Positions 1 through 59,010 of a stretch of DNA of 59,010 bases are shown piece by piece. Below the pieces are notes generated by a model. It ran no database searches, had not been told where the DNA came from, and saw nothing but the letters and a program-made list of their open reading frames with translations. Source of the stretch: Bacteroidales bacterium (GTDB lineage Bacteria; Bacteroidota; Bacteroidia; Bacteroidales; F082); NCBI GenBank assembly GCA_017537965.1, contig JAFYJV010000017.1:1-59010 (forward strand), in the 5' to 3' direction. Position numbers and translations under genes: made by a program. Every line of letters begins with the position of its first letter. The stretch's first letter is position 1.

Positions 1-257
1 CTTTGCTGGCTATGGGCATCTTCATCGGAGCGGTGTGGGCCAACGTTTCCTGGGGTAATTACTGGTCGTGGGACCCGAAAGAGGTCTGGGCACTCATCAC
101 GCTTCTTATTTACGCCGCACCGTTGCATGAAAAACTATGGAAAACCTTTGACAAACCTTTGTTTTTCCACATCTACAGCATTCTTGCCTTCCTAAGCGTA
201 GTCATCACTTATTTCGGTGTCAATCTCATCTTAGGCGGGGTTCATGCCTACAATTAA
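1..257 (+). CDS. CcsA/ResC-type cytochrome c biogenesis protein, C-terminal fragment
   Basis: Only the last 85 or so residues are in the window; the reading frame is open from the left edge, so the true start lies upstream. The fragment carries the tryptophan-rich heme-handling (WWD) motif WGNYWSWDPKEVWALIT, followed by membrane-spanning segments, as in CcsA/CcmF-family heme lyases that attach heme to apocytochromes c at the outer face of the inner membrane. In Bacteroidota this domain is often fused to ResB; whether that is so here cannot be seen. The stop overlaps the stop of the convergent gene by 4 bases. Confidence 0.88.
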   Translation, partial: LLAMGIFIGAVWANVSWGNYWSWDPKEVWALITLLIYAAPLHEKLWKTFDKPLFFHIYSILAFLSVVITYFGVNLILGGVHAYN

Positions 258-3200
258 TTCAGTACCAACTTTTGGATAAAACGTTTTCCGTCCCGGATGA
301 CTAAAACCGAATAAACACCGGAGGAACATTGGTTCAGATCGACAATGGTCTCATGTCCTTGAGAATAGCCTTGGGTAATCGTCTGGCCCATCATGTTGAT
401 GATAGCGTATTCAAATTCCCGGACATCGTCCATAGAAAGGTGCAACATCCCTTGACAAGGATTGGGATACACCTTAAAAGTCAGTCCCTTTTCTTCAACA
501 CCCACATATTCATTCAATATTACATGGACGATGAAATCGACCGTTTGTCCGTCGCTGGAGGCGCGAAGCGTGAGGTCGGCCAAAGCAGATTCTCCATTGA
601 GGCGGGTGACCGTCAGCGTTTTTTCCGTTATCGTGGCCGTTATTGCTGTTTCGTTGGAGTTGGTAATGAGGCTGTAAACGATGTTCTCGTCAGGATCGTC
701 AGGGTCAGAGGCTACGCCTTCAAGGTTGATTTCGACAGTTTGTGGAAAAACGTCCATGATGAAATCGGCAACGGGATTGGCAATGTATGGCGGTTCATCT
801 TGTGGCGGAATAGGAGGTGTAGGAGCTTCGCCGTTGAAATCGTCAATGCAGAAATAAGCGGGGGTGAGCATGCCCCAGTTGTTGTTTTTGGTGGACGACA
901 GGCTGAACGAGATAGTGGCCACGGGGCCGAGTGGGCTCAGGTCGAACCATTCCCAAGTGTCGAGAACATAGTCTTCGTCATTGTTGGCAAACCGATAGTC
1001 GGCCAAGTAGAAATCAAGTGTCCCCAAAGTCACGCCGTTGGCATTTTTGCCAGTAGCGGTGAGCTTGAACCAGTCAGGATCGTTGCCCGAGGCACCGCCG
1101 AAGGGCGTCACGGAATAGTCGCCCTCAAGGATGTTTTGATAGGCCCAAAGGTTGTTGGTGACATAGCATCCAGTGACGGTTTGCACCGATCCGTCGGCAG
1201 CGGTGATGTCGGTCTGCGCTCCCATGGTATAGGCCACGCCATATTGCGATGAGCCGTCATGACCCTGTCCTGGAGCAGCGGTGTATTGGGCATTCAGGCC
1301 TATCTGACTCAGGTCGGAGTGGTTGGAGGCCGTGAAGCCGCCCCAGAAATAGTCGGAGTAGTAGCTAGTGAAGTTCCATCCGCCGCTGGTCATCACAGCA
1401 TTGCCTTCCTGAGGGGGCATCCAGTAGCCGCTGGCATTCAAGGTGACATCCTCGAAACTGGCTACACCAAGGCCGATAACGACTTCTTCGCCCGACACGG
1501 AGACCTCCATATCGACTTGCTTTCCGTTGCTGGTGGCACGGATGACCAAAACCTGGTTGTTAAAGGCCTCCGAAGTAAGTCGGCTGACGGTAAGTTGACG
1601 ATTGTCGATGACAGCTGAGATTTCGGAAGGACAACTTTGCACCGAGATGACAATGAAATCATTGTTGTTGTCAGGGTCATCGAAGGTGTTGCTGAGATCG
1701 AAACCCAATGTTTGAGGATAGTCGGTAAAGTTGATGGGAGCCAATTGATTGGCTACGACGGGCGGCAGGTCTTCAGCAATGCATTCCACCGTAAAGGCAG
1801 TTTGCACAGACTGTCCGGCACTTTCCGCATTCAGCGTGATGGTGGCGTTTCCGCCGGTGCTCACCAGGCGTGTCACGGTCAGCATCCTGTTGTTCAGAGC
1901 GGTTGAGACCAGCGACGGATTGCTGTTGGATGCCACGGTGATGACTATGTTTTCATTCGGATCGTCAGGGTCGTTGAATGTGTTGGTCAAATCCACTGTT
2001 TGGCTTGCCGGGTAAGTGTTGAAAGTGATATTGGCAATGGGATTGGCAACCACCGGAGGAAGGTTGGTGCCGCTGGCAAACTCATCGGCTCCTGCACAAG
2101 GCGCTGTTGTTGAACGGTTTTGTCCGTCGATGTCCGTAGTGACGTAGGCCAATGGATTGGCAACCGTCAAACCATCGGCGCTGGTGATGTGCAGGTCATA
2201 GTTGCCCACAAAGTTTGGCGTGCACAGGGCCGAATGGGCATCAAATCCTGAAGCTGTAGTCCAGTCGCTCAACGTGGCACAATCGGTTCCTGCAAATTTT
2301 CCGATATTGCTTCCTGAATATTGAATTCTGTTGTAGTCGCAGATGCGGCTGTCAACGCTGTTGTTGAAACGGAACACATAGCCGTTGGTCTCGTTCACAA
2401 GCAAGTTGTTGTAGAAATTGAAGTTGGTGCCGTTTTTCTGCACGAAGATATTGATGTTTTCACCTGTACCGGTGCATTTCAGCGTGTTATGTGCAAAATC
2501 GATATAGTTGCAGTCGTTGTAATCGATGGCGAAGGCATAACTGCTGGAGTTGGCCTGTAGGTTGACGATGTTATTTCTGATGATGACATGATTGTCAGCG
2601 GTTCCCACCAAAGGACGAATTCTGAAAACCGTGGAATAGCTGGTAGTTCGAGTAATGTTCATCACGTTTTTCTCGATGACGGCGCCATTGTAGCACTGGA
2701 AAATGTCAATGGCGTTGTAATCGGTCTTGAAATCGTTGGAGTTGACGATGGTGTTGCCACGAAGCACGATGTTGTTGTAGAACGTGATGTAGATCGACTT
2801 GAACTGTTGGTTTTCAAAGGTGCAGTCTTCCACCAGCACATTCTCGTTGAAAAGCGTCATGTTCTTGCCTTGAAGGTAAAGTGCGATGCAGCCGTTCACA
2901 AACTGGCAACCTACAAACTGCACGTCGTGATCGACGATACCATCGCCGTTGTACATGTGGACAAGATTCTTGTCGTTATCGGAGCTGTTGGAAGGCACTT
3001 CCACGCCCACAAAACGCACATTTTCAAAACGGTTGTAGTCGCATTGGCCGTTGAATTTTAGCAGTTGTGCTTTGGCTGTTGAGGTCGTCGTGAACGTCAT
3101 GTTCTCGAAAGTAACATAATCGGCACCATCAAGTTTCACGGTGCTGTTGTCGGTATAACCGGCATTGCTAGTAACAACTACCTGTTGGTTGTCTGCACCC

Positions 3201-3460
3201 ATGCCTCTGAAGATGACACGGTTAGTGGCACTGGCACCGGTGATTTGGTTGATAGTGACGTACTCTTCGTAGGTTCCCGGGGCAATTTCAAAAACCACTT
3301 GACCCGAAATGCCAGCCCCCAAAGCTGAAGCTGCCGCGCTGAACGAAGTGTAGTTGGGATTTTGCGATGCGTTGCTGTTGATGGTGTAGGTGCCCGAAAG
3401 TTGGGCGTTGGCGAATGTCGCCATCAGGAGCGACAGACAAAGGAATAAATATTTTTTCAT
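254..3460 (-). CDS. T9SS-exported beta-helix protein with DUF4465 domain
   Basis: This 1068-residue protein begins with a signal peptide (MKKYLFLCLSLLMATFANAQ). Residues about 20-460 are N- and D-rich repeats of a right-handed parallel beta-helix. Three copies of a cadherin/Ig-like module follow (about 465-560, 565-655 and 885-985), each opening with a PPxxANxxA-like strand and containing a DPDD-type acidic turn. Between the second and third lies a DUF4465-type domain (about 669-875, with DPDWFKL, FYLADYRF, WGMLTPAYFCIDDF). The last 75 residues, from VYPNPCQG to a lysine-containing end, are a T9SS type A sorting domain, so the protein should reach the cell surface. It starts 6 bases after the MarC-like gene in the unit led by a cobalamin riboswitch. 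From memory, DUF4465 proteins occur in vitamin B12 capture loci of gut Bacteroides; a role in cobamide binding is inference. Confidence 0.85.
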   Translation of the reverse strand: MKKYLFLCLSLLMATFANAQLSGTYTINSNASQNPNYTSFSAAASALGAGISGQVVFEIAPGTYEEYVTINQITGASATNRVIFRGMGADNQQVVVTSNAGYTDNSTVKLDGADYVTFENMTFTTTSTAKAQLLKFNGQCDYNRFENVRFVGVEVPSNSSDNDKNLVHMYNGDGIVDHDVQFVGCQFVNGCIALYLQGKNMTLFNENVLVEDCTFENQQFKSIYITFYNNIVLRGNTIVNSNDFKTDYNAIDIFQCYNGAVIEKNVMNITRTTSYSTVFRIRPLVGTADNHVIIRNNIVNLQANSSSYAFAIDYNDCNYIDFAHNTLKCTGTGENINIFVQKNGTNFNFYNNLLVNETNGYVFRFNNSVDSRICDYNRIQYSGSNIGKFAGTDCATLSDWTTASGFDAHSALCTPNFVGNYDLHITSADGLTVANPLAYVTTDIDGQNRSTTAPCAGADEFASGTNLPPVVANPIANITFNTYPASQTVDLTNTFNDPDDPNENIVITVASNSNPSLVSTALNNRMLTVTRLVSTGGNATITLNAESAGQSVQTAFTVECIAEDLPPVVANQLAPINFTDYPQTLGFDLSNTFDDPDNNNDFIVISVQSCPSEISAVIDNRQLTVSRLTSEAFNNQVLVIRATSNGKQVDMEVSVSGEEVVIGLGVASFEDVTLNASGYWMPPQEGNAVMTSGGWNFTSYYSDYFWGGFTASNHSDLSQIGLNAQYTAAPGQGHDGSSQYGVAYTMGAQTDITAADGSVQTVTGCYVTNNLWAYQNILEGDYSVTPFGGASGNDPDWFKLTATGKNANGVTLGTLDFYLADYRFANNDEDYVLDTWEWFDLSPLGPVATISFSLSSTKNNNWGMLTPAYFCIDDFNGEAPTPPIPPQDEPPYIANPVADFIMDVFPQTVEINLEGVASDPDDPDENIVYSLITNSNETAITATITEKTLTVTRLNGESALADLTLRASSDGQTVDFIVHVILNEYVGVEEKGLTFKVYPNPCQGMLHLSMDDVREFEYAIINMMGQTITQGYSQGHETIVDLNQCSSGVYSVLVIRDGKRFIQKLVLN

Positions 3461-3466
3461 GGTTGA

Positions 3467-4069
3467 TTATTGTATTCTTGGAACTTGCGATATGATGACA
3501 GTGATATTATTGACAAACATATTCACGGCGATGGCCAACAGGATGACACCAAAAAACTTCCGGAGGATAAAGATCAGATTTTCACCCAGCAATTTCTGGA
3601 TTCGGCCGAGTTGGCTGATGACGATGTAGTCCAGCAGAATATTGAGCAACAATCCGATGAGGATGTTGACCACGGCATAGTCGGCACGAAGCGATAGCAA
3701 GGCAGTAAGCGCACCGGGACCGGCAATCAGCGGAAAAGCAATCGGCACGATGCTGGCACCGCTTTTGCCGCCTTCGTTTTTGATGATCTCGCGGCCGAGA
3801 ATCATCTCCACGGCAAGGATGAACAGCACAAAAGATCCGGCGACGGCAAACGACTCCTTATCGATGCCAAAGAGTTTCAGCAATGCGTTGCCGGCGAAGA
3901 AAAAGGCCAAAAACAGGCCCAAGGCCGTCAGGCAGGCTTGACCCGCCTTGATGGTCTTGTTCTGTTCCTTCATGCTCATGAAGATGGGGATCGACCCGAA
4001 AATGTCGATGATGGCGGCCATCACGATGAAAGAGCTGAAAATCTCTACGAAATTGATCTCATTAAACAT
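3467..4069 (-). CDS. MarC family integral membrane protein
   Basis: A 200-residue hydrophobic protein with about six membrane segments. It matches the MarC family (IDIFGSIPIF near the N-terminus, PLIAGPGALTALL in the middle). The ATG at 4069 was chosen over a longer frame because it gives the usual family length and has a GGAG element just upstream. That start lies inside the end of the CoA-transferase gene (8-base overlap), so the two are probably translationally coupled. The biochemical role of MarC proteins is unsettled; the old link to antibiotic resistance is not well supported. Its presence in a B12-controlled unit is unexplained. Confidence 0.85.
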   Translation of the reverse strand: MFNEINFVEIFSSFIVMAAIIDIFGSIPIFMSMKEQNKTIKAGQACLTALGLFLAFFFAGNALLKLFGIDKESFAVAGSFVLFILAVEMILGREIIKNEGGKSGASIVPIAFPLIAGPGALTALLSLRADYAVVNILIGLLLNILLDYIVISQLGRIQKLLGENLIFILRKFFGVILLAIAVNMFVNNITVIISQVPRIQ

Positions 4070-5375
4070 GGCTCCAGAGGTAATGATAATGTGAACCGAA
4101 ACGTTTGAAGGCGGCTTCATCGAGCATCTCTTGGAACTGCGGATGGGCTACCGAGATGATGAGTTTGGCGCGCTCTTGGAGCGAACGCCCATAAAGGTTG
4201 ACGGCACCGTATTCGGTAATGAACCAATGGATGTGGTTGCGGGTGGTGACAGCCCCCGAACCCAAGTCCAAGGTAGGTACAATCTTGTTGATGCCCTTGC
4301 GGGTGGTGGAAGGCATGGCGATGATGGCCTTGCCTCCTTTGGAACGTGAGGCTCCATAGACATAGTCAATCTGGCCACCCACACCGGAATAGATGCGCTC
4401 GCCCAAAGAGTCGGCGCAAACTTGACCCGAGAGGTCGATCTGTATGCCCGAGTTGATGGAGGTCATCTTGGGCTGCTGGGCGATGACGAAAGGATCGTTT
4501 GTGTATTCAACGTCCTTCAACAAGACCTCGTGATTGCCATCGATGAAGTCGTAGATTTTTTTCGAGCCCATCACAAAGGTGGAGACGATCTTTCCCTTAT
4601 CCAGTTTCTTGTTGTCGCCCGTGATGATGCCTTTCTTCACCAAGGGCAGGATGCCGTCAGAGAACATCTCTGTGTGGATGCCGATATCCTTATGGTTGTG
4701 CAGGCACGAAAGGATGGCGTTCGGGATGCTGCCGATTCCCATCTGGAGGCAGGCACCGTCTTCGATGAGCTCGGCACAATAACGTCCGATGGTCTTCTCC
4801 ACCTCTGTAGGTTCAGGCATATCGACGGTAAGCAAGGGTGCGTCATCCTCGACAAAAACATTGATCCGACTGATATGAACCAATGCATCGCCAAAGGTAC
4901 GAGGCACATGCTTGTTGACCACGGCAATGACGAACTCAGCACTCTCCATGGCCGCCAAGGTGGCATCCACCGAAGAGCCTAACGACACATAACCGAACTT
5001 GTCGGGCGGGCACACCTGAATCATTGCCACGTTACACTTGATGTAGCGCTCGCGATAGAGTTTCGAGGTCTCACCCAGGAAGACGGGGATGTAGTCGGCT
5101 AGACCTTTTTGCACACTTTCGCGCACGTTGGCACCCACGAAGAAGGCGTTGTGCTGGAAGATACCCTCAAATTCCGGATTGACGTAAGGAGCAGCACCCT
5201 CGGTGTGGAGGTGGTGGATATAGACGTTTTTCAATTCGCCGGCGCGACCGCGGTCGCAAAGGGCTTTCACTAAACATTGGGGCACATTGGAGACCGAGCT
5301 GATATGCACGTGGTCGCCCGACTTGATGACTTTGACGGCTTCCTCGGCCGTAACTGCTTGATACTGTTTCTTCAT
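4062..5375 (-). CDS. acetyl-CoA hydrolase/transferase family CoA-transferase
   Basis: A 437-residue member of the acetyl-CoA hydrolase/4-hydroxybutyrate CoA-transferase family. These enzymes move CoA between acyl groups such as acetate, propionate, butyrate, succinate or 4-hydroxybutyrate through a glutamyl-CoA intermediate. The likely catalytic glutamate lies in HTEMFSDG (around residue 237), with the glycine-rich GIGSIPNAIL just before it and GGQIDYVYGA in the C-terminal half. The substrate cannot be fixed from sequence. It is the first gene after a cobalamin riboswitch whose aptamer ends 44 bases before the ATG. This suggests a link to B12-dependent methylmalonyl-CoA/propionate metabolism or its bypass (inference). 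The MarC-like gene overlaps its 3' end. Confidence 0.9.
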   Translation of the reverse strand: MKKQYQAVTAEEAVKVIKSGDHVHISSVSNVPQCLVKALCDRGRAGELKNVYIHHLHTEGAAPYVNPEFEGIFQHNAFFVGANVRESVQKGLADYIPVFLGETSKLYRERYIKCNVAMIQVCPPDKFGYVSLGSSVDATLAAMESAEFVIAVVNKHVPRTFGDALVHISRINVFVEDDAPLLTVDMPEPTEVEKTIGRYCAELIEDGACLQMGIGSIPNAILSCLHNHKDIGIHTEMFSDGILPLVKKGIITGDNKKLDKGKIVSTFVMGSKKIYDFIDGNHEVLLKDVEYTNDPFVIAQQPKMTSINSGIQIDLSGQVCADSLGERIYSGVGGQIDYVYGASRSKGGKAIIAMPSTTRKGINKIVPTLDLGSGAVTTRNHIHWFITEYGAVNLYGRSLQERAKLIISVAHPQFQEMLDEAAFKRFGSHYHYLWSHV

Positions 5376-5419
5376 GTTTCACTAACTTTTGTTCCCGAAA
5401 GTTGTCAATCATTTGGAAA

Positions 5420-5572
5420 CGGGCAGGTCTTCTGGCTTGTCCCAGCCTGCGGCGTCTTCCCGATAACGAATATCAGTGACTTAGGTACCACAGGCCCTTG
5501 GGGGACTTACAGCTACGGGCATAGCTCCTGATTTACACAGGATTCCCTATTAATCTTCAATTGAAGAACCCG
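5420..5572 (-). promoter_or_regulatory. cobalamin riboswitch
   Basis: Read on the minus strand, the segment has the conserved pieces of the AdoCbl-class aptamer in order: a closing CGGG (5569-5572) pairing with CCCG (5420-5423); GGGAATCCTGTGTAAATCAG; CCCGTAGCTGTAA; the AGTCACTG block; CGGGAAG; and the B12 box AAGCCAGAAGACCTGCC near 5422-5438. A Bacteroidota promoter ends about 11 bases before it. The CoA-transferase ATG follows 44 bases after it, with a small AACTTT/AAAGTT hairpin between. No U-tract terminator is seen between aptamer and ATG, so control is probably at translation. Cobalamin normally lowers expression. Confidence 0.95.
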
Positions 5573-5582
5573 AATCCAGCGG

Positions 5583-5617
5583 CAAAAGTAGTGCTTTTTA
5601 TTTAATCAATGCACAAA
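5583..5617 (-). promoter_or_regulatory. promoter of the cobalamin riboswitch operon
   Basis: The -7 element TACTTTTG lies at 5583-5590 (minus strand) and matches TAnnTTTG exactly. A TTTG at 5614-5617, with a 23-base spacer, can serve as the -33 element; ATTG at 5607-5610 is an alternative. The predicted start falls a few bases before the riboswitch aptamer. The TTTG is part of the U-tract of the upstream gene's terminator. Confidence 0.7.
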
Positions 5618-5654
5618 AAACATCCCGCACTCCAAGCCTTCGCCCGAGTCGCGG
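5615..5654 (-). terminator. rho-independent terminator of the DUF2490 gene
   Basis: On the minus strand a 30-base hairpin with a GAAG loop (stem 5625-5654, two mismatches) is followed by GATG and six T's (5615-5620). It lies just after the stop at 5664. It shares the core GGCGAAGGCTTGG with two other terminators, at 8155-8196 and 9107-9145. Confidence 0.8.
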
Positions 5655-5663
5655 ATTCATTCG

Positions 5664-6494
5664 TCAAAACGCGAACTCGTATCCTGCGCCGAACCAGCCT
5701 CTGAAGCCAGTTTCCTTGGTGTAGGACTTCAACTTGGTACCTTCGGCATTGGCGTCCACCACCTTGTCCATGAGATAATCGCCCAAGAAATAGAAATTCA
5801 AGGTGTTGCGCTTGTCTAATCGGATATCCACGCCGAATGAACCACGCAAGCGGTTGACATAGCCGCCGTTGAAGCCTGTCAGGAACCAGCCTGGTTCGCC
5901 TTCTTCGGAATAGTCGTCCAAGGTGACATAAACGCTGCCGTCGTAGGCTGCCTCAATAACGGGTGCGTTGAAGTAGTTGCGCACCTCGAAATAGGCGTAT
6001 GGCTGCACCTTGCCGAAGCCCTTGTATTGGGCTTTCAGGCGGCTCTTCAGCGTCAGCGCGTTTTGAGGATTCTGATACACATTGAAGTCACCTGTGCGAC
6101 GCGTCACTTGAAAACGTTCCTTCAAAGAAAGGTTCCAGTTGCCGAGATGCAGTGTACCTGTGACATCTGCCATCAACCTGTGTCGTGGGTTCTTGAACGA
6201 CTCCGAATTGGTCCCGTAGCCGTTGATAAGGGCATAACCCAATCCTAACTTGATGTACGGATGCACCTTGTAGCTGATTCCCAAGGTCGTTTGTAGGCGG
6301 TCCAGACTGCTGAAGTTGTTGTCGAAACGCACCTCTTCTTCCAGAGAGACATGCAGGCCTTTGGTAATCTTCTTATCCATCGAAACAGCCACACGCCCGC
6401 CAAACTCAGGATCGAGGGCGACATCCGTCTGCGAAAATGCCATCAAGGGCAAAACCAGCCCCAGCATCAATATAAAAACGTGTTTTCTTCTCAT
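5664..6494 (-). CDS. DUF2490 family outer-membrane beta-barrel protein
   Basis: A 276-residue protein with a signal peptide (MRRKHVFILMLGLVLPLMAFSQ). The rest is alternating hydrophobic/polar strands with aromatic ends and a terminal phenylalanine (GAGYEFAF), as in small outer-membrane barrels of the DUF2490 family. The ATG at 6494 was chosen because it begins the signal peptide; the frame is open further upstream but that part reads as shadow sequence of the neighbour. It follows the carbohydrate-binding lipoprotein gene by 20 bases, so the two are probably co-transcribed. DUF2490 proteins have no established function. Confidence 0.82.
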   Translation of the reverse strand: MRRKHVFILMLGLVLPLMAFSQTDVALDPEFGGRVAVSMDKKITKGLHVSLEEEVRFDNNFSSLDRLQTTLGISYKVHPYIKLGLGYALINGYGTNSESFKNPRHRLMADVTGTLHLGNWNLSLKERFQVTRRTGDFNVYQNPQNALTLKSRLKAQYKGFGKVQPYAYFEVRNYFNAPVIEAAYDGSVYVTLDDYSEEGEPGWFLTGFNGGYVNRLRGSFGVDIRLDKRNTLNFYFLGDYLMDKVVDANAEGTKLKSYTKETGFRGWFGAGYEFAF

Positions 6495-6514
6495 AACTTT
6501 TAACTTCTGACTTC

Positions 6515-8089
6515 TTAAAAAGGTCCATGTCCACCACCTCCAGGTCCTCCTCCACCGCCATTGCCGCCTGAATAGGACGAAAGGCTGACTGAGGAACCAC
6601 CACTGAACGAGGCATTGCAATAAAACATTCCCTCGAAACATTCCGTTCCGTTGGAGACGCTCACGCCCGATTGCAAGGAAGGTGTTGAACTGCCTGAAAC
6701 AACCAATGGCGTTCCGCCGCTCGAAGGGGTTTTGAAGGCGTAAGCCGTTGAGCCGATAGTCAAACCGAACCATGTGTTTTGCGACCATGAAGAGGCCGAA
6801 TAGCAGCTCTGTGTAAGCGAGGAACCACTTTCCAGTCCGCCGATAGCCACCAAGGTGCCGCCAGTGAGATAAAGCGTGTATCCGCCTTCGGAATTGGCGT
6901 CAACGGCCACTTCAGGGGAGCTAGCGCCGATGGCATACACCACACCGCCTTTGATGTAGCAGTTGCCATTGGCATCGAGGCCGTCGTTCCCCTGGCTGTA
7001 GGCGCAGACCAACCCGCCCGAAATGGTGAGGTTGCCGCCTGAGTTGATAGCATCGTCCGACTGGGAATGGCTATACACCTCGCCACTTGAAACCGAAAGG
7101 GTGCCCTTGGATTCGATACCCTCGTGGGCGGTGCAGTTCACCACCACATTGCTGCCTTTGAAGATCAGGTTCCCGTCGAATTTAAGGCCTTTGGCCGAGA
7201 TACCGTTGGAGCTGCTGCCACCCCCTGGAAAGCCGCCTCCAGGGAAACCTCCGCCACCGCCGCTGGAGCCGAAATTACTCCCTGTGACGTTAACAATGAC
7301 AGTGCCACCATAGAAGTAGCCGTTGCCGTCGCTGCTGATGCCCTTGCCGCCCGTTCCTGTGCTGGTGAGGCTCAATGAGCCATCGGTCATCTTCACATAG
7401 TCTTTTCCTCTGACGCAAGCAGGTTTAAGGGTGTCGCTTCCTCTGACTGAGGCAGCAGTTGTCATCTTCACGGTGATGTCGCCCCCGAGGAAATGCACAT
7501 AGTCGTCGGAAACGATGCCCGACTTGCCCGTTGCCGTTACGGTGAGGCTGCCCGTACCGCTGAAAATGAACTGGCCTTCGCCGAACAACGCAGCTTTTTC
7601 GTCCTCCTCGTCAGGTGTATCCGTATAAGAAGTGCCGTCAGCAAGGTTGTTGTCGCCTTTCAAAACGATGAAAGTGCGTTTGCCCTTGCTCGGCTCCGAC
7701 TGCGGACCTTGCACGTTGATGGCCGCACCGTTGGGGTTGGTGATGTTCACATCATTGAACGTGATGCCTTGTTTCTTCGCGCTATAGAGCTTGAAAAAGC
7801 CATCGTTGGCGGTCCCTGAAAGCTCATACATCACATATTCTTCTCCGTTGTAAACGATGGTCACATTATTGCTGCTGACGGTCACCGAGAAGTCTTCATT
7901 ATCTCCAGTGACTGTGGCGTTTCCATCCGTTGAAAATGCCACGCTGACCGTTTGCGAAAAGGAAGTGTTGGCGATGAGGTCTTCGTTGTCGTCGGTCTCA
8001 ATCGGGTCAATGAGGATGATGTTGTCCTTGGCGCAACCCAACAGCAACGATAGCGAGACGATTAACCAACAATTCAAAAGTCGTTTCAT
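6515..8089 (-). CDS. carbohydrate-binding beta-helix lipoprotein (Cthe_2159/DUF4353 type)
   Basis: A 524-residue lipoprotein with lipobox LLLGC (Cys19). After an N-terminal strand region comes a series of turns of the form GIxSDGxxxxxGGxxxV (about residues 190-440), typical of the Cthe_2159 parallel beta-helix, a calcium- and pectin-binding fold. Two glycine-rich low-complexity stretches stand out: one interrupts the helix at about 275-293 (GFPGGGFPGGG), the other ends the protein. The fold suggests polysaccharide binding or surface architecture at the outer membrane. It is the first gene of a pair with the DUF2490 protein. Confidence 0.85.
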   Translation of the reverse strand: MKRLLNCWLIVSLSLLLGCAKDNIILIDPIETDDNEDLIANTSFSQTVSVAFSTDGNATVTGDNEDFSVTVSSNNVTIVYNGEEYVMYELSGTANDGFFKLYSAKKQGITFNDVNITNPNGAAINVQGPQSEPSKGKRTFIVLKGDNNLADGTSYTDTPDEEDEKAALFGEGQFIFSGTGSLTVTATGKSGIVSDDYVHFLGGDITVKMTTAASVRGSDTLKPACVRGKDYVKMTDGSLSLTSTGTGGKGISSDGNGYFYGGTVIVNVTGSNFGSSGGGGGFPGGGFPGGGSSSNGISAKGLKFDGNLIFKGSNVVVNCTAHEGIESKGTLSVSSGEVYSHSQSDDAINSGGNLTISGGLVCAYSQGNDGLDANGNCYIKGGVVYAIGASSPEVAVDANSEGGYTLYLTGGTLVAIGGLESGSSLTQSCYSASSWSQNTWFGLTIGSTAYAFKTPSSGGTPLVVSGSSTPSLQSGVSVSNGTECFEGMFYCNASFSGGSSVSLSSYSGGNGGGGGPGGGGHGPF

Positions 8090-8154
8090 TATTGTATGCT
8101 TTGTTTCTAATGGAACTGCAAATCAGGGCGTTTTATTGTCCGGAAGTTTTAAAC

Positions 8155-8196
8155 AAAAAAATTCCGCAACCCAAGCCTTCGCCTGAGTTGCGGAAT
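8155..8196 (-). terminator. rho-independent terminator of the MmcQ-like/flavodoxin unit
   Basis: On the minus strand CCGCAAC...GTTGCGG forms a 13-bp stem (two G-U pairs) with a GAAG loop at 8164-8193, extended by AATT/AATT flanks and followed by a run of T's (8155-8161). The G-U pairs become mismatches on the plus strand, so the hairpin is oriented for minus-strand genes. It lies 11 bases after the stop at 8208. Confidence 0.88.
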
Positions 8197-8207
8197 TATG
8201 CTCAAAC

Positions 8208-8558
8208 CTAGTTGCGCTTTCTCTTGTACTTTGCCCCTACAATCTCGTATGAATTGGCGACCAACGCTTTCAGTGTTTCTGTTTCAATGACCTGCATCTC
8301 AAGACCTATCCAATACTTGGCGTTGAAATGGCTATCGGGTTGACATATCCCTTTGGTGCTTTCAATCAATTCGGGGATACGTTCAGGTTGGCATTTCACA
8401 ATGACGGTCCGAAAGTCGTCGATATCACAATAGCAAAACGTGTGACCTTTGACATAAAAAGCCAGCACCGTGTCACCACCCGGCATCTTGGCGAAGGGCA
8501 ACTTTTCCTCGACATCGCCTAATGAAAGGCAATATTCACGAAAGGCTTCAATATTCAT
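8208..8558 (-). CDS. MmcQ/YjbR family protein
   Basis: A 116-residue protein of the MmcQ/YjbR (CyaY-like fold) family: an N-terminal helix with LGDVEEKLPF, then FYVKGHTFCYCDID and a C-terminal KYWIGLEM block typical of this group. The ATG at 8558 was preferred over an in-frame start at 8591 because it gives the family's normal length and lies 5 bases after the flavodoxin stop. Family members are called DNA-binding from structure, but their role in the cell is unknown. It ends at a strong terminator. Confidence 0.85.
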   Translation of the reverse strand: MNIEAFREYCLSLGDVEEKLPFAKMPGGDTVLAFYVKGHTFCYCDIDDFRTVIVKCQPERIPELIESTKGICQPDSHFNAKYWIGLEMQVIETETLKALVANSYEIVGAKYKRKRN

Positions 8559-8563
8559 GACAA

Positions 8564-9079
8564 TTAGTTCATCAACCGACTCTCGCCCCATGTATATTGC
8601 GGATAAGCCTTCTTCAAGTCATTGGCCGATCCTGTCACGCCACTGCCGCCACTAGTGGCGAACACGTTGAGCGTCTTGCCGCTCAAATCATGGGCCTCAA
8701 TGAAGGTGTTGATAATGGTTGGGGCAGTGTACCACCACACGGGGAAGCCAATCCACACTGTGTCGTAGTCGGCAATGTTCTCACAGCGACCCTTGATGGC
8801 TGGACGCGAAGTCTTGTCTTGCATCTCAATCGTCGAGCGGGAGGTCTTGTCACGCCAATCGAGGTCGGCAGCGGTGTAGGGTACCTCTGGGGTGATTTCG
8901 TAAAGGTCGGCATTCTTTTCTTTTGCCAACTGTTGTGCAGCGGCCTTGGTGGTCCCCGTGGCCGAGAAGTAAACTACCAATGTCTTCATTTCTTTGTTTT
9001 CCTTTTTGTTGTTTCCTTGTGAGCAGGCAGTCAGGCTGAAACTCAAGACGGCCGCCAAAATGATTAGTACCTTTTTCAT
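8564..9079 (-). CDS. flavodoxin domain lipoprotein
   Basis: A 171-residue protein with a lipoprotein signal (SLTAC, Cys19) followed by a complete short-chain flavodoxin. The FMN phosphate loop is VVYFSATGTTKAAA (about residues 34-47), the flavin-stacking loop is GFPVWWYTAP, and the third loop is ATSGGSG. The lipobox implies that this redox protein acts outside the cytoplasm. An internal ATG at residue 31, just before the flavodoxin fold, could give a cytoplasmic form. Its stop is 5 bases before the MmcQ-like start, and a promoter lies about 20 bases upstream. Confidence 0.88.
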   Translation of the reverse strand: MKKVLIILAAVLSFSLTACSQGNNKKENKEMKTLVVYFSATGTTKAAAQQLAKEKNADLYEITPEVPYTAADLDWRDKTSRSTIEMQDKTSRPAIKGRCENIADYDTVWIGFPVWWYTAPTIINTFIEAHDLSGKTLNVFATSGGSGVTGSANDLKKAYPQYTWGESRLMN

Positions 9080-9097
9080 TTTGAATCAGTTTTGCGA

Positions 9098-9126
9098 CAA
9101 AGGTACAAAAAAATCCGCAACCCAAG
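9098..9126 (-). promoter_or_regulatory. promoter of the flavodoxin/MmcQ-like unit
   Basis: TACCTTTG at 9098-9105 (minus strand) matches the TAnnTTTG -7 element. The best -33 candidate, CTTG at 9123-9126 (17-base spacer), lies inside the terminator hairpin of the upstream M13 peptidase gene. Transcription would start close to the flavodoxin ATG. Confidence 0.65.
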
Positions 9127-9145
9127 CCTTCGCCCGAATTGCGGA
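9107..9145 (-). terminator. rho-independent terminator of the M13 peptidase gene
   Basis: On the minus strand CCGCAATTCGGGC, a GAAG loop and GCTTGGGTTGCGG pair over 13 bp with G-U wobbles (9115-9144), followed by seven T's (9107-9113). It lies 20 bases after the stop at 9166 and differs from the terminator at 8155-8196 at only 2 of 30 hairpin positions. Confidence 0.88.
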
Positions 9146-9165
9146 TTATTCATTCTTATCGCTTT

Positions 9166-11214
9166 TTACCAAATGGCAGCTCTTTCTTCTGGAGCAATAT
9201 ACATCTTGCTTCCTTCCGGGATGTCGAAGGCCTCATAGAAATGCGGCATCGAGCCAAGAGCACGGTTCACACGGGCTTCGGCGGGTGAGTGCACATCCTC
9301 CTTGATACGGCGTTCAAGGGCTTTGTCGCGCATGTTGCGGCGCCATGTGGTGCCGTAGCTGATGAAGAAACGCTGGGCTGGCGTGAAGCCGTCAATGCTC
9401 TTGTTGGCTTTGGCCTCATCGGTCATCTGGTAGGCATCCCAAGCCACATTGAGGCCACCAAGGTCGGCAATGTTTTCACCCAAGGTCAGCTTGCCGTTGA
9501 TGTGGAGTCCATTCAACTCGAACTCGTCAAACAGTTTCACAAGTTGCTTGGTGCGTTCGGTGAACTTGGCATCGTCCTCGTCGGTCCACCAGTTGTTGAG
9601 GTTGCCTTTCTCGTCGTACATGCGCCCCATGTTGTCGAAGCCGTGAGTCATCTCGTGTCCGATAGTCACACCTATGGACCCGTAGTTGACAGCATCGTCA
9701 GCGTCCATGTTGAAGAACGGAGGCTGAAGGATACCAGCTGGGAACACAATCTCATTCAATTCGGGGTTATAGTAGGCGTTGACCTCCTGTGGATTCATAT
9801 CCCATTCGCCCTTGTCAACGGGTTTGCCTATCTTGGCCATATCTCTCTCATGATCAAAGCGTTTGCCACGGCGTATATTCATGAAATAGGAATCCGGCGT
9901 AACTTCATAGCTGCTGTAATCCAGCCACTTGTCGGGATAGCCAATCTTCACATTGTAGCAGTCGAGCTTGTGGATGGCTCTGGCTTTGGTCTCGTCGCTC
10001 ATCCAGTCGAGGTTCTTGATGCGTTCTCTCAATGCCATGCGCAGGTTGCCGACAAGGTTAAGCATGCGTTCCTTGGCTTCGGCGGAAAAGTATTTCTCCA
10101 CATAAAGTTGCCCGATGGCCTCGCCCAAATAGTCAGAAGTCTTGTTAAGGACACGACGCCAGCGTGGGTTCTGCTCTTCCACATCATAGAGGTACTTCTT
10201 AAAGAAATTGAAGTCTTCGGTAACAAGGTCTTCGCTAAGCGAAGGAGCGCTGTAGTTGATGACCATCCACCTCAAATAATCCTTGATGGTGCCGAGGTCA
10301 GTGTTCTGGATGATGCCGTTGAGAGCAGTGAAATAGTCGGGTGAACCTACATTGAGGCTATCGAAGGCAGGTGCTCCAGTGGCATCGAAAAAGTTGTCCC
10401 AGTTAAAGACAGGCATTGAGGTCTGCAGTTCTTGGCGACTTTTTAGATGATAGAGTTTGGTAGGGTCGAGACATTCCTCGAGCGGCATCGAGAATTTGGC
10501 AAGTTCGGTCTCAAAAGCGAGGACATGCTGCGCTTTTTGCGTTGCTAGGGTGGAATCGGTGCCGGTAAGTTGGAACATGTTGGCAATGTGTTCCACATAC
10601 TTGTCGCGCATTTCCTGTGTTTCTTCAACGAGGTACAAATCGCGGTCAGGAAGTCCGAGTTCGGGTTGGAAGACTATCATAATGGCCCTTTCGGCATTTT
10701 TAAAATCGGCGTAACTGCCAGCCTGAAACAAGGGCCAGCCGAAGCCGTCATATTGGAGCAGGCCAACCAGTTCGGGAAGCTGCGACTTGTCGTTCACTTG
10801 GTCGATCTTCTCAAAATAGGGCAATAACTCGCTGTATCCACGCTCGTTGATGGCCGCTGTGTCCATGCCAGCATTGTAGAAGTCGCGAATTTTCTGTACG
10901 TTACTGCCTTGCTTGGCATCCTTGTCCTGCAAAGCCTCATCGATGATTTCTTGAATCTGCAACTCAGTACGTTCACCTATTTCGTGGAAGGCACTATATG
11001 TGGAATACGTCTCGGGTATGGGGTTGTTCTTCAGCCAGTTGTTGTTGCAATAGCGGAAGAAGTCGTCCGCAGGGTTGATGGTGGTGTCCATGTTGCTCAA
11101 CTCGATAGCCGGGAAAACTTCTCTCTTTGATTGGGTTGTTTCGACTGCCTTTTGTCCGCAGCCTGCTGCCATAATACATAAAAACAATATGGCAATCGCG
11201 TTTGTTTTTTTCAT
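9166..11214 (-). CDS. M13 family metallopeptidase (PepO/neprilysin type), lipoprotein
   Basis: A 682-residue zinc peptidase. The HExxH zinc motif is HEMTH at residues 520-524. The downstream glutamate motif ENIADLGG supplies the third ligand, and NAYYNPELNEIVFPAGILQ before the zinc site is the conserved M13 substrate-binding region. A lipobox (MAAGC, Cys19) anchors it outside the inner membrane. The C-terminus ends in Trp, as is common in M13 enzymes. It stands alone between its own promoter (11319-11350) and terminator (9107-9145). M13 peptidases cut oligopeptides; a nutritional or peptide-processing role in the periplasm or at the surface is likely. Confidence 0.95.
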   Translation of the reverse strand: MKKTNAIAILFLCIMAAGCGQKAVETTQSKREVFPAIELSNMDTTINPADDFFRYCNNNWLKNNPIPETYSTYSAFHEIGERTELQIQEIIDEALQDKDAKQGSNVQKIRDFYNAGMDTAAINERGYSELLPYFEKIDQVNDKSQLPELVGLLQYDGFGWPLFQAGSYADFKNAERAIMIVFQPELGLPDRDLYLVEETQEMRDKYVEHIANMFQLTGTDSTLATQKAQHVLAFETELAKFSMPLEECLDPTKLYHLKSRQELQTSMPVFNWDNFFDATGAPAFDSLNVGSPDYFTALNGIIQNTDLGTIKDYLRWMVINYSAPSLSEDLVTEDFNFFKKYLYDVEEQNPRWRRVLNKTSDYLGEAIGQLYVEKYFSAEAKERMLNLVGNLRMALRERIKNLDWMSDETKARAIHKLDCYNVKIGYPDKWLDYSSYEVTPDSYFMNIRRGKRFDHERDMAKIGKPVDKGEWDMNPQEVNAYYNPELNEIVFPAGILQPPFFNMDADDAVNYGSIGVTIGHEMTHGFDNMGRMYDEKGNLNNWWTDEDDAKFTERTKQLVKLFDEFELNGLHINGKLTLGENIADLGGLNVAWDAYQMTDEAKANKSIDGFTPAQRFFISYGTTWRRNMRDKALERRIKEDVHSPAEARVNRALGSMPHFYEAFDIPEGSKMYIAPEERAAIW

Positions 11215-11318
11215 TATTAATTGAGTTTTAGATTTTGTTCATGTATTAAACACAAGTAATACGATTTTTATTCGAAAAAGTTACAGCCTCGAGATGGAAA
11301 TTTGAATGATTTTGAGTG

Positions 11319-11350
11319 CAAAATTAGGCATAATCAACCATTCCACCAAA
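11319..11350 (-). promoter_or_regulatory. promoter of the M13 peptidase gene
   Basis: TAATTTTG at 11319-11326 (minus strand) matches the -7 consensus, and TTTG at 11347-11350 matches the -33 consensus with a 20-base spacer. The resulting 5' leader is about 100 bases long. The leader (11215-11315) shows no strong hairpin. Confidence 0.75.
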
Positions 11351-11435
11351 TAATTAGGACCAACGGCTAAAAGCAAGGACGAACAACTATAAAAGTTTTT
11401 CTCCATAAAACTTACCACCATACCAAAATGTTTCC

Positions 11436-11443
11436 TAAATTTG
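11436..11443 (+). promoter_or_regulatory. -7 element of the pyrBI promoter
   Basis: TAAATTTG matches TAnnTTTG and lies 44 bases before the pyrB ATG. No convincing TTTG is seen 17-23 bases upstream. The predicted transcription start (about 11450) falls at or next to an upstream ATG at 11451. Confidence 0.55.
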
Positions 11444-11450
11444 CATTCCG

Positions 11451-11513
11451 ATGATTAATAAAAAGTATCACCGGAAATCCCTATACCATGTCTATTTCAC
11501 TGAAAAACCGTAG
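11451..11513 (+). other. possible 20-codon upstream reading frame overlapping pyrB
   Basis: An ATG at 11451 opens a 20-residue frame (MINKKYHRKSLYHVYFTEKP) that ends at a TAG inside pyrB (11511-11513), in the +1 frame relative to pyrB and overlapping its first 26 bases. It begins about where the promoter predicts the RNA 5' end. Some pyrBI operons use a leader peptide for pyrimidine-sensing attenuation, but no terminator hairpin is visible here. It may be coincidence. Confidence 0.2.
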
Positions 11514-12408
11514 CCTGATCTCCATCAGCGACTACACTCCGGAGGAAATCTGCCATGTCCTTGACATCGCTGAGGACTTCGAGAAAAACCCGCATCAGAA
11601 CCTGCTCAACGGACGCATCATTGCATCGCTGTTCTTCGAGCCTTCAACACGTACAAGGCTGAGTTTCGAGACCGCCATCCAACTCCTTGGAGGCAACGTC
11701 ATCGGCTTCAGCAGCACTGCTGGAACGAGCATCCAGAAAGGCGAATCGCTGGCCGACACCATCACCATGGTGGCCAGCTATGCCGATCTCATCGTCATGC
11801 GGAACCCCATCGACGGGTCCGCCCGATTCGCCTCAGAAGTCTCGAAGGTGCCGATCATCAACGCCGGCGACGGCTCCAATCAGCATCCCACACAATGCAT
11901 GCTCGACCTCTACAGCATCCGCAAGACCCAAGGCACACTGGAAAACCTCGAAATCACCCTCGTAGGCGACTTGAAATACGGCCGCACCGTCCACAGCCTC
12001 GTGGAAGCCATGAGCCACTTCAACGCCAAGTTCAACCTGGTCTCCCCCGTCGAACTCAAGCTGCCGAGAACCGTGAAACAACATATCAAGGACGCACATC
12101 TTGAATACGAACAGTTCACTGAGTTGGAGGATGTCATCCCCCACTCCGACATCATCTACATGACCCGCGTACAACGCGAGCGCTTCCCCGATCCGCTGGA
12201 ATACGAGAAGGTGAAGAACTCATACGTGCTGCGCAACGCCATGCTGGCCAACGCCAAGCCCAACTGCCGCATCCTGCACCCGCTGCCACGCGTCAACGAG
12301 ATCCACGTGGACGTCGATGCCAACCCGAAGGCCTATTACTTCCAACAGGCCCAAAACGGCGTGTATGCACGCCAAGCACTCATCGCTGCAATATTGGGTC
12401 TCAAATAA
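11488..12408 (+). CDS. pyrB: aspartate carbamoyltransferase, catalytic chain
   Basis: A 306-residue catalytic subunit that joins carbamoyl phosphate and L-aspartate in the first committed step of pyrimidine synthesis. The carbamoyl-phosphate site FEPSTRTRLSFE is at about residues 51-62. GESLADT, HPTQCMLDL and HPLPRVNEI complete the active site, including residues shared across trimer subunits. Length and motifs match the E. coli PyrB class that partners with PyrI. pyrI follows after 42 bases of short tandem repeats. Confidence 0.97.
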   Translation: MSISLKNRSLISISDYTPEEICHVLDIAEDFEKNPHQNLLNGRIIASLFFEPSTRTRLSFETAIQLLGGNVIGFSSTAGTSIQKGESLADTITMVASYADLIVMRNPIDGSARFASEVSKVPIINAGDGSNQHPTQCMLDLYSIRKTQGTLENLEITLVGDLKYGRTVHSLVEAMSHFNAKFNLVSPVELKLPRTVKQHIKDAHLEYEQFTELEDVIPHSDIIYMTRVQRERFPDPLEYEKVKNSYVLRNAMLANAKPNCRILHPLPRVNEIHVDVDANPKAYYFQQAQNGVYARQALIAAILGLK

Positions 12409-12412
12409 TAGC

Positions 12413-12443
12413 TTTAAATCTTTGAATCTTAAATCTTTAAATT
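12413..12443 (+). repeat. tandem 8-bp repeats in the pyrB-pyrI spacer
   Basis: The spacer is built from four units: TTTAAATC, TTTGAATC, TTAAATC and TTTAAATT. It leads within 7 bases of the pyrI ATG at 12451. Similar iterated spacers occur at 30599-30626, 33806-33837 and 51039-51063. Confidence 0.8.
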
Positions 12444-12450
12444 CAAGAAA

Positions 12451-12915
12451 ATGGAAAAAAGAAAAGAACTGATCGTTTCAGCCATTGAGAATGGCACGGT
12501 CATCGACCATATTCCTGCCGACAAAGTGTTTCAAGTCGTGAAAATCCTTGGGTTGGACAAAGTCAACAATCCCGTGTATTTCGGCACCAACGTCGAAAGC
12601 AAGAAATACGGCACCAAGGGTTTCGTAAAGATCTCCGACAAATATTTCGAGCCTGAAGACGTGAACAAAATCGCCTTGGTAGCGCCCACTGCCTCCATCA
12701 TCGAGATCAAGGACTACGAGGTAATCAACAAGCAAACCGTGACCATCCCTGAACGCATCGAACACATCGTGAAGTGCTTCAACCCGAACTGCGTCACCAA
12801 CAAGGAGCATGACATCCCGACCAAGTTCCGTGTGAAACGGGTGGACGGCAAGATTCGCCTGGTGTGCCACTATTGCGAAAAATACACTTCGGAAGAGAAC
12901 ATCGAATTCATCTAA
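12451..12915 (+). CDS. pyrI: aspartate carbamoyltransferase, regulatory chain
   Basis: A 154-residue regulatory subunit that binds nucleotide effectors (ATP, CTP, UTP) in its N-terminal domain and docks on PyrB through a C-terminal zinc domain. The four zinc cysteines are visible as CFNPNC and CHYC (about residues 108-113 and 136-139). The N-terminal VSAIENGTVIDHIPA block is the allosteric site region. Presence of PyrI predicts the dodecameric, feedback-regulated form of the enzyme. Confidence 0.96.
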   Translation: MEKRKELIVSAIENGTVIDHIPADKVFQVVKILGLDKVNNPVYFGTNVESKKYGTKGFVKISDKYFEPEDVNKIALVAPTASIIEIKDYEVINKQTVTIPERIEHIVKCFNPNCVTNKEHDIPTKFRVKRVDGKIRLVCHYCEKYTSEENIEFI

Positions 12916-12928
12916 TCACGGCTTAGCC

Positions 12929-13474
12929 ATGAAAAAAACGCTTTGGATTCTCCTTGGCATAGTTGCCATCATTCTCCTTTGGGGCATTCGCACCTATAAC
13001 GGCTTCGTGAAGACTGAAGAAAAGATGACGCAGGCGTGGTCGCAAGTGGAGAATGTGTATCAGCGACGCCTGGACCTTATCCCCAACCTGGTCAGCGTCG
13101 TCAAGGCCTACTCCGACTACGAGAACAAGACCTTGGTAGAAGTGGTGGAACGCCGCACCATGCAAGCAGCCGCCGTCAAGGTAAATCCAGAGGCGATGAC
13201 ACAAGAGCAGCTGCTGGGTTTTGAAAACACCCAGCAGCTGCTCGACGATGCCGTCTCCGACGTCATCGTTTCCATTGAAAACTACCCAGACCTCAAGGCA
13301 GTGGAAAACTATCAGACTTTCCTAGCCCAATACGAAGGCTGCGAAAACCGCATCCTCGTCGAACGTCGCCGCTACAACGAGATGGTACAAGACTATAACA
13401 AGTCAGTACGCAGTTTTCCCAGCAACCTCATCGCTGGCTGGTTTGGGTTCGAAGAACACCCCTATTTCAATTAA
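12929..13474 (+). CDS. lemA: LemA family protein
   Basis: A 181-residue protein with one N-terminal membrane segment (LWILLGIVAIILLWG) and a helical domain with the LemA signature VENVYQRRLDLIPNLVSVVK. The region AQYEGCENRILVERRRYNE and the C-terminal FPSNLIAGWFGF are also typical. It starts 13 bases after pyrI, so it is probably co-transcribed, although no functional link to pyrimidine synthesis is known. Its TAA overlaps the stop of the convergent DUF3467 gene (shared TTAA at 13471-13474). Confidence 0.93.
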   Translation: MKKTLWILLGIVAIILLWGIRTYNGFVKTEEKMTQAWSQVENVYQRRLDLIPNLVSVVKAYSDYENKTLVEVVERRTMQAAAVKVNPEAMTQEQLLGFENTQQLLDDAVSDVIVSIENYPDLKAVENYQTFLAQYEGCENRILVERRRYNEMVQDYNKSVRSFPSNLIAGWFGFEEHPYFN

Positions 13475-13779
13475 GCCTGTGCTTTCGGTCCCATCGTGAA
13501 CGGAGGAATCATCTCGTTGTTCACTTCCTTGATGGTGCCGAAATTCGACTCGTATTTGCTCAGATTGTCAGCCAAAGCCTTGTACAGACGCTTTGCGTGC
13601 TGAGGAGTCATGACGATTCGTGACTTGACCTTGGCTTTGGGAGCACCAGGCATCATGCTCACGAAATCGAGGATGAATTCCGTTGGAGAATGGGTGATGA
13701 TAGCCAGATTTGAATAGATGCCACCAGCCACCTCGTCGGTCAATTCAATGTTGATTTGATTTTTAGGTTTATCTTCCAT
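13471..13779 (-). CDS. DUF3467 domain-containing protein
   Basis: A 102-residue protein starting MEDKPKNQINIEL, with the DUF3467 pattern of a strand-rich domain (EVAGGIYSNLAIITHSPTEF, VKSRIVMTPQHAKRLYKAL). The ATG at 13779 was chosen because the longer frame would run into the rpoC terminator. It lies just downstream of rpoC, an arrangement I recall as common in Bacteroidota, but is separated from it by the hairpin. The function is unknown; a role in gene expression is only suggested by location. Confidence 0.82.
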   Translation of the reverse strand: MEDKPKNQINIELTDEVAGGIYSNLAIITHSPTEFILDFVSMMPGAPKAKVKSRIVMTPQHAKRLYKALADNLSKYESNFGTIKEVNNEMIPPFTMGPKAQA

Positions 13780-13800
13780 ATTCCATGTTTTTATTTGTTT

Positions 13801-13835
13801 AAAAAACATAGAGACGGTGCGAAGCACCGTCTCTA
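13801..13835 (-). terminator. rho-independent terminator of the rpoBC unit
   Basis: TAGAGACGGTGC/GCACCGTCTCTA forms a 12-bp perfect stem with a short loop, followed on the minus strand by TG and six T's (13801-13806). It lies 20 bases after the rpoC stop. Some read-through may feed the DUF3467 gene, for which no separate promoter was found. Confidence 0.9.
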
Positions 13836-13854
13836 CATTCATTTACCCAAAGGT

Positions 13855-16800
13855 TTAATCAGCGAGCACTGCGCCTTTCTCCTTCAGCTCCTCGTATTCC
13901 TCACGCGAAGTGACGATCAAGTCGTCATATTCACGGAGACCGGTGCCGGCAGGAATCTTATGGCCGACGATGACGTTTTCCTTCATGCCGAGCAGATAGT
14001 CTGTCTTGGCACTGATGGCAGCGTTCGTCAACACCTTGGTGGTTTCCTGGAAGGAGGCAGCTGACATGAAGCTGTCAGTCTGCAAAGCTGCGCGGGTGAT
14101 ACCTTGAAGCACCTGGCTTGCGGTAGCAGGTTCGGCGGGACGGGTCTCAACCAACTTGAGGTCCTTGCGTTTCAGCAAGGAGTTCTCATCGCGGAGCTTC
14201 ATGGCAGAAATGATCTGACCTGCCGAAAGCGTTTCCGAATCACCTGGATCGGTGACAACCATCTTGCCGTAGATCTCGTCGTTTTCCTCTTGGAACGCCA
14301 GCTTGCTGACCAACTCACCTTCAAGGAAGCGAGTGTCGCCAGGTTCCATGATCTCAACCTTACGCATCATCTGACGCACGATGACCTCAAAGTGCTTGTC
14401 GTTGATAGTCACACCTTGTGAACGATACACGCTCTGGACCTCATTGACAATGTACTCTTGAACCTTCATCGGGCCCATGATGGCGAGGATGCTGGCAGGA
14501 GTGATGGCACCGTCAGACAAGGGTTGGCCTGCCTTGACATAGTCGTTCTCCTGAGCCAGGATCTGCTTGGAGGTAGGAACAAGATAACGTTTCTGGTCGC
14601 CAGTCTTCGAAGTGACAACGATCTCACGGTTGCCACGCTTGAGTTTCTTCTCAAGGTGCACGGTGCCGTCGATCTCTGACACCACGGCCGGATCGGAAGG
14701 ATTACGGGCCTCGAACAGCTCGGTGACACGCGGCAGACCGCCGGTGATATCGCCGCCTCCAGAGACGTTACGCGGGATACGGACCAACTGGTCGCCTGCC
14801 TTGATGGCTTCGTTCTCATCCACCACGACGTGAGCGTCCACAGGAAGGTCATAAACCACCTGCACCTCGCCGTTGTCATCGACAATCTCGATCTGAGGAT
14901 TCTTGGTACCTCTCTTGCCTTCGATGATGACACGCTCGCTAAAGCCTGTCTCAGCGATGGTCTCACTATGATAGGTGATGCCTTCGATGACATTGACGAA
15001 ACGGACCTTTCCGGAGAACTCCGAAACGATGGTAGCGTTGTAGGGGTCCCATTCGAAGATCTTGTCGCCCTTCTTGACGCTTTCTCCACTGCCGAAATAT
15101 AGCTTGGCACCATAAGGGATGTTCACCGTCATCAAGACGACACCCGTGTTCGTGTCATGCAGCTTCATCTCAGCAGAACGGCCAATGACGATCTGGCATT
15201 TCACGCCGTCACGTTCGGCATCGACAGCACGGAGCTCATCGATTTCGAGCACGCCGTCGTACTTAGCCTCGGTGCTACTGACGACCAATCCCTTCGATGC
15301 CTTACCACCTTGGTGGAAGGTACGCAGGGTCAGCTGGGTACCAGGCTCACCGATGGACTGAGCGGCAATGACACCGACAGCCTCACCCTTTTGGACCAGT
15401 TTGCCTGATGCCAGGTTACGACCATAGCAGTTGGCGCAAACGCCATGCTTGGCTTCGCAAGTCAACACGGAACGGATCTCGACGCTTTCCAACGGCGATT
15501 CATCGATGGCCTCTGCCAGTTCTTCGTTGATTTCCTCTCCACCGGCAATAATCAATTCACCAGTGACGGGGCTGAAGATATCGTGCAATGCCACGCGACC
15601 AAGGATGCGGTCATACAACAAGGAATGCTTGCCCTTCTCCTTGATTTCCTCGCCACGCGAGACCGTCAAGCCACGGAGCGTGCCGCAGTCCTTGCAGGTG
15701 ATGATGACATCATGAGCCACGTCAACGAGACGACGGGTAAGATAACCTGCGTCAGCGGTCTTCAGAGCGGTATCAGCCAAACCCTTACGGGCACCGTGAG
15801 TGGAGATGAAGTACTCCAACACGGACAGACCCTCTTGGAAGTTGGAAAGAATCGGGTTCTCGATGATTTCCGCACCGCCCGAACCAGCTTTCATAGGCTT
15901 GGCCATCAGACCTCTCATACCGCAAAGCTGTGAGACCTGAGCCTCAGAACCACGAGCGCCAGAGTGCAGCATCATGTAAACAGGGTTGAAGCCCTGGTCA
16001 TCGGATGACAGCAGATCCATCACCTCCTTGGTCAACTTGGTGTTGACGTCGGTCCAAAGGTCAACGATCTGGTTGTAACGCTCGTTGGGGCCCATAAAGC
16101 CCATCTTTTCGTATTCACGAATCTCGGCAGCCTTGGCGTTGGCGTCGCTAATGAGTTTCTCCTTGGCGGCAGGAACCAAGACGTTGCCAAGGTTGAACGA
16201 CAGACCGCCTTTGTATGCCATGTAGTAACCCATGTTCTTGATGTCGTCCAAGAACTTGGTAGTCACAGCAGTACCGAGCAGACGCACCATCTCACCGACG
16301 ATGCTGCGGAACGACTTCTTGGTCAACAGTTGGTTGATATAGCCATATCCTTCGGGCACCACCTGGTTGAAGATGACACGACCCACCGTGGTCTCGATCT
16401 TCTTGGTGACGATTTCACCGTTTTCGCGGACTTTGACACGGCAGTTGATGATGGCGTGCATATCCACGCGCTTCTCATTATGTGCGATGATCACTTCTTC
16501 AGGTGAGTAGAACGACATGCCTTCACCCTTCACGATGTGGTCGGGTGTGCTCTTACGAGGCTTGGTGATGTAGTACAAGCCAAGAACCATGTCCTGCGAA
16601 GGCAGCGTGATAGGCGCACCATTGGAAGGATTCAAGATGTTGTGCGAAGCCAACATCAAGATCTGAGCCTCCAACACGGCGGCATTGCCCAGCGGTACGT
16701 GGACAGCCATCTGGTCACCGTCGAAGTCGGCGTTGAAAGCCGTACACACCAACGGGTGCAGACGGATGGCCTTGCCTTCAACCAACTTGGGTTGGAAGGC

Positions 16801-18165
16801 CTGGATGCCCAGACGGTGCAGTGTAGGAGCACGGTTCAGCAGAATCGGGTGGCCCTTCAGGATGTTCTCAAGGATATCCCAAACTACGGGCTCCTTACGA
16901 TCCACGATCTTCTTGGCAGACTTGACGGTCTTCACGATGCCACGTTCAATCATCTTACGGATGACAAACGGCTTGAAGAGCTCGGCAGCCATGTCTTTGG
17001 GAAGACCGCATTCGTTCATGTTCAGATCCGGACCTACCACGATGACGGAACGGCCTGAGTAGTCAACACGTTTACCCAACAAGTTCTGACGGAAACGGCC
17101 TTGCTTACCTTTCAAACTGTCGCTCAATGACTTCAGCGGACGGTTTGAGTCGGTCTTGACAGCGCTCGACTTGCGAGAGTTGTCGAACAGCGAGTCCACA
17201 GCCTCCTGGAGCATACGTTTTTCGTTACGCATGATGACGTCGGGGGCGTTGATCTCGATGAGTCGTTTCAGACGGTTGTTGCGGATGATGACGCGACGGT
17301 ACAGGTCGTTGAGGTCGGAGGTGGCGAAACGGCCGCCATCCAACGGGACCAAAGGTCTCAGCTCTGGAGGGATCACCGGGACGATCTTCACGATCATCCA
17401 TTCCGGACGGTTCTCCATGTGTTTGTTAGCCTCGCGGAAGGATTCGAAGACCTGGAGGCGCTTCAGCGCCTCTTGCTTACGCTGTTGGGCCGTCTCTGAG
17501 TTGGCCTTGTCGCGCAACTCATAAGATTCCTTGTCAAGATCGATTCTTGAAAGCAGGTCATAGACCGCCTCGGCTCCCATCTTGGCAATGAACTTGTTCG
17601 GGTCGTCATCAGGAAGATACTGGTTCTCAATCGGCAGGGTCTCAAGCAAGTCGAGATATTCCTCTTCCGTCAAGAACTCCATCTTCTGGACCTTGCGGCC
17701 ATCGGTATCGTTCGGGATGTCAACTCCTTCAAGAGCACCTGGCTGGATCACCACATAACGTTCGTAATAGATGATCGAATCCAATTTCTTTGAAGGGATG
17801 CCCAACAGAGCGCCGATCTTGTTCGGGAGGGAACGGAAATACCAGATGTGGGCTACCGGAACAACAAGTTCGATATGTCCCATGCGCTCGCGGCGGACCT
17901 TCTTCTCGGTCACCTCGACACCGCAATGGTCACAGATAGTTCCTCTGTAGCGGATACGCTTGTATTTGCCGCAATGGCATTCCCAGTCCTTGACAGGACC
18001 AAAGATGCGTTCGCAGAACAAACCATCGCGTTCAGGCTTATAGGTACGGTAGTTGATGGTTTCCGGTTTCAAGACCTCGCCGTGTGAGCGGGCAAGGATC
18101 GATTCCGGAGATGCAAGACTGACCGTAATACTGGCAAAGTTGCTATTGATAGTGTTATTGACCAT
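13855..18165 (-). CDS. rpoC: RNA polymerase subunit beta'
   Basis: A 1436-residue beta' subunit. The N-terminal zinc site is [20 protein letters not shown] (about residues 69-88). The catalytic magnesium loop [12 protein letters not shown] is near 460. The bridge and trigger helices follow ([38 protein letters not shown]), and the second zinc site uses CKDCG and [13 protein letters not shown]. Length and order are as in other Bacteroidota. It is 36 bases downstream of rpoB and ends at a strong terminator. Confidence 0.99.
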
Positions 18166-18201
18166 ATTGTATCCTATGTTTTTTCAAAGCGTTAGTTCAC
18201 A

Positions 18202-22044
<3,843 letters not shown>

Positions 22045-22130
22045 GGTATTTAGATTTTAAAGGTATGTGAGAAATAAAGAACGGACGAAAAAGATAAGAA
22101 ACGAATTTCTTAAAGCGAAAAATAGGCACA

Positions 22131-22166
22131 AACCTCAGTCCCGAATTTCGTTGTGGGACTGAGGTT
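22131..22166 (-). promoter_or_regulatory. hairpin in the rplL-rpoB spacer
   Basis: AACCTCAGTCCC and GGGACTGAGGTT pair perfectly over 12 bp around a 12-base loop, about 90 bases before the rpoB start and 35 after the rplL stop. No U-tract follows directly, so it looks like an attenuator or RNA-processing site rather than a full terminator. E. coli also has partial termination and RNase III processing in this spacer. Confidence 0.7.
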
Positions 22167-22200
22167 GAATGCCACAAATTTTGCAGGAAATAAATCCTTC

Positions 22201-22578
22201 TTATTTAATTTCAACTTCTGCACCTGCTTCTTCGAGTTGAGCTTTGAGTGCATTAGCTTCGTCTTTGCTCACACCTTCCTTGATAGCCTTAGGAGCTGCG
22301 TCAACGAGTTCCTTAGCTTCCTTGAGGCCGAGGCTGGTAAGTTCTTTCACCAGTTTCACGACGCCCAATTTGGCGGCACCGGCTGATTTCAGGATGACAT
22401 CGAAAGAAGTCTTTTCTTCCGCAGCGGCGGCGGCGCCACCAGCAGCAGGAGCGGCAACTGCAACAGCAGCAGCAGCGGGTTCAATACCGTATTCTTCTTT
22501 CAAAATGGTAGCGAGTTCGTTTACTTCCTTAACAGTAAGATTCACTAATTGTTCAGCAAAAGCTTTAAGATCTGCCAT
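22201..22578 (-). CDS. rplL: 50S ribosomal protein L7/L12
   Basis: A 125-residue stalk protein. The N-terminal dimerisation domain ([19 protein letters not shown]) is joined by an alanine-rich hinge ([21 protein letters not shown]) to the factor-binding C-terminal domain ([35 protein letters not shown]). It recruits elongation and initiation factors to the ribosome. It follows rplJ, which encodes the protein that anchors it. Confidence 0.98.
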
Positions 22579-22645
22579 TTTTAATTTATTTTTTAGAGTT
22601 TTACAAATTTAATTCTATTACTTGCGAATGTTTACATTCAATGTT

Positions 22646-23167
22646 TTATTCTGCCTTTTCGGATAACGTCTCGAGAATTCCTGTAAGCTTGTGACCGCCT
22701 GACTGGAGGCCGCTGATGACGTTCTTGACCGGTGACTGCAGCAAGGCGATGATGTCGGCGATGAGGTCGTTCTTCGACTTGATGTTGCAGAGGGTATCGA
22801 CCATGTTGTCACCAATGTAGCAGCACTCTTCAATGAAGGCGCCCTTCAAGATGGGACGATCGCTCTTCTGGCGGAAATTCTTGATCAGTTTGGCGGGGGC
22901 ATTACCCGTCTCGCACAGCATCACGGCGGTGGAGCCTTTGAGAACGTCGTAAAGATCGGTATAATCCTTCTCCATCTGCTGCATTGCTTTGTGTAGCAGG
23001 GTGTTTTTCACGACGAGCATCTTGATGCCACTATTGAAGCACTGTCTTCTGAGCTGGCTGGTCTTCTCCGCATTGAGGTCGGAGATGTCAGTCAGATAGA
23101 AATTAGGACAAGCCTGCAGTTCAGCGAGTATGGAGTCGATAATGATTTGTTTATCTTCTTTTCTCAT
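22646..23167 (-). CDS. rplJ: 50S ribosomal protein L10
   Basis: A 173-residue stalk base protein: the N-terminal rRNA-binding domain includes RRQCFNSGIKMLVVKNTLL and KGSTAVMLCE, and the C-terminal helix binds L7/L12 dimers. It sits 21 bases after rplA and 67 bases before rplL. In many bacteria L10-L12 represses translation of its own mRNA; no such leader structure was identified here. Confidence 0.97.
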   Translation of the reverse strand: MRKEDKQIIIDSILAELQACPNFYLTDISDLNAEKTSQLRRQCFNSGIKMLVVKNTLLHKAMQQMEKDYTDLYDVLKGSTAVMLCETGNAPAKLIKNFRQKSDRPILKGAFIEECCYIGDNMVDTLCNIKSKNDLIADIIALLQSPVKNVISGLQSGGHKLTGILETLSEKAE

Positions 23168-23188
23168 TTCAATAACTTCCTTTCAAAT

Positions 23189-23884
23189 TTAGATTGCTAC
23201 TGATTTAATATCGATCTGCACACCCGGGCTCATGGTACTTGAAATGTAAACGCTCTTCACGTACGTACCCTTTGCGGCTGCTGGTTTCAACTTGATAACG
23301 GTGGAAATGAGTTCCTTGGCGTTATCAAAAATCTTCTCTGGAGTGAAACTGACTTTTGCGACTGCAGCGTTGATGATACCGTATTTATCGACCTTGAAGT
23401 CGATCTTACCGGCCTTTACTTCTTGAACAGCCTTGCCCACTTCCATCGTCACCGTGCCCGTCTTGGGGTTAGGCATCAATCCACGGGGACCGAGGATACG
23501 ACCCAACGCACCGACTTTAGGCATGATGTTAGGCGTGGTGATGATCACGTCAATATCAGTCCAACCATCCTTAATCTTCTGGATGTATTCATCCAGGCCG
23601 ACATAATCGGCACCAGCATCCAAAGCTTCTTGCGCCTTGTCAGGGTTGCAAAGAACCAAGACACGGACGACCTTACCTGTTCCGTGGGGAAGCGTCACCG
23701 AGCCGCGCACCATTTGATTGGCCTTGCGGGGGTCAACGCCCAGACGGATGTTCAGGTCAACAGAAGCATCAAACTTGGTGTAAGTGATCTGTTTAACGAT
23801 ATTAACCGCTTCAATCAAGGAGTAACTCTTGCTTTTGTCGAACTTAGCCAAAGCTTCTTTCCGTTGTTTAGTAACTTTTGACAT
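23189..23884 (-). CDS. rplA: 50S ribosomal protein L1
   Basis: A 231-residue L1-stalk protein with [37 protein letters not shown] and the C-terminal [17 protein letters not shown]. It moves deacylated tRNA from the E site and can repress the rplK-rplA mRNA in other bacteria. It lies 39 bases downstream of rplK. Confidence 0.98.
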
Positions 23885-23923
23885 TTAACTTAAGTTTTTT
23901 TGTTCTACAAATGCATTAAAGAC

Positions 23924-24370
23924 TTAGTCTTTCTTTAAAGGTGATTCGCCGGTTACCTTCACTCCCATACTACGGGCAGTACCAGCCACCATTGACATGG
24001 CTGATTCGATGGTGAAGCAATTCATATCCTTCATCTTGTCGGTTGCGATCTGGCGCACCTGGTCCCAAGTGAGGCTACCCACTTTGGAGCGGTTGGGTTC
24101 TTTCGAACCGCCTTTGATCTTGGCGACTTCGAGGATGGAAACGGCCACAGGGGAAGCCTTCACGATGAAATCGAAAGACTTGTCCTTATACACAGTGATG
24201 ATGACTGGCAATACCTTACCAGCCTGATCCTGCGTACGGGCATTGAATTGCTTGCAGAACTCCATAATGTTCACACCTTTGGAACCGAGGGCGGGACCAA
24301 CGGGTGGAGCGGGGTTCGCGGCTCCTCCTTTAATTTGCAGTTTAATTAATCCGCTTACTTCTTTTGCCAT
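23924..24370 (-). CDS. rplK: 50S ribosomal protein L11
   Basis: A 148-residue protein of the GTPase-associated centre. The N-terminal domain contains [20 protein letters not shown] and the proline-rich linker that lines the thiostrepton site; the C-terminal domain has the rRNA-binding [12 protein letters not shown]. It also takes part in RelA activation in other bacteria. It follows nusG by 54 bases. Confidence 0.98.
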
Positions 24371-24424
24371 CTTTTTAATCCTTCATTAAATGATAAGGAA
24401 ACATTCAATTCACTTTTCAGGCCA

Positions 24425-24970
24425 TCACTCCAACTTCACCTGGAAATAGCTCAGCTCCAACGGAGTCTTGCGGCCGAAGATCTTCACGCTCACTTTGAGT
24501 TTTTTCTTCTCATCGTTCACTTCCTCGATAATGCCGCTGAAACTCTTGAACGGTCCCTCATTCACAATGACAGACTGTCCAACCATGAAGGAGATGTCGC
24601 TACCCTCACCCATTTCCTGAAGCTCATCCATCTTACCTAAGATGCGATTCACTTCTGCCGGACGAAGGGGATCGGGCTCACCCTTGGTACCCAGAAAACC
24701 GAGCACGTTCGGGACGTTGCGGATCACATGAACGACTTCACCTGCCAAGATCGCCTCAATGAGGACATAGCCCGGAAGATAGTTCCTTTCTTTGGAAACC
24801 TTCTTGCCGTTCTTCACCTCAAAGTACTTCTCGGTAGGTATCAGTACCTGCAGAATTTGGTCTTGTAGATTAAGGCGCTTGATTTCGGATTCAAGGTATT
24901 CTTTTACCTTTTTCTCCTTACCGCTAATGGCCTTGATCACATACCATCTCTTTTCATTCGATCCGTTCAT
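24425..24970 (-). CDS. nusG: transcription termination/antitermination factor NusG
   Basis: A 181-residue NusG with the N-terminal RNA polymerase-binding domain (RWYVIKAISGKEKKVKEYLE, YLPGYVLIEA, VPNVLGFLG) and a C-terminal KOW domain (VNEGPFKSFSGIIEEVNDEK). It adjusts elongation and couples RNA polymerase to the ribosome or Rho. It stands in the usual secE-nusG-rplK order. Confidence 0.97.
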   Translation of the reverse strand: MNGSNEKRWYVIKAISGKEKKVKEYLESEIKRLNLQDQILQVLIPTEKYFEVKNGKKVSKERNYLPGYVLIEAILAGEVVHVIRNVPNVLGFLGTKGEPDPLRPAEVNRILGKMDELQEMGEGSDISFMVGQSVIVNEGPFKSFSGIIEEVNDEKKKLKVSVKIFGRKTPLELSYFQVKLE

Positions 24971-25027
24971 CTTCCAAGCGATATTGAAACGTTAGCCCAA
25001 AATGCTTATAGATTCAATAAAACTCAA

Positions 25028-25222
25028 TTAGAAATGCACGTGTTGATAGAACACTTCCAAAAGGTTTTTAAAAGAGATATCCATCAAGAATACCACCAAG
25101 GCGATAATCAGGGAAGCAATGGATACGACAATGACACTACTGCGTAGTTCTTTCCAAGTTGGCCAAGTAACTTTCTCTTTCAACTCGGTATAGCATTCCT
25201 TTACGTAGTCAACAATTTTCAT
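25028..25222 (-). CDS. secE: preprotein translocase subunit SecE
   Basis: A 64-residue single-span SecE: an amphipathic N-terminal helix with EKVTWPTWKEL followed by one membrane segment (VIVVSIASLIIALVVFLMD). The ATG at 25222 was chosen because the longer frame would run into tRNA-Trp. SecE clamps SecY in the protein-conducting channel. The gene lies between tRNA-Trp and nusG, as is usual. Confidence 0.95.
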   Translation of the reverse strand: MKIVDYVKECYTELKEKVTWPTWKELRSSVIVVSIASLIIALVVFLMDISFKNLLEVFYQHVHF

Positions 25223-25246
25223 CTTTCTTGAATCTTTCAAAAAAAG

Positions 25247-25319
25247 CACGGGCGGAAAGGCTCGAACTCTCGACACTCGGTTTTGGAGACCGATGCTCTA
25301 CCAACTGAGCTACGCCCGT
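25247..25319 (-). tRNA. tRNA-Trp (CCA)
   Basis: A 73-base cloverleaf. The acceptor stem is ACGGGCG/CGCCCGT with discriminator G. The D-arm contains AGCTCAGTTGGTAGAGC, the anticodon loop CTCCAAA carries CCA, and the T-arm contains GTTCGAG. CCA is not encoded. It lies between tuf and secE. Confidence 0.96.
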
Positions 25320-25323
25320 AGAT

Positions 25324-25349
25324 TAAGGGAGGCACATAGGCCTCCCTTA
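25324..25349 (-). promoter_or_regulatory. hairpin between tuf and tRNA-Trp
   Basis: TAAGGGAGGC and GCCTCCCTTA form a 10-bp perfect stem with a 6-base loop, directly before the 5' end of tRNA-Trp. A T-rich run follows it only on the plus strand. For the minus-strand transcript it looks like a processing signal or a weak attenuator separating tuf from the tRNA. Confidence 0.55.
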
Positions 25350-25371
25350 GTTTTTAATGCCAATCAATCGA

Positions 25372-26562
<1,191 letters not shown>

Positions 26563-26609
26563 TTTATTTCTAATTATTTAAGGTTATTGACTTCTATAAA
26601 CACTAATCG

Positions 26610-26681
26610 AGCCGATGGGGAGAATTGAACTCCCGACCCCTTCCTTACCAAGGAAGTGCTCTACCGCTGAGCTACATCGGC
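26610..26681 (-). tRNA. tRNA-Thr (GGT)
   Basis: A 72-base cloverleaf with acceptor GCCGATG/CATCGGC, anticodon arm CTTCC TTGGTAA GGAAG carrying GGT, and T-arm GTTCAAT. It is the last tRNA before tuf. Confidence 0.95.
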
Positions 26682-26694
26682 TTTTGTCATTCTG

Positions 26695-26767
26695 AGCGGA
26701 AGACGGGGCTCGAACCCGCCACCTAAAGCTTGGAAGGCTTTCGCTCTGCCAAATGAGCTACTTCCGC
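26695..26767 (-). tRNA. tRNA-Gly (TCC)
   Basis: A 73-base cloverleaf with acceptor GCGGAAG/CTTCCGC, discriminator T, anticodon arm AAGCC TTCCAAG GCTTT-like carrying TCC, and T-arm GTTCGAG. It lies between tRNA-Tyr and tRNA-Thr(GGT). Confidence 0.94.
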
Positions 26768-26774
26768 TTGACTG

Positions 26775-26856
26775 TGGGGGAGGGTGGACTCGAACCACCG
26801 AACTCATCCGAGGACAGATTTACAGTCTGTTGCAATTGCCACTATGCGACTCCCCC
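26775..26856 (-). tRNA. tRNA-Tyr (GTA)
   Basis: An 82-base class II tRNA with acceptor GGGGGAG/CTCCCCC, discriminator A, anticodon arm ACAGA CTGTAAA TCTGT carrying GTA, and the long variable arm expected of bacterial tRNA-Tyr. Confidence 0.95.
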
Positions 26857-26874
26857 TAAAGTTGGCTAACTCAG

Positions 26875-26947
26875 AGCCGGTAGACGGACTCGAACCGCCG
26901 ACAGGCTGATTACAAATCAGCTACTCTACCAACTGAGTTATACCGGC
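26875..26947 (-). tRNA. tRNA-Thr (TGT)
   Basis: A 73-base cloverleaf with acceptor GCCGGTA/TACCGGC, anticodon arm GCTGA TTTGTAA TCAGC carrying TGT, and T-arm GTTCGAG. It is the first gene of the tRNA-tuf transcript. Confidence 0.95.
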
Positions 26948-26979
26948 AAACTATCTAAGAACATTGGGCTCCTTACGAA

Positions 26980-27007
26980 GCACACCCTCTCGTTTGAAAG
27001 GGTGTGC
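26980..27007 (-). promoter_or_regulatory. hairpin at the 5' end of the tRNA-tuf transcript
   Basis: GCACACCCT and AGGGTGTGC pair over 9 bp around a 10-base loop, immediately after the -7 element. It overlaps the predicted transcription start, so only part of it may be transcribed from this promoter. It could instead fold in transcripts reading through from hpf. No U-tract follows. Confidence 0.45.
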
Positions 27008-27036
27008 AAAATTACATACTTTTTCGATACCTGCAA
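27007..27036 (-). promoter_or_regulatory. promoter of the tRNA-tuf-secE-nusG-rpl-rpoBC block
   Basis: TAATTTTG at 27007-27014 (minus strand) is a full match to the -7 element. TTGC at 27033-27036, with an 18-base spacer, fits the -33 element. It lies 60 bases before the first tRNA and is the only strong promoter seen for the block. Confidence 0.75.
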
Positions 27037-27105
27037 CTCTTTTCTTTCTTTTTTTTCCAAAAAAAATCAAAAAAAGTTGCATTTATCTGTAAATCAATCG
27101 TCTAG

Positions 27106-27402
27106 TTACTTAACAAATTTGCCTTTATATTTTTCCAGCTGCTTCTTCAAAGCATCTGACGCCAAGTCAGTCGCCTCTTCAAAACTCTTGCATTGCTTAC
27201 TCGCAAAAAGATCATCGCCTTTCAGCATCAGACGAATGTCCGCGATCTTGTTCTCCGGCGCATCGGTGTTGTCGAGTTTCAACGTCACCTCGGCACCAAT
27301 CACATCGTTGTACTTGCTGCAAACCTTCTCCACCTTTTGGGTGATGAATTCTTCCAGGTCGCTACTGGCCCTGAAATGTACTGCATTGATCATTACTTTC
27401 AT
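27106..27402 (-). CDS. hpf: ribosome hibernation-promoting factor (HPF/RaiA family)
   Basis: A 98-residue short-type HPF/RaiA protein with the beta-alpha-beta-beta-beta-alpha pattern: NAVHFRASSDLEEFITQKVEKV, then VTLKLDN, KIADIRLMLKGDDLFA and SFEEATDLASDALKKQLEKYK. It binds the 30S A and P sites and silences ribosomes in stationary phase. The gene follows the xerC-like recombinase by 41 bases. Confidence 0.92.
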   Translation of the reverse strand: MKVMINAVHFRASSDLEEFITQKVEKVCSKYNDVIGAEVTLKLDNTDAPENKIADIRLMLKGDDLFASKQCKSFEEATDLASDALKKQLEKYKGKFVK

Positions 27403-27443
27403 AGTTACTCCTTTCTTTTATTCCCTTTCGGGATGGTTTCTTA

Positions 27444-28322
27444 TCACCCTTTCGGGTGTGCTTGTTGATGTATCTTTTTCAGTTGTTCAATCGTGTTATG
27501 AGCATAAACCTGGGTCGTTGCCAGATCGGCATGGCCCAACAGCTTCTGTATCGCCACCAGACTGGCACCCTCGTCCAACAAATGCGTCGCAAAGGTATGG
27601 CGCAACACATGGGGACTCTTCTGTTTCAAGGTAGTCACACCCTCCAACAAACGATGCACCTTATTATATACAAAGTACGGCGACATCTCCTCCCCCTTGT
27701 CGTTCAGCAACAACCGGTCGGCATGAGACTCAAACTGAACATCCCTCAAGGACTGGTAGTGACCGACCATCGACAGCAGATCGCGACTGATGGGAATGAA
27801 ACGCTCCTTGTCTCTTTTGCCTCTCACCTTGATCCGCATCTCCAACACATCCACATCAATGTCACGCAGCCCGATCAGTTCCGCTTTCCGAATCCCGGTC
27901 TGGTACAATATTTCAAACAACAACTCGTCACGTTTTATTGTATATTCGTCCCGGTTTTCAAATGACACCTTATTAATATCACCTTCCGAAACAAATTTTA
28001 CTAATGGCTTTGGCTGCTTCAAACTCTTGATGCCCACCATGGGCGACTTCTCCACAATTTCCTCGCGAAGACAAAACTTGTAAAACGTCCTCAAGGTGGA
28101 GATCATCCTGTTAATGCTCCTATTGGATAGGCCCTCTTCTTTCAGGGCAACCAAAAACGACTTGATCATAGGCGTGGTTGCCTTCGGGAGATCCTCTATA
28201 GAATAAACCGTCGTCATATACTTTGCAAAACGCTCCATGTCACGAAGATACGATTTCTCCGTCAACGGAGAGCATCGACGCTCCGCTTGAATATACGATA
28301 TGAATCGATCGATGATTTGCAT
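27444..28322 (-). CDS. xerC: tyrosine recombinase of the XerC/XerD type
   Basis: A 292-residue recombinase. The N-terminal SAM-like domain begins IIDRFISYIQAERRCSPLT. The catalytic domain shows the arginine in TGIRKAELIGL, the HxxR box HVLRHTFATHLL, and LGHADLATTQVYAH with the catalytic tyrosine. The ATG at 28322 was preferred to a TTG four codons upstream. Length and setting between rpsU and hpf indicate a housekeeping chromosome-dimer resolvase rather than a mobile-element integrase. Assigning C versus D is uncertain. Confidence 0.88.
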   Translation of the reverse strand: MQIIDRFISYIQAERRCSPLTEKSYLRDMERFAKYMTTVYSIEDLPKATTPMIKSFLVALKEEGLSNRSINRMISTLRTFYKFCLREEIVEKSPMVGIKSLKQPKPLVKFVSEGDINKVSFENRDEYTIKRDELLFEILYQTGIRKAELIGLRDIDVDVLEMRIKVRGKRDKERFIPISRDLLSMVGHYQSLRDVQFESHADRLLLNDKGEEMSPYFVYNKVHRLLEGVTTLKQKSPHVLRHTFATHLLDEGASLVAIQKLLGHADLATTQVYAHNTIEQLKKIHQQAHPKG

Positions 28323-28335
28323 CGTAAAAGACAAT

Positions 28336-28382
28336 AAAAAAACTCCGTTGTAAAATTAAGCAAAAATGCTTATACAACGAAG
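28336..28382 (-). terminator. rho-independent terminator of rpsU
   Basis: On the minus strand CTTCGTTGTA pairs with TACAACGGAG over 10 bp, enclosing a second stem TAAGCA/TGCTTA, and is followed by seven T's (28336-28342). It ends 14 bases before the recombinase ATG. Confidence 0.85.
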
Positions 28383-28418
28383 CTTTTTTCAAAAAAATTA
28401 TTTTCCCTAACGGGCGAA

Positions 28419-28616
28419 TTACATATTCTCTTCAGCCTGACGGAGTTGTTGCACGTAGATAGCCTTCAGACGCTGTGCGCGTTTGATCACGGAGGGCTTG
28501 GTGAACTTTTGACGTTCGCGCAATTCCTTCACGACGCCGGTCTTTTCGTACTTTCTCTTGTAGCGCTTCAAAGCTCTGTCGATGCTTTCGCCTTCTTTTA
28601 CAGGAATAATAATCAT
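28419..28616 (-). CDS. rpsU: 30S ribosomal protein S21
   Basis: A 65-residue basic protein starting MIIIPVKEGESIDRALKRYK, followed by KYEKTGVVKELRERQKF, the standard S21 pattern; it assists mRNA binding on the 30S subunit. It has its own -7 element (28673-28680) and terminator. In Bacteroidota S21 has been linked to the weak use of Shine-Dalgarno pairing, which fits the poor SD sites here. Confidence 0.96.
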   Translation of the reverse strand: MIIIPVKEGESIDRALKRYKRKYEKTGVVKELRERQKFTKPSVIKRAQRLKAIYVQQLRQAEENM

Positions 28617-28672
28617 TTTAAAACACTTCCTTCTTTTAATGGTTAGTAATAAAAAAACGTTTTTTGAGGGCG

Positions 28673-28680
28673 CAAAGATA
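28673..28680 (-). promoter_or_regulatory. -7 element of the rpsU promoter
   Basis: TATCTTTG on the minus strand matches TAnnTTTG, about 57 bases before the rpsU ATG. No clear TTTG is found at the -33 position. Confidence 0.55.
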
Positions 28681-28726
28681 CAGGTTTTTTGTTTATGGTG
28701 ATCGAAATCTTGAAAAAATTTATCAA

Positions 28727-29482
28727 TCAGCCTTTTATCTGTACATGAAAGCCCTCGCGGATAAGAGGATCCAATAGGGATCGCATCTCCTCCACCGTAA
28801 ACTTCTGCAAACCCTCTTCGGGCGTGGGACGGTCAATGGTATAGACCATCACCTCACGCGGCTTCAGCAAACGAACAATATCCATCCAACCGCACAACAC
28901 TTCGGGAGTGGACGAGTCAAAGTCCCTGCTTTTCAGGAACATCGTCTGTAAGACAAAATCTCCGTCGAATTGCTTCAAAGCCTCAATCACACGGGCCACA
29001 TCATAGCCGGGAGCAGGATGGTTGATCTTTTGGATCCATTCATTCGTTGGGGCGTCGATCTTCATGATGGGATTGTCCACTTTGCAAAGCGCGTCAAAAA
29101 TCTCTTTCCTATGCACCTGCGTGGCATTGGAGAGCACCGAGACCTTTGCCGAAGGGAAATAACGATCACGCAATGCAATGGTGTCGTCAATGATCCTTGG
29201 AAAATCGGGATGAAGAGTGGATTCACCGTCACCGGAAAAAGTAAATGAATCGACCGGAGTGCCTTCAGCCTTCATCCGTAATAGCTTGGTTTCAAGTGCT
29301 TCATGTACCTCATCGGCCGTTGGCAAACGCGTGTCGTCACGGCCATCACGGTTCCAACCGCATTCACAATAGATGCAATCGAACGAACAGATCTTGCCGT
29401 TCACAGGCATCAAGTTGATCCCCAACGAATTCCCCAAACGCCGACTTTTGATCGGTCCAAACACCGTTTCTTCCCTGATCAT
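28727..29482 (-). CDS. radical SAM protein (COG0731-like)
   Basis: A 251-residue radical SAM enzyme. The cluster motif is CSFDCIYC (about residues 33-40), preceded by FGPIKSRRLGNSLGINLMP, which marks the COG0731/wyosine-synthase-like family. FSGDGESTLHPDF and SVLSNATQ are the SAM-binding parts. The C-terminus holds IDRPTPEEGLQKF. The ATG at 29482 was chosen over an upstream TTG. Bacterial members have no settled substrate; tRNA modification is one possibility, from distant archaeal relatives. Confidence 0.87.
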   Translation of the reverse strand: MIREETVFGPIKSRRLGNSLGINLMPVNGKICSFDCIYCECGWNRDGRDDTRLPTADEVHEALETKLLRMKAEGTPVDSFTFSGDGESTLHPDFPRIIDDTIALRDRYFPSAKVSVLSNATQVHRKEIFDALCKVDNPIMKIDAPTNEWIQKINHPAPGYDVARVIEALKQFDGDFVLQTMFLKSRDFDSSTPEVLCGWMDIVRLLKPREVMVYTIDRPTPEEGLQKFTVEEMRSLLDPLIREGFHVQIKG

Positions 29483-29504
29483 GGTCAATTTGAAATTATG
29501 CGTG

Positions 29505-29512
29505 CAAAAATA
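29505..29512 (-). promoter_or_regulatory. -7 element of the radical SAM gene promoter
   Basis: TATTTTTG on the minus strand matches the -7 consensus, 22 bases before the ATG. It is divergent from the fba -7 element 33 bases away. Confidence 0.5.
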
Positions 29513-29544
29513 GGAATAACCGAGATATCAATTATAAAAAAAAC

Positions 29545-29552
29545 TATCTTTG
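29545..29552 (+). promoter_or_regulatory. -7 element of the fba promoter
   Basis: TATCTTTG matches TAnnTTTG, 41 bases before the fba ATG. The -33 position lacks a clear TTTG. Confidence 0.55.
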
Positions 29553-29593
29553 CACAAAATACGAAATAAGGAATATTAAAATAGATTCATATC

Positions 29594-30601
29594 ATGGTTA
29601 ACTACAAGGAATTAGGCCTCGTGAACACCAGAGCGATGTTCGCCAAGGCCGTCGATGGCGGCTATGCCATCCCAGCATTCAACTTCAACAACATGGAACA
29701 GCTGCAAGCCATCATCATGGCAGCAGTAGAGACCAAGTCGCCCGTCATCCTTCAGGTGTCGAAAGGCGCCCGTAACTATGCCAACCAAACACTGCTGCGC
29801 TACATGGCCGAAGGTGCCGTGGAGTACGCCAAGGAGCTGGGTTGCGCCCATCCTGAGATTGTGCTTCACCTAGACCACGGCGACAGCTTCGAACTTTGCA
29901 AATCGTGCATCGACATGGGATTCTCGTCGGTGATGATCGACGGCTCTGCCCTGCCCTACGACGAGAACGTGGCCCTCACCCGCAAGGTCGTGGATTATGC
30001 ACATCAATACGATGTGACCGTGGAAGGCGAGCTCGGCGTGTTGGCTGGCGTAGAAGATGAAGTCTCCGCCGCTGAAAGCCATTACACCAAGCCCGAAGAA
30101 GTCATCGACTTCGTCACCAAGACTGGTGTGGACAGCTTGGCTATCAGCATCGGTACCTCTCACGGCGCCTACAAGTTCACTCCAGAACAATGCACCGTCG
30201 ATCCGCAGACAGGTCGCCTCGTGCCGCCACCGTTGGCGTTCGACGTGCTCGAAGCCATTGAAAAGAAACTACCCGGCTTCCCCATCGTGCTTCATGGCTC
30301 CTCTTCTGTGCCGCAAGAAGAAGTCGATACCATTAATAAATATGGCGGCAGCCTGAAAGCGGCCGTGGGCATCCCCGAGGAGCAACTGCGCAAGGCCGCC
30401 AAGAGCGCTGTCTGCAAGATCAACATCGACTCAGACAGCCGCCTTGCCATGACTGCTGCCATTCGCAAGGCCTTGGCCGAGAAACCTGCCGAGTTCGACC
30501 CGCGCAAGTACCTCACCCCAGCTCGCGACAGCATGAAGAAACTCTATGAGCACAAGATCGTGAACGTCCTGGGCTCCAACGATAAACTAATCGAAAACTA
30601 A
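29594..30601 (+). CDS. fba: class II fructose-bisphosphate aldolase
   Basis: A 335-residue zinc-dependent aldolase that splits or forms fructose 1,6-bisphosphate in glycolysis/gluconeogenesis. The zinc and catalytic motif VLHLDHGDS is near residues 93-101. EGELGVLAGVEDEVSA carries the glutamate and loop residues, LAISIGTSHGAYKF holds a zinc histidine, and LHGSSSVP and NIDSDSRLAMT bind phosphate. It heads a plus-strand run with purB; the spacer to purB is a four-unit tandem repeat. Confidence 0.97.
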   Translation: MVNYKELGLVNTRAMFAKAVDGGYAIPAFNFNNMEQLQAIIMAAVETKSPVILQVSKGARNYANQTLLRYMAEGAVEYAKELGCAHPEIVLHLDHGDSFELCKSCIDMGFSSVMIDGSALPYDENVALTRKVVDYAHQYDVTVEGELGVLAGVEDEVSAAESHYTKPEEVIDFVTKTGVDSLAISIGTSHGAYKFTPEQCTVDPQTGRLVPPPLAFDVLEAIEKKLPGFPIVLHGSSSVPQEEVDTINKYGGSLKAAVGIPEEQLRKAAKSAVCKINIDSDSRLAMTAAIRKALAEKPAEFDPRKYLTPARDSMKKLYEHKIVNVLGSNDKLIEN

Positions 30602-30626
30602 CTCCTAACTCCTCATTCCTAACTCC
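30599..30626 (+). repeat. four 7-bp repeats in the fba-purB spacer
   Basis: TAACTCC, TAACTCC, TCATTCC and TAACTCC run from the fba stop codon (the TAA of the first unit) directly to the purB ATG. No Shine-Dalgarno sequence is present. Confidence 0.85.
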
Positions 30627-31967
30627 ATGAACCCAATCAAGGCTATCTCCCCCATCGACGGCCGATATCAATCCAAGACCGTCGAACTGAATGACTTCTT
30701 CTCCGAATTCGCCCTCATCCGCTACCGCGTAATGGTCGAAGTGGAGTATTTCATCGCCCTCTGCGAGATTCCCTTGCCACAGCTGGAAGACTTCGACGGC
30801 GACTATGACGACCTCCGCGCCATCTACGAGGAGTTCCTCACCGAAGACGCCGAAGAAATCAAGGAAATCGAGAAGACCACCAACCACGACGTGAAGGCGG
30901 TGGAGTATTACCTCAAGCGGCAGTTCGACGAGATGGGTCTCTCCAAATGGAAAGAGTTTCTGCATTTTGGCTTGACCTCGCAGGACATCAACAACACGGC
31001 GGTGCCGCTTTCCATGATGGAAGCCCACAAGCTGGTGGTGAAGCCCGCCATCGAGGAGGTCATTGACAAGCTCAGCGGCATGGCCAAGGAATGGCGCGAC
31101 ATCCCGATGCTCGCCCGCACCCACGGTCAGCCCGCCAGCCCCACCCACCTCGGCAAGGAGATCTATGTCTTCGTGGAACGTCTCAACGACCAGCTGAAGA
31201 TGCTCAACAGCGTGCCGTTCACGGCCAAGTTCGGCGGCGCCACAGGCAACATGAACGCCCATAAGGTGGCCTACCCCGACATCGACTGGCCAGCCTTCGC
31301 CAAGAAGTTCGTCGAGAAGAACCTGAAGCTGAAACGCCAACCGACTACCACGCAGATTGAGCACTACGACTATATGGCGGCTTATTTCGATGCCCTCAGG
31401 CGCATCAACACCATCTTGATCGACTTGTCACGCGACATCTGGATGTACGTCTCAATGGAGTACTTCAAGCAGAAGATCAAAGCCGGTGAGGTCGGCTCGT
31501 CAGCCATGCCTCACAAAGTGAATCCTATTGACTTCGAGAATGCGGAAGGTAACCTGGGCATGGCTGACGCGGTACTCACCTTCTTGAGCACCAAGCTGCC
31601 AATCAGCCGATTGCAGCGCGACCTCACCGACTCCACCGTCACCCGAAACATCGGCGTGCCGATCGCCCACACCCTCATCGCCATCAAGTCGCTGATGAAA
31701 GGCCTCGACAAGCTGCTCCTCAACGAAGACAAGATCCGTCAAGACTTGCAGCAAAACTACGCTGTGGTGGCCGAGGCCATCCAAACCGTGTTGCGCCGCG
31801 AACAGATCGAAGGCGCCTACGAGTTGCTGAAAGGACTCACCCGCACCAACAAACATATCGACAAGGCAACCATCGACGAATTCATCAAAGGCCTTCCCGT
31901 CAGCAAGGAAATCAAGATGGAGCTGATGGCCATCACCCCTGAAAACTACACCGGTTTCAACTATTGA
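30627..31967 (+). CDS. purB: adenylosuccinate lyase
   Basis: A 446-residue member of the fumarase/aspartase superfamily that acts twice in purine synthesis, releasing fumarate from SAICAR and from adenylosuccinate. The signature loop is SSAMPHKVNPIDFENAEG (about residues 291-308). TSQDINNTA and ARTHGQPASPTHLG carry the catalytic histidine region. The N-terminus SPIDGRYQSK is typical of the E. coli-like PurB branch. The ABC exporter gene starts 2 bases after its stop. Confidence 0.97.
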   Translation: MNPIKAISPIDGRYQSKTVELNDFFSEFALIRYRVMVEVEYFIALCEIPLPQLEDFDGDYDDLRAIYEEFLTEDAEEIKEIEKTTNHDVKAVEYYLKRQFDEMGLSKWKEFLHFGLTSQDINNTAVPLSMMEAHKLVVKPAIEEVIDKLSGMAKEWRDIPMLARTHGQPASPTHLGKEIYVFVERLNDQLKMLNSVPFTAKFGGATGNMNAHKVAYPDIDWPAFAKKFVEKNLKLKRQPTTTQIEHYDYMAAYFDALRRINTILIDLSRDIWMYVSMEYFKQKIKAGEVGSSAMPHKVNPIDFENAEGNLGMADAVLTFLSTKLPISRLQRDLTDSTVTRNIGVPIAHTLIAIKSLMKGLDKLLLNEDKIRQDLQQNYAVVAEAIQTVLRREQIEGAYELLKGLTRTNKHIDKATIDEFIKGLPVSKEIKMELMAITPENYTGFNY

Positions 31968-31969
31968 AC

Positions 31970-33802
31970 ATGGCAAAGAGTCGTCCATTGAAGCGGATCC
32001 TGGGTTATGTGATGCCCTATTGGGCGCACCTGTTGTTGAATGTCTTCTTCAACCTTGTGACGATTTTCTTCTCCCTGTTCTCTTTCGCCCTGCTGGTCCC
32101 ATTCCTGAACCTGCTTTTCCAATCAGAAGTCGTCGAAGTGGTTGCCAAGCCAGAGTTTTCCCTGACCTCCGATTACCTCATGGGGTACCTCAACTATTAC
32201 ATGAGCAACCTCATCCACGACCACGGCCAGCGCTATGCCCTGATATTCATTTGCATCGTGCTGTTGGTCGCCTTTTTCTTCCGCAACCTGGGACGCTTCT
32301 TCGCTTATTATTCGATGGCCAAAGTCCGCGTGGGCACCATCAAGGATCTCCGCAACGACTTATACAACAAGATCCTCATCCTGCCACTTTCCTTCTACCA
32401 CAAGCAGAAGAAGGGCGATATCATGTCGCGCATCACGACCGACGTCCAAGAAGTGGAAACCTCTATCCTCAACTGGCTCGAAGTCTTGATCAAAGACCCA
32501 TTGACCATCATCTTTTACTTCGCCTTCCTTCTGAGCCAAAGCACCAAACTCACCCTGTTTGTGCTGGTTCTCTTGCCTATTGCGGGACTACTTATCGGAA
32601 GGATCGGCAAAGCTTTGAAGAAACAGTCGAAAGAGACACAAGGCCGTCTGGCAGGCATCACCTCCACCATCGAAGAGACCATCTCGGGATTGCGTATCAT
32701 CAAGGGCTTCAATGCCATAGGTTATCTGGAAAGGAAATTTGGAGAACAAAACAAAACCTATTCCAAGTCGCTCTTGGGAGTCCACCGCAAACGTGACATG
32801 AGCTCACCGTTAAGCGAGTTCCTCTCCGCCATCGTGGTGATCATTGTGCTCTGGTTCGGCAGCAACATGATCCTGGACGGCGACAACAGCCTGAGTGCGG
32901 CGGGATTTATCAGCTATGTAGTCGTGTTCTCCCAGATCATCTCCCCCATCAAGTCGTTCGCTCAAGGGTACTTCAACATCAAGAAAGGCGCGGCGTCTGC
33001 CGATAGGATTTTCGAGATCCTAGACGCCGAGGAAGTTATCACAGAAAAGGATAACGCTTTAGAAGTCAAGGATTTCAATACAAAAATCCAATATCAGGAC
33101 GTCACTTTCCGCTACGGCAAGGACGATGTATTGAAAGACATCAACCTTATTATTAATAAAGGTAAAGTCATCGCCCTCGTCGGGGAAAGTGGCGGCGGAA
33201 AATCGACTTTGGTGGATCTGTTGCCCAGGTTTTACGACGTATGTGAAGGCCAGATCATGATTGACGGGCATGACATCAGGGATTACAAGATCAGCGACTT
33301 GCGCGGCTTGATGGGCATCGTCACCCAAGAGAGCATTTTGTTTAACGACACGGTGTTCAACAACATCGCCTTCGGCATGGAGGACGTGTCGAAAGAAGCC
33401 GTCGAGGAAGCCGCCAAAGTTGCCAACGCCCACGAGTTCATCATGGAGATGGAACATGGCTATGACACGTATATTGGCGACCGAGGCATGAACCTTAGCG
33501 GTGGCCAGCGCCAACGCTTGAGCATTGCCCGCGCCGTGCTCAAGAACCCACCTATCTTGATCTTGGACGAGGCAACCTCATCGTTAGATACCGAGAGCGA
33601 ACGCCTGGTACAAGACGCATTGTCAAAGGTCATGAGCCAACGCACCTCCATCGTCATCGCCCACCGTCTTTCCACCATCCAGCACGCCGATGAGATCATC
33701 GTCATGCAAAAAGGACAGATCATCGAACGAGGCACCCATGAACAATTAATCGCCCTAAATGGCGTTTACAAGAAACTCACCGACCTCCAATCGTTTAATT
33801 AG
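31970..33802 (+). CDS. ABC exporter, MsbA-like (fused membrane and ATPase domains)
   Basis: A 610-residue half-transporter with six membrane segments in residues about 15-330, then an ATPase domain. Walker A is GESGGGKST, the signature is LSGGQRQRLSIARA, Walker B is ILILDEATSSLD, and the switch histidine is in IVIAHRLST. The ATG at 31970 was chosen over a TTG at 31964 that would overlap purB. MsbA-type exporters flip lipid A or lipid-linked products, or export drugs; the exact cargo cannot be told from sequence. Confidence 0.93.
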   Translation: MAKSRPLKRILGYVMPYWAHLLLNVFFNLVTIFFSLFSFALLVPFLNLLFQSEVVEVVAKPEFSLTSDYLMGYLNYYMSNLIHDHGQRYALIFICIVLLVAFFFRNLGRFFAYYSMAKVRVGTIKDLRNDLYNKILILPLSFYHKQKKGDIMSRITTDVQEVETSILNWLEVLIKDPLTIIFYFAFLLSQSTKLTLFVLVLLPIAGLLIGRIGKALKKQSKETQGRLAGITSTIEETISGLRIIKGFNAIGYLERKFGEQNKTYSKSLLGVHRKRDMSSPLSEFLSAIVVIIVLWFGSNMILDGDNSLSAAGFISYVVVFSQIISPIKSFAQGYFNIKKGAASADRIFEILDAEEVITEKDNALEVKDFNTKIQYQDVTFRYGKDDVLKDINLIINKGKVIALVGESGGGKSTLVDLLPRFYDVCEGQIMIDGHDIRDYKISDLRGLMGIVTQESILFNDTVFNNIAFGMEDVSKEAVEEAAKVANAHEFIMEMEHGYDTYIGDRGMNLSGGQRQRLSIARAVLKNPPILILDEATSSLDTESERLVQDALSKVMSQRTSIVIAHRLSTIQHADEIIVMQKGQIIERGTHEQLIALNGVYKKLTDLQSFN

Positions 33803-33805
33803 AAC

Positions 33806-33837
33806 AAACAACTCAACAAATAAACAACTCAACAAAT
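33806..33837 (+). repeat. two 16-bp repeats in the pepD leader
   Basis: AAACAACTCAACAAAT occurs twice in tandem (33806-33821 and 33822-33837), followed by a partial third copy AAACAA that ends 4 bases before the pepD ATG. The leader is A/C-rich and unlikely to fold. Confidence 0.9.
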
Positions 33838-33847
33838 AAACAAAACC

Positions 33848-35314
33848 ATGACAATCCAAGAATTACAACCCAATGGCATCTGGAGAAACTTCCACAGCCT
33901 CACACAGATCCCGCGTCCCTCGAAGAAAGAAGCCAAAGTGATCGCCTTCATGAAACAATGGGGCGAGGACCACGGTCTGGAGACCATGGTCGATGACTGC
34001 GGCAATGTCATCATGCGCAAGCCCGCCACCCCAGGAATGGAGAACCGCAAGGGTGTCATCCTGCAGGCCCACCTCGACATGGTGCCGCAGAAAAACGACG
34101 GCAACCCGCATGATTTCGAAAACGACCCCATCGAAACCCATATCGAAGACGGTTGGGTGAAGGCCAATGGCACCACCCTCGGCGCTGACGACGGTCTAGG
34201 AGCCGCCGCTGCCATGGCCGTGCTCGAAGCCACTGATATTGAACACGGTCCCGTCGAAGCCCTCTTCACCATCGACGAAGAGACCGGCATGACCGGAGCC
34301 AACCTGCTGAAACCCGGCGTGCTGCAAGGCGACATCCTGCTTAACATGGATTCCGAGACTGAAGGCGAGCTCTACGTGGGCTGCGCTGGCGGCATCGACA
34401 ACATCGGCACCTGGACACCGAAATACGAAGACGTCCCTGCCGGCATGATCGCCTACAAACTCTTCGTGAAAGGCCTCAAGGGTGGACACTCCGGCATGGA
34501 CATCAACCTCGGCCGCGCCAACGCCAACAAGGTGCTCAACACCATGATGCTGATGGCCGCTGAGAAATACGGCCTCCGCATGGCTTGCATCGACGGCGGC
34601 AGCCTCCGCAACGCCATCCCAAGAGAAGCCATGGCCATCGTGGTCGTCCCCGAAGCCAAGAAAGCAGAGTTCGAGGAATACGCCAAGGAATATGAAGCCA
34701 TCGTGAAAGAAGAGTTTGAAGGCATCGAACCTGAAGCCGCTGTGCTCTGCGAACCTGCAGAGATGCCCGCCAAGGTCATCGACCTCACCACCCAAGACAA
34801 CATGTTCTGCGCCATTGCCCGTTATCCCAACGGCGTCATCGCCATGTCGAACGACTTCGAAGGCACCACCGAGACTTCCTCGAACCTCGCCACCATCAAG
34901 ATGGAAGACGGCAAGATCGTATGCGCCTCACTGACCCGTAGCCTCGTCGATGCCGACAAGGACAAATTGGCTGCCCAAATCCGCAAGAACCTCACCGACA
35001 ACGGTGCAGAAGCCTACTCCACTGGCGACTATCCAGGCTGGAAGCCGAATCCCAACTCCCCGATCCTCAACACCATGAAGGCCGTCTATCAAGAGAAGTT
35101 CGGCAAGGAAGCCAAAGTGATGGTCATCCATGCAGGCCTCGAATGCGGCATCCTCGGATCGAAATATCCGAACTGGGATATGGTCTCCTTCGGCCCGACA
35201 TTGGTCCATCCGCACTCCCCCGACGAGGCACTGCTCATCGAGAGTGTCACACCGTTCTGGGAGTTCCTGGTTGAGACTTTGAAAAACATCCCGGTGAAAG
35301 AATTAGAAGCCTAA
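33848..35314 (+). CDS. pepD: aminoacyl-histidine dipeptidase (M20 family)
   Basis: A 488-residue M20C peptidase that cleaves Xaa-His and other dipeptides in the cytoplasm. The metal ligands are visible in LQAHLDMVPQ, LGADDGLGAAAAMAVLE and TIDEETGMTGA, with the dimerisation-domain motif GGHSGMDINLGRANANKVL. The last ligand histidine lies in the C-terminal FGPTLVHPHSPDE. No signal peptide is present. It follows the ABC exporter after a repeat-rich 45-base spacer. Confidence 0.96.
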   Translation: MTIQELQPNGIWRNFHSLTQIPRPSKKEAKVIAFMKQWGEDHGLETMVDDCGNVIMRKPATPGMENRKGVILQAHLDMVPQKNDGNPHDFENDPIETHIEDGWVKANGTTLGADDGLGAAAAMAVLEATDIEHGPVEALFTIDEETGMTGANLLKPGVLQGDILLNMDSETEGELYVGCAGGIDNIGTWTPKYEDVPAGMIAYKLFVKGLKGGHSGMDINLGRANANKVLNTMMLMAAEKYGLRMACIDGGSLRNAIPREAMAIVVVPEAKKAEFEEYAKEYEAIVKEEFEGIEPEAAVLCEPAEMPAKVIDLTTQDNMFCAIARYPNGVIAMSNDFEGTTETSSNLATIKMEDGKIVCASLTRSLVDADKDKLAAQIRKNLTDNGAEAYSTGDYPGWKPNPNSPILNTMKAVYQEKFGKEAKVMVIHAGLECGILGSKYPNWDMVSFGPTLVHPHSPDEALLIESVTPFWEFLVETLKNIPVKELEA

Positions 35315-35336
35315 TTTGACATTTTTTCAAAAAAAA

Positions 35337-35367
35337 GTTGCGTGGAACGAAAAATTATGTAATTTTG
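35337..35367 (+). promoter_or_regulatory. promoter of rpmH
   Basis: TAATTTTG at 35360-35367 matches the -7 consensus and GTTG at 35337-35340 serves as the -33 element with a 19-base spacer. The rpmH ATG is 57 bases downstream. Confidence 0.75.
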
Positions 35368-35423
35368 CAGTCCCAAATCTAGGGGTATTCCATTTAGTGA
35401 AATAAACAAATACATATACGAAG

Positions 35424-35570
35424 ATGAAACGCACTTATCAACCATCGAACAGAAAGCGCAGAAACAAACATGGTTTCAGAGAAAGAATGTCAACTGCCAA
35501 CGGCCGTAAGGTGTTAGCCCGCAGAAGAGCCAAAGGCAGAAAGAAACTGACCGTTTCTGACGAATACTAA
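35424..35570 (+). CDS. rpmH: 50S ribosomal protein L34
   Basis: A 48-residue, highly basic protein starting [18 protein letters not shown], followed by [20 protein letters not shown] and a KKLTVSDEY end, which is L34. It has its own promoter and a perfect terminator, so it is a single-gene unit. The usual rpmH neighbours rnpA and yidD are not beside it. Confidence 0.97.
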
Positions 35571-35614
35571 AATAAAGATTAGAAGCCGTTTCTATTTCTT
35601 ATTTAAGGTATGGA

Positions 35615-35651
35615 CAGAAGGCGACCCGAAGGTGTCGCCTTCTGTTTTTTC
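35615..35651 (+). terminator. rho-independent terminator of rpmH
   Basis: CAGAAGGCGAC pairs with GTCGCCTTCTG over 11 bp around an 8-base loop and is followed by six T's (35645-35650). It lies 45 bases after the rpmH stop. Confidence 0.92.
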
Positions 35652-35689
35652 TATAAGCAGTCAGAAGTAAGAAGACGGAAGTAAGAAAC

Positions 35690-36463
35690 TTACTTGGGAT
35701 TAATACATTTATAGATGATTTCTTCGCCACGGCGAGCCAATCTCATCCGCTGACGCTGCTCCTCTGAGACTTCGTAGTAAAGTCGGTCTTCAACAACCTC
35801 AAATCCAGCCCCGCGCAACACCTCACCATAGTCACGGCCAAACTGGCGCACATGGTCGTATTGGCCGAAAAGCCGTTCGCGCTCCTTGGGATCGGTGATC
35901 GATGGATCCTCAAAAGTATCCACATCTGGGTTGATCGGGACCAGTAAGATGGCCCAACCACCAGGCTTCAGCACCCGCCGGATCTCCCGAAACGCCTTGT
36001 TGGCATCGCTCACATGTTCCAACACATGGTTGCAAATCACCACATCATAGATATCGGAAGGCTGGTCGATGTCAGTCACGTCAAGATGCAAGTCGGCAAT
36101 GGGCGAATCCAGATCAGCAGTCGTGTAATCCAAATTCTTCAAGGCACGGAAACGCTTCAAATATGGCTGCTCGGGGGCAAAATGCAAGACCTTCAGCGGC
36201 GCAGTGAAGAAATCCGTCTTCTCCTTTAGATACAGCCACAACAATCGATGGCGCTCCAACGAGAGGCAGTTGGGACACATGCGGTTGTCAACCGCCTCAC
36301 CGTAACCGTATGGCAAAAACTTTCTGAAATGCTTGCCACAAACTGGACATTCCACCTTGTTGCCCCAATAGAACGGACGGATCAAGAAACTAAAGAGATA
36401 GCTGCACTTGATCAGGAATTGCCGAGGGAATATTTTGGTTAATAATGCTATTAGCTTCTTCAT
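35690..36463 (-). CDS. class I SAM-dependent methyltransferase with N-terminal zinc-ribbon-like motif
   Basis: A protein of about 257 residues. A short N-terminal region is followed by two cysteine pairs, CPVCGKHF and MCPNCLSLERHRLLW, that resemble a zinc ribbon. A Rossmann methyltransferase domain comes next (LHFAPEQP, DVVICNHVLEHVSD, FREIRRVLKPGGWAILLVP). The start at 36463 was preferred to one at 36481 that overlaps the preceding gene. As the last gene of the heptose/glycosyltransferase unit it may methylate a surface sugar (inference). Confidence 0.85.
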   Translation of the reverse strand: MKKLIALLTKIFPRQFLIKCSYLFSFLIRPFYWGNKVECPVCGKHFRKFLPYGYGEAVDNRMCPNCLSLERHRLLWLYLKEKTDFFTAPLKVLHFAPEQPYLKRFRALKNLDYTTADLDSPIADLHLDVTDIDQPSDIYDVVICNHVLEHVSDANKAFREIRRVLKPGGWAILLVPINPDVDTFEDPSITDPKERERLFGQYDHVRQFGRDYGEVLRGAGFEVVEDRLYYEVSEEQRQRMRLARRGEEIIYKCINPK

Positions 36464-36473
36464 ATACAAATAG

Positions 36474-37607
36474 TTATACACAAACCGACTGTATGGTTTC
36501 TACCATCCGTCTCCATGAATACTTCTGTTTTTCAACCTGAATGTTTTGCTCAAAGGCCGTCTGCCGACCATTTTCAAAGAAATCGACCAATGCCGAAGCT
36601 ATCTTCTCAGCATCCACTTCAGTGACATATCCCACCACTCCATCAGGCACGATCTCTTTCAAGCCACCCACATCGGTCACCAGCATCGGCTTGTCGAAAT
36701 GATAGGCGATCTGAGTCACACCGCTTTGAGTAGCCGACTTGTATGGCTGGACGATGATATCCGCCGCATTGAAATAATACTTCACCTCACTGTCGGGAAC
36801 AAATTGGCTCATCCAAACCAACTGGTCGGAAAGCGCCAATTGCCGTTCCAATTCATGATACTGCTCTGCATTGTTATAGAACTCGCCCGCAATGATCAGC
36901 TTCACATTCATCCGCTTGATCCGCTCGTCGGCCATGGCATGTAACAGCAAATCCAAGCCCTTGTAGTCGCGGATGATGCCAAAAAACAGCATGTAACGTG
37001 GGTTGGGATCCAAGTGAAGGAACTCAAGAGCTTCCTCCCTATTGACTTTTAAGCCAAAATTATCATACAAAGGATGGGGACAATATTGGACGTTTTTCTT
37101 TTCGTCAATGGCTTTGGCATCCTCAAGAACCGACTTCGACATGGTCACGCCGCCGTCGATGGAATGGATGAAATAGCGGGCAAGCATCCTGTCAGCAAAA
37201 CCTTTCTCATGGGGCACCACGTTATCGAGAATGCTCACGATCTTGGTCTTCTTGTTTTTTCGAGCCAACCTGGCGATGACACCGTGCGAGGGAGCCATGT
37301 AAGGAATCCAAAAACGCATCACCACCAGATCGGCATCGGCTTTGCGGAGGGCACGCCCCACCTTCAGCCAATTGAACGGATTCACCGAGTTTAGCTTGCG
37401 ATGGATCGTCAAGCCATCAGGGGCCGGTTCCGTAGAAAACTGGGTCTTTCCGGGAAACAGGAAATTGGGGTACTGAAGCGTAAAAGTCCATATTTCGACC
37501 TCATAGCCTTCGTCCTGGAAACTCCTGGCCAAACGCTCGTTATAGACCGCCAATCCTCCTCTGTAAGGATACGCCGTCCCAACCAATATCATCTTTGGCT
37601 TGCCCAT
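36474..37607 (-). CDS. glycosyltransferase family 4 protein
   Basis: A 377-residue GT-B glycosyltransferase. The N-terminal domain begins [22 protein letters not shown], with a glycine-rich acceptor loop. The C-terminal domain has LFFGIIRDYKGLDLLLHAM, the QPYKSATQSGV donor-binding region and DVGGLKEIV. Its start overlaps the nucleotidyltransferase gene by 19 bases, so it belongs to the heptose unit and may use the activated heptose as donor (inference). Confidence 0.9.
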   Translation of the reverse strand: MGKPKMILVGTAYPYRGGLAVYNERLARSFQDEGYEVEIWTFTLQYPNFLFPGKTQFSTEPAPDGLTIHRKLNSVNPFNWLKVGRALRKADADLVVMRFWIPYMAPSHGVIARLARKNKKTKIVSILDNVVPHEKGFADRMLARYFIHSIDGGVTMSKSVLEDAKAIDEKKNVQYCPHPLYDNFGLKVNREEALEFLHLDPNPRYMLFFGIIRDYKGLDLLLHAMADERIKRMNVKLIIAGEFYNNAEQYHELERQLALSDQLVWMSQFVPDSEVKYYFNAADIIVQPYKSATQSGVTQIAYHFDKPMLVTDVGGLKEIVPDGVVGYVTEVDAEKIASALVDFFENGRQTAFEQNIQVEKQKYSWRRMVETIQSVCV

Positions 37608-38323
37608 AACTCTTCAAACCGCTTGAAATCAACCATTGCTTTTTCGTAATCTTCTGGGATGCCGATGTCAATAAAGTAGCCATCACTGACAAAACCTTGT
37701 ATGACACCCTCGTCGGCTTTGGGATGCAGAAAAAGGTTCTCGAACGAGAATTTCTCAGGCATGTCATCCAGTTGACCATTGTTGTCGAGCACATAAAAGC
37801 CCGCATTGATCAGCCCATCAGCGCAATACTGCTTCTCGTTAAACTGAGTTACGACACCTTCGTCATTGACAGAGACCGTACCATAACGGTCAAAGTCGGT
37901 CAAGTGCTTCAAGGCCATGGTCACTGGTTTTTCGCCTTGGCGATGGGCCTTGAGCAGACCTTCCATATTGACCTCAAAAAAGGTGTCGCCGTTCATCACG
38001 CACACCGTATCGGCAGTGCAACGCTGCATGGCCAAACGGATGCCACCACCCGTTCCCAATGGCACATCCTCCACGGCATAGTCGATCGCAAAAGGATAAC
38101 AGCCTTTCCGCTGCTCCACCCACTCCATGACAACCTCATGCAAATAACCCACCGAAAGAACCACTTTCCCAATGGAATACTGCGAAAGGTAGTCAAGCAA
38201 ATAAGAAAGGAAAGGCCTGCCGTTGACAGGAGCCATGCATTTGGGTCGGTCGGAGACCACCGAACGCAGCCTTGTGCCAAGTCCACCGGCAAGAATGACG
38301 ACATCGGTCTTGTTATTTGTCAT
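37589..38323 (-). CDS. HddC-like nucleotidyltransferase (heptose-1-phosphate guanylyltransferase)
   Basis: A 244-residue sugar-nucleotide synthase with the N-terminal NTP-binding loop [10 protein letters not shown], the [13 protein letters not shown] substrate segment and the metal-binding [10 protein letters not shown]. The C-terminal [11 protein letters not shown] is typical of the HddC branch, which makes GDP-D-glycero-alpha-D-manno-heptose. The ATG at 38323 overlaps the kinase gene by 11 bases. The pairing with an HddA-like kinase is the main support for heptose as the substrate. The isomerase and phosphatase (gmhA, gmhB) are not in the window. Confidence 0.85.
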
Positions 38324-39344
38324 AGATCCTCCATCCATGGGTTCCACCTTCGCTAAATTGGAAATTCATCACCCGTCCCTCAAGGGCCTCAAGGGCACGC
38401 ATCACCTGGCATTTTCGGGTGGGATCGACGATAAAAATAATGAAGCCTCCACCGCCTGCACCACTCACTTTGCCTGCTTTCGCGCCATGACTCAATGCCA
38501 CGTCGAACGCCTTCTGTATCTGCTCGTTGGTAATGGCAGTCGCCATCTTTTTCTTGTTTTCCCAAGCCTCGCCAAAGATGCGGGCGAAAGTGTCGAAATC
38601 GCCCTGCAACAGCGCGGTTTTCAGATCGACAGCACTCTGCTTGATCTTGTGCATGGCCTCGATGGCTGTTTTGTTGCCCGAAGAGGTGTTTTTCCGCTGT
38701 TCATCAATGATTTGTGCCGACGACCTGGACTTTCCTGTATAGTAAAGCAACATGGACGATTCCAGCTCGTCAACGATCCAGCGTTTCACACGCAACGGAT
38801 TGACAATCACGCGGTCGTCGGGAAGGAACTCCATGAAATTGAAGCCGCCGAATGCCGCCGCATATTGATCCTGCTTGCCACCGCTCAGCGCCAAATCGAC
38901 ACGCTCCACAAGGTAGGCGGTATAGGCTATCTCATAGTCGCCCATGGGAAGGTTGTACCATTCGACGAAAGCCTTCAATATACACACCACCATGGTTGAG
39001 GAAGAACCCAATCCGCTGCCTGCCGGAGCATCCGAATAGGTGGTCATGTGAAAAGCGCGCGGCTGGATGCCATAATGGCGCACCAAATGATTGAAGACCC
39101 CTTTGTGGAGATCGAGGCAGCCGTTCACAGGCAGCACATCGGAGACAGGATGCACTTCCTCCTCTCCCAAATCACTCGCCGTCAATCGGATACATCCGTC
39201 ATCGGTTTCCTCAATGGTACAATAGGCGTACATGTTGATGGTGGCGTTGAGGATATAGCCACCATAGATCGTGCTGTAGGGAGAGACATCGCTGCCGCCT
39301 CCCGCCAAACCCAAACGCAACGGCGCTTTACTTCTAATAATCAT
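38313..39344 (-). CDS. HddA-like GHMP kinase (heptose-7-phosphate kinase)
   Basis: A 343-residue GHMP-superfamily kinase. The N-terminal [19 protein letters not shown] is the hallmark of the HddA/FKP-like branch. The ATP loop is [12 protein letters not shown] and the C-terminal motif is [11 protein letters not shown]. It would phosphorylate D-glycero-D-manno-heptose 7-phosphate at C1. The ATG at 39344 was chosen over a TTG two codons upstream. It heads the unit kinase, nucleotidyltransferase, glycosyltransferase, methyltransferase, with a -7 element 18 bases upstream. Confidence 0.87.
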
Positions 39345-39361
39345 TGACAATCATTTTGACG

Positions 39362-39369
39362 CAAAAATA
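39362..39369 (-). promoter_or_regulatory. -7 element of the heptose unit promoter
   Basis: TATTTTTG on the minus strand matches the consensus. The nearest TTTG upstream (39394-39397) has a 24-base spacer, slightly long. A weaker divergent element, TAAATTCG at 39382-39389 on the plus strand, may serve the YfhO-like gene. Confidence 0.55.
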
Positions 39370-39417
39370 CAAAAATTATCGTAAATTCGCAGCCAAAAAG
39401 CAAACTCGTTCATCCTG

Positions 39418-41913
39418 ATGAAAAACACATTCTTTACCAAGAACAAAAAGGCCTTCGGCATAGCGGCCTGCATCCTCGGTTTCGCACTGATCACCTTGGT
39501 TTATTTCTCCCCCATCCTTGATGGCAAACGCATCAAGCAACACGACAACGAGACCTTCAAGGGTATGTCGAAAGAAGCTCTTGACTATCGCGAACAGACT
39601 GGTGAGGAGACCTTGTGGACCAACGCATTGTTTGGCGGCATGCCCACTTGGAACATCTCGGCGCCCCAAAAAACCAACTTGTTCGTCTATGTGAACAAAG
39701 CGTTCAACTTGGGCTTCCCCGATGGCATCGGAGCCGTGTTTATCAGCATGCTCGGGTTCTTTATTCTGCTTTTGATTCTCGAATGCAATCTGTTGATCAG
39801 CTTCATTGGAGCCATCGCATACGGACTTGCGTCTTACATGTTCATAATAATCGGGGCAGGACATAACAGCAAGGCATACGCCATGGCCTACATGGCACCC
39901 GTCATCGCAGGCATCCTCCTGACCTACAAAGGCAAATACTTGTGGGGCAGCGTGTTAACCGCTTTCGCTCTGGCATTGGAGATTAGGACCAACCACCTCC
40001 AGATTACCTATTATCTGTTGCTAACCGTGGTGGCCATTGTGATTGCCGAATTCATCAGCGACCTGAAAGAGAAACGGATCGCCCATTTCTTCAAGGCATC
40101 GGCGGTGTTGTTGATTGCCGCCGTGTTCGCCGTGCTCACAAGTGCCATGATCCTTTATGCCAACTATGAATATGGCAAGGAAACCACCCGTGGAAAACCG
40201 GTCTTGACACAGAACGAGACCAACCAAACCAAAGGCCTTGAGCGCGACTACATCACCCAATGGAGCTATGGCAAGGGAGAGACCTGGTCGCTGCTGATCC
40301 CCAACACCAAAGGAGGGGCTACAGGATACCTCGGCACCAAGAACCCTGCGCTCGACAAAGCCGATCCCCGATTCAGGCAGAACATCGCCCAAAGCAACGC
40401 CTATTGGGGCGACCAGCCCGGTACGAGCGGACCCGTCTATGTCGGTGCCATCGTGGTATTCCTCTTCCTCCTGGGAGCTCTCACCGTGAAAGGCAAGCTG
40501 AAATGGGCACTCATCGCCGCCACCCTGCTTTCCATCCTGCTGAGCTGGGGCAAGAACTTCATGGGATTTACCGATTTCTTCATCGACCATGTTCCCGGGT
40601 ACAACAAGTTCAGGGCCGTCTCCATGACCTTGGTCATCGCGGAAGTCTGTATGCCTTTGCTCGGCATCCTGGGCTTGTCTGAAATCATCAAACACCCCGA
40701 GGACCGTAAGAAAAACACCAAGAATACCTTAATCGCATTTGGTATCACCGCAGGATGCTGCCTGCTGTTTTACCTTGCACCGAAGGTGTTCTTCAGCTTC
40801 CTCAGCCAAGGCGAGGCCGAACAATTCACCCAATTGTCGGCAGGAAAAGACGGAGCAATGTACCAAAACTTCGCGGCACAGCTTGAAACGGTCCGTGTGG
40901 CCATCTTCCGCAAGGATGCCATACGTAGTTTCCTCTTCATCTTGTTGGCCGCCATCCCACTTTTCCTATACGGAAAAGGCAAGTTGAAAGCCACTCCCAC
41001 ACTGATCATCCTCGCCATCCTTGTAGCGGCCGACATGATACCAATTGACCGACGCTACTTGAACAACGATAACTTCGTCTCAAAACAGAAATACGACAAG
41101 CCATTTGTCGCCTCTACCGCGGATCAGTTCATTCTCAAAGACAAATCATTGGATTTCAGGGTATTGAATCTTACCAAAGACGTCTTCAACGACGCCAGCA
41201 CTTCCTATTTCCACAAATCGGTGGGTGGCTACCACGGCGCCAAGCTCCGTCGCTACCAAGATCTCATCAACGGGTATCTGGGATCCGAAATCAAACGTTT
41301 CAGCAGCATCTTCAAAAACGCCGGCACCGATGAGGGCCTTCGCCTCGGACTGCGCCAACAGAAAATCCTCAACATGCTGAACACCAAATATATCATCTAC
41401 GATCCCGAGTCACAACCTTTGCTCAACCCCGAAGCCTATGGCAATGCCTGGATCGTTGATGGCATCCAATGGGCCGATGACGCCGATACCGAGTTCGGAG
41501 CCCTTGCCGAAACCGACTTGCGACACACTGCGGTGGTCAACAAGGAATTCGAATCCTTGTTGGCCGGCTTCACCCCTACTGACAGCATCGTTGGAAGCAT
41601 CTCCTTGACCGAATACCGCCCCAACCGGCTCACCTATTCCTTCCGGTCTCCCAACGAACAACTCGTGGTCTTCTCGGAGATTTGGTCGCAAATGAGCTGG
41701 GTCATGCGCATCGACGGACAGGAGCAACCCATTCTCCGGGCCAACTACCTGTTCCGCGCCGCCCGCATCCCTGCCGGTCAACATGAGATCGTTTTGAGCT
41801 ACGAGCCGATGATCTGGACCGTGGGTAGAATCATCTCGCTGATCACTTCCTCGCTGATCGTCCTGGCCATGGTCGCACTGGTCGCATACTCGCTGAAGAA
41901 AAAGAAGGCATGA
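39418..41913 (+). CDS. YfhO family membrane protein
   Basis: An 831-residue polytopic protein: a first membrane span at about 13-30, then many spans to about residue 545 (including FISMLGFFILLLILECNLLISF), a large extracytoplasmic C-terminal domain (about 550-795), and a final span before a KKKKA tail. This is the YfhO layout, related to GT-C glycosyltransferases that move sugars from lipid carriers at the outer face of the membrane. In Gram-positive bacteria YfhO glycosylates teichoic acid. The role in Bacteroidota is unknown. The next gene overlaps it by 4 bases (ATGA). Confidence 0.88.
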   Translation: MKNTFFTKNKKAFGIAACILGFALITLVYFSPILDGKRIKQHDNETFKGMSKEALDYREQTGEETLWTNALFGGMPTWNISAPQKTNLFVYVNKAFNLGFPDGIGAVFISMLGFFILLLILECNLLISFIGAIAYGLASYMFIIIGAGHNSKAYAMAYMAPVIAGILLTYKGKYLWGSVLTAFALALEIRTNHLQITYYLLLTVVAIVIAEFISDLKEKRIAHFFKASAVLLIAAVFAVLTSAMILYANYEYGKETTRGKPVLTQNETNQTKGLERDYITQWSYGKGETWSLLIPNTKGGATGYLGTKNPALDKADPRFRQNIAQSNAYWGDQPGTSGPVYVGAIVVFLFLLGALTVKGKLKWALIAATLLSILLSWGKNFMGFTDFFIDHVPGYNKFRAVSMTLVIAEVCMPLLGILGLSEIIKHPEDRKKNTKNTLIAFGITAGCCLLFYLAPKVFFSFLSQGEAEQFTQLSAGKDGAMYQNFAAQLETVRVAIFRKDAIRSFLFILLAAIPLFLYGKGKLKATPTLIILAILVAADMIPIDRRYLNNDNFVSKQKYDKPFVASTADQFILKDKSLDFRVLNLTKDVFNDASTSYFHKSVGGYHGAKLRRYQDLINGYLGSEIKRFSSIFKNAGTDEGLRLGLRQQKILNMLNTKYIIYDPESQPLLNPEAYGNAWIVDGIQWADDADTEFGALAETDLRHTAVVNKEFESLLAGFTPTDSIVGSISLTEYRPNRLTYSFRSPNEQLVVFSEIWSQMSWVMRIDGQEQPILRANYLFRAARIPAGQHEIVLSYEPMIWTVGRIISLITSSLIVLAMVALVAYSLKKKKA

Positions 41914-43001
41914 ACGTACTGTTTATCCGATACAAAAAAACGAAGGATGTCTTCGAGGGCGGCGAGAGAGGCAGCCAAAAGAATCACGATGTCATTGCCG
42001 GGATTGTTGGCGATGACAATGTCACCACCTATTACATCCACGACGAGAGCAAGAAAAACACCCTGCTGGATTACGCAAAGGGTGCCCTGCTCTTCCCTTT
42101 CCATTACTTTTTTGGCCTGACACCCTGTCGCGTCAAGGAAATCGTGAGACTTGCCCGTGACTTCGATGCGGTGTTCATCGACCGAAGTGTTTTCGGGATC
42201 ATCGCAAAAAAGCTCAAAAAGCAAGGATACAAAGGTCGCGTCATCACCTTTTTCCACAACGTGGAAGTCCCCTATTTCGAGGCAAAACTTGGCAAGAAGC
42301 CCGGAAGAGGCATCGTGTTGCGCTGTGCCGACCATAACGACCGCTTTTCTTGCCAATACTCCGACAAGATCATCGTCCTGAATCGCCGCGACGATGCCGA
42401 CATCTTTGCCCGATACGGCAGACATGGCGATGTCGTGATTCCCGTTGCGTTGAAAGACCAGTACAACAAAAACGAGTATCCTTCGGAAATGACCAGGCAG
42501 CCTCTGCAATGTCTCTTCCTCGGTGCTTATTTCACCCCCAACAACGAGGGGATTCTATGGTTCGTCAACCACGTGTTGCCCCATGTCAACGTCAAGTTGC
42601 GCATCGTCGGCAAGAACATGGCCAAACTGCAAGCCGAGGAACCCGTGTTGAAAAACATTGAAGTCATCAACAACGCTCCCGAGTTGGCACCGTTCTTTGA
42701 GGAAGCCGATCTGATGATCCTTCCTATCTTCAAAGGCAGCGGAATGAAGGTAAAAACCTGTGAATCATTGATGTATGGGAAAAACATCCTGGCCACCGAC
42801 GAAGCTTTTGAGGGGTATGAGGTGGATGACCGACAAGTGGGAGGCCGCTGCAACACAGCTGAAGAATTCATAGAATGCTTGCACGACTTCGAGAGACATC
42901 CTCGTGCTCGTTTCAACCAATACTCCAGAAAGCTGTTTCTGGAACGCTATTCCGAGGATGCAGTGGTGGAAAGTTTCAGGAAAGTGCTTGTTGAGGATTG
43001 A
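41910..43001 (+). CDS. glycosyltransferase (GT-B fold)
   Basis: A 363-residue protein with a GT-B layout: the N-terminus MNVLFIRYKKTKDVFEGGERG, the linker VITFFHNVEVPYFEA, and a C-terminal nucleotide-sugar domain (LQCLFLGAYFTPNNEGILWF, ILPIFKGSGMKVKTCESLMYGK) with the conserved glutamate motif. It is translationally coupled to the YfhO-like gene through an ATGA overlap. The donor and acceptor are unknown. It ends 12 bases before the stop of the convergent CgeB-like gene. Confidence 0.87.
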   Translation: MNVLFIRYKKTKDVFEGGERGSQKNHDVIAGIVGDDNVTTYYIHDESKKNTLLDYAKGALLFPFHYFFGLTPCRVKEIVRLARDFDAVFIDRSVFGIIAKKLKKQGYKGRVITFFHNVEVPYFEAKLGKKPGRGIVLRCADHNDRFSCQYSDKIIVLNRRDDADIFARYGRHGDVVIPVALKDQYNKNEYPSEMTRQPLQCLFLGAYFTPNNEGILWFVNHVLPHVNVKLRIVGKNMAKLQAEEPVLKNIEVINNAPELAPFFEEADLMILPIFKGSGMKVKTCESLMYGKNILATDEAFEGYEVDDRQVGGRCNTAEEFIECLHDFERHPRARFNQYSRKLFLERYSEDAVVESFRKVLVED

Positions 43002-43013
43002 TCCTCATCAAAC

Positions 43014-44045
43014 TTACAAGCCGACGGTTTCCAGAACGAATTGCATCCGGTGCTTGAAAGTATGGGCAGCACAAACCATCGCCATCGCCTCTCTTGCCTT
43101 GCGATCCTTCATCTCCTTGTTGACGGGATCCAAGGCCCATCGGATCTGTTCCATCAGCTCAGCCTCGTCATGGTAAAGCCCGATCTCCCCATGGGGAAAC
43201 AGCGTCTCGATATAGGGGTTGGCATCACAAATCTGATAGCTCCCAGAGGCTGCAATCTCATACACCTTGGGGTTTGCACCGTTTCGCTGCTGCTCATGAT
43301 GGATGTTCAGCACAACCTCGGCACCGTTGTAATCCAGATTCAGTTGCTCGGTGGATGCGTTGCGATTCGTGTAAACATCCTTGCGTTCGCGAGTCAGGCA
43401 TTTCCACAAGCCCTTGTACCACGGCTTATAGATGCCCCAAATACGGATCTTTCGATCAGGGAACGCCGCCACCACCTTTTGAATGAGGTATTTCCTCCTT
43501 TCCGATTTCCAAAGATCCGCCGCAAACACGATATCCCATTTCTTATTGGGATCGCCTAAAGGATGGTACGCCGATGGATCAACCGCTTGGGGAAGAAACT
43601 CCGCTTCAATGGATAACTTATCCTTAATGAGCTGAATGTCGTCTTTTTCATAGCAGAAAACCTTGTCATAACAAGGGAGCATCTCCCAGCAATAGGGCAA
43701 ACGGGTGATGCTATCGAAAAGCCAAAGCACCACCTTTGAGGATTGACGCATCGTTTGCACCACATCACGGGAAAGCATTTCTCCATTAAGCACAAACACC
43801 AACTCAGGGCTCAGTTCCTTGTATTTCTTTGCAATTCCAGACGAAAACGCCTTACGGCTTGATTCTATTAAAGAGGCTTTATTCGAGGTAAGCTTATATC
43901 GAATCTTATTAAATGACGAGAACGGGTGCACGGGGGTGTCATACGACTGCAATACCACATTCCAGCCCAACTCTTGAAATGCCTTGAGCACATACTTGTT
44001 GAAGTCATGGAAATTGGGGCCGATAAGCAGGAGTCTCTTGTTCAT
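43014..44045 (-). CDS. CgeB-like glycosyltransferase
   Basis: A 343-residue protein beginning MNKRLLLIGPNFHDFNKYVL, with WLFDSITRLPY, a DIVFAADLWKSERRKYLI domain junction and the C-terminal VYEIAASGSYQICDANPYIE, as in the CgeB/spore-maturation glycosyltransferase group (Glyco_trans_1_2). The ATG at 44045 was chosen because the longer frame overlaps the neighbour. It is the last gene of the unit YihY-like, flippase, TagF-like, CgeB-like. Confidence 0.83.
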   Translation of the reverse strand: MNKRLLLIGPNFHDFNKYVLKAFQELGWNVVLQSYDTPVHPFSSFNKIRYKLTSNKASLIESSRKAFSSGIAKKYKELSPELVFVLNGEMLSRDVVQTMRQSSKVVLWLFDSITRLPYCWEMLPCYDKVFCYEKDDIQLIKDKLSIEAEFLPQAVDPSAYHPLGDPNKKWDIVFAADLWKSERRKYLIQKVVAAFPDRKIRIWGIYKPWYKGLWKCLTRERKDVYTNRNASTEQLNLDYNGAEVVLNIHHEQQRNGANPKVYEIAASGSYQICDANPYIETLFPHGEIGLYHDEAELMEQIRWALDPVNKEMKDRKAREAMAMVCAAHTFKHRMQFVLETVGL

Positions 44046-44056
44046 GTCAGCGTCAA

Positions 44057-45310
44057 TCAATGTGTTGTTGAAGTGGTTGGAAATGCCCATGGACGCATCT
44101 TGTCAAACAGCCGCCGGCAACATTGTCCGTCACGATAATGGTTAAAAAGCGCAACCGTTTTGTCAGAAGGGACAGTGTAATCACGGTTTCTCAATACCAT
44201 CTCAAGTTCATGCCATGTATAGACTTTTTTCCCTTCCATCAATTTGTAATCGAAATAGAACGGTCTGGAATGAGCCACATAGTCATCAAGATCAAAGGGG
44301 AAAAGGACAATGGGCTTTCGACAAAGCAAGAAATCGAAATAGATGCTCGAATAATCCGTAACCAATACATCCACGTCTTTCACGAAACGATACAAATCGT
44401 CGTAATCATTGTCGCCAACCGTCAACATGCGTTCCCCATAGGCAACCCTATTGTCTTGATCCATAAAATGACCTTTATAGAGAAACACCATGTTCTGTTC
44501 CTCCAACATCTTACAGAACGAATCCGCTTGAAAACCCGCCCTCTCAAAAGGATTGAAACAGCCGGAAACCTCGCTGCATTGATCGCGGAAAGTGGGCATA
44601 TACAGCACCTTGACAGGTTTGTCATATTCTCGGTCCAAGATTTCCATCATTTTCTCGTGCCCAACATCAAACAACTTGTCGTTTCGAGGCATCCCAACTT
44701 CCCAAATGAATGGACGATCCAACAGCCATGCCGACTGTAGGAAAGGAGTAAAGAACGGAGCGGTGGATACCGTAACCAGCCTGCCTTTCCGAGCAGCAAC
44801 CGCTAACATGCATTCGTATGGAAGCACACGTTCGCGAAGCCGTGTCTTGAACTGTTTCCACCGACTTCGGGCATTGGTCTTAAATGCCATCTCGTCTTTG
44901 CCAATCTTTTTCAAAGGCATCCCATGCCATAGGAAAAGTATCTTTGCCCCATTCAGATAACGTGCGTCCATGTCTTCGTTAATCCCCCATGAGATCACCG
45001 CTACCGAAGCCTTCCGCTGCATCTCAACACCTTCTCGGGAATCTGCCATCACCACAGGAAGCTTTTGCTCATCCAAATGTCGAAAAACGTCCTCCGATCT
45101 TGCGATCCATACCGCCTTGATTTCAGGATGATGATGCAACACGAATTCAAACAACGCCCTTGAGTTGTCAGCATAGCGTTCCCCTCGCCAAGCACCAAAG
45201 ACCCATAAATTCGGATCCCTATTCACGCCGTCCTGACGATGCCATGTCGGAAGAAAGAAGATCCCCTTGACCAACTTCCAAACCAAAGATACTGTACTTT
45301 CCCTTTTCAT
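44057..45310 (-). CDS. TagF-like CDP-glycerol glycerophosphotransferase family protein
   Basis: A 417-residue GT-B-like enzyme of the family that transfers polyol phosphates (glycerol or ribitol phosphate) from CDP-activated donors. Landmarks are NLWVFGAWRGERYADNSRAL, the catalytic-histidine segment LFLWHGMPLKKIGKDE, VLYMPTFRDQ, FLYKGHFMDQ and VLVTDYSSIYFDFLL. The ATG at 45310 was preferred over a TTG seven codons upstream. Its presence suggests that the glycan contains a phosphodiester-linked polyol or phosphosugar, which is less usual in Gram-negative bacteria (inference). Confidence 0.88.
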   Translation of the reverse strand: MKRESTVSLVWKLVKGIFFLPTWHRQDGVNRDPNLWVFGAWRGERYADNSRALFEFVLHHHPEIKAVWIARSEDVFRHLDEQKLPVVMADSREGVEMQRKASVAVISWGINEDMDARYLNGAKILFLWHGMPLKKIGKDEMAFKTNARSRWKQFKTRLRERVLPYECMLAVAARKGRLVTVSTAPFFTPFLQSAWLLDRPFIWEVGMPRNDKLFDVGHEKMMEILDREYDKPVKVLYMPTFRDQCSEVSGCFNPFERAGFQADSFCKMLEEQNMVFLYKGHFMDQDNRVAYGERMLTVGDNDYDDLYRFVKDVDVLVTDYSSIYFDFLLCRKPIVLFPFDLDDYVAHSRPFYFDYKLMEGKKVYTWHELEMVLRNRDYTVPSDKTVALFNHYRDGQCCRRLFDKMRPWAFPTTSTTH

Positions 45311-45344
45311 TTCCGTCCTATCTCCATGCAAAAATACTGTTTTT

Positions 45345-46886
45345 TCATTTCCTCTTCAACACAAGGAGCATCTTGTCGATCAAATCATTCACCGACTGGG
45401 AAACCTTCAGTTTATATAGTGCCGTTAACCCAACGGACAAAAACAGCAGGGATTTCAACACCGCATCCACCGCAAGTCCCAACAGCGAATTGGCGAAAAG
45501 TCCAGAAAGCCAAGGCGTCAACCAAAGTGTCCACAGGGCATTCAAGCCAAAGAGAACCAAGACAATGGCCGCCACTGCAAGCTGTCGCTTCGAAAGGGCA
45601 AGCACCCCCACTTTCCATCTGATGAAAACCAGCAGCAATAAGAAATAGACCAGATAGGACAACACATTGGCCAATGCCGCACCGTTGATGTCCCACAGGG
45701 GAATGAACCATCGGTTCAACACAACCGACAGCACCGCCAACAGCAAGGTAAAAGCCAAAGAATAATAATAATATTTCGAATAGCTAAGTGCCGTCAACGA
45801 CACGTCAAGGGTAGAATAAACCAACCTGCCGATGGCTAGGATCAACACCGCCCACTTGCCCAAGCGATATACCTCACCGTTAGGCAACAAGTCGAAAAGG
45901 AAATCAATGTTGATCCAGATGAAAAACAGCACAAACAGCCCTGCAATCCACTGATGAAGCGCCACGTTCTTGCACAATCCATCTGCCTTCGCCACGTCAT
46001 GATTCGCCATGGCCTCGGAGACATGCGGCCGCGATATGGCACCCAGCGATCGATAAGGCATCTCGACAAGGGCGGCGATATTGGTGGCGATGGTGAAGAC
46101 ACCTGCCAAACGGAACCCTTCCATGCCGGCGAGCAAAAACTTACTCAACATGGGAATGGCCGTTCCAGCCACCGCGGCAGCAATCATGAACAAAGTATAA
46201 TAGATAAAATCGCGCTTCAAATGCTTGGAGACGTAATGCCGATCGATCTTGAAAGAGACACGTTTGAGTGACAGCAGATAGATGATATTGATCAGGGTAG
46301 CCAATCCATAGAAGATACAGAAAGCAACGATCACCCCATCAAAATCGATTATCTTATAAAAATATAAAAGATAGACCACCAGGGTAGCGACGCGAAGGCC
46401 CACCTCCCTGACAAATTTGGGCAACACGATGCGGAGCAACAAGTTGCTATTGGTCTCAAACACTGTGATATACAGCATGAAGAAAGCCAAGGGGATGACG
46501 AAATACACATATCGCCCAAACAAACTTGAGTCAGGCATCCCTGAATCCTTCGAGAAAAAATCCACAATGGTTCCCTTGAAAGCGAAAAACAGCGACAAGA
46601 AAACGATGAAGCCGACAACAGGCACCAGGAGGGTCCACCCGAAGAAGCCATGGTCACGGCTCTCCTCGTCCTTGAAGAATGGATAGTAGCGCATCGCTGA
46701 TGAACTGGTGCCGAGTTGGGACAGCCCAGCGAAAAGGATGGAGCACTGCAACAACACGTCAATCAAGCCGATCTGTTCTGGTTGCAACGCCTTGGTCTGG
46801 ATGAAGAAAGTGGTGACAATACCCACTGCCACACCCACGTATGTGGCAACCGTTCCTTTGATGCTTTGACGTGCTACAATGCCCAT
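45345..46886 (-). CDS. Wzx-like polysaccharide flippase (MOP superfamily)
   Basis: A 513-residue protein with about 14 membrane spans, starting MGIVARQSIKGTVATYVGVA, the usual N-terminus of oligosaccharide flippases. Interior blocks include LLQCSILFAGLSQLGTSSS and FTIATNIAALVEMPYRSLG. It would turn lipid-linked oligosaccharides across the inner membrane. It starts 10 bases after the YihY-like gene and precedes the TagF-like gene by 34 bases. The ATG at 46886 removes an upstream extension that lies inside the neighbour. Confidence 0.88.
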   Translation of the reverse strand: MGIVARQSIKGTVATYVGVAVGIVTTFFIQTKALQPEQIGLIDVLLQCSILFAGLSQLGTSSSAMRYYPFFKDEESRDHGFFGWTLLVPVVGFIVFLSLFFAFKGTIVDFFSKDSGMPDSSLFGRYVYFVIPLAFFMLYITVFETNSNLLLRIVLPKFVREVGLRVATLVVYLLYFYKIIDFDGVIVAFCIFYGLATLINIIYLLSLKRVSFKIDRHYVSKHLKRDFIYYTLFMIAAAVAGTAIPMLSKFLLAGMEGFRLAGVFTIATNIAALVEMPYRSLGAISRPHVSEAMANHDVAKADGLCKNVALHQWIAGLFVLFFIWINIDFLFDLLPNGEVYRLGKWAVLILAIGRLVYSTLDVSLTALSYSKYYYYSLAFTLLLAVLSVVLNRWFIPLWDINGAALANVLSYLVYFLLLLVFIRWKVGVLALSKRQLAVAAIVLVLFGLNALWTLWLTPWLSGLFANSLLGLAVDAVLKSLLFLSVGLTALYKLKVSQSVNDLIDKMLLVLKRK

Positions 46887-46896
46887 AACGTCCACA

Positions 46897-48228
46897 TTAT
46901 GCCTCTGAATCCGACAAAGCCAACCGTTCACGCATGGAATCATCCTCCAAGCTTTCCTGATCCGCTAATCGCAGTTCTTGTTCCAAAAAGTCCTTGTACG
47001 CCTTGATAATCAACTCACTGTCTTTGATCTCCTCCTCCAAGTCGTGAATGACGATTTGTTTCTCCTCCACATCCTTGCGCAACCTGCTGATCTTATGTTG
47101 ACGATAATCGATGCCTTGTTCTTGCGTCTTGATGTTTTTCCTCAACGACTCGACGACGATCATCTTTTTTCTGGTGTTGGCTTCAGAGTCGCTCAATTTG
47201 ATGGCATTGCGGCGTATTCCCGAATTCAAGTCATTGCCAGCCAATATCAAGATGGAGACGATCCAAATCCATAGCATCAAGATGATCAAAGTGCCTATAG
47301 ATCCGTACAACACATTATACTTCGAAAAGTTAGAGATATAGGTGTTGAATGCCACCGTACCCAGCACAAAAAGGGTAGTCGCCAAAATTGTTCCAGGAGT
47401 GAAGATGACAAATTCACGGAATTTCTTTCCTCTTCTGGTAGGCCTTTTCAGCTCCTTCTTGTATTGTTCATCATAACGAACATTGCCAAAATAATAAAGC
47501 AACGAGATGCCAAAGCAAAGCGCAAAGATGGCAATGACCCAACGCAACAAGTTAAACAGGAAGAAAACGAACTTGCCCACCGAGATGATATTGTGCGTGA
47601 CTAGGGACTTCAAGGCCATGCCTCCCATCGAAATCAACATGATGGAGAGTACCAACAACAAACCGATGACGACCAACATGACAATGGCGAAAATCCTTTG
47701 AATGATCCAGCTTTTCAAAGACAATCCCTTGTCGGTCACATAGTTGGCATATACATTTCGGAAACCGTTGAAGAAAGCCACCACGCCACTGGAGCCGAAT
47801 ACCAAACACAGCAAGATACTCAGCGAGAGCAGTCCTTCGTGCGGCTGGTTCATGATACCGTCGATGGTATCGGTCACAAAGTCAAGGGTGCCGGAAGGGA
47901 TTAGGAAGTCGTTGATCAGCATCATCACACGCTCATAGAGGTGAGGGATGGGGATATACGGCACCAAGGTGAAGAAAAAGAGAATCAGCGGGAACAGGGC
48001 AACGAAGAAATTGAAGGCCACGCCGGCGGCACGGTCAACGGTACGGCCCTTGGTGAACAGCTTGACGAAATCGCGAAGCACATCAAGCAGTGGCAGTTTT
48101 GTTCCAGGAAATCGCACCCGCCTCAAAAAGTTGTCGTCTTTGAGGTACCAGGCCCTTAACGCCTCGTATTTGGCCAAAAGCCACGATTTCAGCCTGCCGT
48201 TTTTCTTTTCCTGTGACATTGATTGCAT
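46897..48228 (-). CDS. YihY/BrkB family membrane protein with C-terminal coiled coil
   Basis: A protein of about 443 residues. The core has the six-span YihY/virulence-factor BrkB domain (DRAAGVAFNFFVALFPLILFF, SSGVVAFFNGFRNVY, FTPGTILATTLFVLG, YGSIGTLIILMLWIW). After the last span come about 110 charged residues with a heptad-like pattern (DYRQHKISRLRKDVEEKQIV, HDLEEEIKDSELIIKAYKDF), predicted as a cytoplasmic coiled coil and longer than the short tails I recall for the family. The start is 48228 or 48219. YihY proteins have no settled function; the old name RNase BN was a misassignment. Confidence 0.88.
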   Translation of the reverse strand: MQSMSQEKKNGRLKSWLLAKYEALRAWYLKDDNFLRRVRFPGTKLPLLDVLRDFVKLFTKGRTVDRAAGVAFNFFVALFPLILFFFTLVPYIPIPHLYERVMMLINDFLIPSGTLDFVTDTIDGIMNQPHEGLLSLSILLCLVFGSSGVVAFFNGFRNVYANYVTDKGLSLKSWIIQRIFAIVMLVVIGLLLVLSIMLISMGGMALKSLVTHNIISVGKFVFFLFNLLRWVIAIFALCFGISLLYYFGNVRYDEQYKKELKRPTRRGKKFREFVIFTPGTILATTLFVLGTVAFNTYISNFSKYNVLYGSIGTLIILMLWIWIVSILILAGNDLNSGIRRNAIKLSDSEANTRKKMIVVESLRKNIKTQEQGIDYRQHKISRLRKDVEEKQIVIHDLEEEIKDSELIIKAYKDFLEQELRLADQESLEDDSMRERLALSDSEA

Positions 48229-48235
48229 TGTTGAA

Positions 48236-48264
48236 CTTGCAAAAATAAAAAAAATGTACCTTTG
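48236..48264 (+). promoter_or_regulatory. promoter of the RseC-like gene
   Basis: TACCTTTG at 48257-48264 matches the -7 element, with CTTG at 48236-48239 (17-base spacer) as a partial -33 element. The ATG follows 16 bases later, so the leader is very short. Confidence 0.65.
48240..48247 (-). promoter_or_regulatory. -7 element of the YihY-like unit promoter
   Basis: TATTTTTG on the minus strand, 11 bases before the YihY-like ATG. A TTGC at 48264-48267 could act as its -33 element and would overlap the -7 element of the divergent RseC-like gene. The two promoters therefore share the same 30 bases. Confidence 0.6.
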
Positions 48265-48280
48265 CAACACAAGAAATGAT

Positions 48281-48697
48281 ATGAATAACAACGAAACCAT
48301 CTCCCATGAGGGCATCGTGACGAAAATCACGGACGAGACCCTGGAAATCAAGATCATGGCACAGAGTGCATGCGCCGCCTGCCATGCCAAGAGTGCATGC
48401 GCCATGAGCGGCCAGGCGGAGAAGATCCTGTTGGTGCCCCGTCCAGAGCATCAGGAGTTCCAACTGCTTCAGAAAGTCAACGTCATCATGAGCGTCGGTC
48501 AAGGCAACAAGGCCGCGGTGTTGGCCTATCTCATCCCCATCCTGCTTTTGCTTGCCGTATTGTTCACCTGCCTTGGCATCGGTCTAGGTGAAGGTTTGGC
48601 TGCGTTGATCAGCATTGTTGCGTTGATACCTTATTATTTGGTGCTCTACCTGAAGCGCGATGCCTTGAAAAAACGCTTTGAATACCGCGTTGAATAA
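48281..48697 (+). CDS. RseC/MucC family protein (SoxR-reducing system type)
   Basis: A 138-residue protein: an N-terminal cytoplasmic part with four cysteines (SACAACHAKSACAMS, about residues 28-42), then two membrane spans (VLAYLIPILLLLAVLFTCLG; LAALISIVALIPYYLVLYL) and a basic tail. The family accompanies Rnf/Rsx complexes and may pass electrons or assist cluster assembly. The ATG at 48281 begins the recognisable domain and lies 16 bases after a -7 element. It precedes rnfB by 86 bases, which contain a second promoter. Confidence 0.9.
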   Translation: MNNNETISHEGIVTKITDETLEIKIMAQSACAACHAKSACAMSGQAEKILLVPRPEHQEFQLLQKVNVIMSVGQGNKAAVLAYLIPILLLLAVLFTCLGIGLGEGLAALISIVALIPYYLVLYLKRDALKKRFEYRVE

Positions 48698-48711
48698 AAA
48701 ACAAAAAAACC

Positions 48712-48742
48712 TTTGTAGAAAAAGCGAGAATGCGTACTTTTG
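48712..48742 (+). promoter_or_regulatory. promoter of the rnf operon
   Basis: TTTG at 48712-48715 and TACTTTTG at 48735-48742, with a 19-base spacer, are exact matches to both consensus elements. The rnfB ATG is 41 bases downstream. Confidence 0.85.
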
Positions 48743-48783
48743 CAAGTTGCAAAAATTGAAAACTAACATAAATTTTTCTACAA

Positions 48784-49686
48784 ATGAGTAACATTTTACT
48801 TATTTCCCTATTGGTTCTCGGTATTCTCGGAGCCGTGTTGGCGGTGATTTTATACATCGTCGCCCAGAAGTTCAAGGTGGAGGAGAACCCATTGATCGAC
48901 GAGGCTGAAGCCTGTCTGCCCGGTGCCAACTGCGGCGGCTGTGGCTTCGCCGGTTGCCGTGCCTTGGCGGAAGCTTGCGTGAAGCAAACTGCTGAAAAAG
49001 GCAACATCGACGGCCTCGCCTGTCCCGGCACTGACATGGGCAAGGTAGCCGCCGTCCTTGGACTTACCGCCGCCGCCTTCGAGCCAAAGATCGCCGTGGT
49101 ACGTTGCAATGGCAGCTGCCAAAACTCCCCTGCCAAGGTGCATTACGAAGGCGCCGACATCTGCGCTTTCGCCAACACGCTGTATGCCGGCGAAGGCGGC
49201 TGCTCAAAAGGCTGCCTCGGCCTGGGTGACTGCGTGAAAAAATGCAACTTCAACGCCTTGCACATCGACAAGGAGACAGGTCTGCCTGTTGTCGATCCCG
49301 ACAAGTGCGTGGGCTGCGGCGTGTGCGCCAGAACCTGCCCGCGTGGCATCATCGAGATCCGTCCACGTGGCAAGAAAGACCGCCGCGTGTATGTGTGCTG
49401 CTCCAACACCGACAAAGGCGCCTTGGTCGTCAAGAACTGTTCCGTGGGCTGTATCGGCTGCCAGAAGTGCTTGAAGGAATGTCCCTTCGAAGCCATTGAG
49501 ATGAAAGGTAACCTCGCCTACATCGACCCAGCCAAGTGCAAGGCCTGCGGCAAATGTGTTGAGGTCTGTCCGCGCGGCAGCATCCACGCCGTCAACTTCC
49601 CGCCTAAGAAGCCGAAAGTGGAAACACCCGCGACAGAAGCCCCGGAAGCTCCCAAAGTTGAACTTGAAAAAACCGTTACCGCATGA
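48784..49686 (+). CDS. rnfB: Rnf complex subunit B
   Basis: A 300-residue ferredoxin-like subunit with an N-terminal membrane anchor (ISLLVLGILGAVLAVILYIV). It has the Rnf-type cluster motif CLPGANCGGCGFAGC (about 43-57) and a C-terminal array of four cysteine-rich motifs (CSKGCLGLGDCVKKC, CVGCGVCARTC, CSVGCIGCQKCLKEC, CKACGKCVEVC), enough for at least five iron-sulfur clusters. It is the entry point for electrons from ferredoxin. A proline/alanine/glutamate tail follows. Its stop overlaps the rnfC start (ATGA). Confidence 0.97.
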   Translation: MSNILLISLLVLGILGAVLAVILYIVAQKFKVEENPLIDEAEACLPGANCGGCGFAGCRALAEACVKQTAEKGNIDGLACPGTDMGKVAAVLGLTAAAFEPKIAVVRCNGSCQNSPAKVHYEGADICAFANTLYAGEGGCSKGCLGLGDCVKKCNFNALHIDKETGLPVVDPDKCVGCGVCARTCPRGIIEIRPRGKKDRRVYVCCSNTDKGALVVKNCSVGCIGCQKCLKECPFEAIEMKGNLAYIDPAKCKACGKCVEVCPRGSIHAVNFPPKKPKVETPATEAPEAPKVELEKTVTA

Positions 49687-51038
49687 ATCCCATAAAGACT
49701 TTCCATAAGGGCGGCGTCCATCCCGAGGAGAACAAATTCTCGGCGGACCAGCCCATCAAAGACTTCCCGATGCCCAAGCAGATCATCGTCCCGTTGGGAC
49801 AATGCCTCGGCGCACCGGCTGAATGCATCGTCAACAAAGGCGACCGCGTGCTGACAGGTCAGCTCATCGGCACCGCCAAGGGCTTCGTCTCCGCCAACGT
49901 CCACTCCCCCACCACCGGCACCGTTGCCAAGGTGGATGTGGTGATGGACCATACCGGCTACTATAAACCTGCCGTGTTCATCGACCGCGAAGACAACGAC
50001 GAATGGGCTGAAGGCATCCTCGTCACTGACGAGCTGCTCACCGACATCAAACTTGACAGCAAGGCCATCATCGATAAGGTGAAGGAATGCGGCATCGTCG
50101 GAATGGGTGGCGCCACCTTCCCCACTCACGTCAAACTGATGGTCCCCGAAGGCAAGAAAGCCGAATACATCATCATCAACGCCGCTGAGTGCGAGCCTTA
50201 CCTCACCTGCGACTACCGTCTCCTGCTGGAAAAGACCCAGGAGTTCCTCATCGGCGTCAAGATCCTGATGAAGGCCGTCAACACCGACAAAGGCATCATC
50301 GGCATCGAATGTAACAAGATGCCCGCCATTGAGTTGCTCGACAAAACCATCAAGGAACGCCCTGAACTCTATGCCGGCATCCAGGTTCAGCCTTTGAAGA
50401 CCAAATATCCGCAAGGCGGTGAGAAGCAGATCATCAAGGCCATCACTGGCCGCGAGGTGCCGTCGGGCAAGCTCCCCATCGAGACCGGATGCGTCGTGGT
50501 CAACGTGGCTTCGACATACGCAGTCTATGAGGCAGTCCAGAAAAACAAGCCGTTGATCGAGCGTATCGTCACCGTTACGGGCAAGTCGGTCAAGAACCCG
50601 TCGAACTTCCGTGTGCGCTTCGGCACCCCTGCCGACCTCCTCATCGAGGCCGCTGGCGGTCTGCCCGAAGGCATCACCGATGTCATCAACGGCGGCCCGA
50701 TGATGGGCAAGTCCGTGTCGGTCACCAACTTCCCCTGCATCAAAGGCACCTCGGGCATCCTGCTGATGACCATTAAAGAGGCCCAAGACCGCCGTCAGAC
50801 CAACTGTATCCGCTGCGGCCGCTGCGCCGGTGCCTGTCCCATGGGCTTGCAGCCGTTCCTGCTCCACAAGTTGGCTAAGCAAAACAACTTCGACGAGACG
50901 GAGAAGAACCACATCATGGACTGCATCGAATGCGGCTCCTGCGAGTTCACCTGCCCTGCCAACATCCCACTGCTCGACTACATCCGTTACGGTAAGGCCA
51001 AGACGGGCGCTATCATCAAGGCACGTAATCAGAAATAA
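49683..51038 (+). CDS. rnfC: Rnf complex subunit C
   Basis: A 451-residue subunit, the NADH/NAD+-binding module. The N-terminal KGGVHPEENKFSADQPIKDF and the GMGGATFPTHVK and NAAECEPYLTCDYRLL blocks bind FMN and NAD. Two 4Fe-4S motifs near the C-terminus are CIRCGRCAGACP and CIECGSCEFTCP. It lacks the long repeat tail of enteric RnfC, as in anaerobes. It belongs to a peripheral cytoplasmic arm of the complex. Confidence 0.97.
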   Translation: MNPIKTFHKGGVHPEENKFSADQPIKDFPMPKQIIVPLGQCLGAPAECIVNKGDRVLTGQLIGTAKGFVSANVHSPTTGTVAKVDVVMDHTGYYKPAVFIDREDNDEWAEGILVTDELLTDIKLDSKAIIDKVKECGIVGMGGATFPTHVKLMVPEGKKAEYIIINAAECEPYLTCDYRLLLEKTQEFLIGVKILMKAVNTDKGIIGIECNKMPAIELLDKTIKERPELYAGIQVQPLKTKYPQGGEKQIIKAITGREVPSGKLPIETGCVVVNVASTYAVYEAVQKNKPLIERIVTVTGKSVKNPSNFRVRFGTPADLLIEAAGGLPEGITDVINGGPMMGKSVSVTNFPCIKGTSGILLMTIKEAQDRRQTNCIRCGRCAGACPMGLQPFLLHKLAKQNNFDETEKNHIMDCIECGSCEFTCPANIPLLDYIRYGKAKTGAIIKARNQK

Positions 51039-51063
51039 TTTGAAATCTTGAAATTTTGAAATT
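51039..51063 (+). repeat. three 8-9-bp repeats in the rnfC-rnfD spacer
   Basis: TTTGAAATC, TTGAAATT and TTGAAATT fill the whole spacer from the rnfC stop to the rnfD ATG. The unit resembles the TTTGAATC unit between pyrB and pyrI. No Shine-Dalgarno sequence is present. Confidence 0.85.
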
Positions 51064-52059
51064 ATGAATAAATACACAATATCCGGTTCACCGCATGTGC
51101 ATTCGACGGAAAACACGAGGAAGATCATGTACCGAGTGCTCCTCGCCTTGCTTCCCGCCTTACTTGTGGCCATCTATTATTTCGGTTGGTATGCCCTCCG
51201 CCTGACCCTCGTCACGGTGGCCACCTGTATGCTGACCGAATGGCTCATTCAGAAGTTCCTCATCAAAGGCCCCTTGACCATCAACGACGGCTCTGCCGCG
51301 TTGACAGGTGTGCTGCTGGCCTTCAACGTGCCCGCCAACCTTCCCATCTGGATGGCCATCGTGGGCAGCGTCGTTGCCATTGGCATCGGCAAGATGGCCT
51401 TTGGCGGCTTGGGCAAGAACCCCTTCAACCCAGCTCTGGTAGGCCGTGTGTTCATGCTCGTTTCGTTCCCGACCGCCATGACCACCTGGCCAAAGGCCGC
51501 TCCCATCTTCGAGGCTGGCTTCTTCACTGATGCCGTCACGGGTCCCACCCCGCTCGGTATCCTAAAGGAATCAGGGAGACAGACCTTGGAACAAGTAGGC
51601 GACATGCAGTTCCTTGACATGGTACTCGGCAATCGTGGCGGCGCTTTCGGTGAAGTCTGCGCCATCGCCTTGATACTCGGAGCTATCTATCTGATCGCCC
51701 GCAAGGTCATCGACATCGCAACCCCGTTGAGCATCCTGCTCACCGTGTTCGTCTTCACAGGTATCTGCTACCTCATCGACCCGACCCAGTACATTGCCCC
51801 GTGGTACCATCTTGTGTATGGCGGTCTCATCCTCGGTGCCTTCTTCATGGCTACCGACATGGTGACCTCGCCGATGACCACAAAAGGCAAGATCCTGTTT
51901 GGCGTCGGCATCGGCATCATCACCGTGGTGATCCGCCTCTGGGGTGCCTACCCCGAAGGCGTGTCGTTTGCCATCCTCATCATGAACGCCTTCACGCCGC
52001 TCATCAACAAGGCCTTCAAGCCTCAAGTCTTCGGTGTTGTCAAACCTTCTAAAAAGTAA
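51064..52059 (+). CDS. rnfD: Rnf complex subunit D
   Basis: A 331-residue membrane subunit with about ten spans, starting ISGSPHVHSTENTRKIMYRV. The covalent FMN site is in DAVTGPTPLG, where the threonine that carries FMN (SGATP in many homologs) is kept. FGGLGKNPFNPALVGRVF and FMATDMVTSPMTTKGK are the other conserved blocks. It forms part of the ion path. Confidence 0.96.
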   Translation: MNKYTISGSPHVHSTENTRKIMYRVLLALLPALLVAIYYFGWYALRLTLVTVATCMLTEWLIQKFLIKGPLTINDGSAALTGVLLAFNVPANLPIWMAIVGSVVAIGIGKMAFGGLGKNPFNPALVGRVFMLVSFPTAMTTWPKAAPIFEAGFFTDAVTGPTPLGILKESGRQTLEQVGDMQFLDMVLGNRGGAFGEVCAIALILGAIYLIARKVIDIATPLSILLTVFVFTGICYLIDPTQYIAPWYHLVYGGLILGAFFMATDMVTSPMTTKGKILFGVGIGIITVVIRLWGAYPEGVSFAILIMNAFTPLINKAFKPQVFGVVKPSKK

Positions 52060-52064
52060 TCGCC

Positions 52065-52730
52065 ATGGCTAAGAAAAAAGAATCGACATTGATCAACATG
52101 CTCTTGGCGCTGTTTGTCATCACGGCAGTGTCAGGCGGTGTACTTGGACTGGTTTACGGCTTCACTAAGGACACCATCGCCGAAGTCGAAGCCAAGAAAA
52201 ACGCCAAGGCCATCGCCGAGGTGCTTCCTTTGGAAGGAGAGATCTCCTATAAAGCCGATACACTGAGCTTCACTGAAGCCGATGTCACCACCCAATATCC
52301 CTGCAACCTGGCCTTTGATGCCGACGGCAACTTCAAAGGTGCTGCCATCAAGACCAGCGAAGGCGGCTTCGGTGGCAAGATCGAGATGATGGTCGGCTTC
52401 CTTGCTGACGGCACCATCAAAGGCACTTCGGTGCTGTCACACGCTGAAACCCCTGGTCTCGGCGCCAACATGACTGGCAAGTTCAAGGACCAGTTCGTTG
52501 ACAAAAATCCGGAAACATTCAAACTGACGGTCTCAAAAGACGGCGGCGACGTGGACGCCATCACCGCAGCCACCATCACTTCAAGAGCTTTCTCGAAAGC
52601 GGTGGACAAGGCGTATAAAGCATTTGAAGCCAACAAAGACCGATTTACAAATGCCGCTCCCGCCGAGGAAATCGCTCCCGAAGCGGAAGAAGTAATTGAA
52701 ACTGAGGAAGGAGGAACTGAAAATGAGTAA
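52065..52730 (+). CDS. rnfG: Rnf complex subunit G
   Basis: A 221-residue subunit with one N-terminal span and an extracytoplasmic FMN-binding domain. The flavinylation motif reads DAITAATITSRAF: it keeps the threonine that carries FMN but has alanine where SGATxT motifs usually have glycine. SHAETPGLGANM is the other conserved block. The C-terminus adds an acidic tail (EEIAPEAEEVIETEEGGTENE, split over its last 25 residues). An ApbE flavin transferase, not in the window, would be needed. Confidence 0.95.
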   Translation: MAKKKESTLINMLLALFVITAVSGGVLGLVYGFTKDTIAEVEAKKNAKAIAEVLPLEGEISYKADTLSFTEADVTTQYPCNLAFDADGNFKGAAIKTSEGGFGGKIEMMVGFLADGTIKGTSVLSHAETPGLGANMTGKFKDQFVDKNPETFKLTVSKDGGDVDAITAATITSRAFSKAVDKAYKAFEANKDRFTNAAPAEEIAPEAEEVIETEEGGTENE

Positions 52731-53316
52731 TAATCTGCAAACCTTCACCAAAGGACTCGTCAAGGAAAACCCGATCTTGGTCCTTTTGCTGGGCTGCTGC
52801 CCCACCTTGGCAACCACCACCAGCGCCATTAATGGCATGTCGATGGGCTTGGCCACGACTTTCGTGCTCCTGCTTTCCAACATCTTTATCTCCTTGTTGA
52901 AAGGCTTCATCCCCGACAAGGTGCGCATCCCCTGCTTCATCGTGGTCATTGCCTCGTTCGTGACCGTGGTGCAACTGGTCATGCAGGCCTTCGTCCCTGA
53001 CATCTATGAGACCCTCGGCCTCTTCATCCCATTGATCGTGGTGAACTGCATCGTGTTGGGTCGCGCCGAGGCTTTCGCCTCGAAGAACCCCGTGTGGCCA
53101 TCTTTGCTCGACGGTCTCGGCATGGGGCTTGGCTTCACCTTTGCACTTACCCTGCTGGGCTGCATCCGTGAGTTCCTCGGCAACGGCTCTATCTTCGGAT
53201 TCGGTATCTTGCCCGAAACAGCCAAGATCCTGGTCTTCATCCTGCCTCCGGGTGCCTTCATCTGCCTCGGCTTCGTTATTGCCATCGTCAACAAACTTAA
53301 AAAAGAAAGTCACTAA
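52723..53316 (+). CDS. rnfE: Rnf complex subunit E
   Basis: A 197-residue six-span membrane protein. The paired half-membrane motifs LLGCCPTLATTTS and VVNCIVLGRAEAF carry the cysteines that, with those of RnfA, hold a membrane-embedded iron-sulfur cluster. The ATG at 52723 was chosen by family length and overlaps the rnfG end by 8 bases. RnfE and RnfA are inverted homologs. Confidence 0.96.
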   Translation: MSNNLQTFTKGLVKENPILVLLLGCCPTLATTTSAINGMSMGLATTFVLLLSNIFISLLKGFIPDKVRIPCFIVVIASFVTVVQLVMQAFVPDIYETLGLFIPLIVVNCIVLGRAEAFASKNPVWPSLLDGLGMGLGFTFALTLLGCIREFLGNGSIFGFGILPETAKILVFILPPGAFICLGFVIAIVNKLKKESH

Positions 53317-53319
53317 GCC

Positions 53320-53925
53320 ATGAAATACCTTATCATCATCTTATCGACCGTCTTGGTCAACAACGTGATCTTCTCCCAGTTCCTGGGCATCTGCCCCTTC
53401 TTGGGCACTTCAAAGAAGACCTCCACTGCATTGGGTATGGGCGCCGCTGTCATCTTCGTGCTGACACTTGCCACACTCGTGACTTGGCTGACCAACGAAT
53501 ACATCCTGCAGCCGCTGCATATCGGCTTCCTGCAGACCATCGCCTTCATCCTCATCATCGCCGCCTTGGTGCAGATGGTGGAGATCATCCTGAAGAAAAT
53601 CAGCCCGTCGCTCTACACAGCCCTGGGTGTGTTCCTGCCTTTGATCACCACAAACTGCGCCGTGTTGGGTGTCTCCCTCACCGTGGTCACCAAAGAATTT
53701 GCCTTTGTGGAAGGTGAGGCGGCCAGACTGCTGAGCCTCGGCGAGTCGGTGATATATGCCGTCGGCATCGCTATCGGTTTCGCATTGGCATTGATCATCT
53801 TCGCCGGTGTGCGTGAACACATCGACTTGATGGAGCCTCCCAAAGGCATGAAGGGAACCCCCATCGCCCTGATCACCGCTGGCATCCTAGCCTTGGCGTT
53901 CATGGGATTTACGGGGATCGTGTAA
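53320..53925 (+). CDS. rnfA: Rnf complex subunit A
   Basis: A 201-residue six-span protein with NNVIFSQFLGICPFLGTSKK and TTNCAVLGVSLTVV, the cysteine-bearing half-helices that pair with RnfE. The C-terminus LALAFMGFTGIV is typical. It is the last gene of the order B-C-D-G-E-A, 3 bases after rnfE, and is followed by a strong terminator. Confidence 0.97.
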   Translation: MKYLIIILSTVLVNNVIFSQFLGICPFLGTSKKTSTALGMGAAVIFVLTLATLVTWLTNEYILQPLHIGFLQTIAFILIIAALVQMVEIILKKISPSLYTALGVFLPLITTNCAVLGVSLTVVTKEFAFVEGEAARLLSLGESVIYAVGIAIGFALALIIFAGVREHIDLMEPPKGMKGTPIALITAGILALAFMGFTGIV

Positions 53926-53944
53926 TAGCCATTACTATCTATTC

Positions 53945-53982
53945 AATAAGAAAAAGAGGCTTTAAAGCCTCTTTTTCTTATT
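53945..53982 (+). terminator. rho-independent terminator of the rnf operon
   Basis: A perfect 19-bp inverted repeat (AATAAGAAAAAGAGGCTTT with its complement) ends in CTTTTTCTTATT, giving a stem with a U-rich 3' arm. The symmetry means it could also stop transcription from the other strand. Confidence 0.9.
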
Positions 53983-54010
53983 AATAAGCAACAAAAACAC
54001 ATTTTTTTCG

Positions 54011-54018
54011 TATTTTTG
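54011..54018 (+). promoter_or_regulatory. -7 element of the T9SS surface-protein unit
   Basis: TATTTTTG matches TAnnTTTG, 26 bases before the ATG at 54045. The -33 region abuts the rnf terminator and has no clear TTTG. Confidence 0.5.
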
Positions 54019-54044
54019 TAGTTTATATATAAACCTTCATCCCT

Positions 54045-57000
54045 ATGAAGCACCGACTAATTCTTACTTGGACACTGCTCCTTTCGCTCACAGCTACACT
54101 CCTTGCCCAACAGCCCACACAAGATCGTAATAATCCATCTACGATCCTCTTCGACATTACAGAAATAGCCCATTTCGACGAACGTATTATCTTTATCCAT
54201 GAACTTTTGGACGACTGTCGTTTTACTGTCACACCGAGTCTTGACCAGGGTCTTTTCACCATTGAGGCAAAGGAGAATGGACATAAGCCGCTTCAAGAGT
54301 GTTTTGAGGATTTTCGATTCGAACATGAATCCCGTTATCTCCAACTCGACAAATACGACGCCGCTTCTCTTGCCAAGGCTTATAAAACAGAACTTCCCGA
54401 CGACATTGTCCTCGCTTTGTCCATGGACATCTACATCAAGTCTAGACAAAACAACCATTGCGCCGATGCCGATCCGTTTTGTACCGACAACGGCATGTAT
54501 GAGTTTCCTGCTGGAGTCAATGCTGGCAATGGGGAGTCGGGGCCAAATTACGATTGTCTGCATTCAACGCCTAATCCCGCATGGTATTATATGAAAATCG
54601 CCAACCCTGGCGGCATGACGATTTACATGTACAGCACCCCGGAAGAGGACATCGATTTTTGTTGCTGGGGACCTTTCAACGATCCCGTAACTCCTTGCCC
54701 CAACGGCTTGACTTTGGCGAAAAGGGTCAGTTGCAGCTATTCCGCCTATTCCACGGAGACCTGTAACATTCCCACCTCTGCCCAAACGGGTGATTATTAC
54801 ATCATGGTAATCACCAACTATTCCAACCATTCTTGCAACATCCACTTCAGCAAGACTGGTGGCTCTGGTACCACCGACTGCTCCATCCTTCCACCTTTGG
54901 TGGATAACGATGGACCTTTCTGCGTGGGCGAAACCATACATCTAACCGGCAACGCGCAAAACGAGGCCTCATATAGTTGGAGCGGCCCCGGTGGCTGGAC
55001 AGCCACCGGGCAAAACGTAACCCGCCCGAACTGCACCCTTGACATGGCAGGCACCTACACCTGCACCATCACCGTGGGTAACCAAAGCAACAGCGCCACC
55101 ACTGAAGTCATCGTGGCCGCGCAACCCACCTCCAACTTCCAATTCACCACCGAATGCCAAGGAACTCCAACCCAATTCACCAGCACCGCCACCACCAACC
55201 CTTCTGGACAACCCATCACACGATACCAATGGAACTTCGGCGACGGAAACCGTTCCGCAGAGCCGAACCCCTCCCATCTATATGCCGAAGCCGGCACCTA
55301 TAACGTAACCCTTACCGTCTCCTGCGGAAACCAAACCTGCTCCCACACCGTCAATAAAAACGTCACCGTCAATGCCTTGCCCCAAACTAACGCCGGCCAG
55401 GATCAGACCATCTCATACGGAGCAACTGCCAGGCTCAACGGCAGCGCAGGCACCGGCAACTTCACTTACCACTGGGAACCCGCCAATATGGTAACAAACC
55501 CCAACGAAGCCAGCACCCAGACCGTTGCCCTTACCCAAAACCAGACCTTCACCCTTACCGCCACCAACATCCAAGGAAATTGCACCAGCAGCGATGAAGT
55601 CACCGTCCATATCAGTGGCAGCGCCATGACTGCCTCGGCCAGTGCCAACCCCTCTACCATCTGCCACGGCGAAAGCACCCAACTGCTTGTCACGGTAGGA
55701 GGGGGAACGGGAAACTTCACCTACTCTTGGACCCCTACGCTGGGCCTCGGCGATCCACATAGTGCCAACCCCGTCGCCTATCCCTCCGAGACTACTACCT
55801 ACTCCTGCCATGTGAGCGATGGACAAACCACTCAAGACGTCACCGTGACCGTCACCGTCAACGAGCCAGAATCCGTTGAAGAAGACGTATTCGTCTGTTC
55901 TGGTGAACCATACGAATTTCATGGCCAAACACTCCTTTCGGAAGGTGACTATCGTTTCGACACCCTCACCAGCCAAGGCTGTAACAAGACCATCACCCTG
56001 CACCTGCATCACTATCCAGTGTATGACGAGACCGTTTTCACTGAATTCATTTGCGAAGGCGATAGCTACGACTTCTTCGGCATCCCCTACAATTACACCT
56101 GCCAACCCTTCAAGATCCTCGAAAGCGAATACGGCTGCGACAGCATCGTCCGACTCCATCTCACCGTCTATCCCCCCAACGACACCCTCGTCGTCGATCC
56201 CACAATCTGCATCTCACAATCCTATGATTTCCATGGCATGTTATTCAGCAATGATGGCGACATTGCCTATTTCGACACCATCGACCAACATGGTTGCCTG
56301 AAAGTAGAGAAACTCATCCTTGCTGTCGGCCCATACCAAATGCCCCCCGTAGAAAACCGATATGAGTGTTATGGCCACGATGAGACTCCATATTTCAGAT
56401 GGGACAAGAACGGTTTGGAATACTACGCCGACGCACTAGACGAAATCATCCTTCCCGATCCCGAGGGAGGATGTGACATCAAATACCGGCTGAACCTTCA
56501 GTTCCATCAAGAATTCTATAACGAAGAGACCATCGAGGCTTGCGACGAATATGTGTGGCCCGTTACCGGCGAACGGTTTACTGCCACCAACCACCATCTT
56601 GTCAAGACCTTCGACTCAGGTGGAGGAAACCACTTCAACTGCGACAGCACATACGTCCTCGACCTGTCCATCCATCATTCCTACAATGGCATTAAAACCG
56701 TCTCCAACCAATGCGACGATTATGTATGGGAATTCGGCTGGAACCATGAGACCTATCAATACACCGACACCGATCCCAACAACGTCTGGACCCGCACCAT
56801 CCCTACCTCGCACGGATGTGATAGCACGGTCACCCTTCAACTCCAACTAGATTATAGTCCCGACTTCTCTAACATAAACGGCAAGAGCTGGGTCGTTGGA
56901 GGAAGCGAATTCCAATATACCATCGAAAAATACGGAATACATACCCTCCCAACCTCCACCCACCTGACCGAATGGTATTTCAGTGATCCCGACTTCAACC

Positions 57001-57422
57001 GCTGGCAAATCGTCCCCTATGGATTGAGCAATGACTCCTGCCTGCTTTATATCTTTACCTTTGAACAGGATTCTATCGAACTTTGCGCCAAAACCCATGG
57101 ACCATGCGGCGAATTCGTCCACTCCAAATGGATTCACTGCAGTTTTCACGGCCTGCAAGAAAGCCGTCCCAATGTCGATGTGCAAGTATTCCCGAATCCC
57201 AACGATGGCGACATGACCCTTGCTTTTGAAAACATCATGGGGAATGTGCAGGTAAAGGTCTTCAACCAAACGGGCGTTTTGGTCGACCAATTCCAGGTCC
57301 AAAACACGGTTGATCACCAAGCTCACCGTCATCAAGTCCCCCAACTTCCTCCTGGGGTATATTTCTTCTCCTTTAGCAGCAAGGAAGGTATCCTGACAAG
57401 AAAAGTCGTTGTCCTGAAATAA
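54045..57422 (+). CDS. T9SS-exported surface protein with PKD domains and six cysteine-paired repeats
   Basis: An 1125-residue protein with a signal peptide (MKHRLILTWTLLLSLTATLLAQ). The N-terminal 260 residues resemble a C-rich, GSP/PPC-like beta-sandwich. Ig/PKD-type domains follow (PGGWTATGQNVTRPNCTLD; RYQWNFGDGNRSAEPNPSHL; GTGNFTYSWTPTLGLGDP). Residues about 615-936 hold six repeats of about 52 residues. Each opens with a cysteine motif such as VFVCSGEPYEFHG, and most then have GCDS or a close variant (in unit five, NCDS). The end, from VFPNPNDGDMTLAF to TRKVVVLK, is a T9SS type A sorting domain. It heads a unit with a lipoprotein and a barrel protein. An adhesin or surface-layer role is inference. 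Confidence 0.85.
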   Translation: MKHRLILTWTLLLSLTATLLAQQPTQDRNNPSTILFDITEIAHFDERIIFIHELLDDCRFTVTPSLDQGLFTIEAKENGHKPLQECFEDFRFEHESRYLQLDKYDAASLAKAYKTELPDDIVLALSMDIYIKSRQNNHCADADPFCTDNGMYEFPAGVNAGNGESGPNYDCLHSTPNPAWYYMKIANPGGMTIYMYSTPEEDIDFCCWGPFNDPVTPCPNGLTLAKRVSCSYSAYSTETCNIPTSAQTGDYYIMVITNYSNHSCNIHFSKTGGSGTTDCSILPPLVDNDGPFCVGETIHLTGNAQNEASYSWSGPGGWTATGQNVTRPNCTLDMAGTYTCTITVGNQSNSATTEVIVAAQPTSNFQFTTECQGTPTQFTSTATTNPSGQPITRYQWNFGDGNRSAEPNPSHLYAEAGTYNVTLTVSCGNQTCSHTVNKNVTVNALPQTNAGQDQTISYGATARLNGSAGTGNFTYHWEPANMVTNPNEASTQTVALTQNQTFTLTATNIQGNCTSSDEVTVHISGSAMTASASANPSTICHGESTQLLVTVGGGTGNFTYSWTPTLGLGDPHSANPVAYPSETTTYSCHVSDGQTTQDVTVTVTVNEPESVEEDVFVCSGEPYEFHGQTLLSEGDYRFDTLTSQGCNKTITLHLHHYPVYDETVFTEFICEGDSYDFFGIPYNYTCQPFKILESEYGCDSIVRLHLTVYPPNDTLVVDPTICISQSYDFHGMLFSNDGDIAYFDTIDQHGCLKVEKLILAVGPYQMPPVENRYECYGHDETPYFRWDKNGLEYYADALDEIILPDPEGGCDIKYRLNLQFHQEFYNEETIEACDEYVWPVTGERFTATNHHLVKTFDSGGGNHFNCDSTYVLDLSIHHSYNGIKTVSNQCDDYVWEFGWNHETYQYTDTDPNNVWTRTIPTSHGCDSTVTLQLQLDYSPDFSNINGKSWVVGGSEFQYTIEKYGIHTLPTSTHLTEWYFSDPDFNRWQIVPYGLSNDSCLLYIFTFEQDSIELCAKTHGPCGEFVHSKWIHCSFHGLQESRPNVDVQVFPNPNDGDMTLAFENIMGNVQVKVFNQTGVLVDQFQVQNTVDHQAHRHQVPQLPPGVYFFSFSSKEGILTRKVVVLK

Positions 57423-57428
57423 TCCGAC

Positions 57429-58133
57429 ATGAGAGCCTTCCGAATCCTAACAATCTGCCTCTGCCTTTCATGGATGGCATCCTGCGAGAAACCTTCTGGC
57501 ATCTCCATGGATTTCAATGATCTACAGGACATTCCAATACTGTCAGATGTCATTCCGCAAGAACTTCTTGACGCTTTCGGAGAGGAAAATGTCAACTTCG
57601 GCCCCAAGCCTCCTAACCTCAGCGACCTCAGCTTTATGGTCAATGGTCTGGATTATGTCTATTGCAAACGCTACATCTTCGGACCCAACGGCACATACAT
57701 GCTCTCCCCCACAGATCCACCCACTCACGAAGGCACCCTCTATTATCATCATTTCAGCAACCACTGGGAGCATCTTTCTCACCACAAATTGAAAACCATT
57801 GATCCTTCTGGAAACATCTTCATCCGCAGCAACGACTCCACCTTTATCATAGGCCACGACAGCCTCTTCACCGCCTATTTCCAGGAGACCATCGAAGAGC
57901 CCCATTCAGGCAACCCCACCAACTTCATCCTGATTTCCGGCACCCTTGTCATCGACACAACCGCCCACGACTCCATAATCGGCATCAGGAACTATCGTAT
58001 TGGGAAACTCATCAAGGATTACGAACGTCAGCCCGAGATCCCATCGTATGCTCCAGGGACCATCGAAGTAAAGATCCATGAAGGAATCTCCTTACCATGT
58101 GTTTGGGACACCATACGACAAACTCTTCAATAA
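57429..58133 (+). CDS. unrecognised lipoprotein
   Basis: A 234-residue protein with a lipobox (WMASC, Cys19). I do not recognise the family. The mature part is beta-rich, with YHHFSNHWEHLSHHKLK in the middle, and has only two further cysteines. It starts 6 bases after the T9SS surface-protein gene and ends 10 bases before the barrel gene. This tight spacing suggests that the three products act together at the outer membrane (inference). Confidence 0.75.
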   Translation: MRAFRILTICLCLSWMASCEKPSGISMDFNDLQDIPILSDVIPQELLDAFGEENVNFGPKPPNLSDLSFMVNGLDYVYCKRYIFGPNGTYMLSPTDPPTHEGTLYYHHFSNHWEHLSHHKLKTIDPSGNIFIRSNDSTFIIGHDSLFTAYFQETIEEPHSGNPTNFILISGTLVIDTTAHDSIIGIRNYRIGKLIKDYERQPEIPSYAPGTIEVKIHEGISLPCVWDTIRQTLQ

Positions 58134-58143
58134 CCCTAGACCA

Positions 58144-58977
58144 ATGAAGAGACTGATACCATTATTGATCCTCACGCTGTGGTCGCTCACTGGCTTCGCT
58201 CAACAGCAGTTCCAAAAGGCATTGAAGTCGAGTGCGAGTGCCAGCACCTTGACAAGCGGTTACTATCTAGGGATGAAGATGGGATGTCCATGGAGCATTT
58301 TGATGAAAACCGACTTGCAGAACAGCTCCTATGACGGTCGCTTTGGAGTGCTTCTAGGTATTAGTGGAGAACGGTATTTCCAACATTTCTCCTTGGGTGT
58401 TGATGTCTTTTATGCGCAACGGGGCACCAAAATGCACCGCGAAAACAACTACCAAATCTCATTTCAGGAATACGGGAAACGATTCGTTGAATTGTCAGCC
58501 GCCTATGACGTGGTGGCCCTACGTGTGCCATTTACCTATTACCTTCTTGATCTCAGCAAGAAAGCCGTGCCTTATCTTTTCATCGCTCCCGAGATGGATC
58601 TCCCACTCCCGATAGCCCTATTGCCACAAGAAAAGACATGGCTGCCCACCATCGGCGCTCCCATCATGAAAACCAAAGAGATATTCATCCAACATGGCGA
58701 CACCATCATCCAATCCCACCAATCAGCCATCAGCCCCCGTCTCAACGTCAGCGCAGTTGCTGGTGCCGGCATGTTGATACAAGTTCATACGAGAGGTTCA
58801 ACCATGCTGCTCAAATTCGATGTTGGAGTAAACGTTGGGCTGTTGAACCAAGCCACCGATGCCAACAAGGGACAAGGAACCGTCATCCTCAGCCACAGCC
58901 TTGAGGCATGTGCCACCCTCCTGTTCAGGTTCAAGAGACCACTCAGGGACGCCTGTCATTATTTTGATCGACGCTAA
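58144..58977 (+). CDS. outer-membrane beta-barrel protein (PorT-like)
   Basis: A 277-residue protein with a signal peptide (MKRLIPLLILTLWSLTGFAQ) and alternating amphipathic strands ending in aromatic residues (YYLGMKMGCPWSILMKT, RYFQHFSLGVDVFYAQRGTK, LRVPFTYYLLDLSKKAVPYL). This fits the outer-membrane protein beta-barrel (PorT-type) families of Bacteroidota. The ATG at 58144 begins the signal peptide. It closes a three-gene unit and is followed by a hairpin. Confidence 0.8.
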   Translation: MKRLIPLLILTLWSLTGFAQQQFQKALKSSASASTLTSGYYLGMKMGCPWSILMKTDLQNSSYDGRFGVLLGISGERYFQHFSLGVDVFYAQRGTKMHRENNYQISFQEYGKRFVELSAAYDVVALRVPFTYYLLDLSKKAVPYLFIAPEMDLPLPIALLPQEKTWLPTIGAPIMKTKEIFIQHGDTIIQSHQSAISPRLNVSAVAGAGMLIQVHTRGSTMLLKFDVGVNVGLLNQATDANKGQGTVILSHSLEACATLLFRFKRPLRDACHYFDRR

Positions 58978-58989
58978 CGATAACGCTGT

Positions 58990-59010
58990 GGGGCGGCCAT
59001 TGGCCGCCCC
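58990..59010 (+). terminator. probable terminator hairpin cut by the window edge
   Basis: GGGGCGGCCA and TGGCCGCCCC form a 10-bp GC-rich inverted repeat 13 bases after the last stop. The window ends at the stem, so the presence of a U-tract cannot be seen. Confidence 0.6.

Follow-up and report, generated by a model that had tools for sequence, protein, structure and literature searches.

Bacteroides thetaiotaomicron captures B12 with BtuJ1 and BtuJ2 (BT_1491 and BT_1957), lipoproteins from uptake loci under cobalamin riboswitches, both of which carry a DUF4465 domain (IPR027828; PMC12751083, PMC10404256, PMC13398666). Eight members of the DUF4465 family are reported to bind B12 (PMC13398666), and reporters of related uptake loci in B. 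thetaiotaomicron are repressed by cobalamin and by pseudocobalamin (PMC12751083). BtuH2 of the same species likewise binds B12, is encoded in a cobamide transport locus and carries additional domains at its N-terminus, but its C-terminal B12 domain has no known structural homologues and is not DUF4465 (PMC8941943). Repression by cobalamin riboswitches, and the kissing-loop mechanism, as in E. coli btuB and env8HyCbl, have likewise been described (PMC10653944). The rumen bacterium Xylanibacter ruminicola makes propionate B12-dependently and has four predicted cobalamin riboswitches, none of them near propionate-pathway genes (PMC11575231).

The window (the whole 59,010-nucleotide stretch that we analysed) holds a cobalamin riboswitch followed by genes for a CoA-transferase, a MarC family protein and a DUF4465 protein with a type IX secretion (T9SS) tail. 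The earlier note on this DNA knew of no described example of this combination, and we likewise found none in the literature searched, nor did that literature yield riboswitch control of MarC or cobalamin-riboswitch control of CoA-transferases of the 2oas/3eh7/3gk7 type.

A riboswitch-led three-gene unit

Computational searches establish here a riboswitch with its platform, a gene set, its co-conservation in relatives and homology to B12 binders. The features, all on the minus strand, are as follows:

5583..5590, minus strand: -7 promoter box, TACTTTTG, of the TAnnTTTG type; letters read off the sequence; the overlap with the Rfam match falls in unpaired bases at its start
5405..5588, minus strand: cobalamin riboswitch aptamer (Rfam match to RF00174), with CCCG in the L5 loop
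5384..5403, minus strand: P13 hairpin with L13 loop UCGGGA, putative expression platform; the start codon lies 8 bases on
4062..5375, minus strand: CoA-transferase of the acetyl-CoA hydrolase/transferase (Cat, 4-hydroxybutyrate CoA-transferase) family (PF02550, PF13336, PDB 2oas)
3467..4120 (longest ORF), minus strand: MarC (NAAT) family integral membrane protein (PF01914); start probably at 4069
254..3460, minus strand: 1068-aa T9SS-sorted protein (PF14717, PF18962, TIGR04183, sub-threshold PF13229)
836..1357, minus strand: DUF4465 (BtuJ-type) domain, residues 702-875, by homology to BtuJ1 (9fct) and D5EK51 (9hmu)
260..472, minus strand: T9SS C-terminal sorting domain, residues 997-1067 (PF18962, TIGR04183)

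These coordinates and the Rfam and Pfam matches bear out the layout first proposed from the letters alone: behind the riboswitch and on its strand, the CoA-transferase gene is followed by MarC and then by the gene for the T9SS protein with DUF4465, with an overlap of 8 bases between the first two (counting MarC from the inner ATG at 4069) and a gap of 6 bases before the third. The promoter box was called on TAnnTTTG, which we take to be the Bacteroidetes-type -7 consensus; across an alignment of 14 chosen riboswitch leaders, TA and TTTG do not vary. The aptamer, previously described as complete, matches RF00174 from end to end (model positions 1-189 of 189, 106.8 bits, E 8.6e-26, against an Rfam gathering cut-off of 31.5).

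The expression platform resembles that of the kissing-loop switches of E. coli btuB and env8HyCbl in its RF00174 aptamer, in the CCCG of L5 and the CGGGA of L13, and in a P13 that adjoins the start codon, but differs in heading a CoA-transferase-MarC-DUF4465 unit. CCCG is complementary to CGGGA, which fits a kissing-loop platform, and on that complementarity the two loops may pair. The longer B12-box hairpin had also been considered as L5, and was dropped because its loops vary; the CCCG loop was taken as L5 instead (PMC10653944). Among the 114 switches examined, a set that pools related switches and a few weak matches, CCCG as a loose pattern was found in 113 and a P13-type hairpin in 110, the exceptions being two switches of locus L058 and one each of L118 and L054. 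The P13 stem covaries: in 20 hairpins with 10-base loops, 14 cells were changed on both sides, a count reached by none of 500 shuffles; nine hairpins with 9-base loops were left out of this count because MAFFT misplaced gaps in the set with two loop lengths. Since activating corrinoid riboswitches exist as well (PMC10653944), the sign of control in the window is not certain, and repression is what we infer.

The window genome gave three riboswitch matches over threshold, one of them on contig C2. However, the stretch fetched from C2 is 99.85% identical to window positions 1-15470, without gaps and to the end of that stretch. What had looked like a second copy of the locus was treated as a redundant or strain contig, which brings the number of distinct riboswitches above the threshold down from three to two. 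The other one lies on contig C30, together with DUF5074 and periplasmic-binding-protein genes.

Conservation of the unit in relatives

Among 70 close loci (CoA-transferase identity at least 86%), the CoA-transferase is riboswitch-led in all 65 that could be judged, whereas it is so in none of 10 remoter loci. The upstream walk, which accepted same-strand genes with gaps of at most 250 bases and a switch at most 700 bases away, returned a switch for 64 of the 70, a cut sequence for four and none for two (L059 and L115). In L115 the walk had been halted by the call of an antisense ORF; with a switch ending 41 bases ahead of the gene, this locus was counted as riboswitch-led. L059, with only 525 bases in front of its gene, was placed among the cut sequences. 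Riboswitches in these loci were called by nhmmer with seeds from the same loci; Rfam confirmed 10 of 10 nhmmer switches in five of the seven loci checked, and reported no switch in the remaining two, L108 and L110. In the remoter L116, a switch adjoins the gene on the opposite strand and leads away from it, and in L108 and L109 transferase and MarC are paired without a switch (Rfam check for L108). The accompanying tree was a quick build with long outgroup branches.

MarC comes next after the CoA-transferase in 66 of the 70 close loci; in L088 and L096 the transferase has no MarC after it. Because switch, CoA-transferase and MarC stay together in relatives, the operon is not a product of chance, and the relatives support a real unit. 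The link to DUF4465 is looser, since many loci have no such gene within the available, sometimes short, stretch (26 of the 70 close loci, 36 of 80 overall). Six relatives have the gene order of the window (the MarC match of L057 being two short pieces, and L099 having a small extra gene before MarC), and 17 have switch, DUF4465, CoA-transferase and MarC in that order (L090 being cut on its 5' side, and L088 lacking MarC behind the transferase). The gene order is thus kept in part, with DUF4465 often moved to the front, and the lack of conservation that the earlier note had named as grounds against the unit was not found.

Of the 38 DUF4465 genes that could be judged, 36 themselves stand behind a riboswitch: in a total of 45 such genes from 44 loci, 30 have their own switch, six share one, seven are cut and two, those of L044 and L066, have none even with the 5' side present. 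The match in L078 covers only 42 residues of the domain. Some loci also carry riboswitch-led, fn3-rich T9SS proteins without a known B12 link. A permease of the AAEx family, to which the succinate exporter SucE belongs (PMC12014714), follows in the same gene run in 14 of the 70 relatives (PF06826 in the one scanned); the AAEx homologue of the window genome is on contig C22, apart from the contigs of the three riboswitch matches.

The DUF4465 domain and its sorting tail

The 1068-aa protein matches PF14717 (DUF4465) at residues 702-875 (E 3.8e-51), as the suggested HMM search was to establish, and the Por_Secre_tail model at residues 997-1066 (E 6.5e-10); its N-terminal part gives a sub-threshold match to the beta-helix family PF13229. 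The sorting tail read from the letters is further upheld by TIGR04183 (33.6 against a cut-off of 23 bits) and by the T9SS core component SprA in the window genome (SprA_N, 550.8 bits); the protein is predicted to lie at the surface. However, such tails are common in the order, occurring in 23 of 27 DUF4465 loci scanned (among the best-scoring loci, with L147 from the window's genus, and L127 and L129 ending before their 3' end). For this reason we no longer count T9SS anchoring of the proposed B12 catcher as a novelty.

The DUF4465 profile matches six distinct solved sequences, and B12 complexes have been solved for the homologues BtuJ1 (9fct) and D5EK51 (9hmu). Together with the eight B12-binding members, this places the domain in a cobamide-binding family, in line with the earlier note. 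The label "BtuH type" was mistaken: DUF4465 is the BtuJ family, and BtuH has a different domain (PMC13398666, PMC8941943, PMC12751083). The PDB matches also count against BtuH, none of the eight sequences up to E 0.1 being so named, although BtuH2 could sit under another name. Unlike the BtuJ lipoproteins, the window domain is part of a long T9SS-sorted protein whose gene stands next to those for MarC and a CoA-transferase. Of the four B12-bonding residues that BtuJ1 and BtuJ2 share, two are changed throughout the clade of the window domain.

The TPAY motif of the HI loop is kept, with Thr866 and Tyr869 as equivalents of the B12-binding Thr242 and Tyr245; the former is retained in 24 of 24 clade domains and the latter is Tyr in 51 of 51 aligned domains. 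Tyr146, whose place was mapped by counting along an alignment from the PDB search, is replaced by Trp772 (Trp in 24/24 clade rows), and Asn241 by Leu865 (Ile, Leu or Val in 24/24). Rows outside the clade have Tyr at the first place in 20 of 27 and Trp in three, and Asn at the second in 25 of 27. An alignment also places Trp at the Tyr146 position in the solved homologue 4jqr. With these two residues changed, the domain may bind B12 less tightly or bind a different cobamide. The clade's domain could even have lost B12 binding and become part of an adhesin or structural surface protein, which the clade-wide changes and the long multi-domain architecture would suit; yet the invariant Tyr and Thr, the riboswitches ahead of nearly all judgeable DUF4465 genes, and the Trp shared with 4jqr and three outside rows make such a loss improbable, and we regard the variant as a candidate cobamide binder.

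Possible roles of the CoA-transferase and MarC

The CoA-transferase (AcetylCoA_hydro 7.7e-25, AcetylCoA_hyd_C 2.5e-58 in Pfam) is homologous over nearly its whole length to the 4-hydroxybutyrate/butyryl-CoA:acetate CoA-transferases 2oas, 3eh7 and 3gk7 (E 2.8e-114 to 1.1e-128, 2oas being the best PDB chain), but falls far below the NCBIfam equivalog cut-offs. For TIGR03948 it scores 318.8 against 674.8 bits, and we therefore file it merely as a Cat-family CoA-transferase; succinate CoA-transferase models fit it poorly. A search of the genome with the window enzyme as query found no other member of the family. MarC matches PF01914 (E 1.3e-30, 106.8 against a cut-off of 23.9 bits), but for TIGR00427 scores 85.9, below the cut-off of 99.2. 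Two cobamide enzymes were looked for in the genome: methylmalonyl-CoA mutase (MCM) is present, and MetH, sought through PF02965, its activation domain only, gave no match.

The reading that we tentatively favour, a possible one, is a cobamide-shortage unit that co-regulates scavenging with relief of a stalled methylmalonyl-CoA branch. With ample cobamide, L5 would kiss L13 and steady P13 just before the start codon, turning the mRNA off; under shortage, the CoA-transferase, MarC and the T9SS-exported DUF4465 protein would be made together. The last would bind cobamides at the cell surface for uptake by a transport system whose genes lie elsewhere, such as those of the C30 locus (a Pfam scan of the six window genes found no btuB/TonB receptor and no BtuCD), and the other two would serve the branch that stalls without cobamide. 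As MCM is present, succinyl-CoA should back up in that state; the transferase may free the trapped CoA by turning succinyl-CoA and acetate into succinate and acetyl-CoA, or by a like reaction, and membrane proteins may let the product out. The transferase's substrate and MarC's cargo are what we infer in this scheme. The riboswitch and its platform, co-conservation, DUF4465 homology, MCM, the missing match to the MetH domain, the single Cat-family transferase, the AAEx neighbours and SprA speak for it; the changed pocket residues, the existence of activating switches, the separate contig of the AAEx homologue and the loose link to DUF4465 speak against it.

The genes could also be neighbours merely through a shared switch, all three cobamide-repressed, with transferase and MarC doing a job unrelated to the stalled branch, such as amino-acid or other acyl-CoA metabolism. 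The free placing of the DUF4465 gene, mostly with its own switch (30 against six sharing), the fn3-rich proteins behind riboswitches and the switchless pairs of L108 and L109 point this way; transferase and MarC behind a switch in 65 of 65 judgeable close relatives (MarC missing in L088 and L096), and the finding of MCM but not of the MetH domain, count against it and leave it somewhat unlikely. Far harder to credit is a switch that responds to cobamide by activating the transferase, which would then serve as succinate:propionate CoA-transferase in propionate formation: the propionate pathway classically has a CoA-transferase step (PMC11575231), no second family member was found with this query, and activating switches are known, but a scavenging protein in the operon fits shortage and not plenty, P13 directly precedes the start codon, the arrangement of repressing translational switches, the related B. 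thetaiotaomicron reporters are repressed, and the succinate CoA-transferase models fit poorly. The slightest chance of all goes to a B12-independent route from succinate to butyrate, using a true 4-hydroxybutyrate CoA-transferase when propionate cannot be made. The names of the closest solved relatives suggest it, but the enzyme scores far below the equivalog models and HpaB_N had no match in the genome (93.8% complete), so that no 4-hydroxybutyryl-CoA dehydratase was found; we rejected it as a main reading for this reason, and the "metabolic bypass" of the earlier note is to that extent unproven.

On the shortage reading, scarcity of B12 would make the cell search for the vitamin and reset its fermentation at the same time. 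If true, RNA would tie fermentation products directly to the supply of the vitamin, the MarC family, which is poorly understood, would gain a physiological context, and a surface B12 catcher with a changed pocket would be carried by T9SS. An elaboration, unlikely as a whole, would have a cobamide-OFF switch couple a catcher whose A-ring pocket is re-shaped by Trp and Ile/Leu/Val, perhaps for another cobamide, with a CoA-transferase and an exporter of the MarC family. These two would clear the succinyl-CoA held up before MCM, and fermentation would yield succinate in place of propionate; in that case MarC would export fermentation products or amino acids. The window's clade of Bacteroidales is known mostly from ruminant samples.

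Riboswitch and expression platform

The earlier note had described a complete cobalamin aptamer upstream of the three genes, and a covariance match confirmed this: the aptamer is matched in full at 5405-5588 on the minus strand (106.8 bits). The genes for the CoA-transferase, MarC and the DUF4465 protein lie 3' of the switch, the first two overlapping by 8 bases and the last two 6 bases apart, given a MarC start at 4069, and the domain assignments of all three products are firm. The switch carries the following expression platform:

5384-5403, minus strand: P13 hairpin with loop UCGGGA, 3' of the aptamer, the ATG following 8 bases further on

Among 114 switches (from relatives' loci, the window and loci of the type found on contig C30 of the same genome), 110 have a hairpin with a CGGG[AG] loop and, by a loose pattern, 113 have CCCG in the conserved upstream loop. 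Covariation in P13 was counted on 20 distinct hairpins of equal loop length, in which 90% of stem cells were paired and 14 were altered on both sides: none of 500 shuffles reached the paired fraction, the two-sided changes or the covariation score, slid controls dropped off, and the further pair types (seven) were not above shuffles. According to excerpts of PMC10653944, an L5 loop of consensus UCCCG kisses L13 in E. coli btuB and env8HyCbl, and the stabilised P13 shuts off translation; because of this mechanism and the hairpin and loops of the platform, the window's switch is, by analogy, likeliest to be repressing and translational. Activating corrinoid switches also exist. In several relatives, cobalamin riboswitches occur as back-to-back divergent pairs less than 100 bases apart (fetched locus L049, 8840-9265; also L058, L060, L069 and L079).

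Conservation and genomic setting of the unit

Relatives' loci were the best 80 of 110 found with the CoA-transferase, 70 at 86% identity or more and 10 at 75% or less. The CoA-transferase gene sits within a riboswitch-led unit in 65 of the 70 close loci, the remaining five being cut by contig ends, and in none of the ten distant ones. MarC stands 3' of it in the same orientation in 66 close loci; two more are cut (L070, L115), and in L088 and L096 MarC does not stand behind it. The riboswitch-led unit is real and conserved, and the co-conservation of CoA-transferase, switch and MarC is solid.

The window's gene order was found again in L041, L057 (with MarC in short pieces), L062, L065, L076 and L099 (with an extra small gene). 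The order switch-DUF4465-CoA-transferase-MarC occurs in 17 loci (the 5' side of L090 is cut, and L088 is without MarC there), and T9SS proteins of clusters 5 and 16, two groups of neighbouring proteins, precede the CoA-transferase in seven (two cut, L067 and L072). A DUF4465 gene is absent from the stretch examined in 36 of the 80 loci, including 26 of the 70 close ones; where its flank could be judged, it lies behind a switch in 36 of 38 cases (30 with their own, six sharing one) and has none in two. In a quick CoA-transferase gene tree, the 17 DUF4465-first loci group into a single block and one basal row, and loci with the window's order are dispersed. This pattern fits an old shared unit; we infer that this ancestral unit may later have been split and reshuffled.

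Large T9SS-type proteins of cluster 5 (about 1300-1900 aa where whole) often stand behind a switch (L042, L044, L050, L053, L054, L060 and others); the one scanned, from L044, is rich in fn3 domains and has a weak sorting tail, and a B12 domain was not recognised in it. Cluster 11 consists of small hydrophobic proteins of roughly 97 aa, encoded between CoA-transferase and MarC in most of the subclade L095-L107 and behind MarC in L058; the one member scanned (L095) had no Pfam match.

The window opens contig C16 of a draft genome of 2.32 Mb (93.8% complete), and the nearest CoA-transferase relatives come from Bacteroidales MAGs, many of them with titles that point to ruminant gut samples such as rumen or abomasum. 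Positions 11000-26469 of contig C2 of this genome match window positions 1-15470 at 99.85% identity without gaps (a repeat of at least 15.5 kb in the fetched C2 stretch), and the two were therefore treated as one locus seen twice, C2 probably being a strain or redundant contig within the bin. Upstream of the unit, positions 5664-8089 encode a protein of the Cthe_2159 type, Gly-rich at its end, and a DUF2490 protein whose true start probably lies inside its listed ORF, since the two listed ORFs share 6515-6788. A plus-strand frame at 3-257 runs towards the 3' end of the DUF4465 gene and resembles, by its motif, the last part of a cytochrome c assembly protein. In several relatives, too, genes of this kind (PF01578) adjoin the unit, along with genes for imelysin and di-haem oxidoreductase.

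The DUF4465 domain: pocket residues and sorting

Against the PDB, the DUF4465 protein as single query matched 9qpm and 9fct (E about 5e-26) and a 51-row profile matched 9hmu (E 2.8e-44). In the excerpts of PMC13398666 and PMC12751083, 9FCT is BtuJ1, 9I2L is BtuJ2 and 9HMU is D5EK51, all with B12, and eight family members are reported to bind B12 (PMC13398666). The domain had earlier been likened to BtuH, an assignment that did not hold: DUF4465 is BtuJ by these two sources, and BtuH is a different protein (excerpts of PMC8941943).

Four cobalamin-bonding residues are common to BtuJ1 and BtuJ2 (excerpts of PMC12751083). Equivalents of two are kept in the window protein (Thr866, Tyr869) and two are altered, Asn241 to Leu865 and Tyr146 to Trp772. 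Every clade row (24/24) has Ile, Leu or Val at the Asn241 place and Trp at the Tyr146 place; outside rows have Asn in 25 of 27 and Tyr in 20 of 27. These changes may alter affinity or cobamide preference, or weaken binding.

Por_Secre_tail was present in 23 of 27 order-level DUF4465 loci scanned, a fraction that is not unbiased because these were among the top-scoring ones of the matches in 120 of 295 genomes; T9SS sorting of DUF4465 proteins is therefore widespread. PMC13398666 makes no mention of T9SS, type IX secretion or sorting.

Proposed metabolic model and a second riboswitch locus

The genome encodes methylmalonyl-CoA mutase and the T9SS core protein SprA. Neither the MetH activation domain (PF02965) nor 4-hydroxybutyryl-CoA dehydratase was found in the 93.8% complete assembly, nor any further Cat-family transferase with the unit's CoA-transferase as query; these absences are not final, given an incomplete assembly and the small number of enzymes searched for. 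Since the genome has the mutase, a lack of cobamide should halt the use of succinyl-CoA (propionate formation in X. ruminicola depends on cobalamin, according to excerpts of PMC11575231), and the transferase would relieve the stall if it moved CoA from succinyl-CoA to acetate. The chemistry of this metabolic half is not solid and the metabolic link of the unit is unproven; the scavenging half is supported by DUF4465 homology and the shared switch. An AAEx permease, the family of the succinate exporter SucE (excerpts of PMC12014714), follows within the same gene run in 14 of the 70 close loci, two of which are truncated on the 5' side; the window genome's homologue (70% identity) is on contig C22, outside the unit.

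The unit is a new combination of known parts. Open-licence papers that name cobalamin riboswitches alongside a CoA-transferase include one on Xylanibacter, and one on Flavobacterium names type IX secretion together with cobalamin and riboswitches; none was found there joining DUF4465 to T9SS or a CoA-transferase, or the MarC family to a riboswitch.

The same genome (G000) holds another such locus:

G000 C30:50648-55719 (10649-15719 of fetched locus L005): second, distinct cobalamin riboswitch with its genes

The genes behind this switch encode a T9SS protein matching DUF4430 (E 5.1e-6, over the cut-off), another T9SS protein, and then DUF5074 and Peripla_BP_2 proteins. DUF4430 is part of the transcobalamin C-terminal region (excerpts of PMC4350170), and DUF5074 (PF16819), a beta-propeller domain, is listed next to DUF4465 genes (excerpts of PMC13398666). 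A profile of the DUF4430-match protein searched against the PDB up to E 1 gave no transcobalamin, the matches falling at the T9SS-tail end apart from one weak other. A switch stands upstream of this protein in all 20 fetched loci, the genome's own included.
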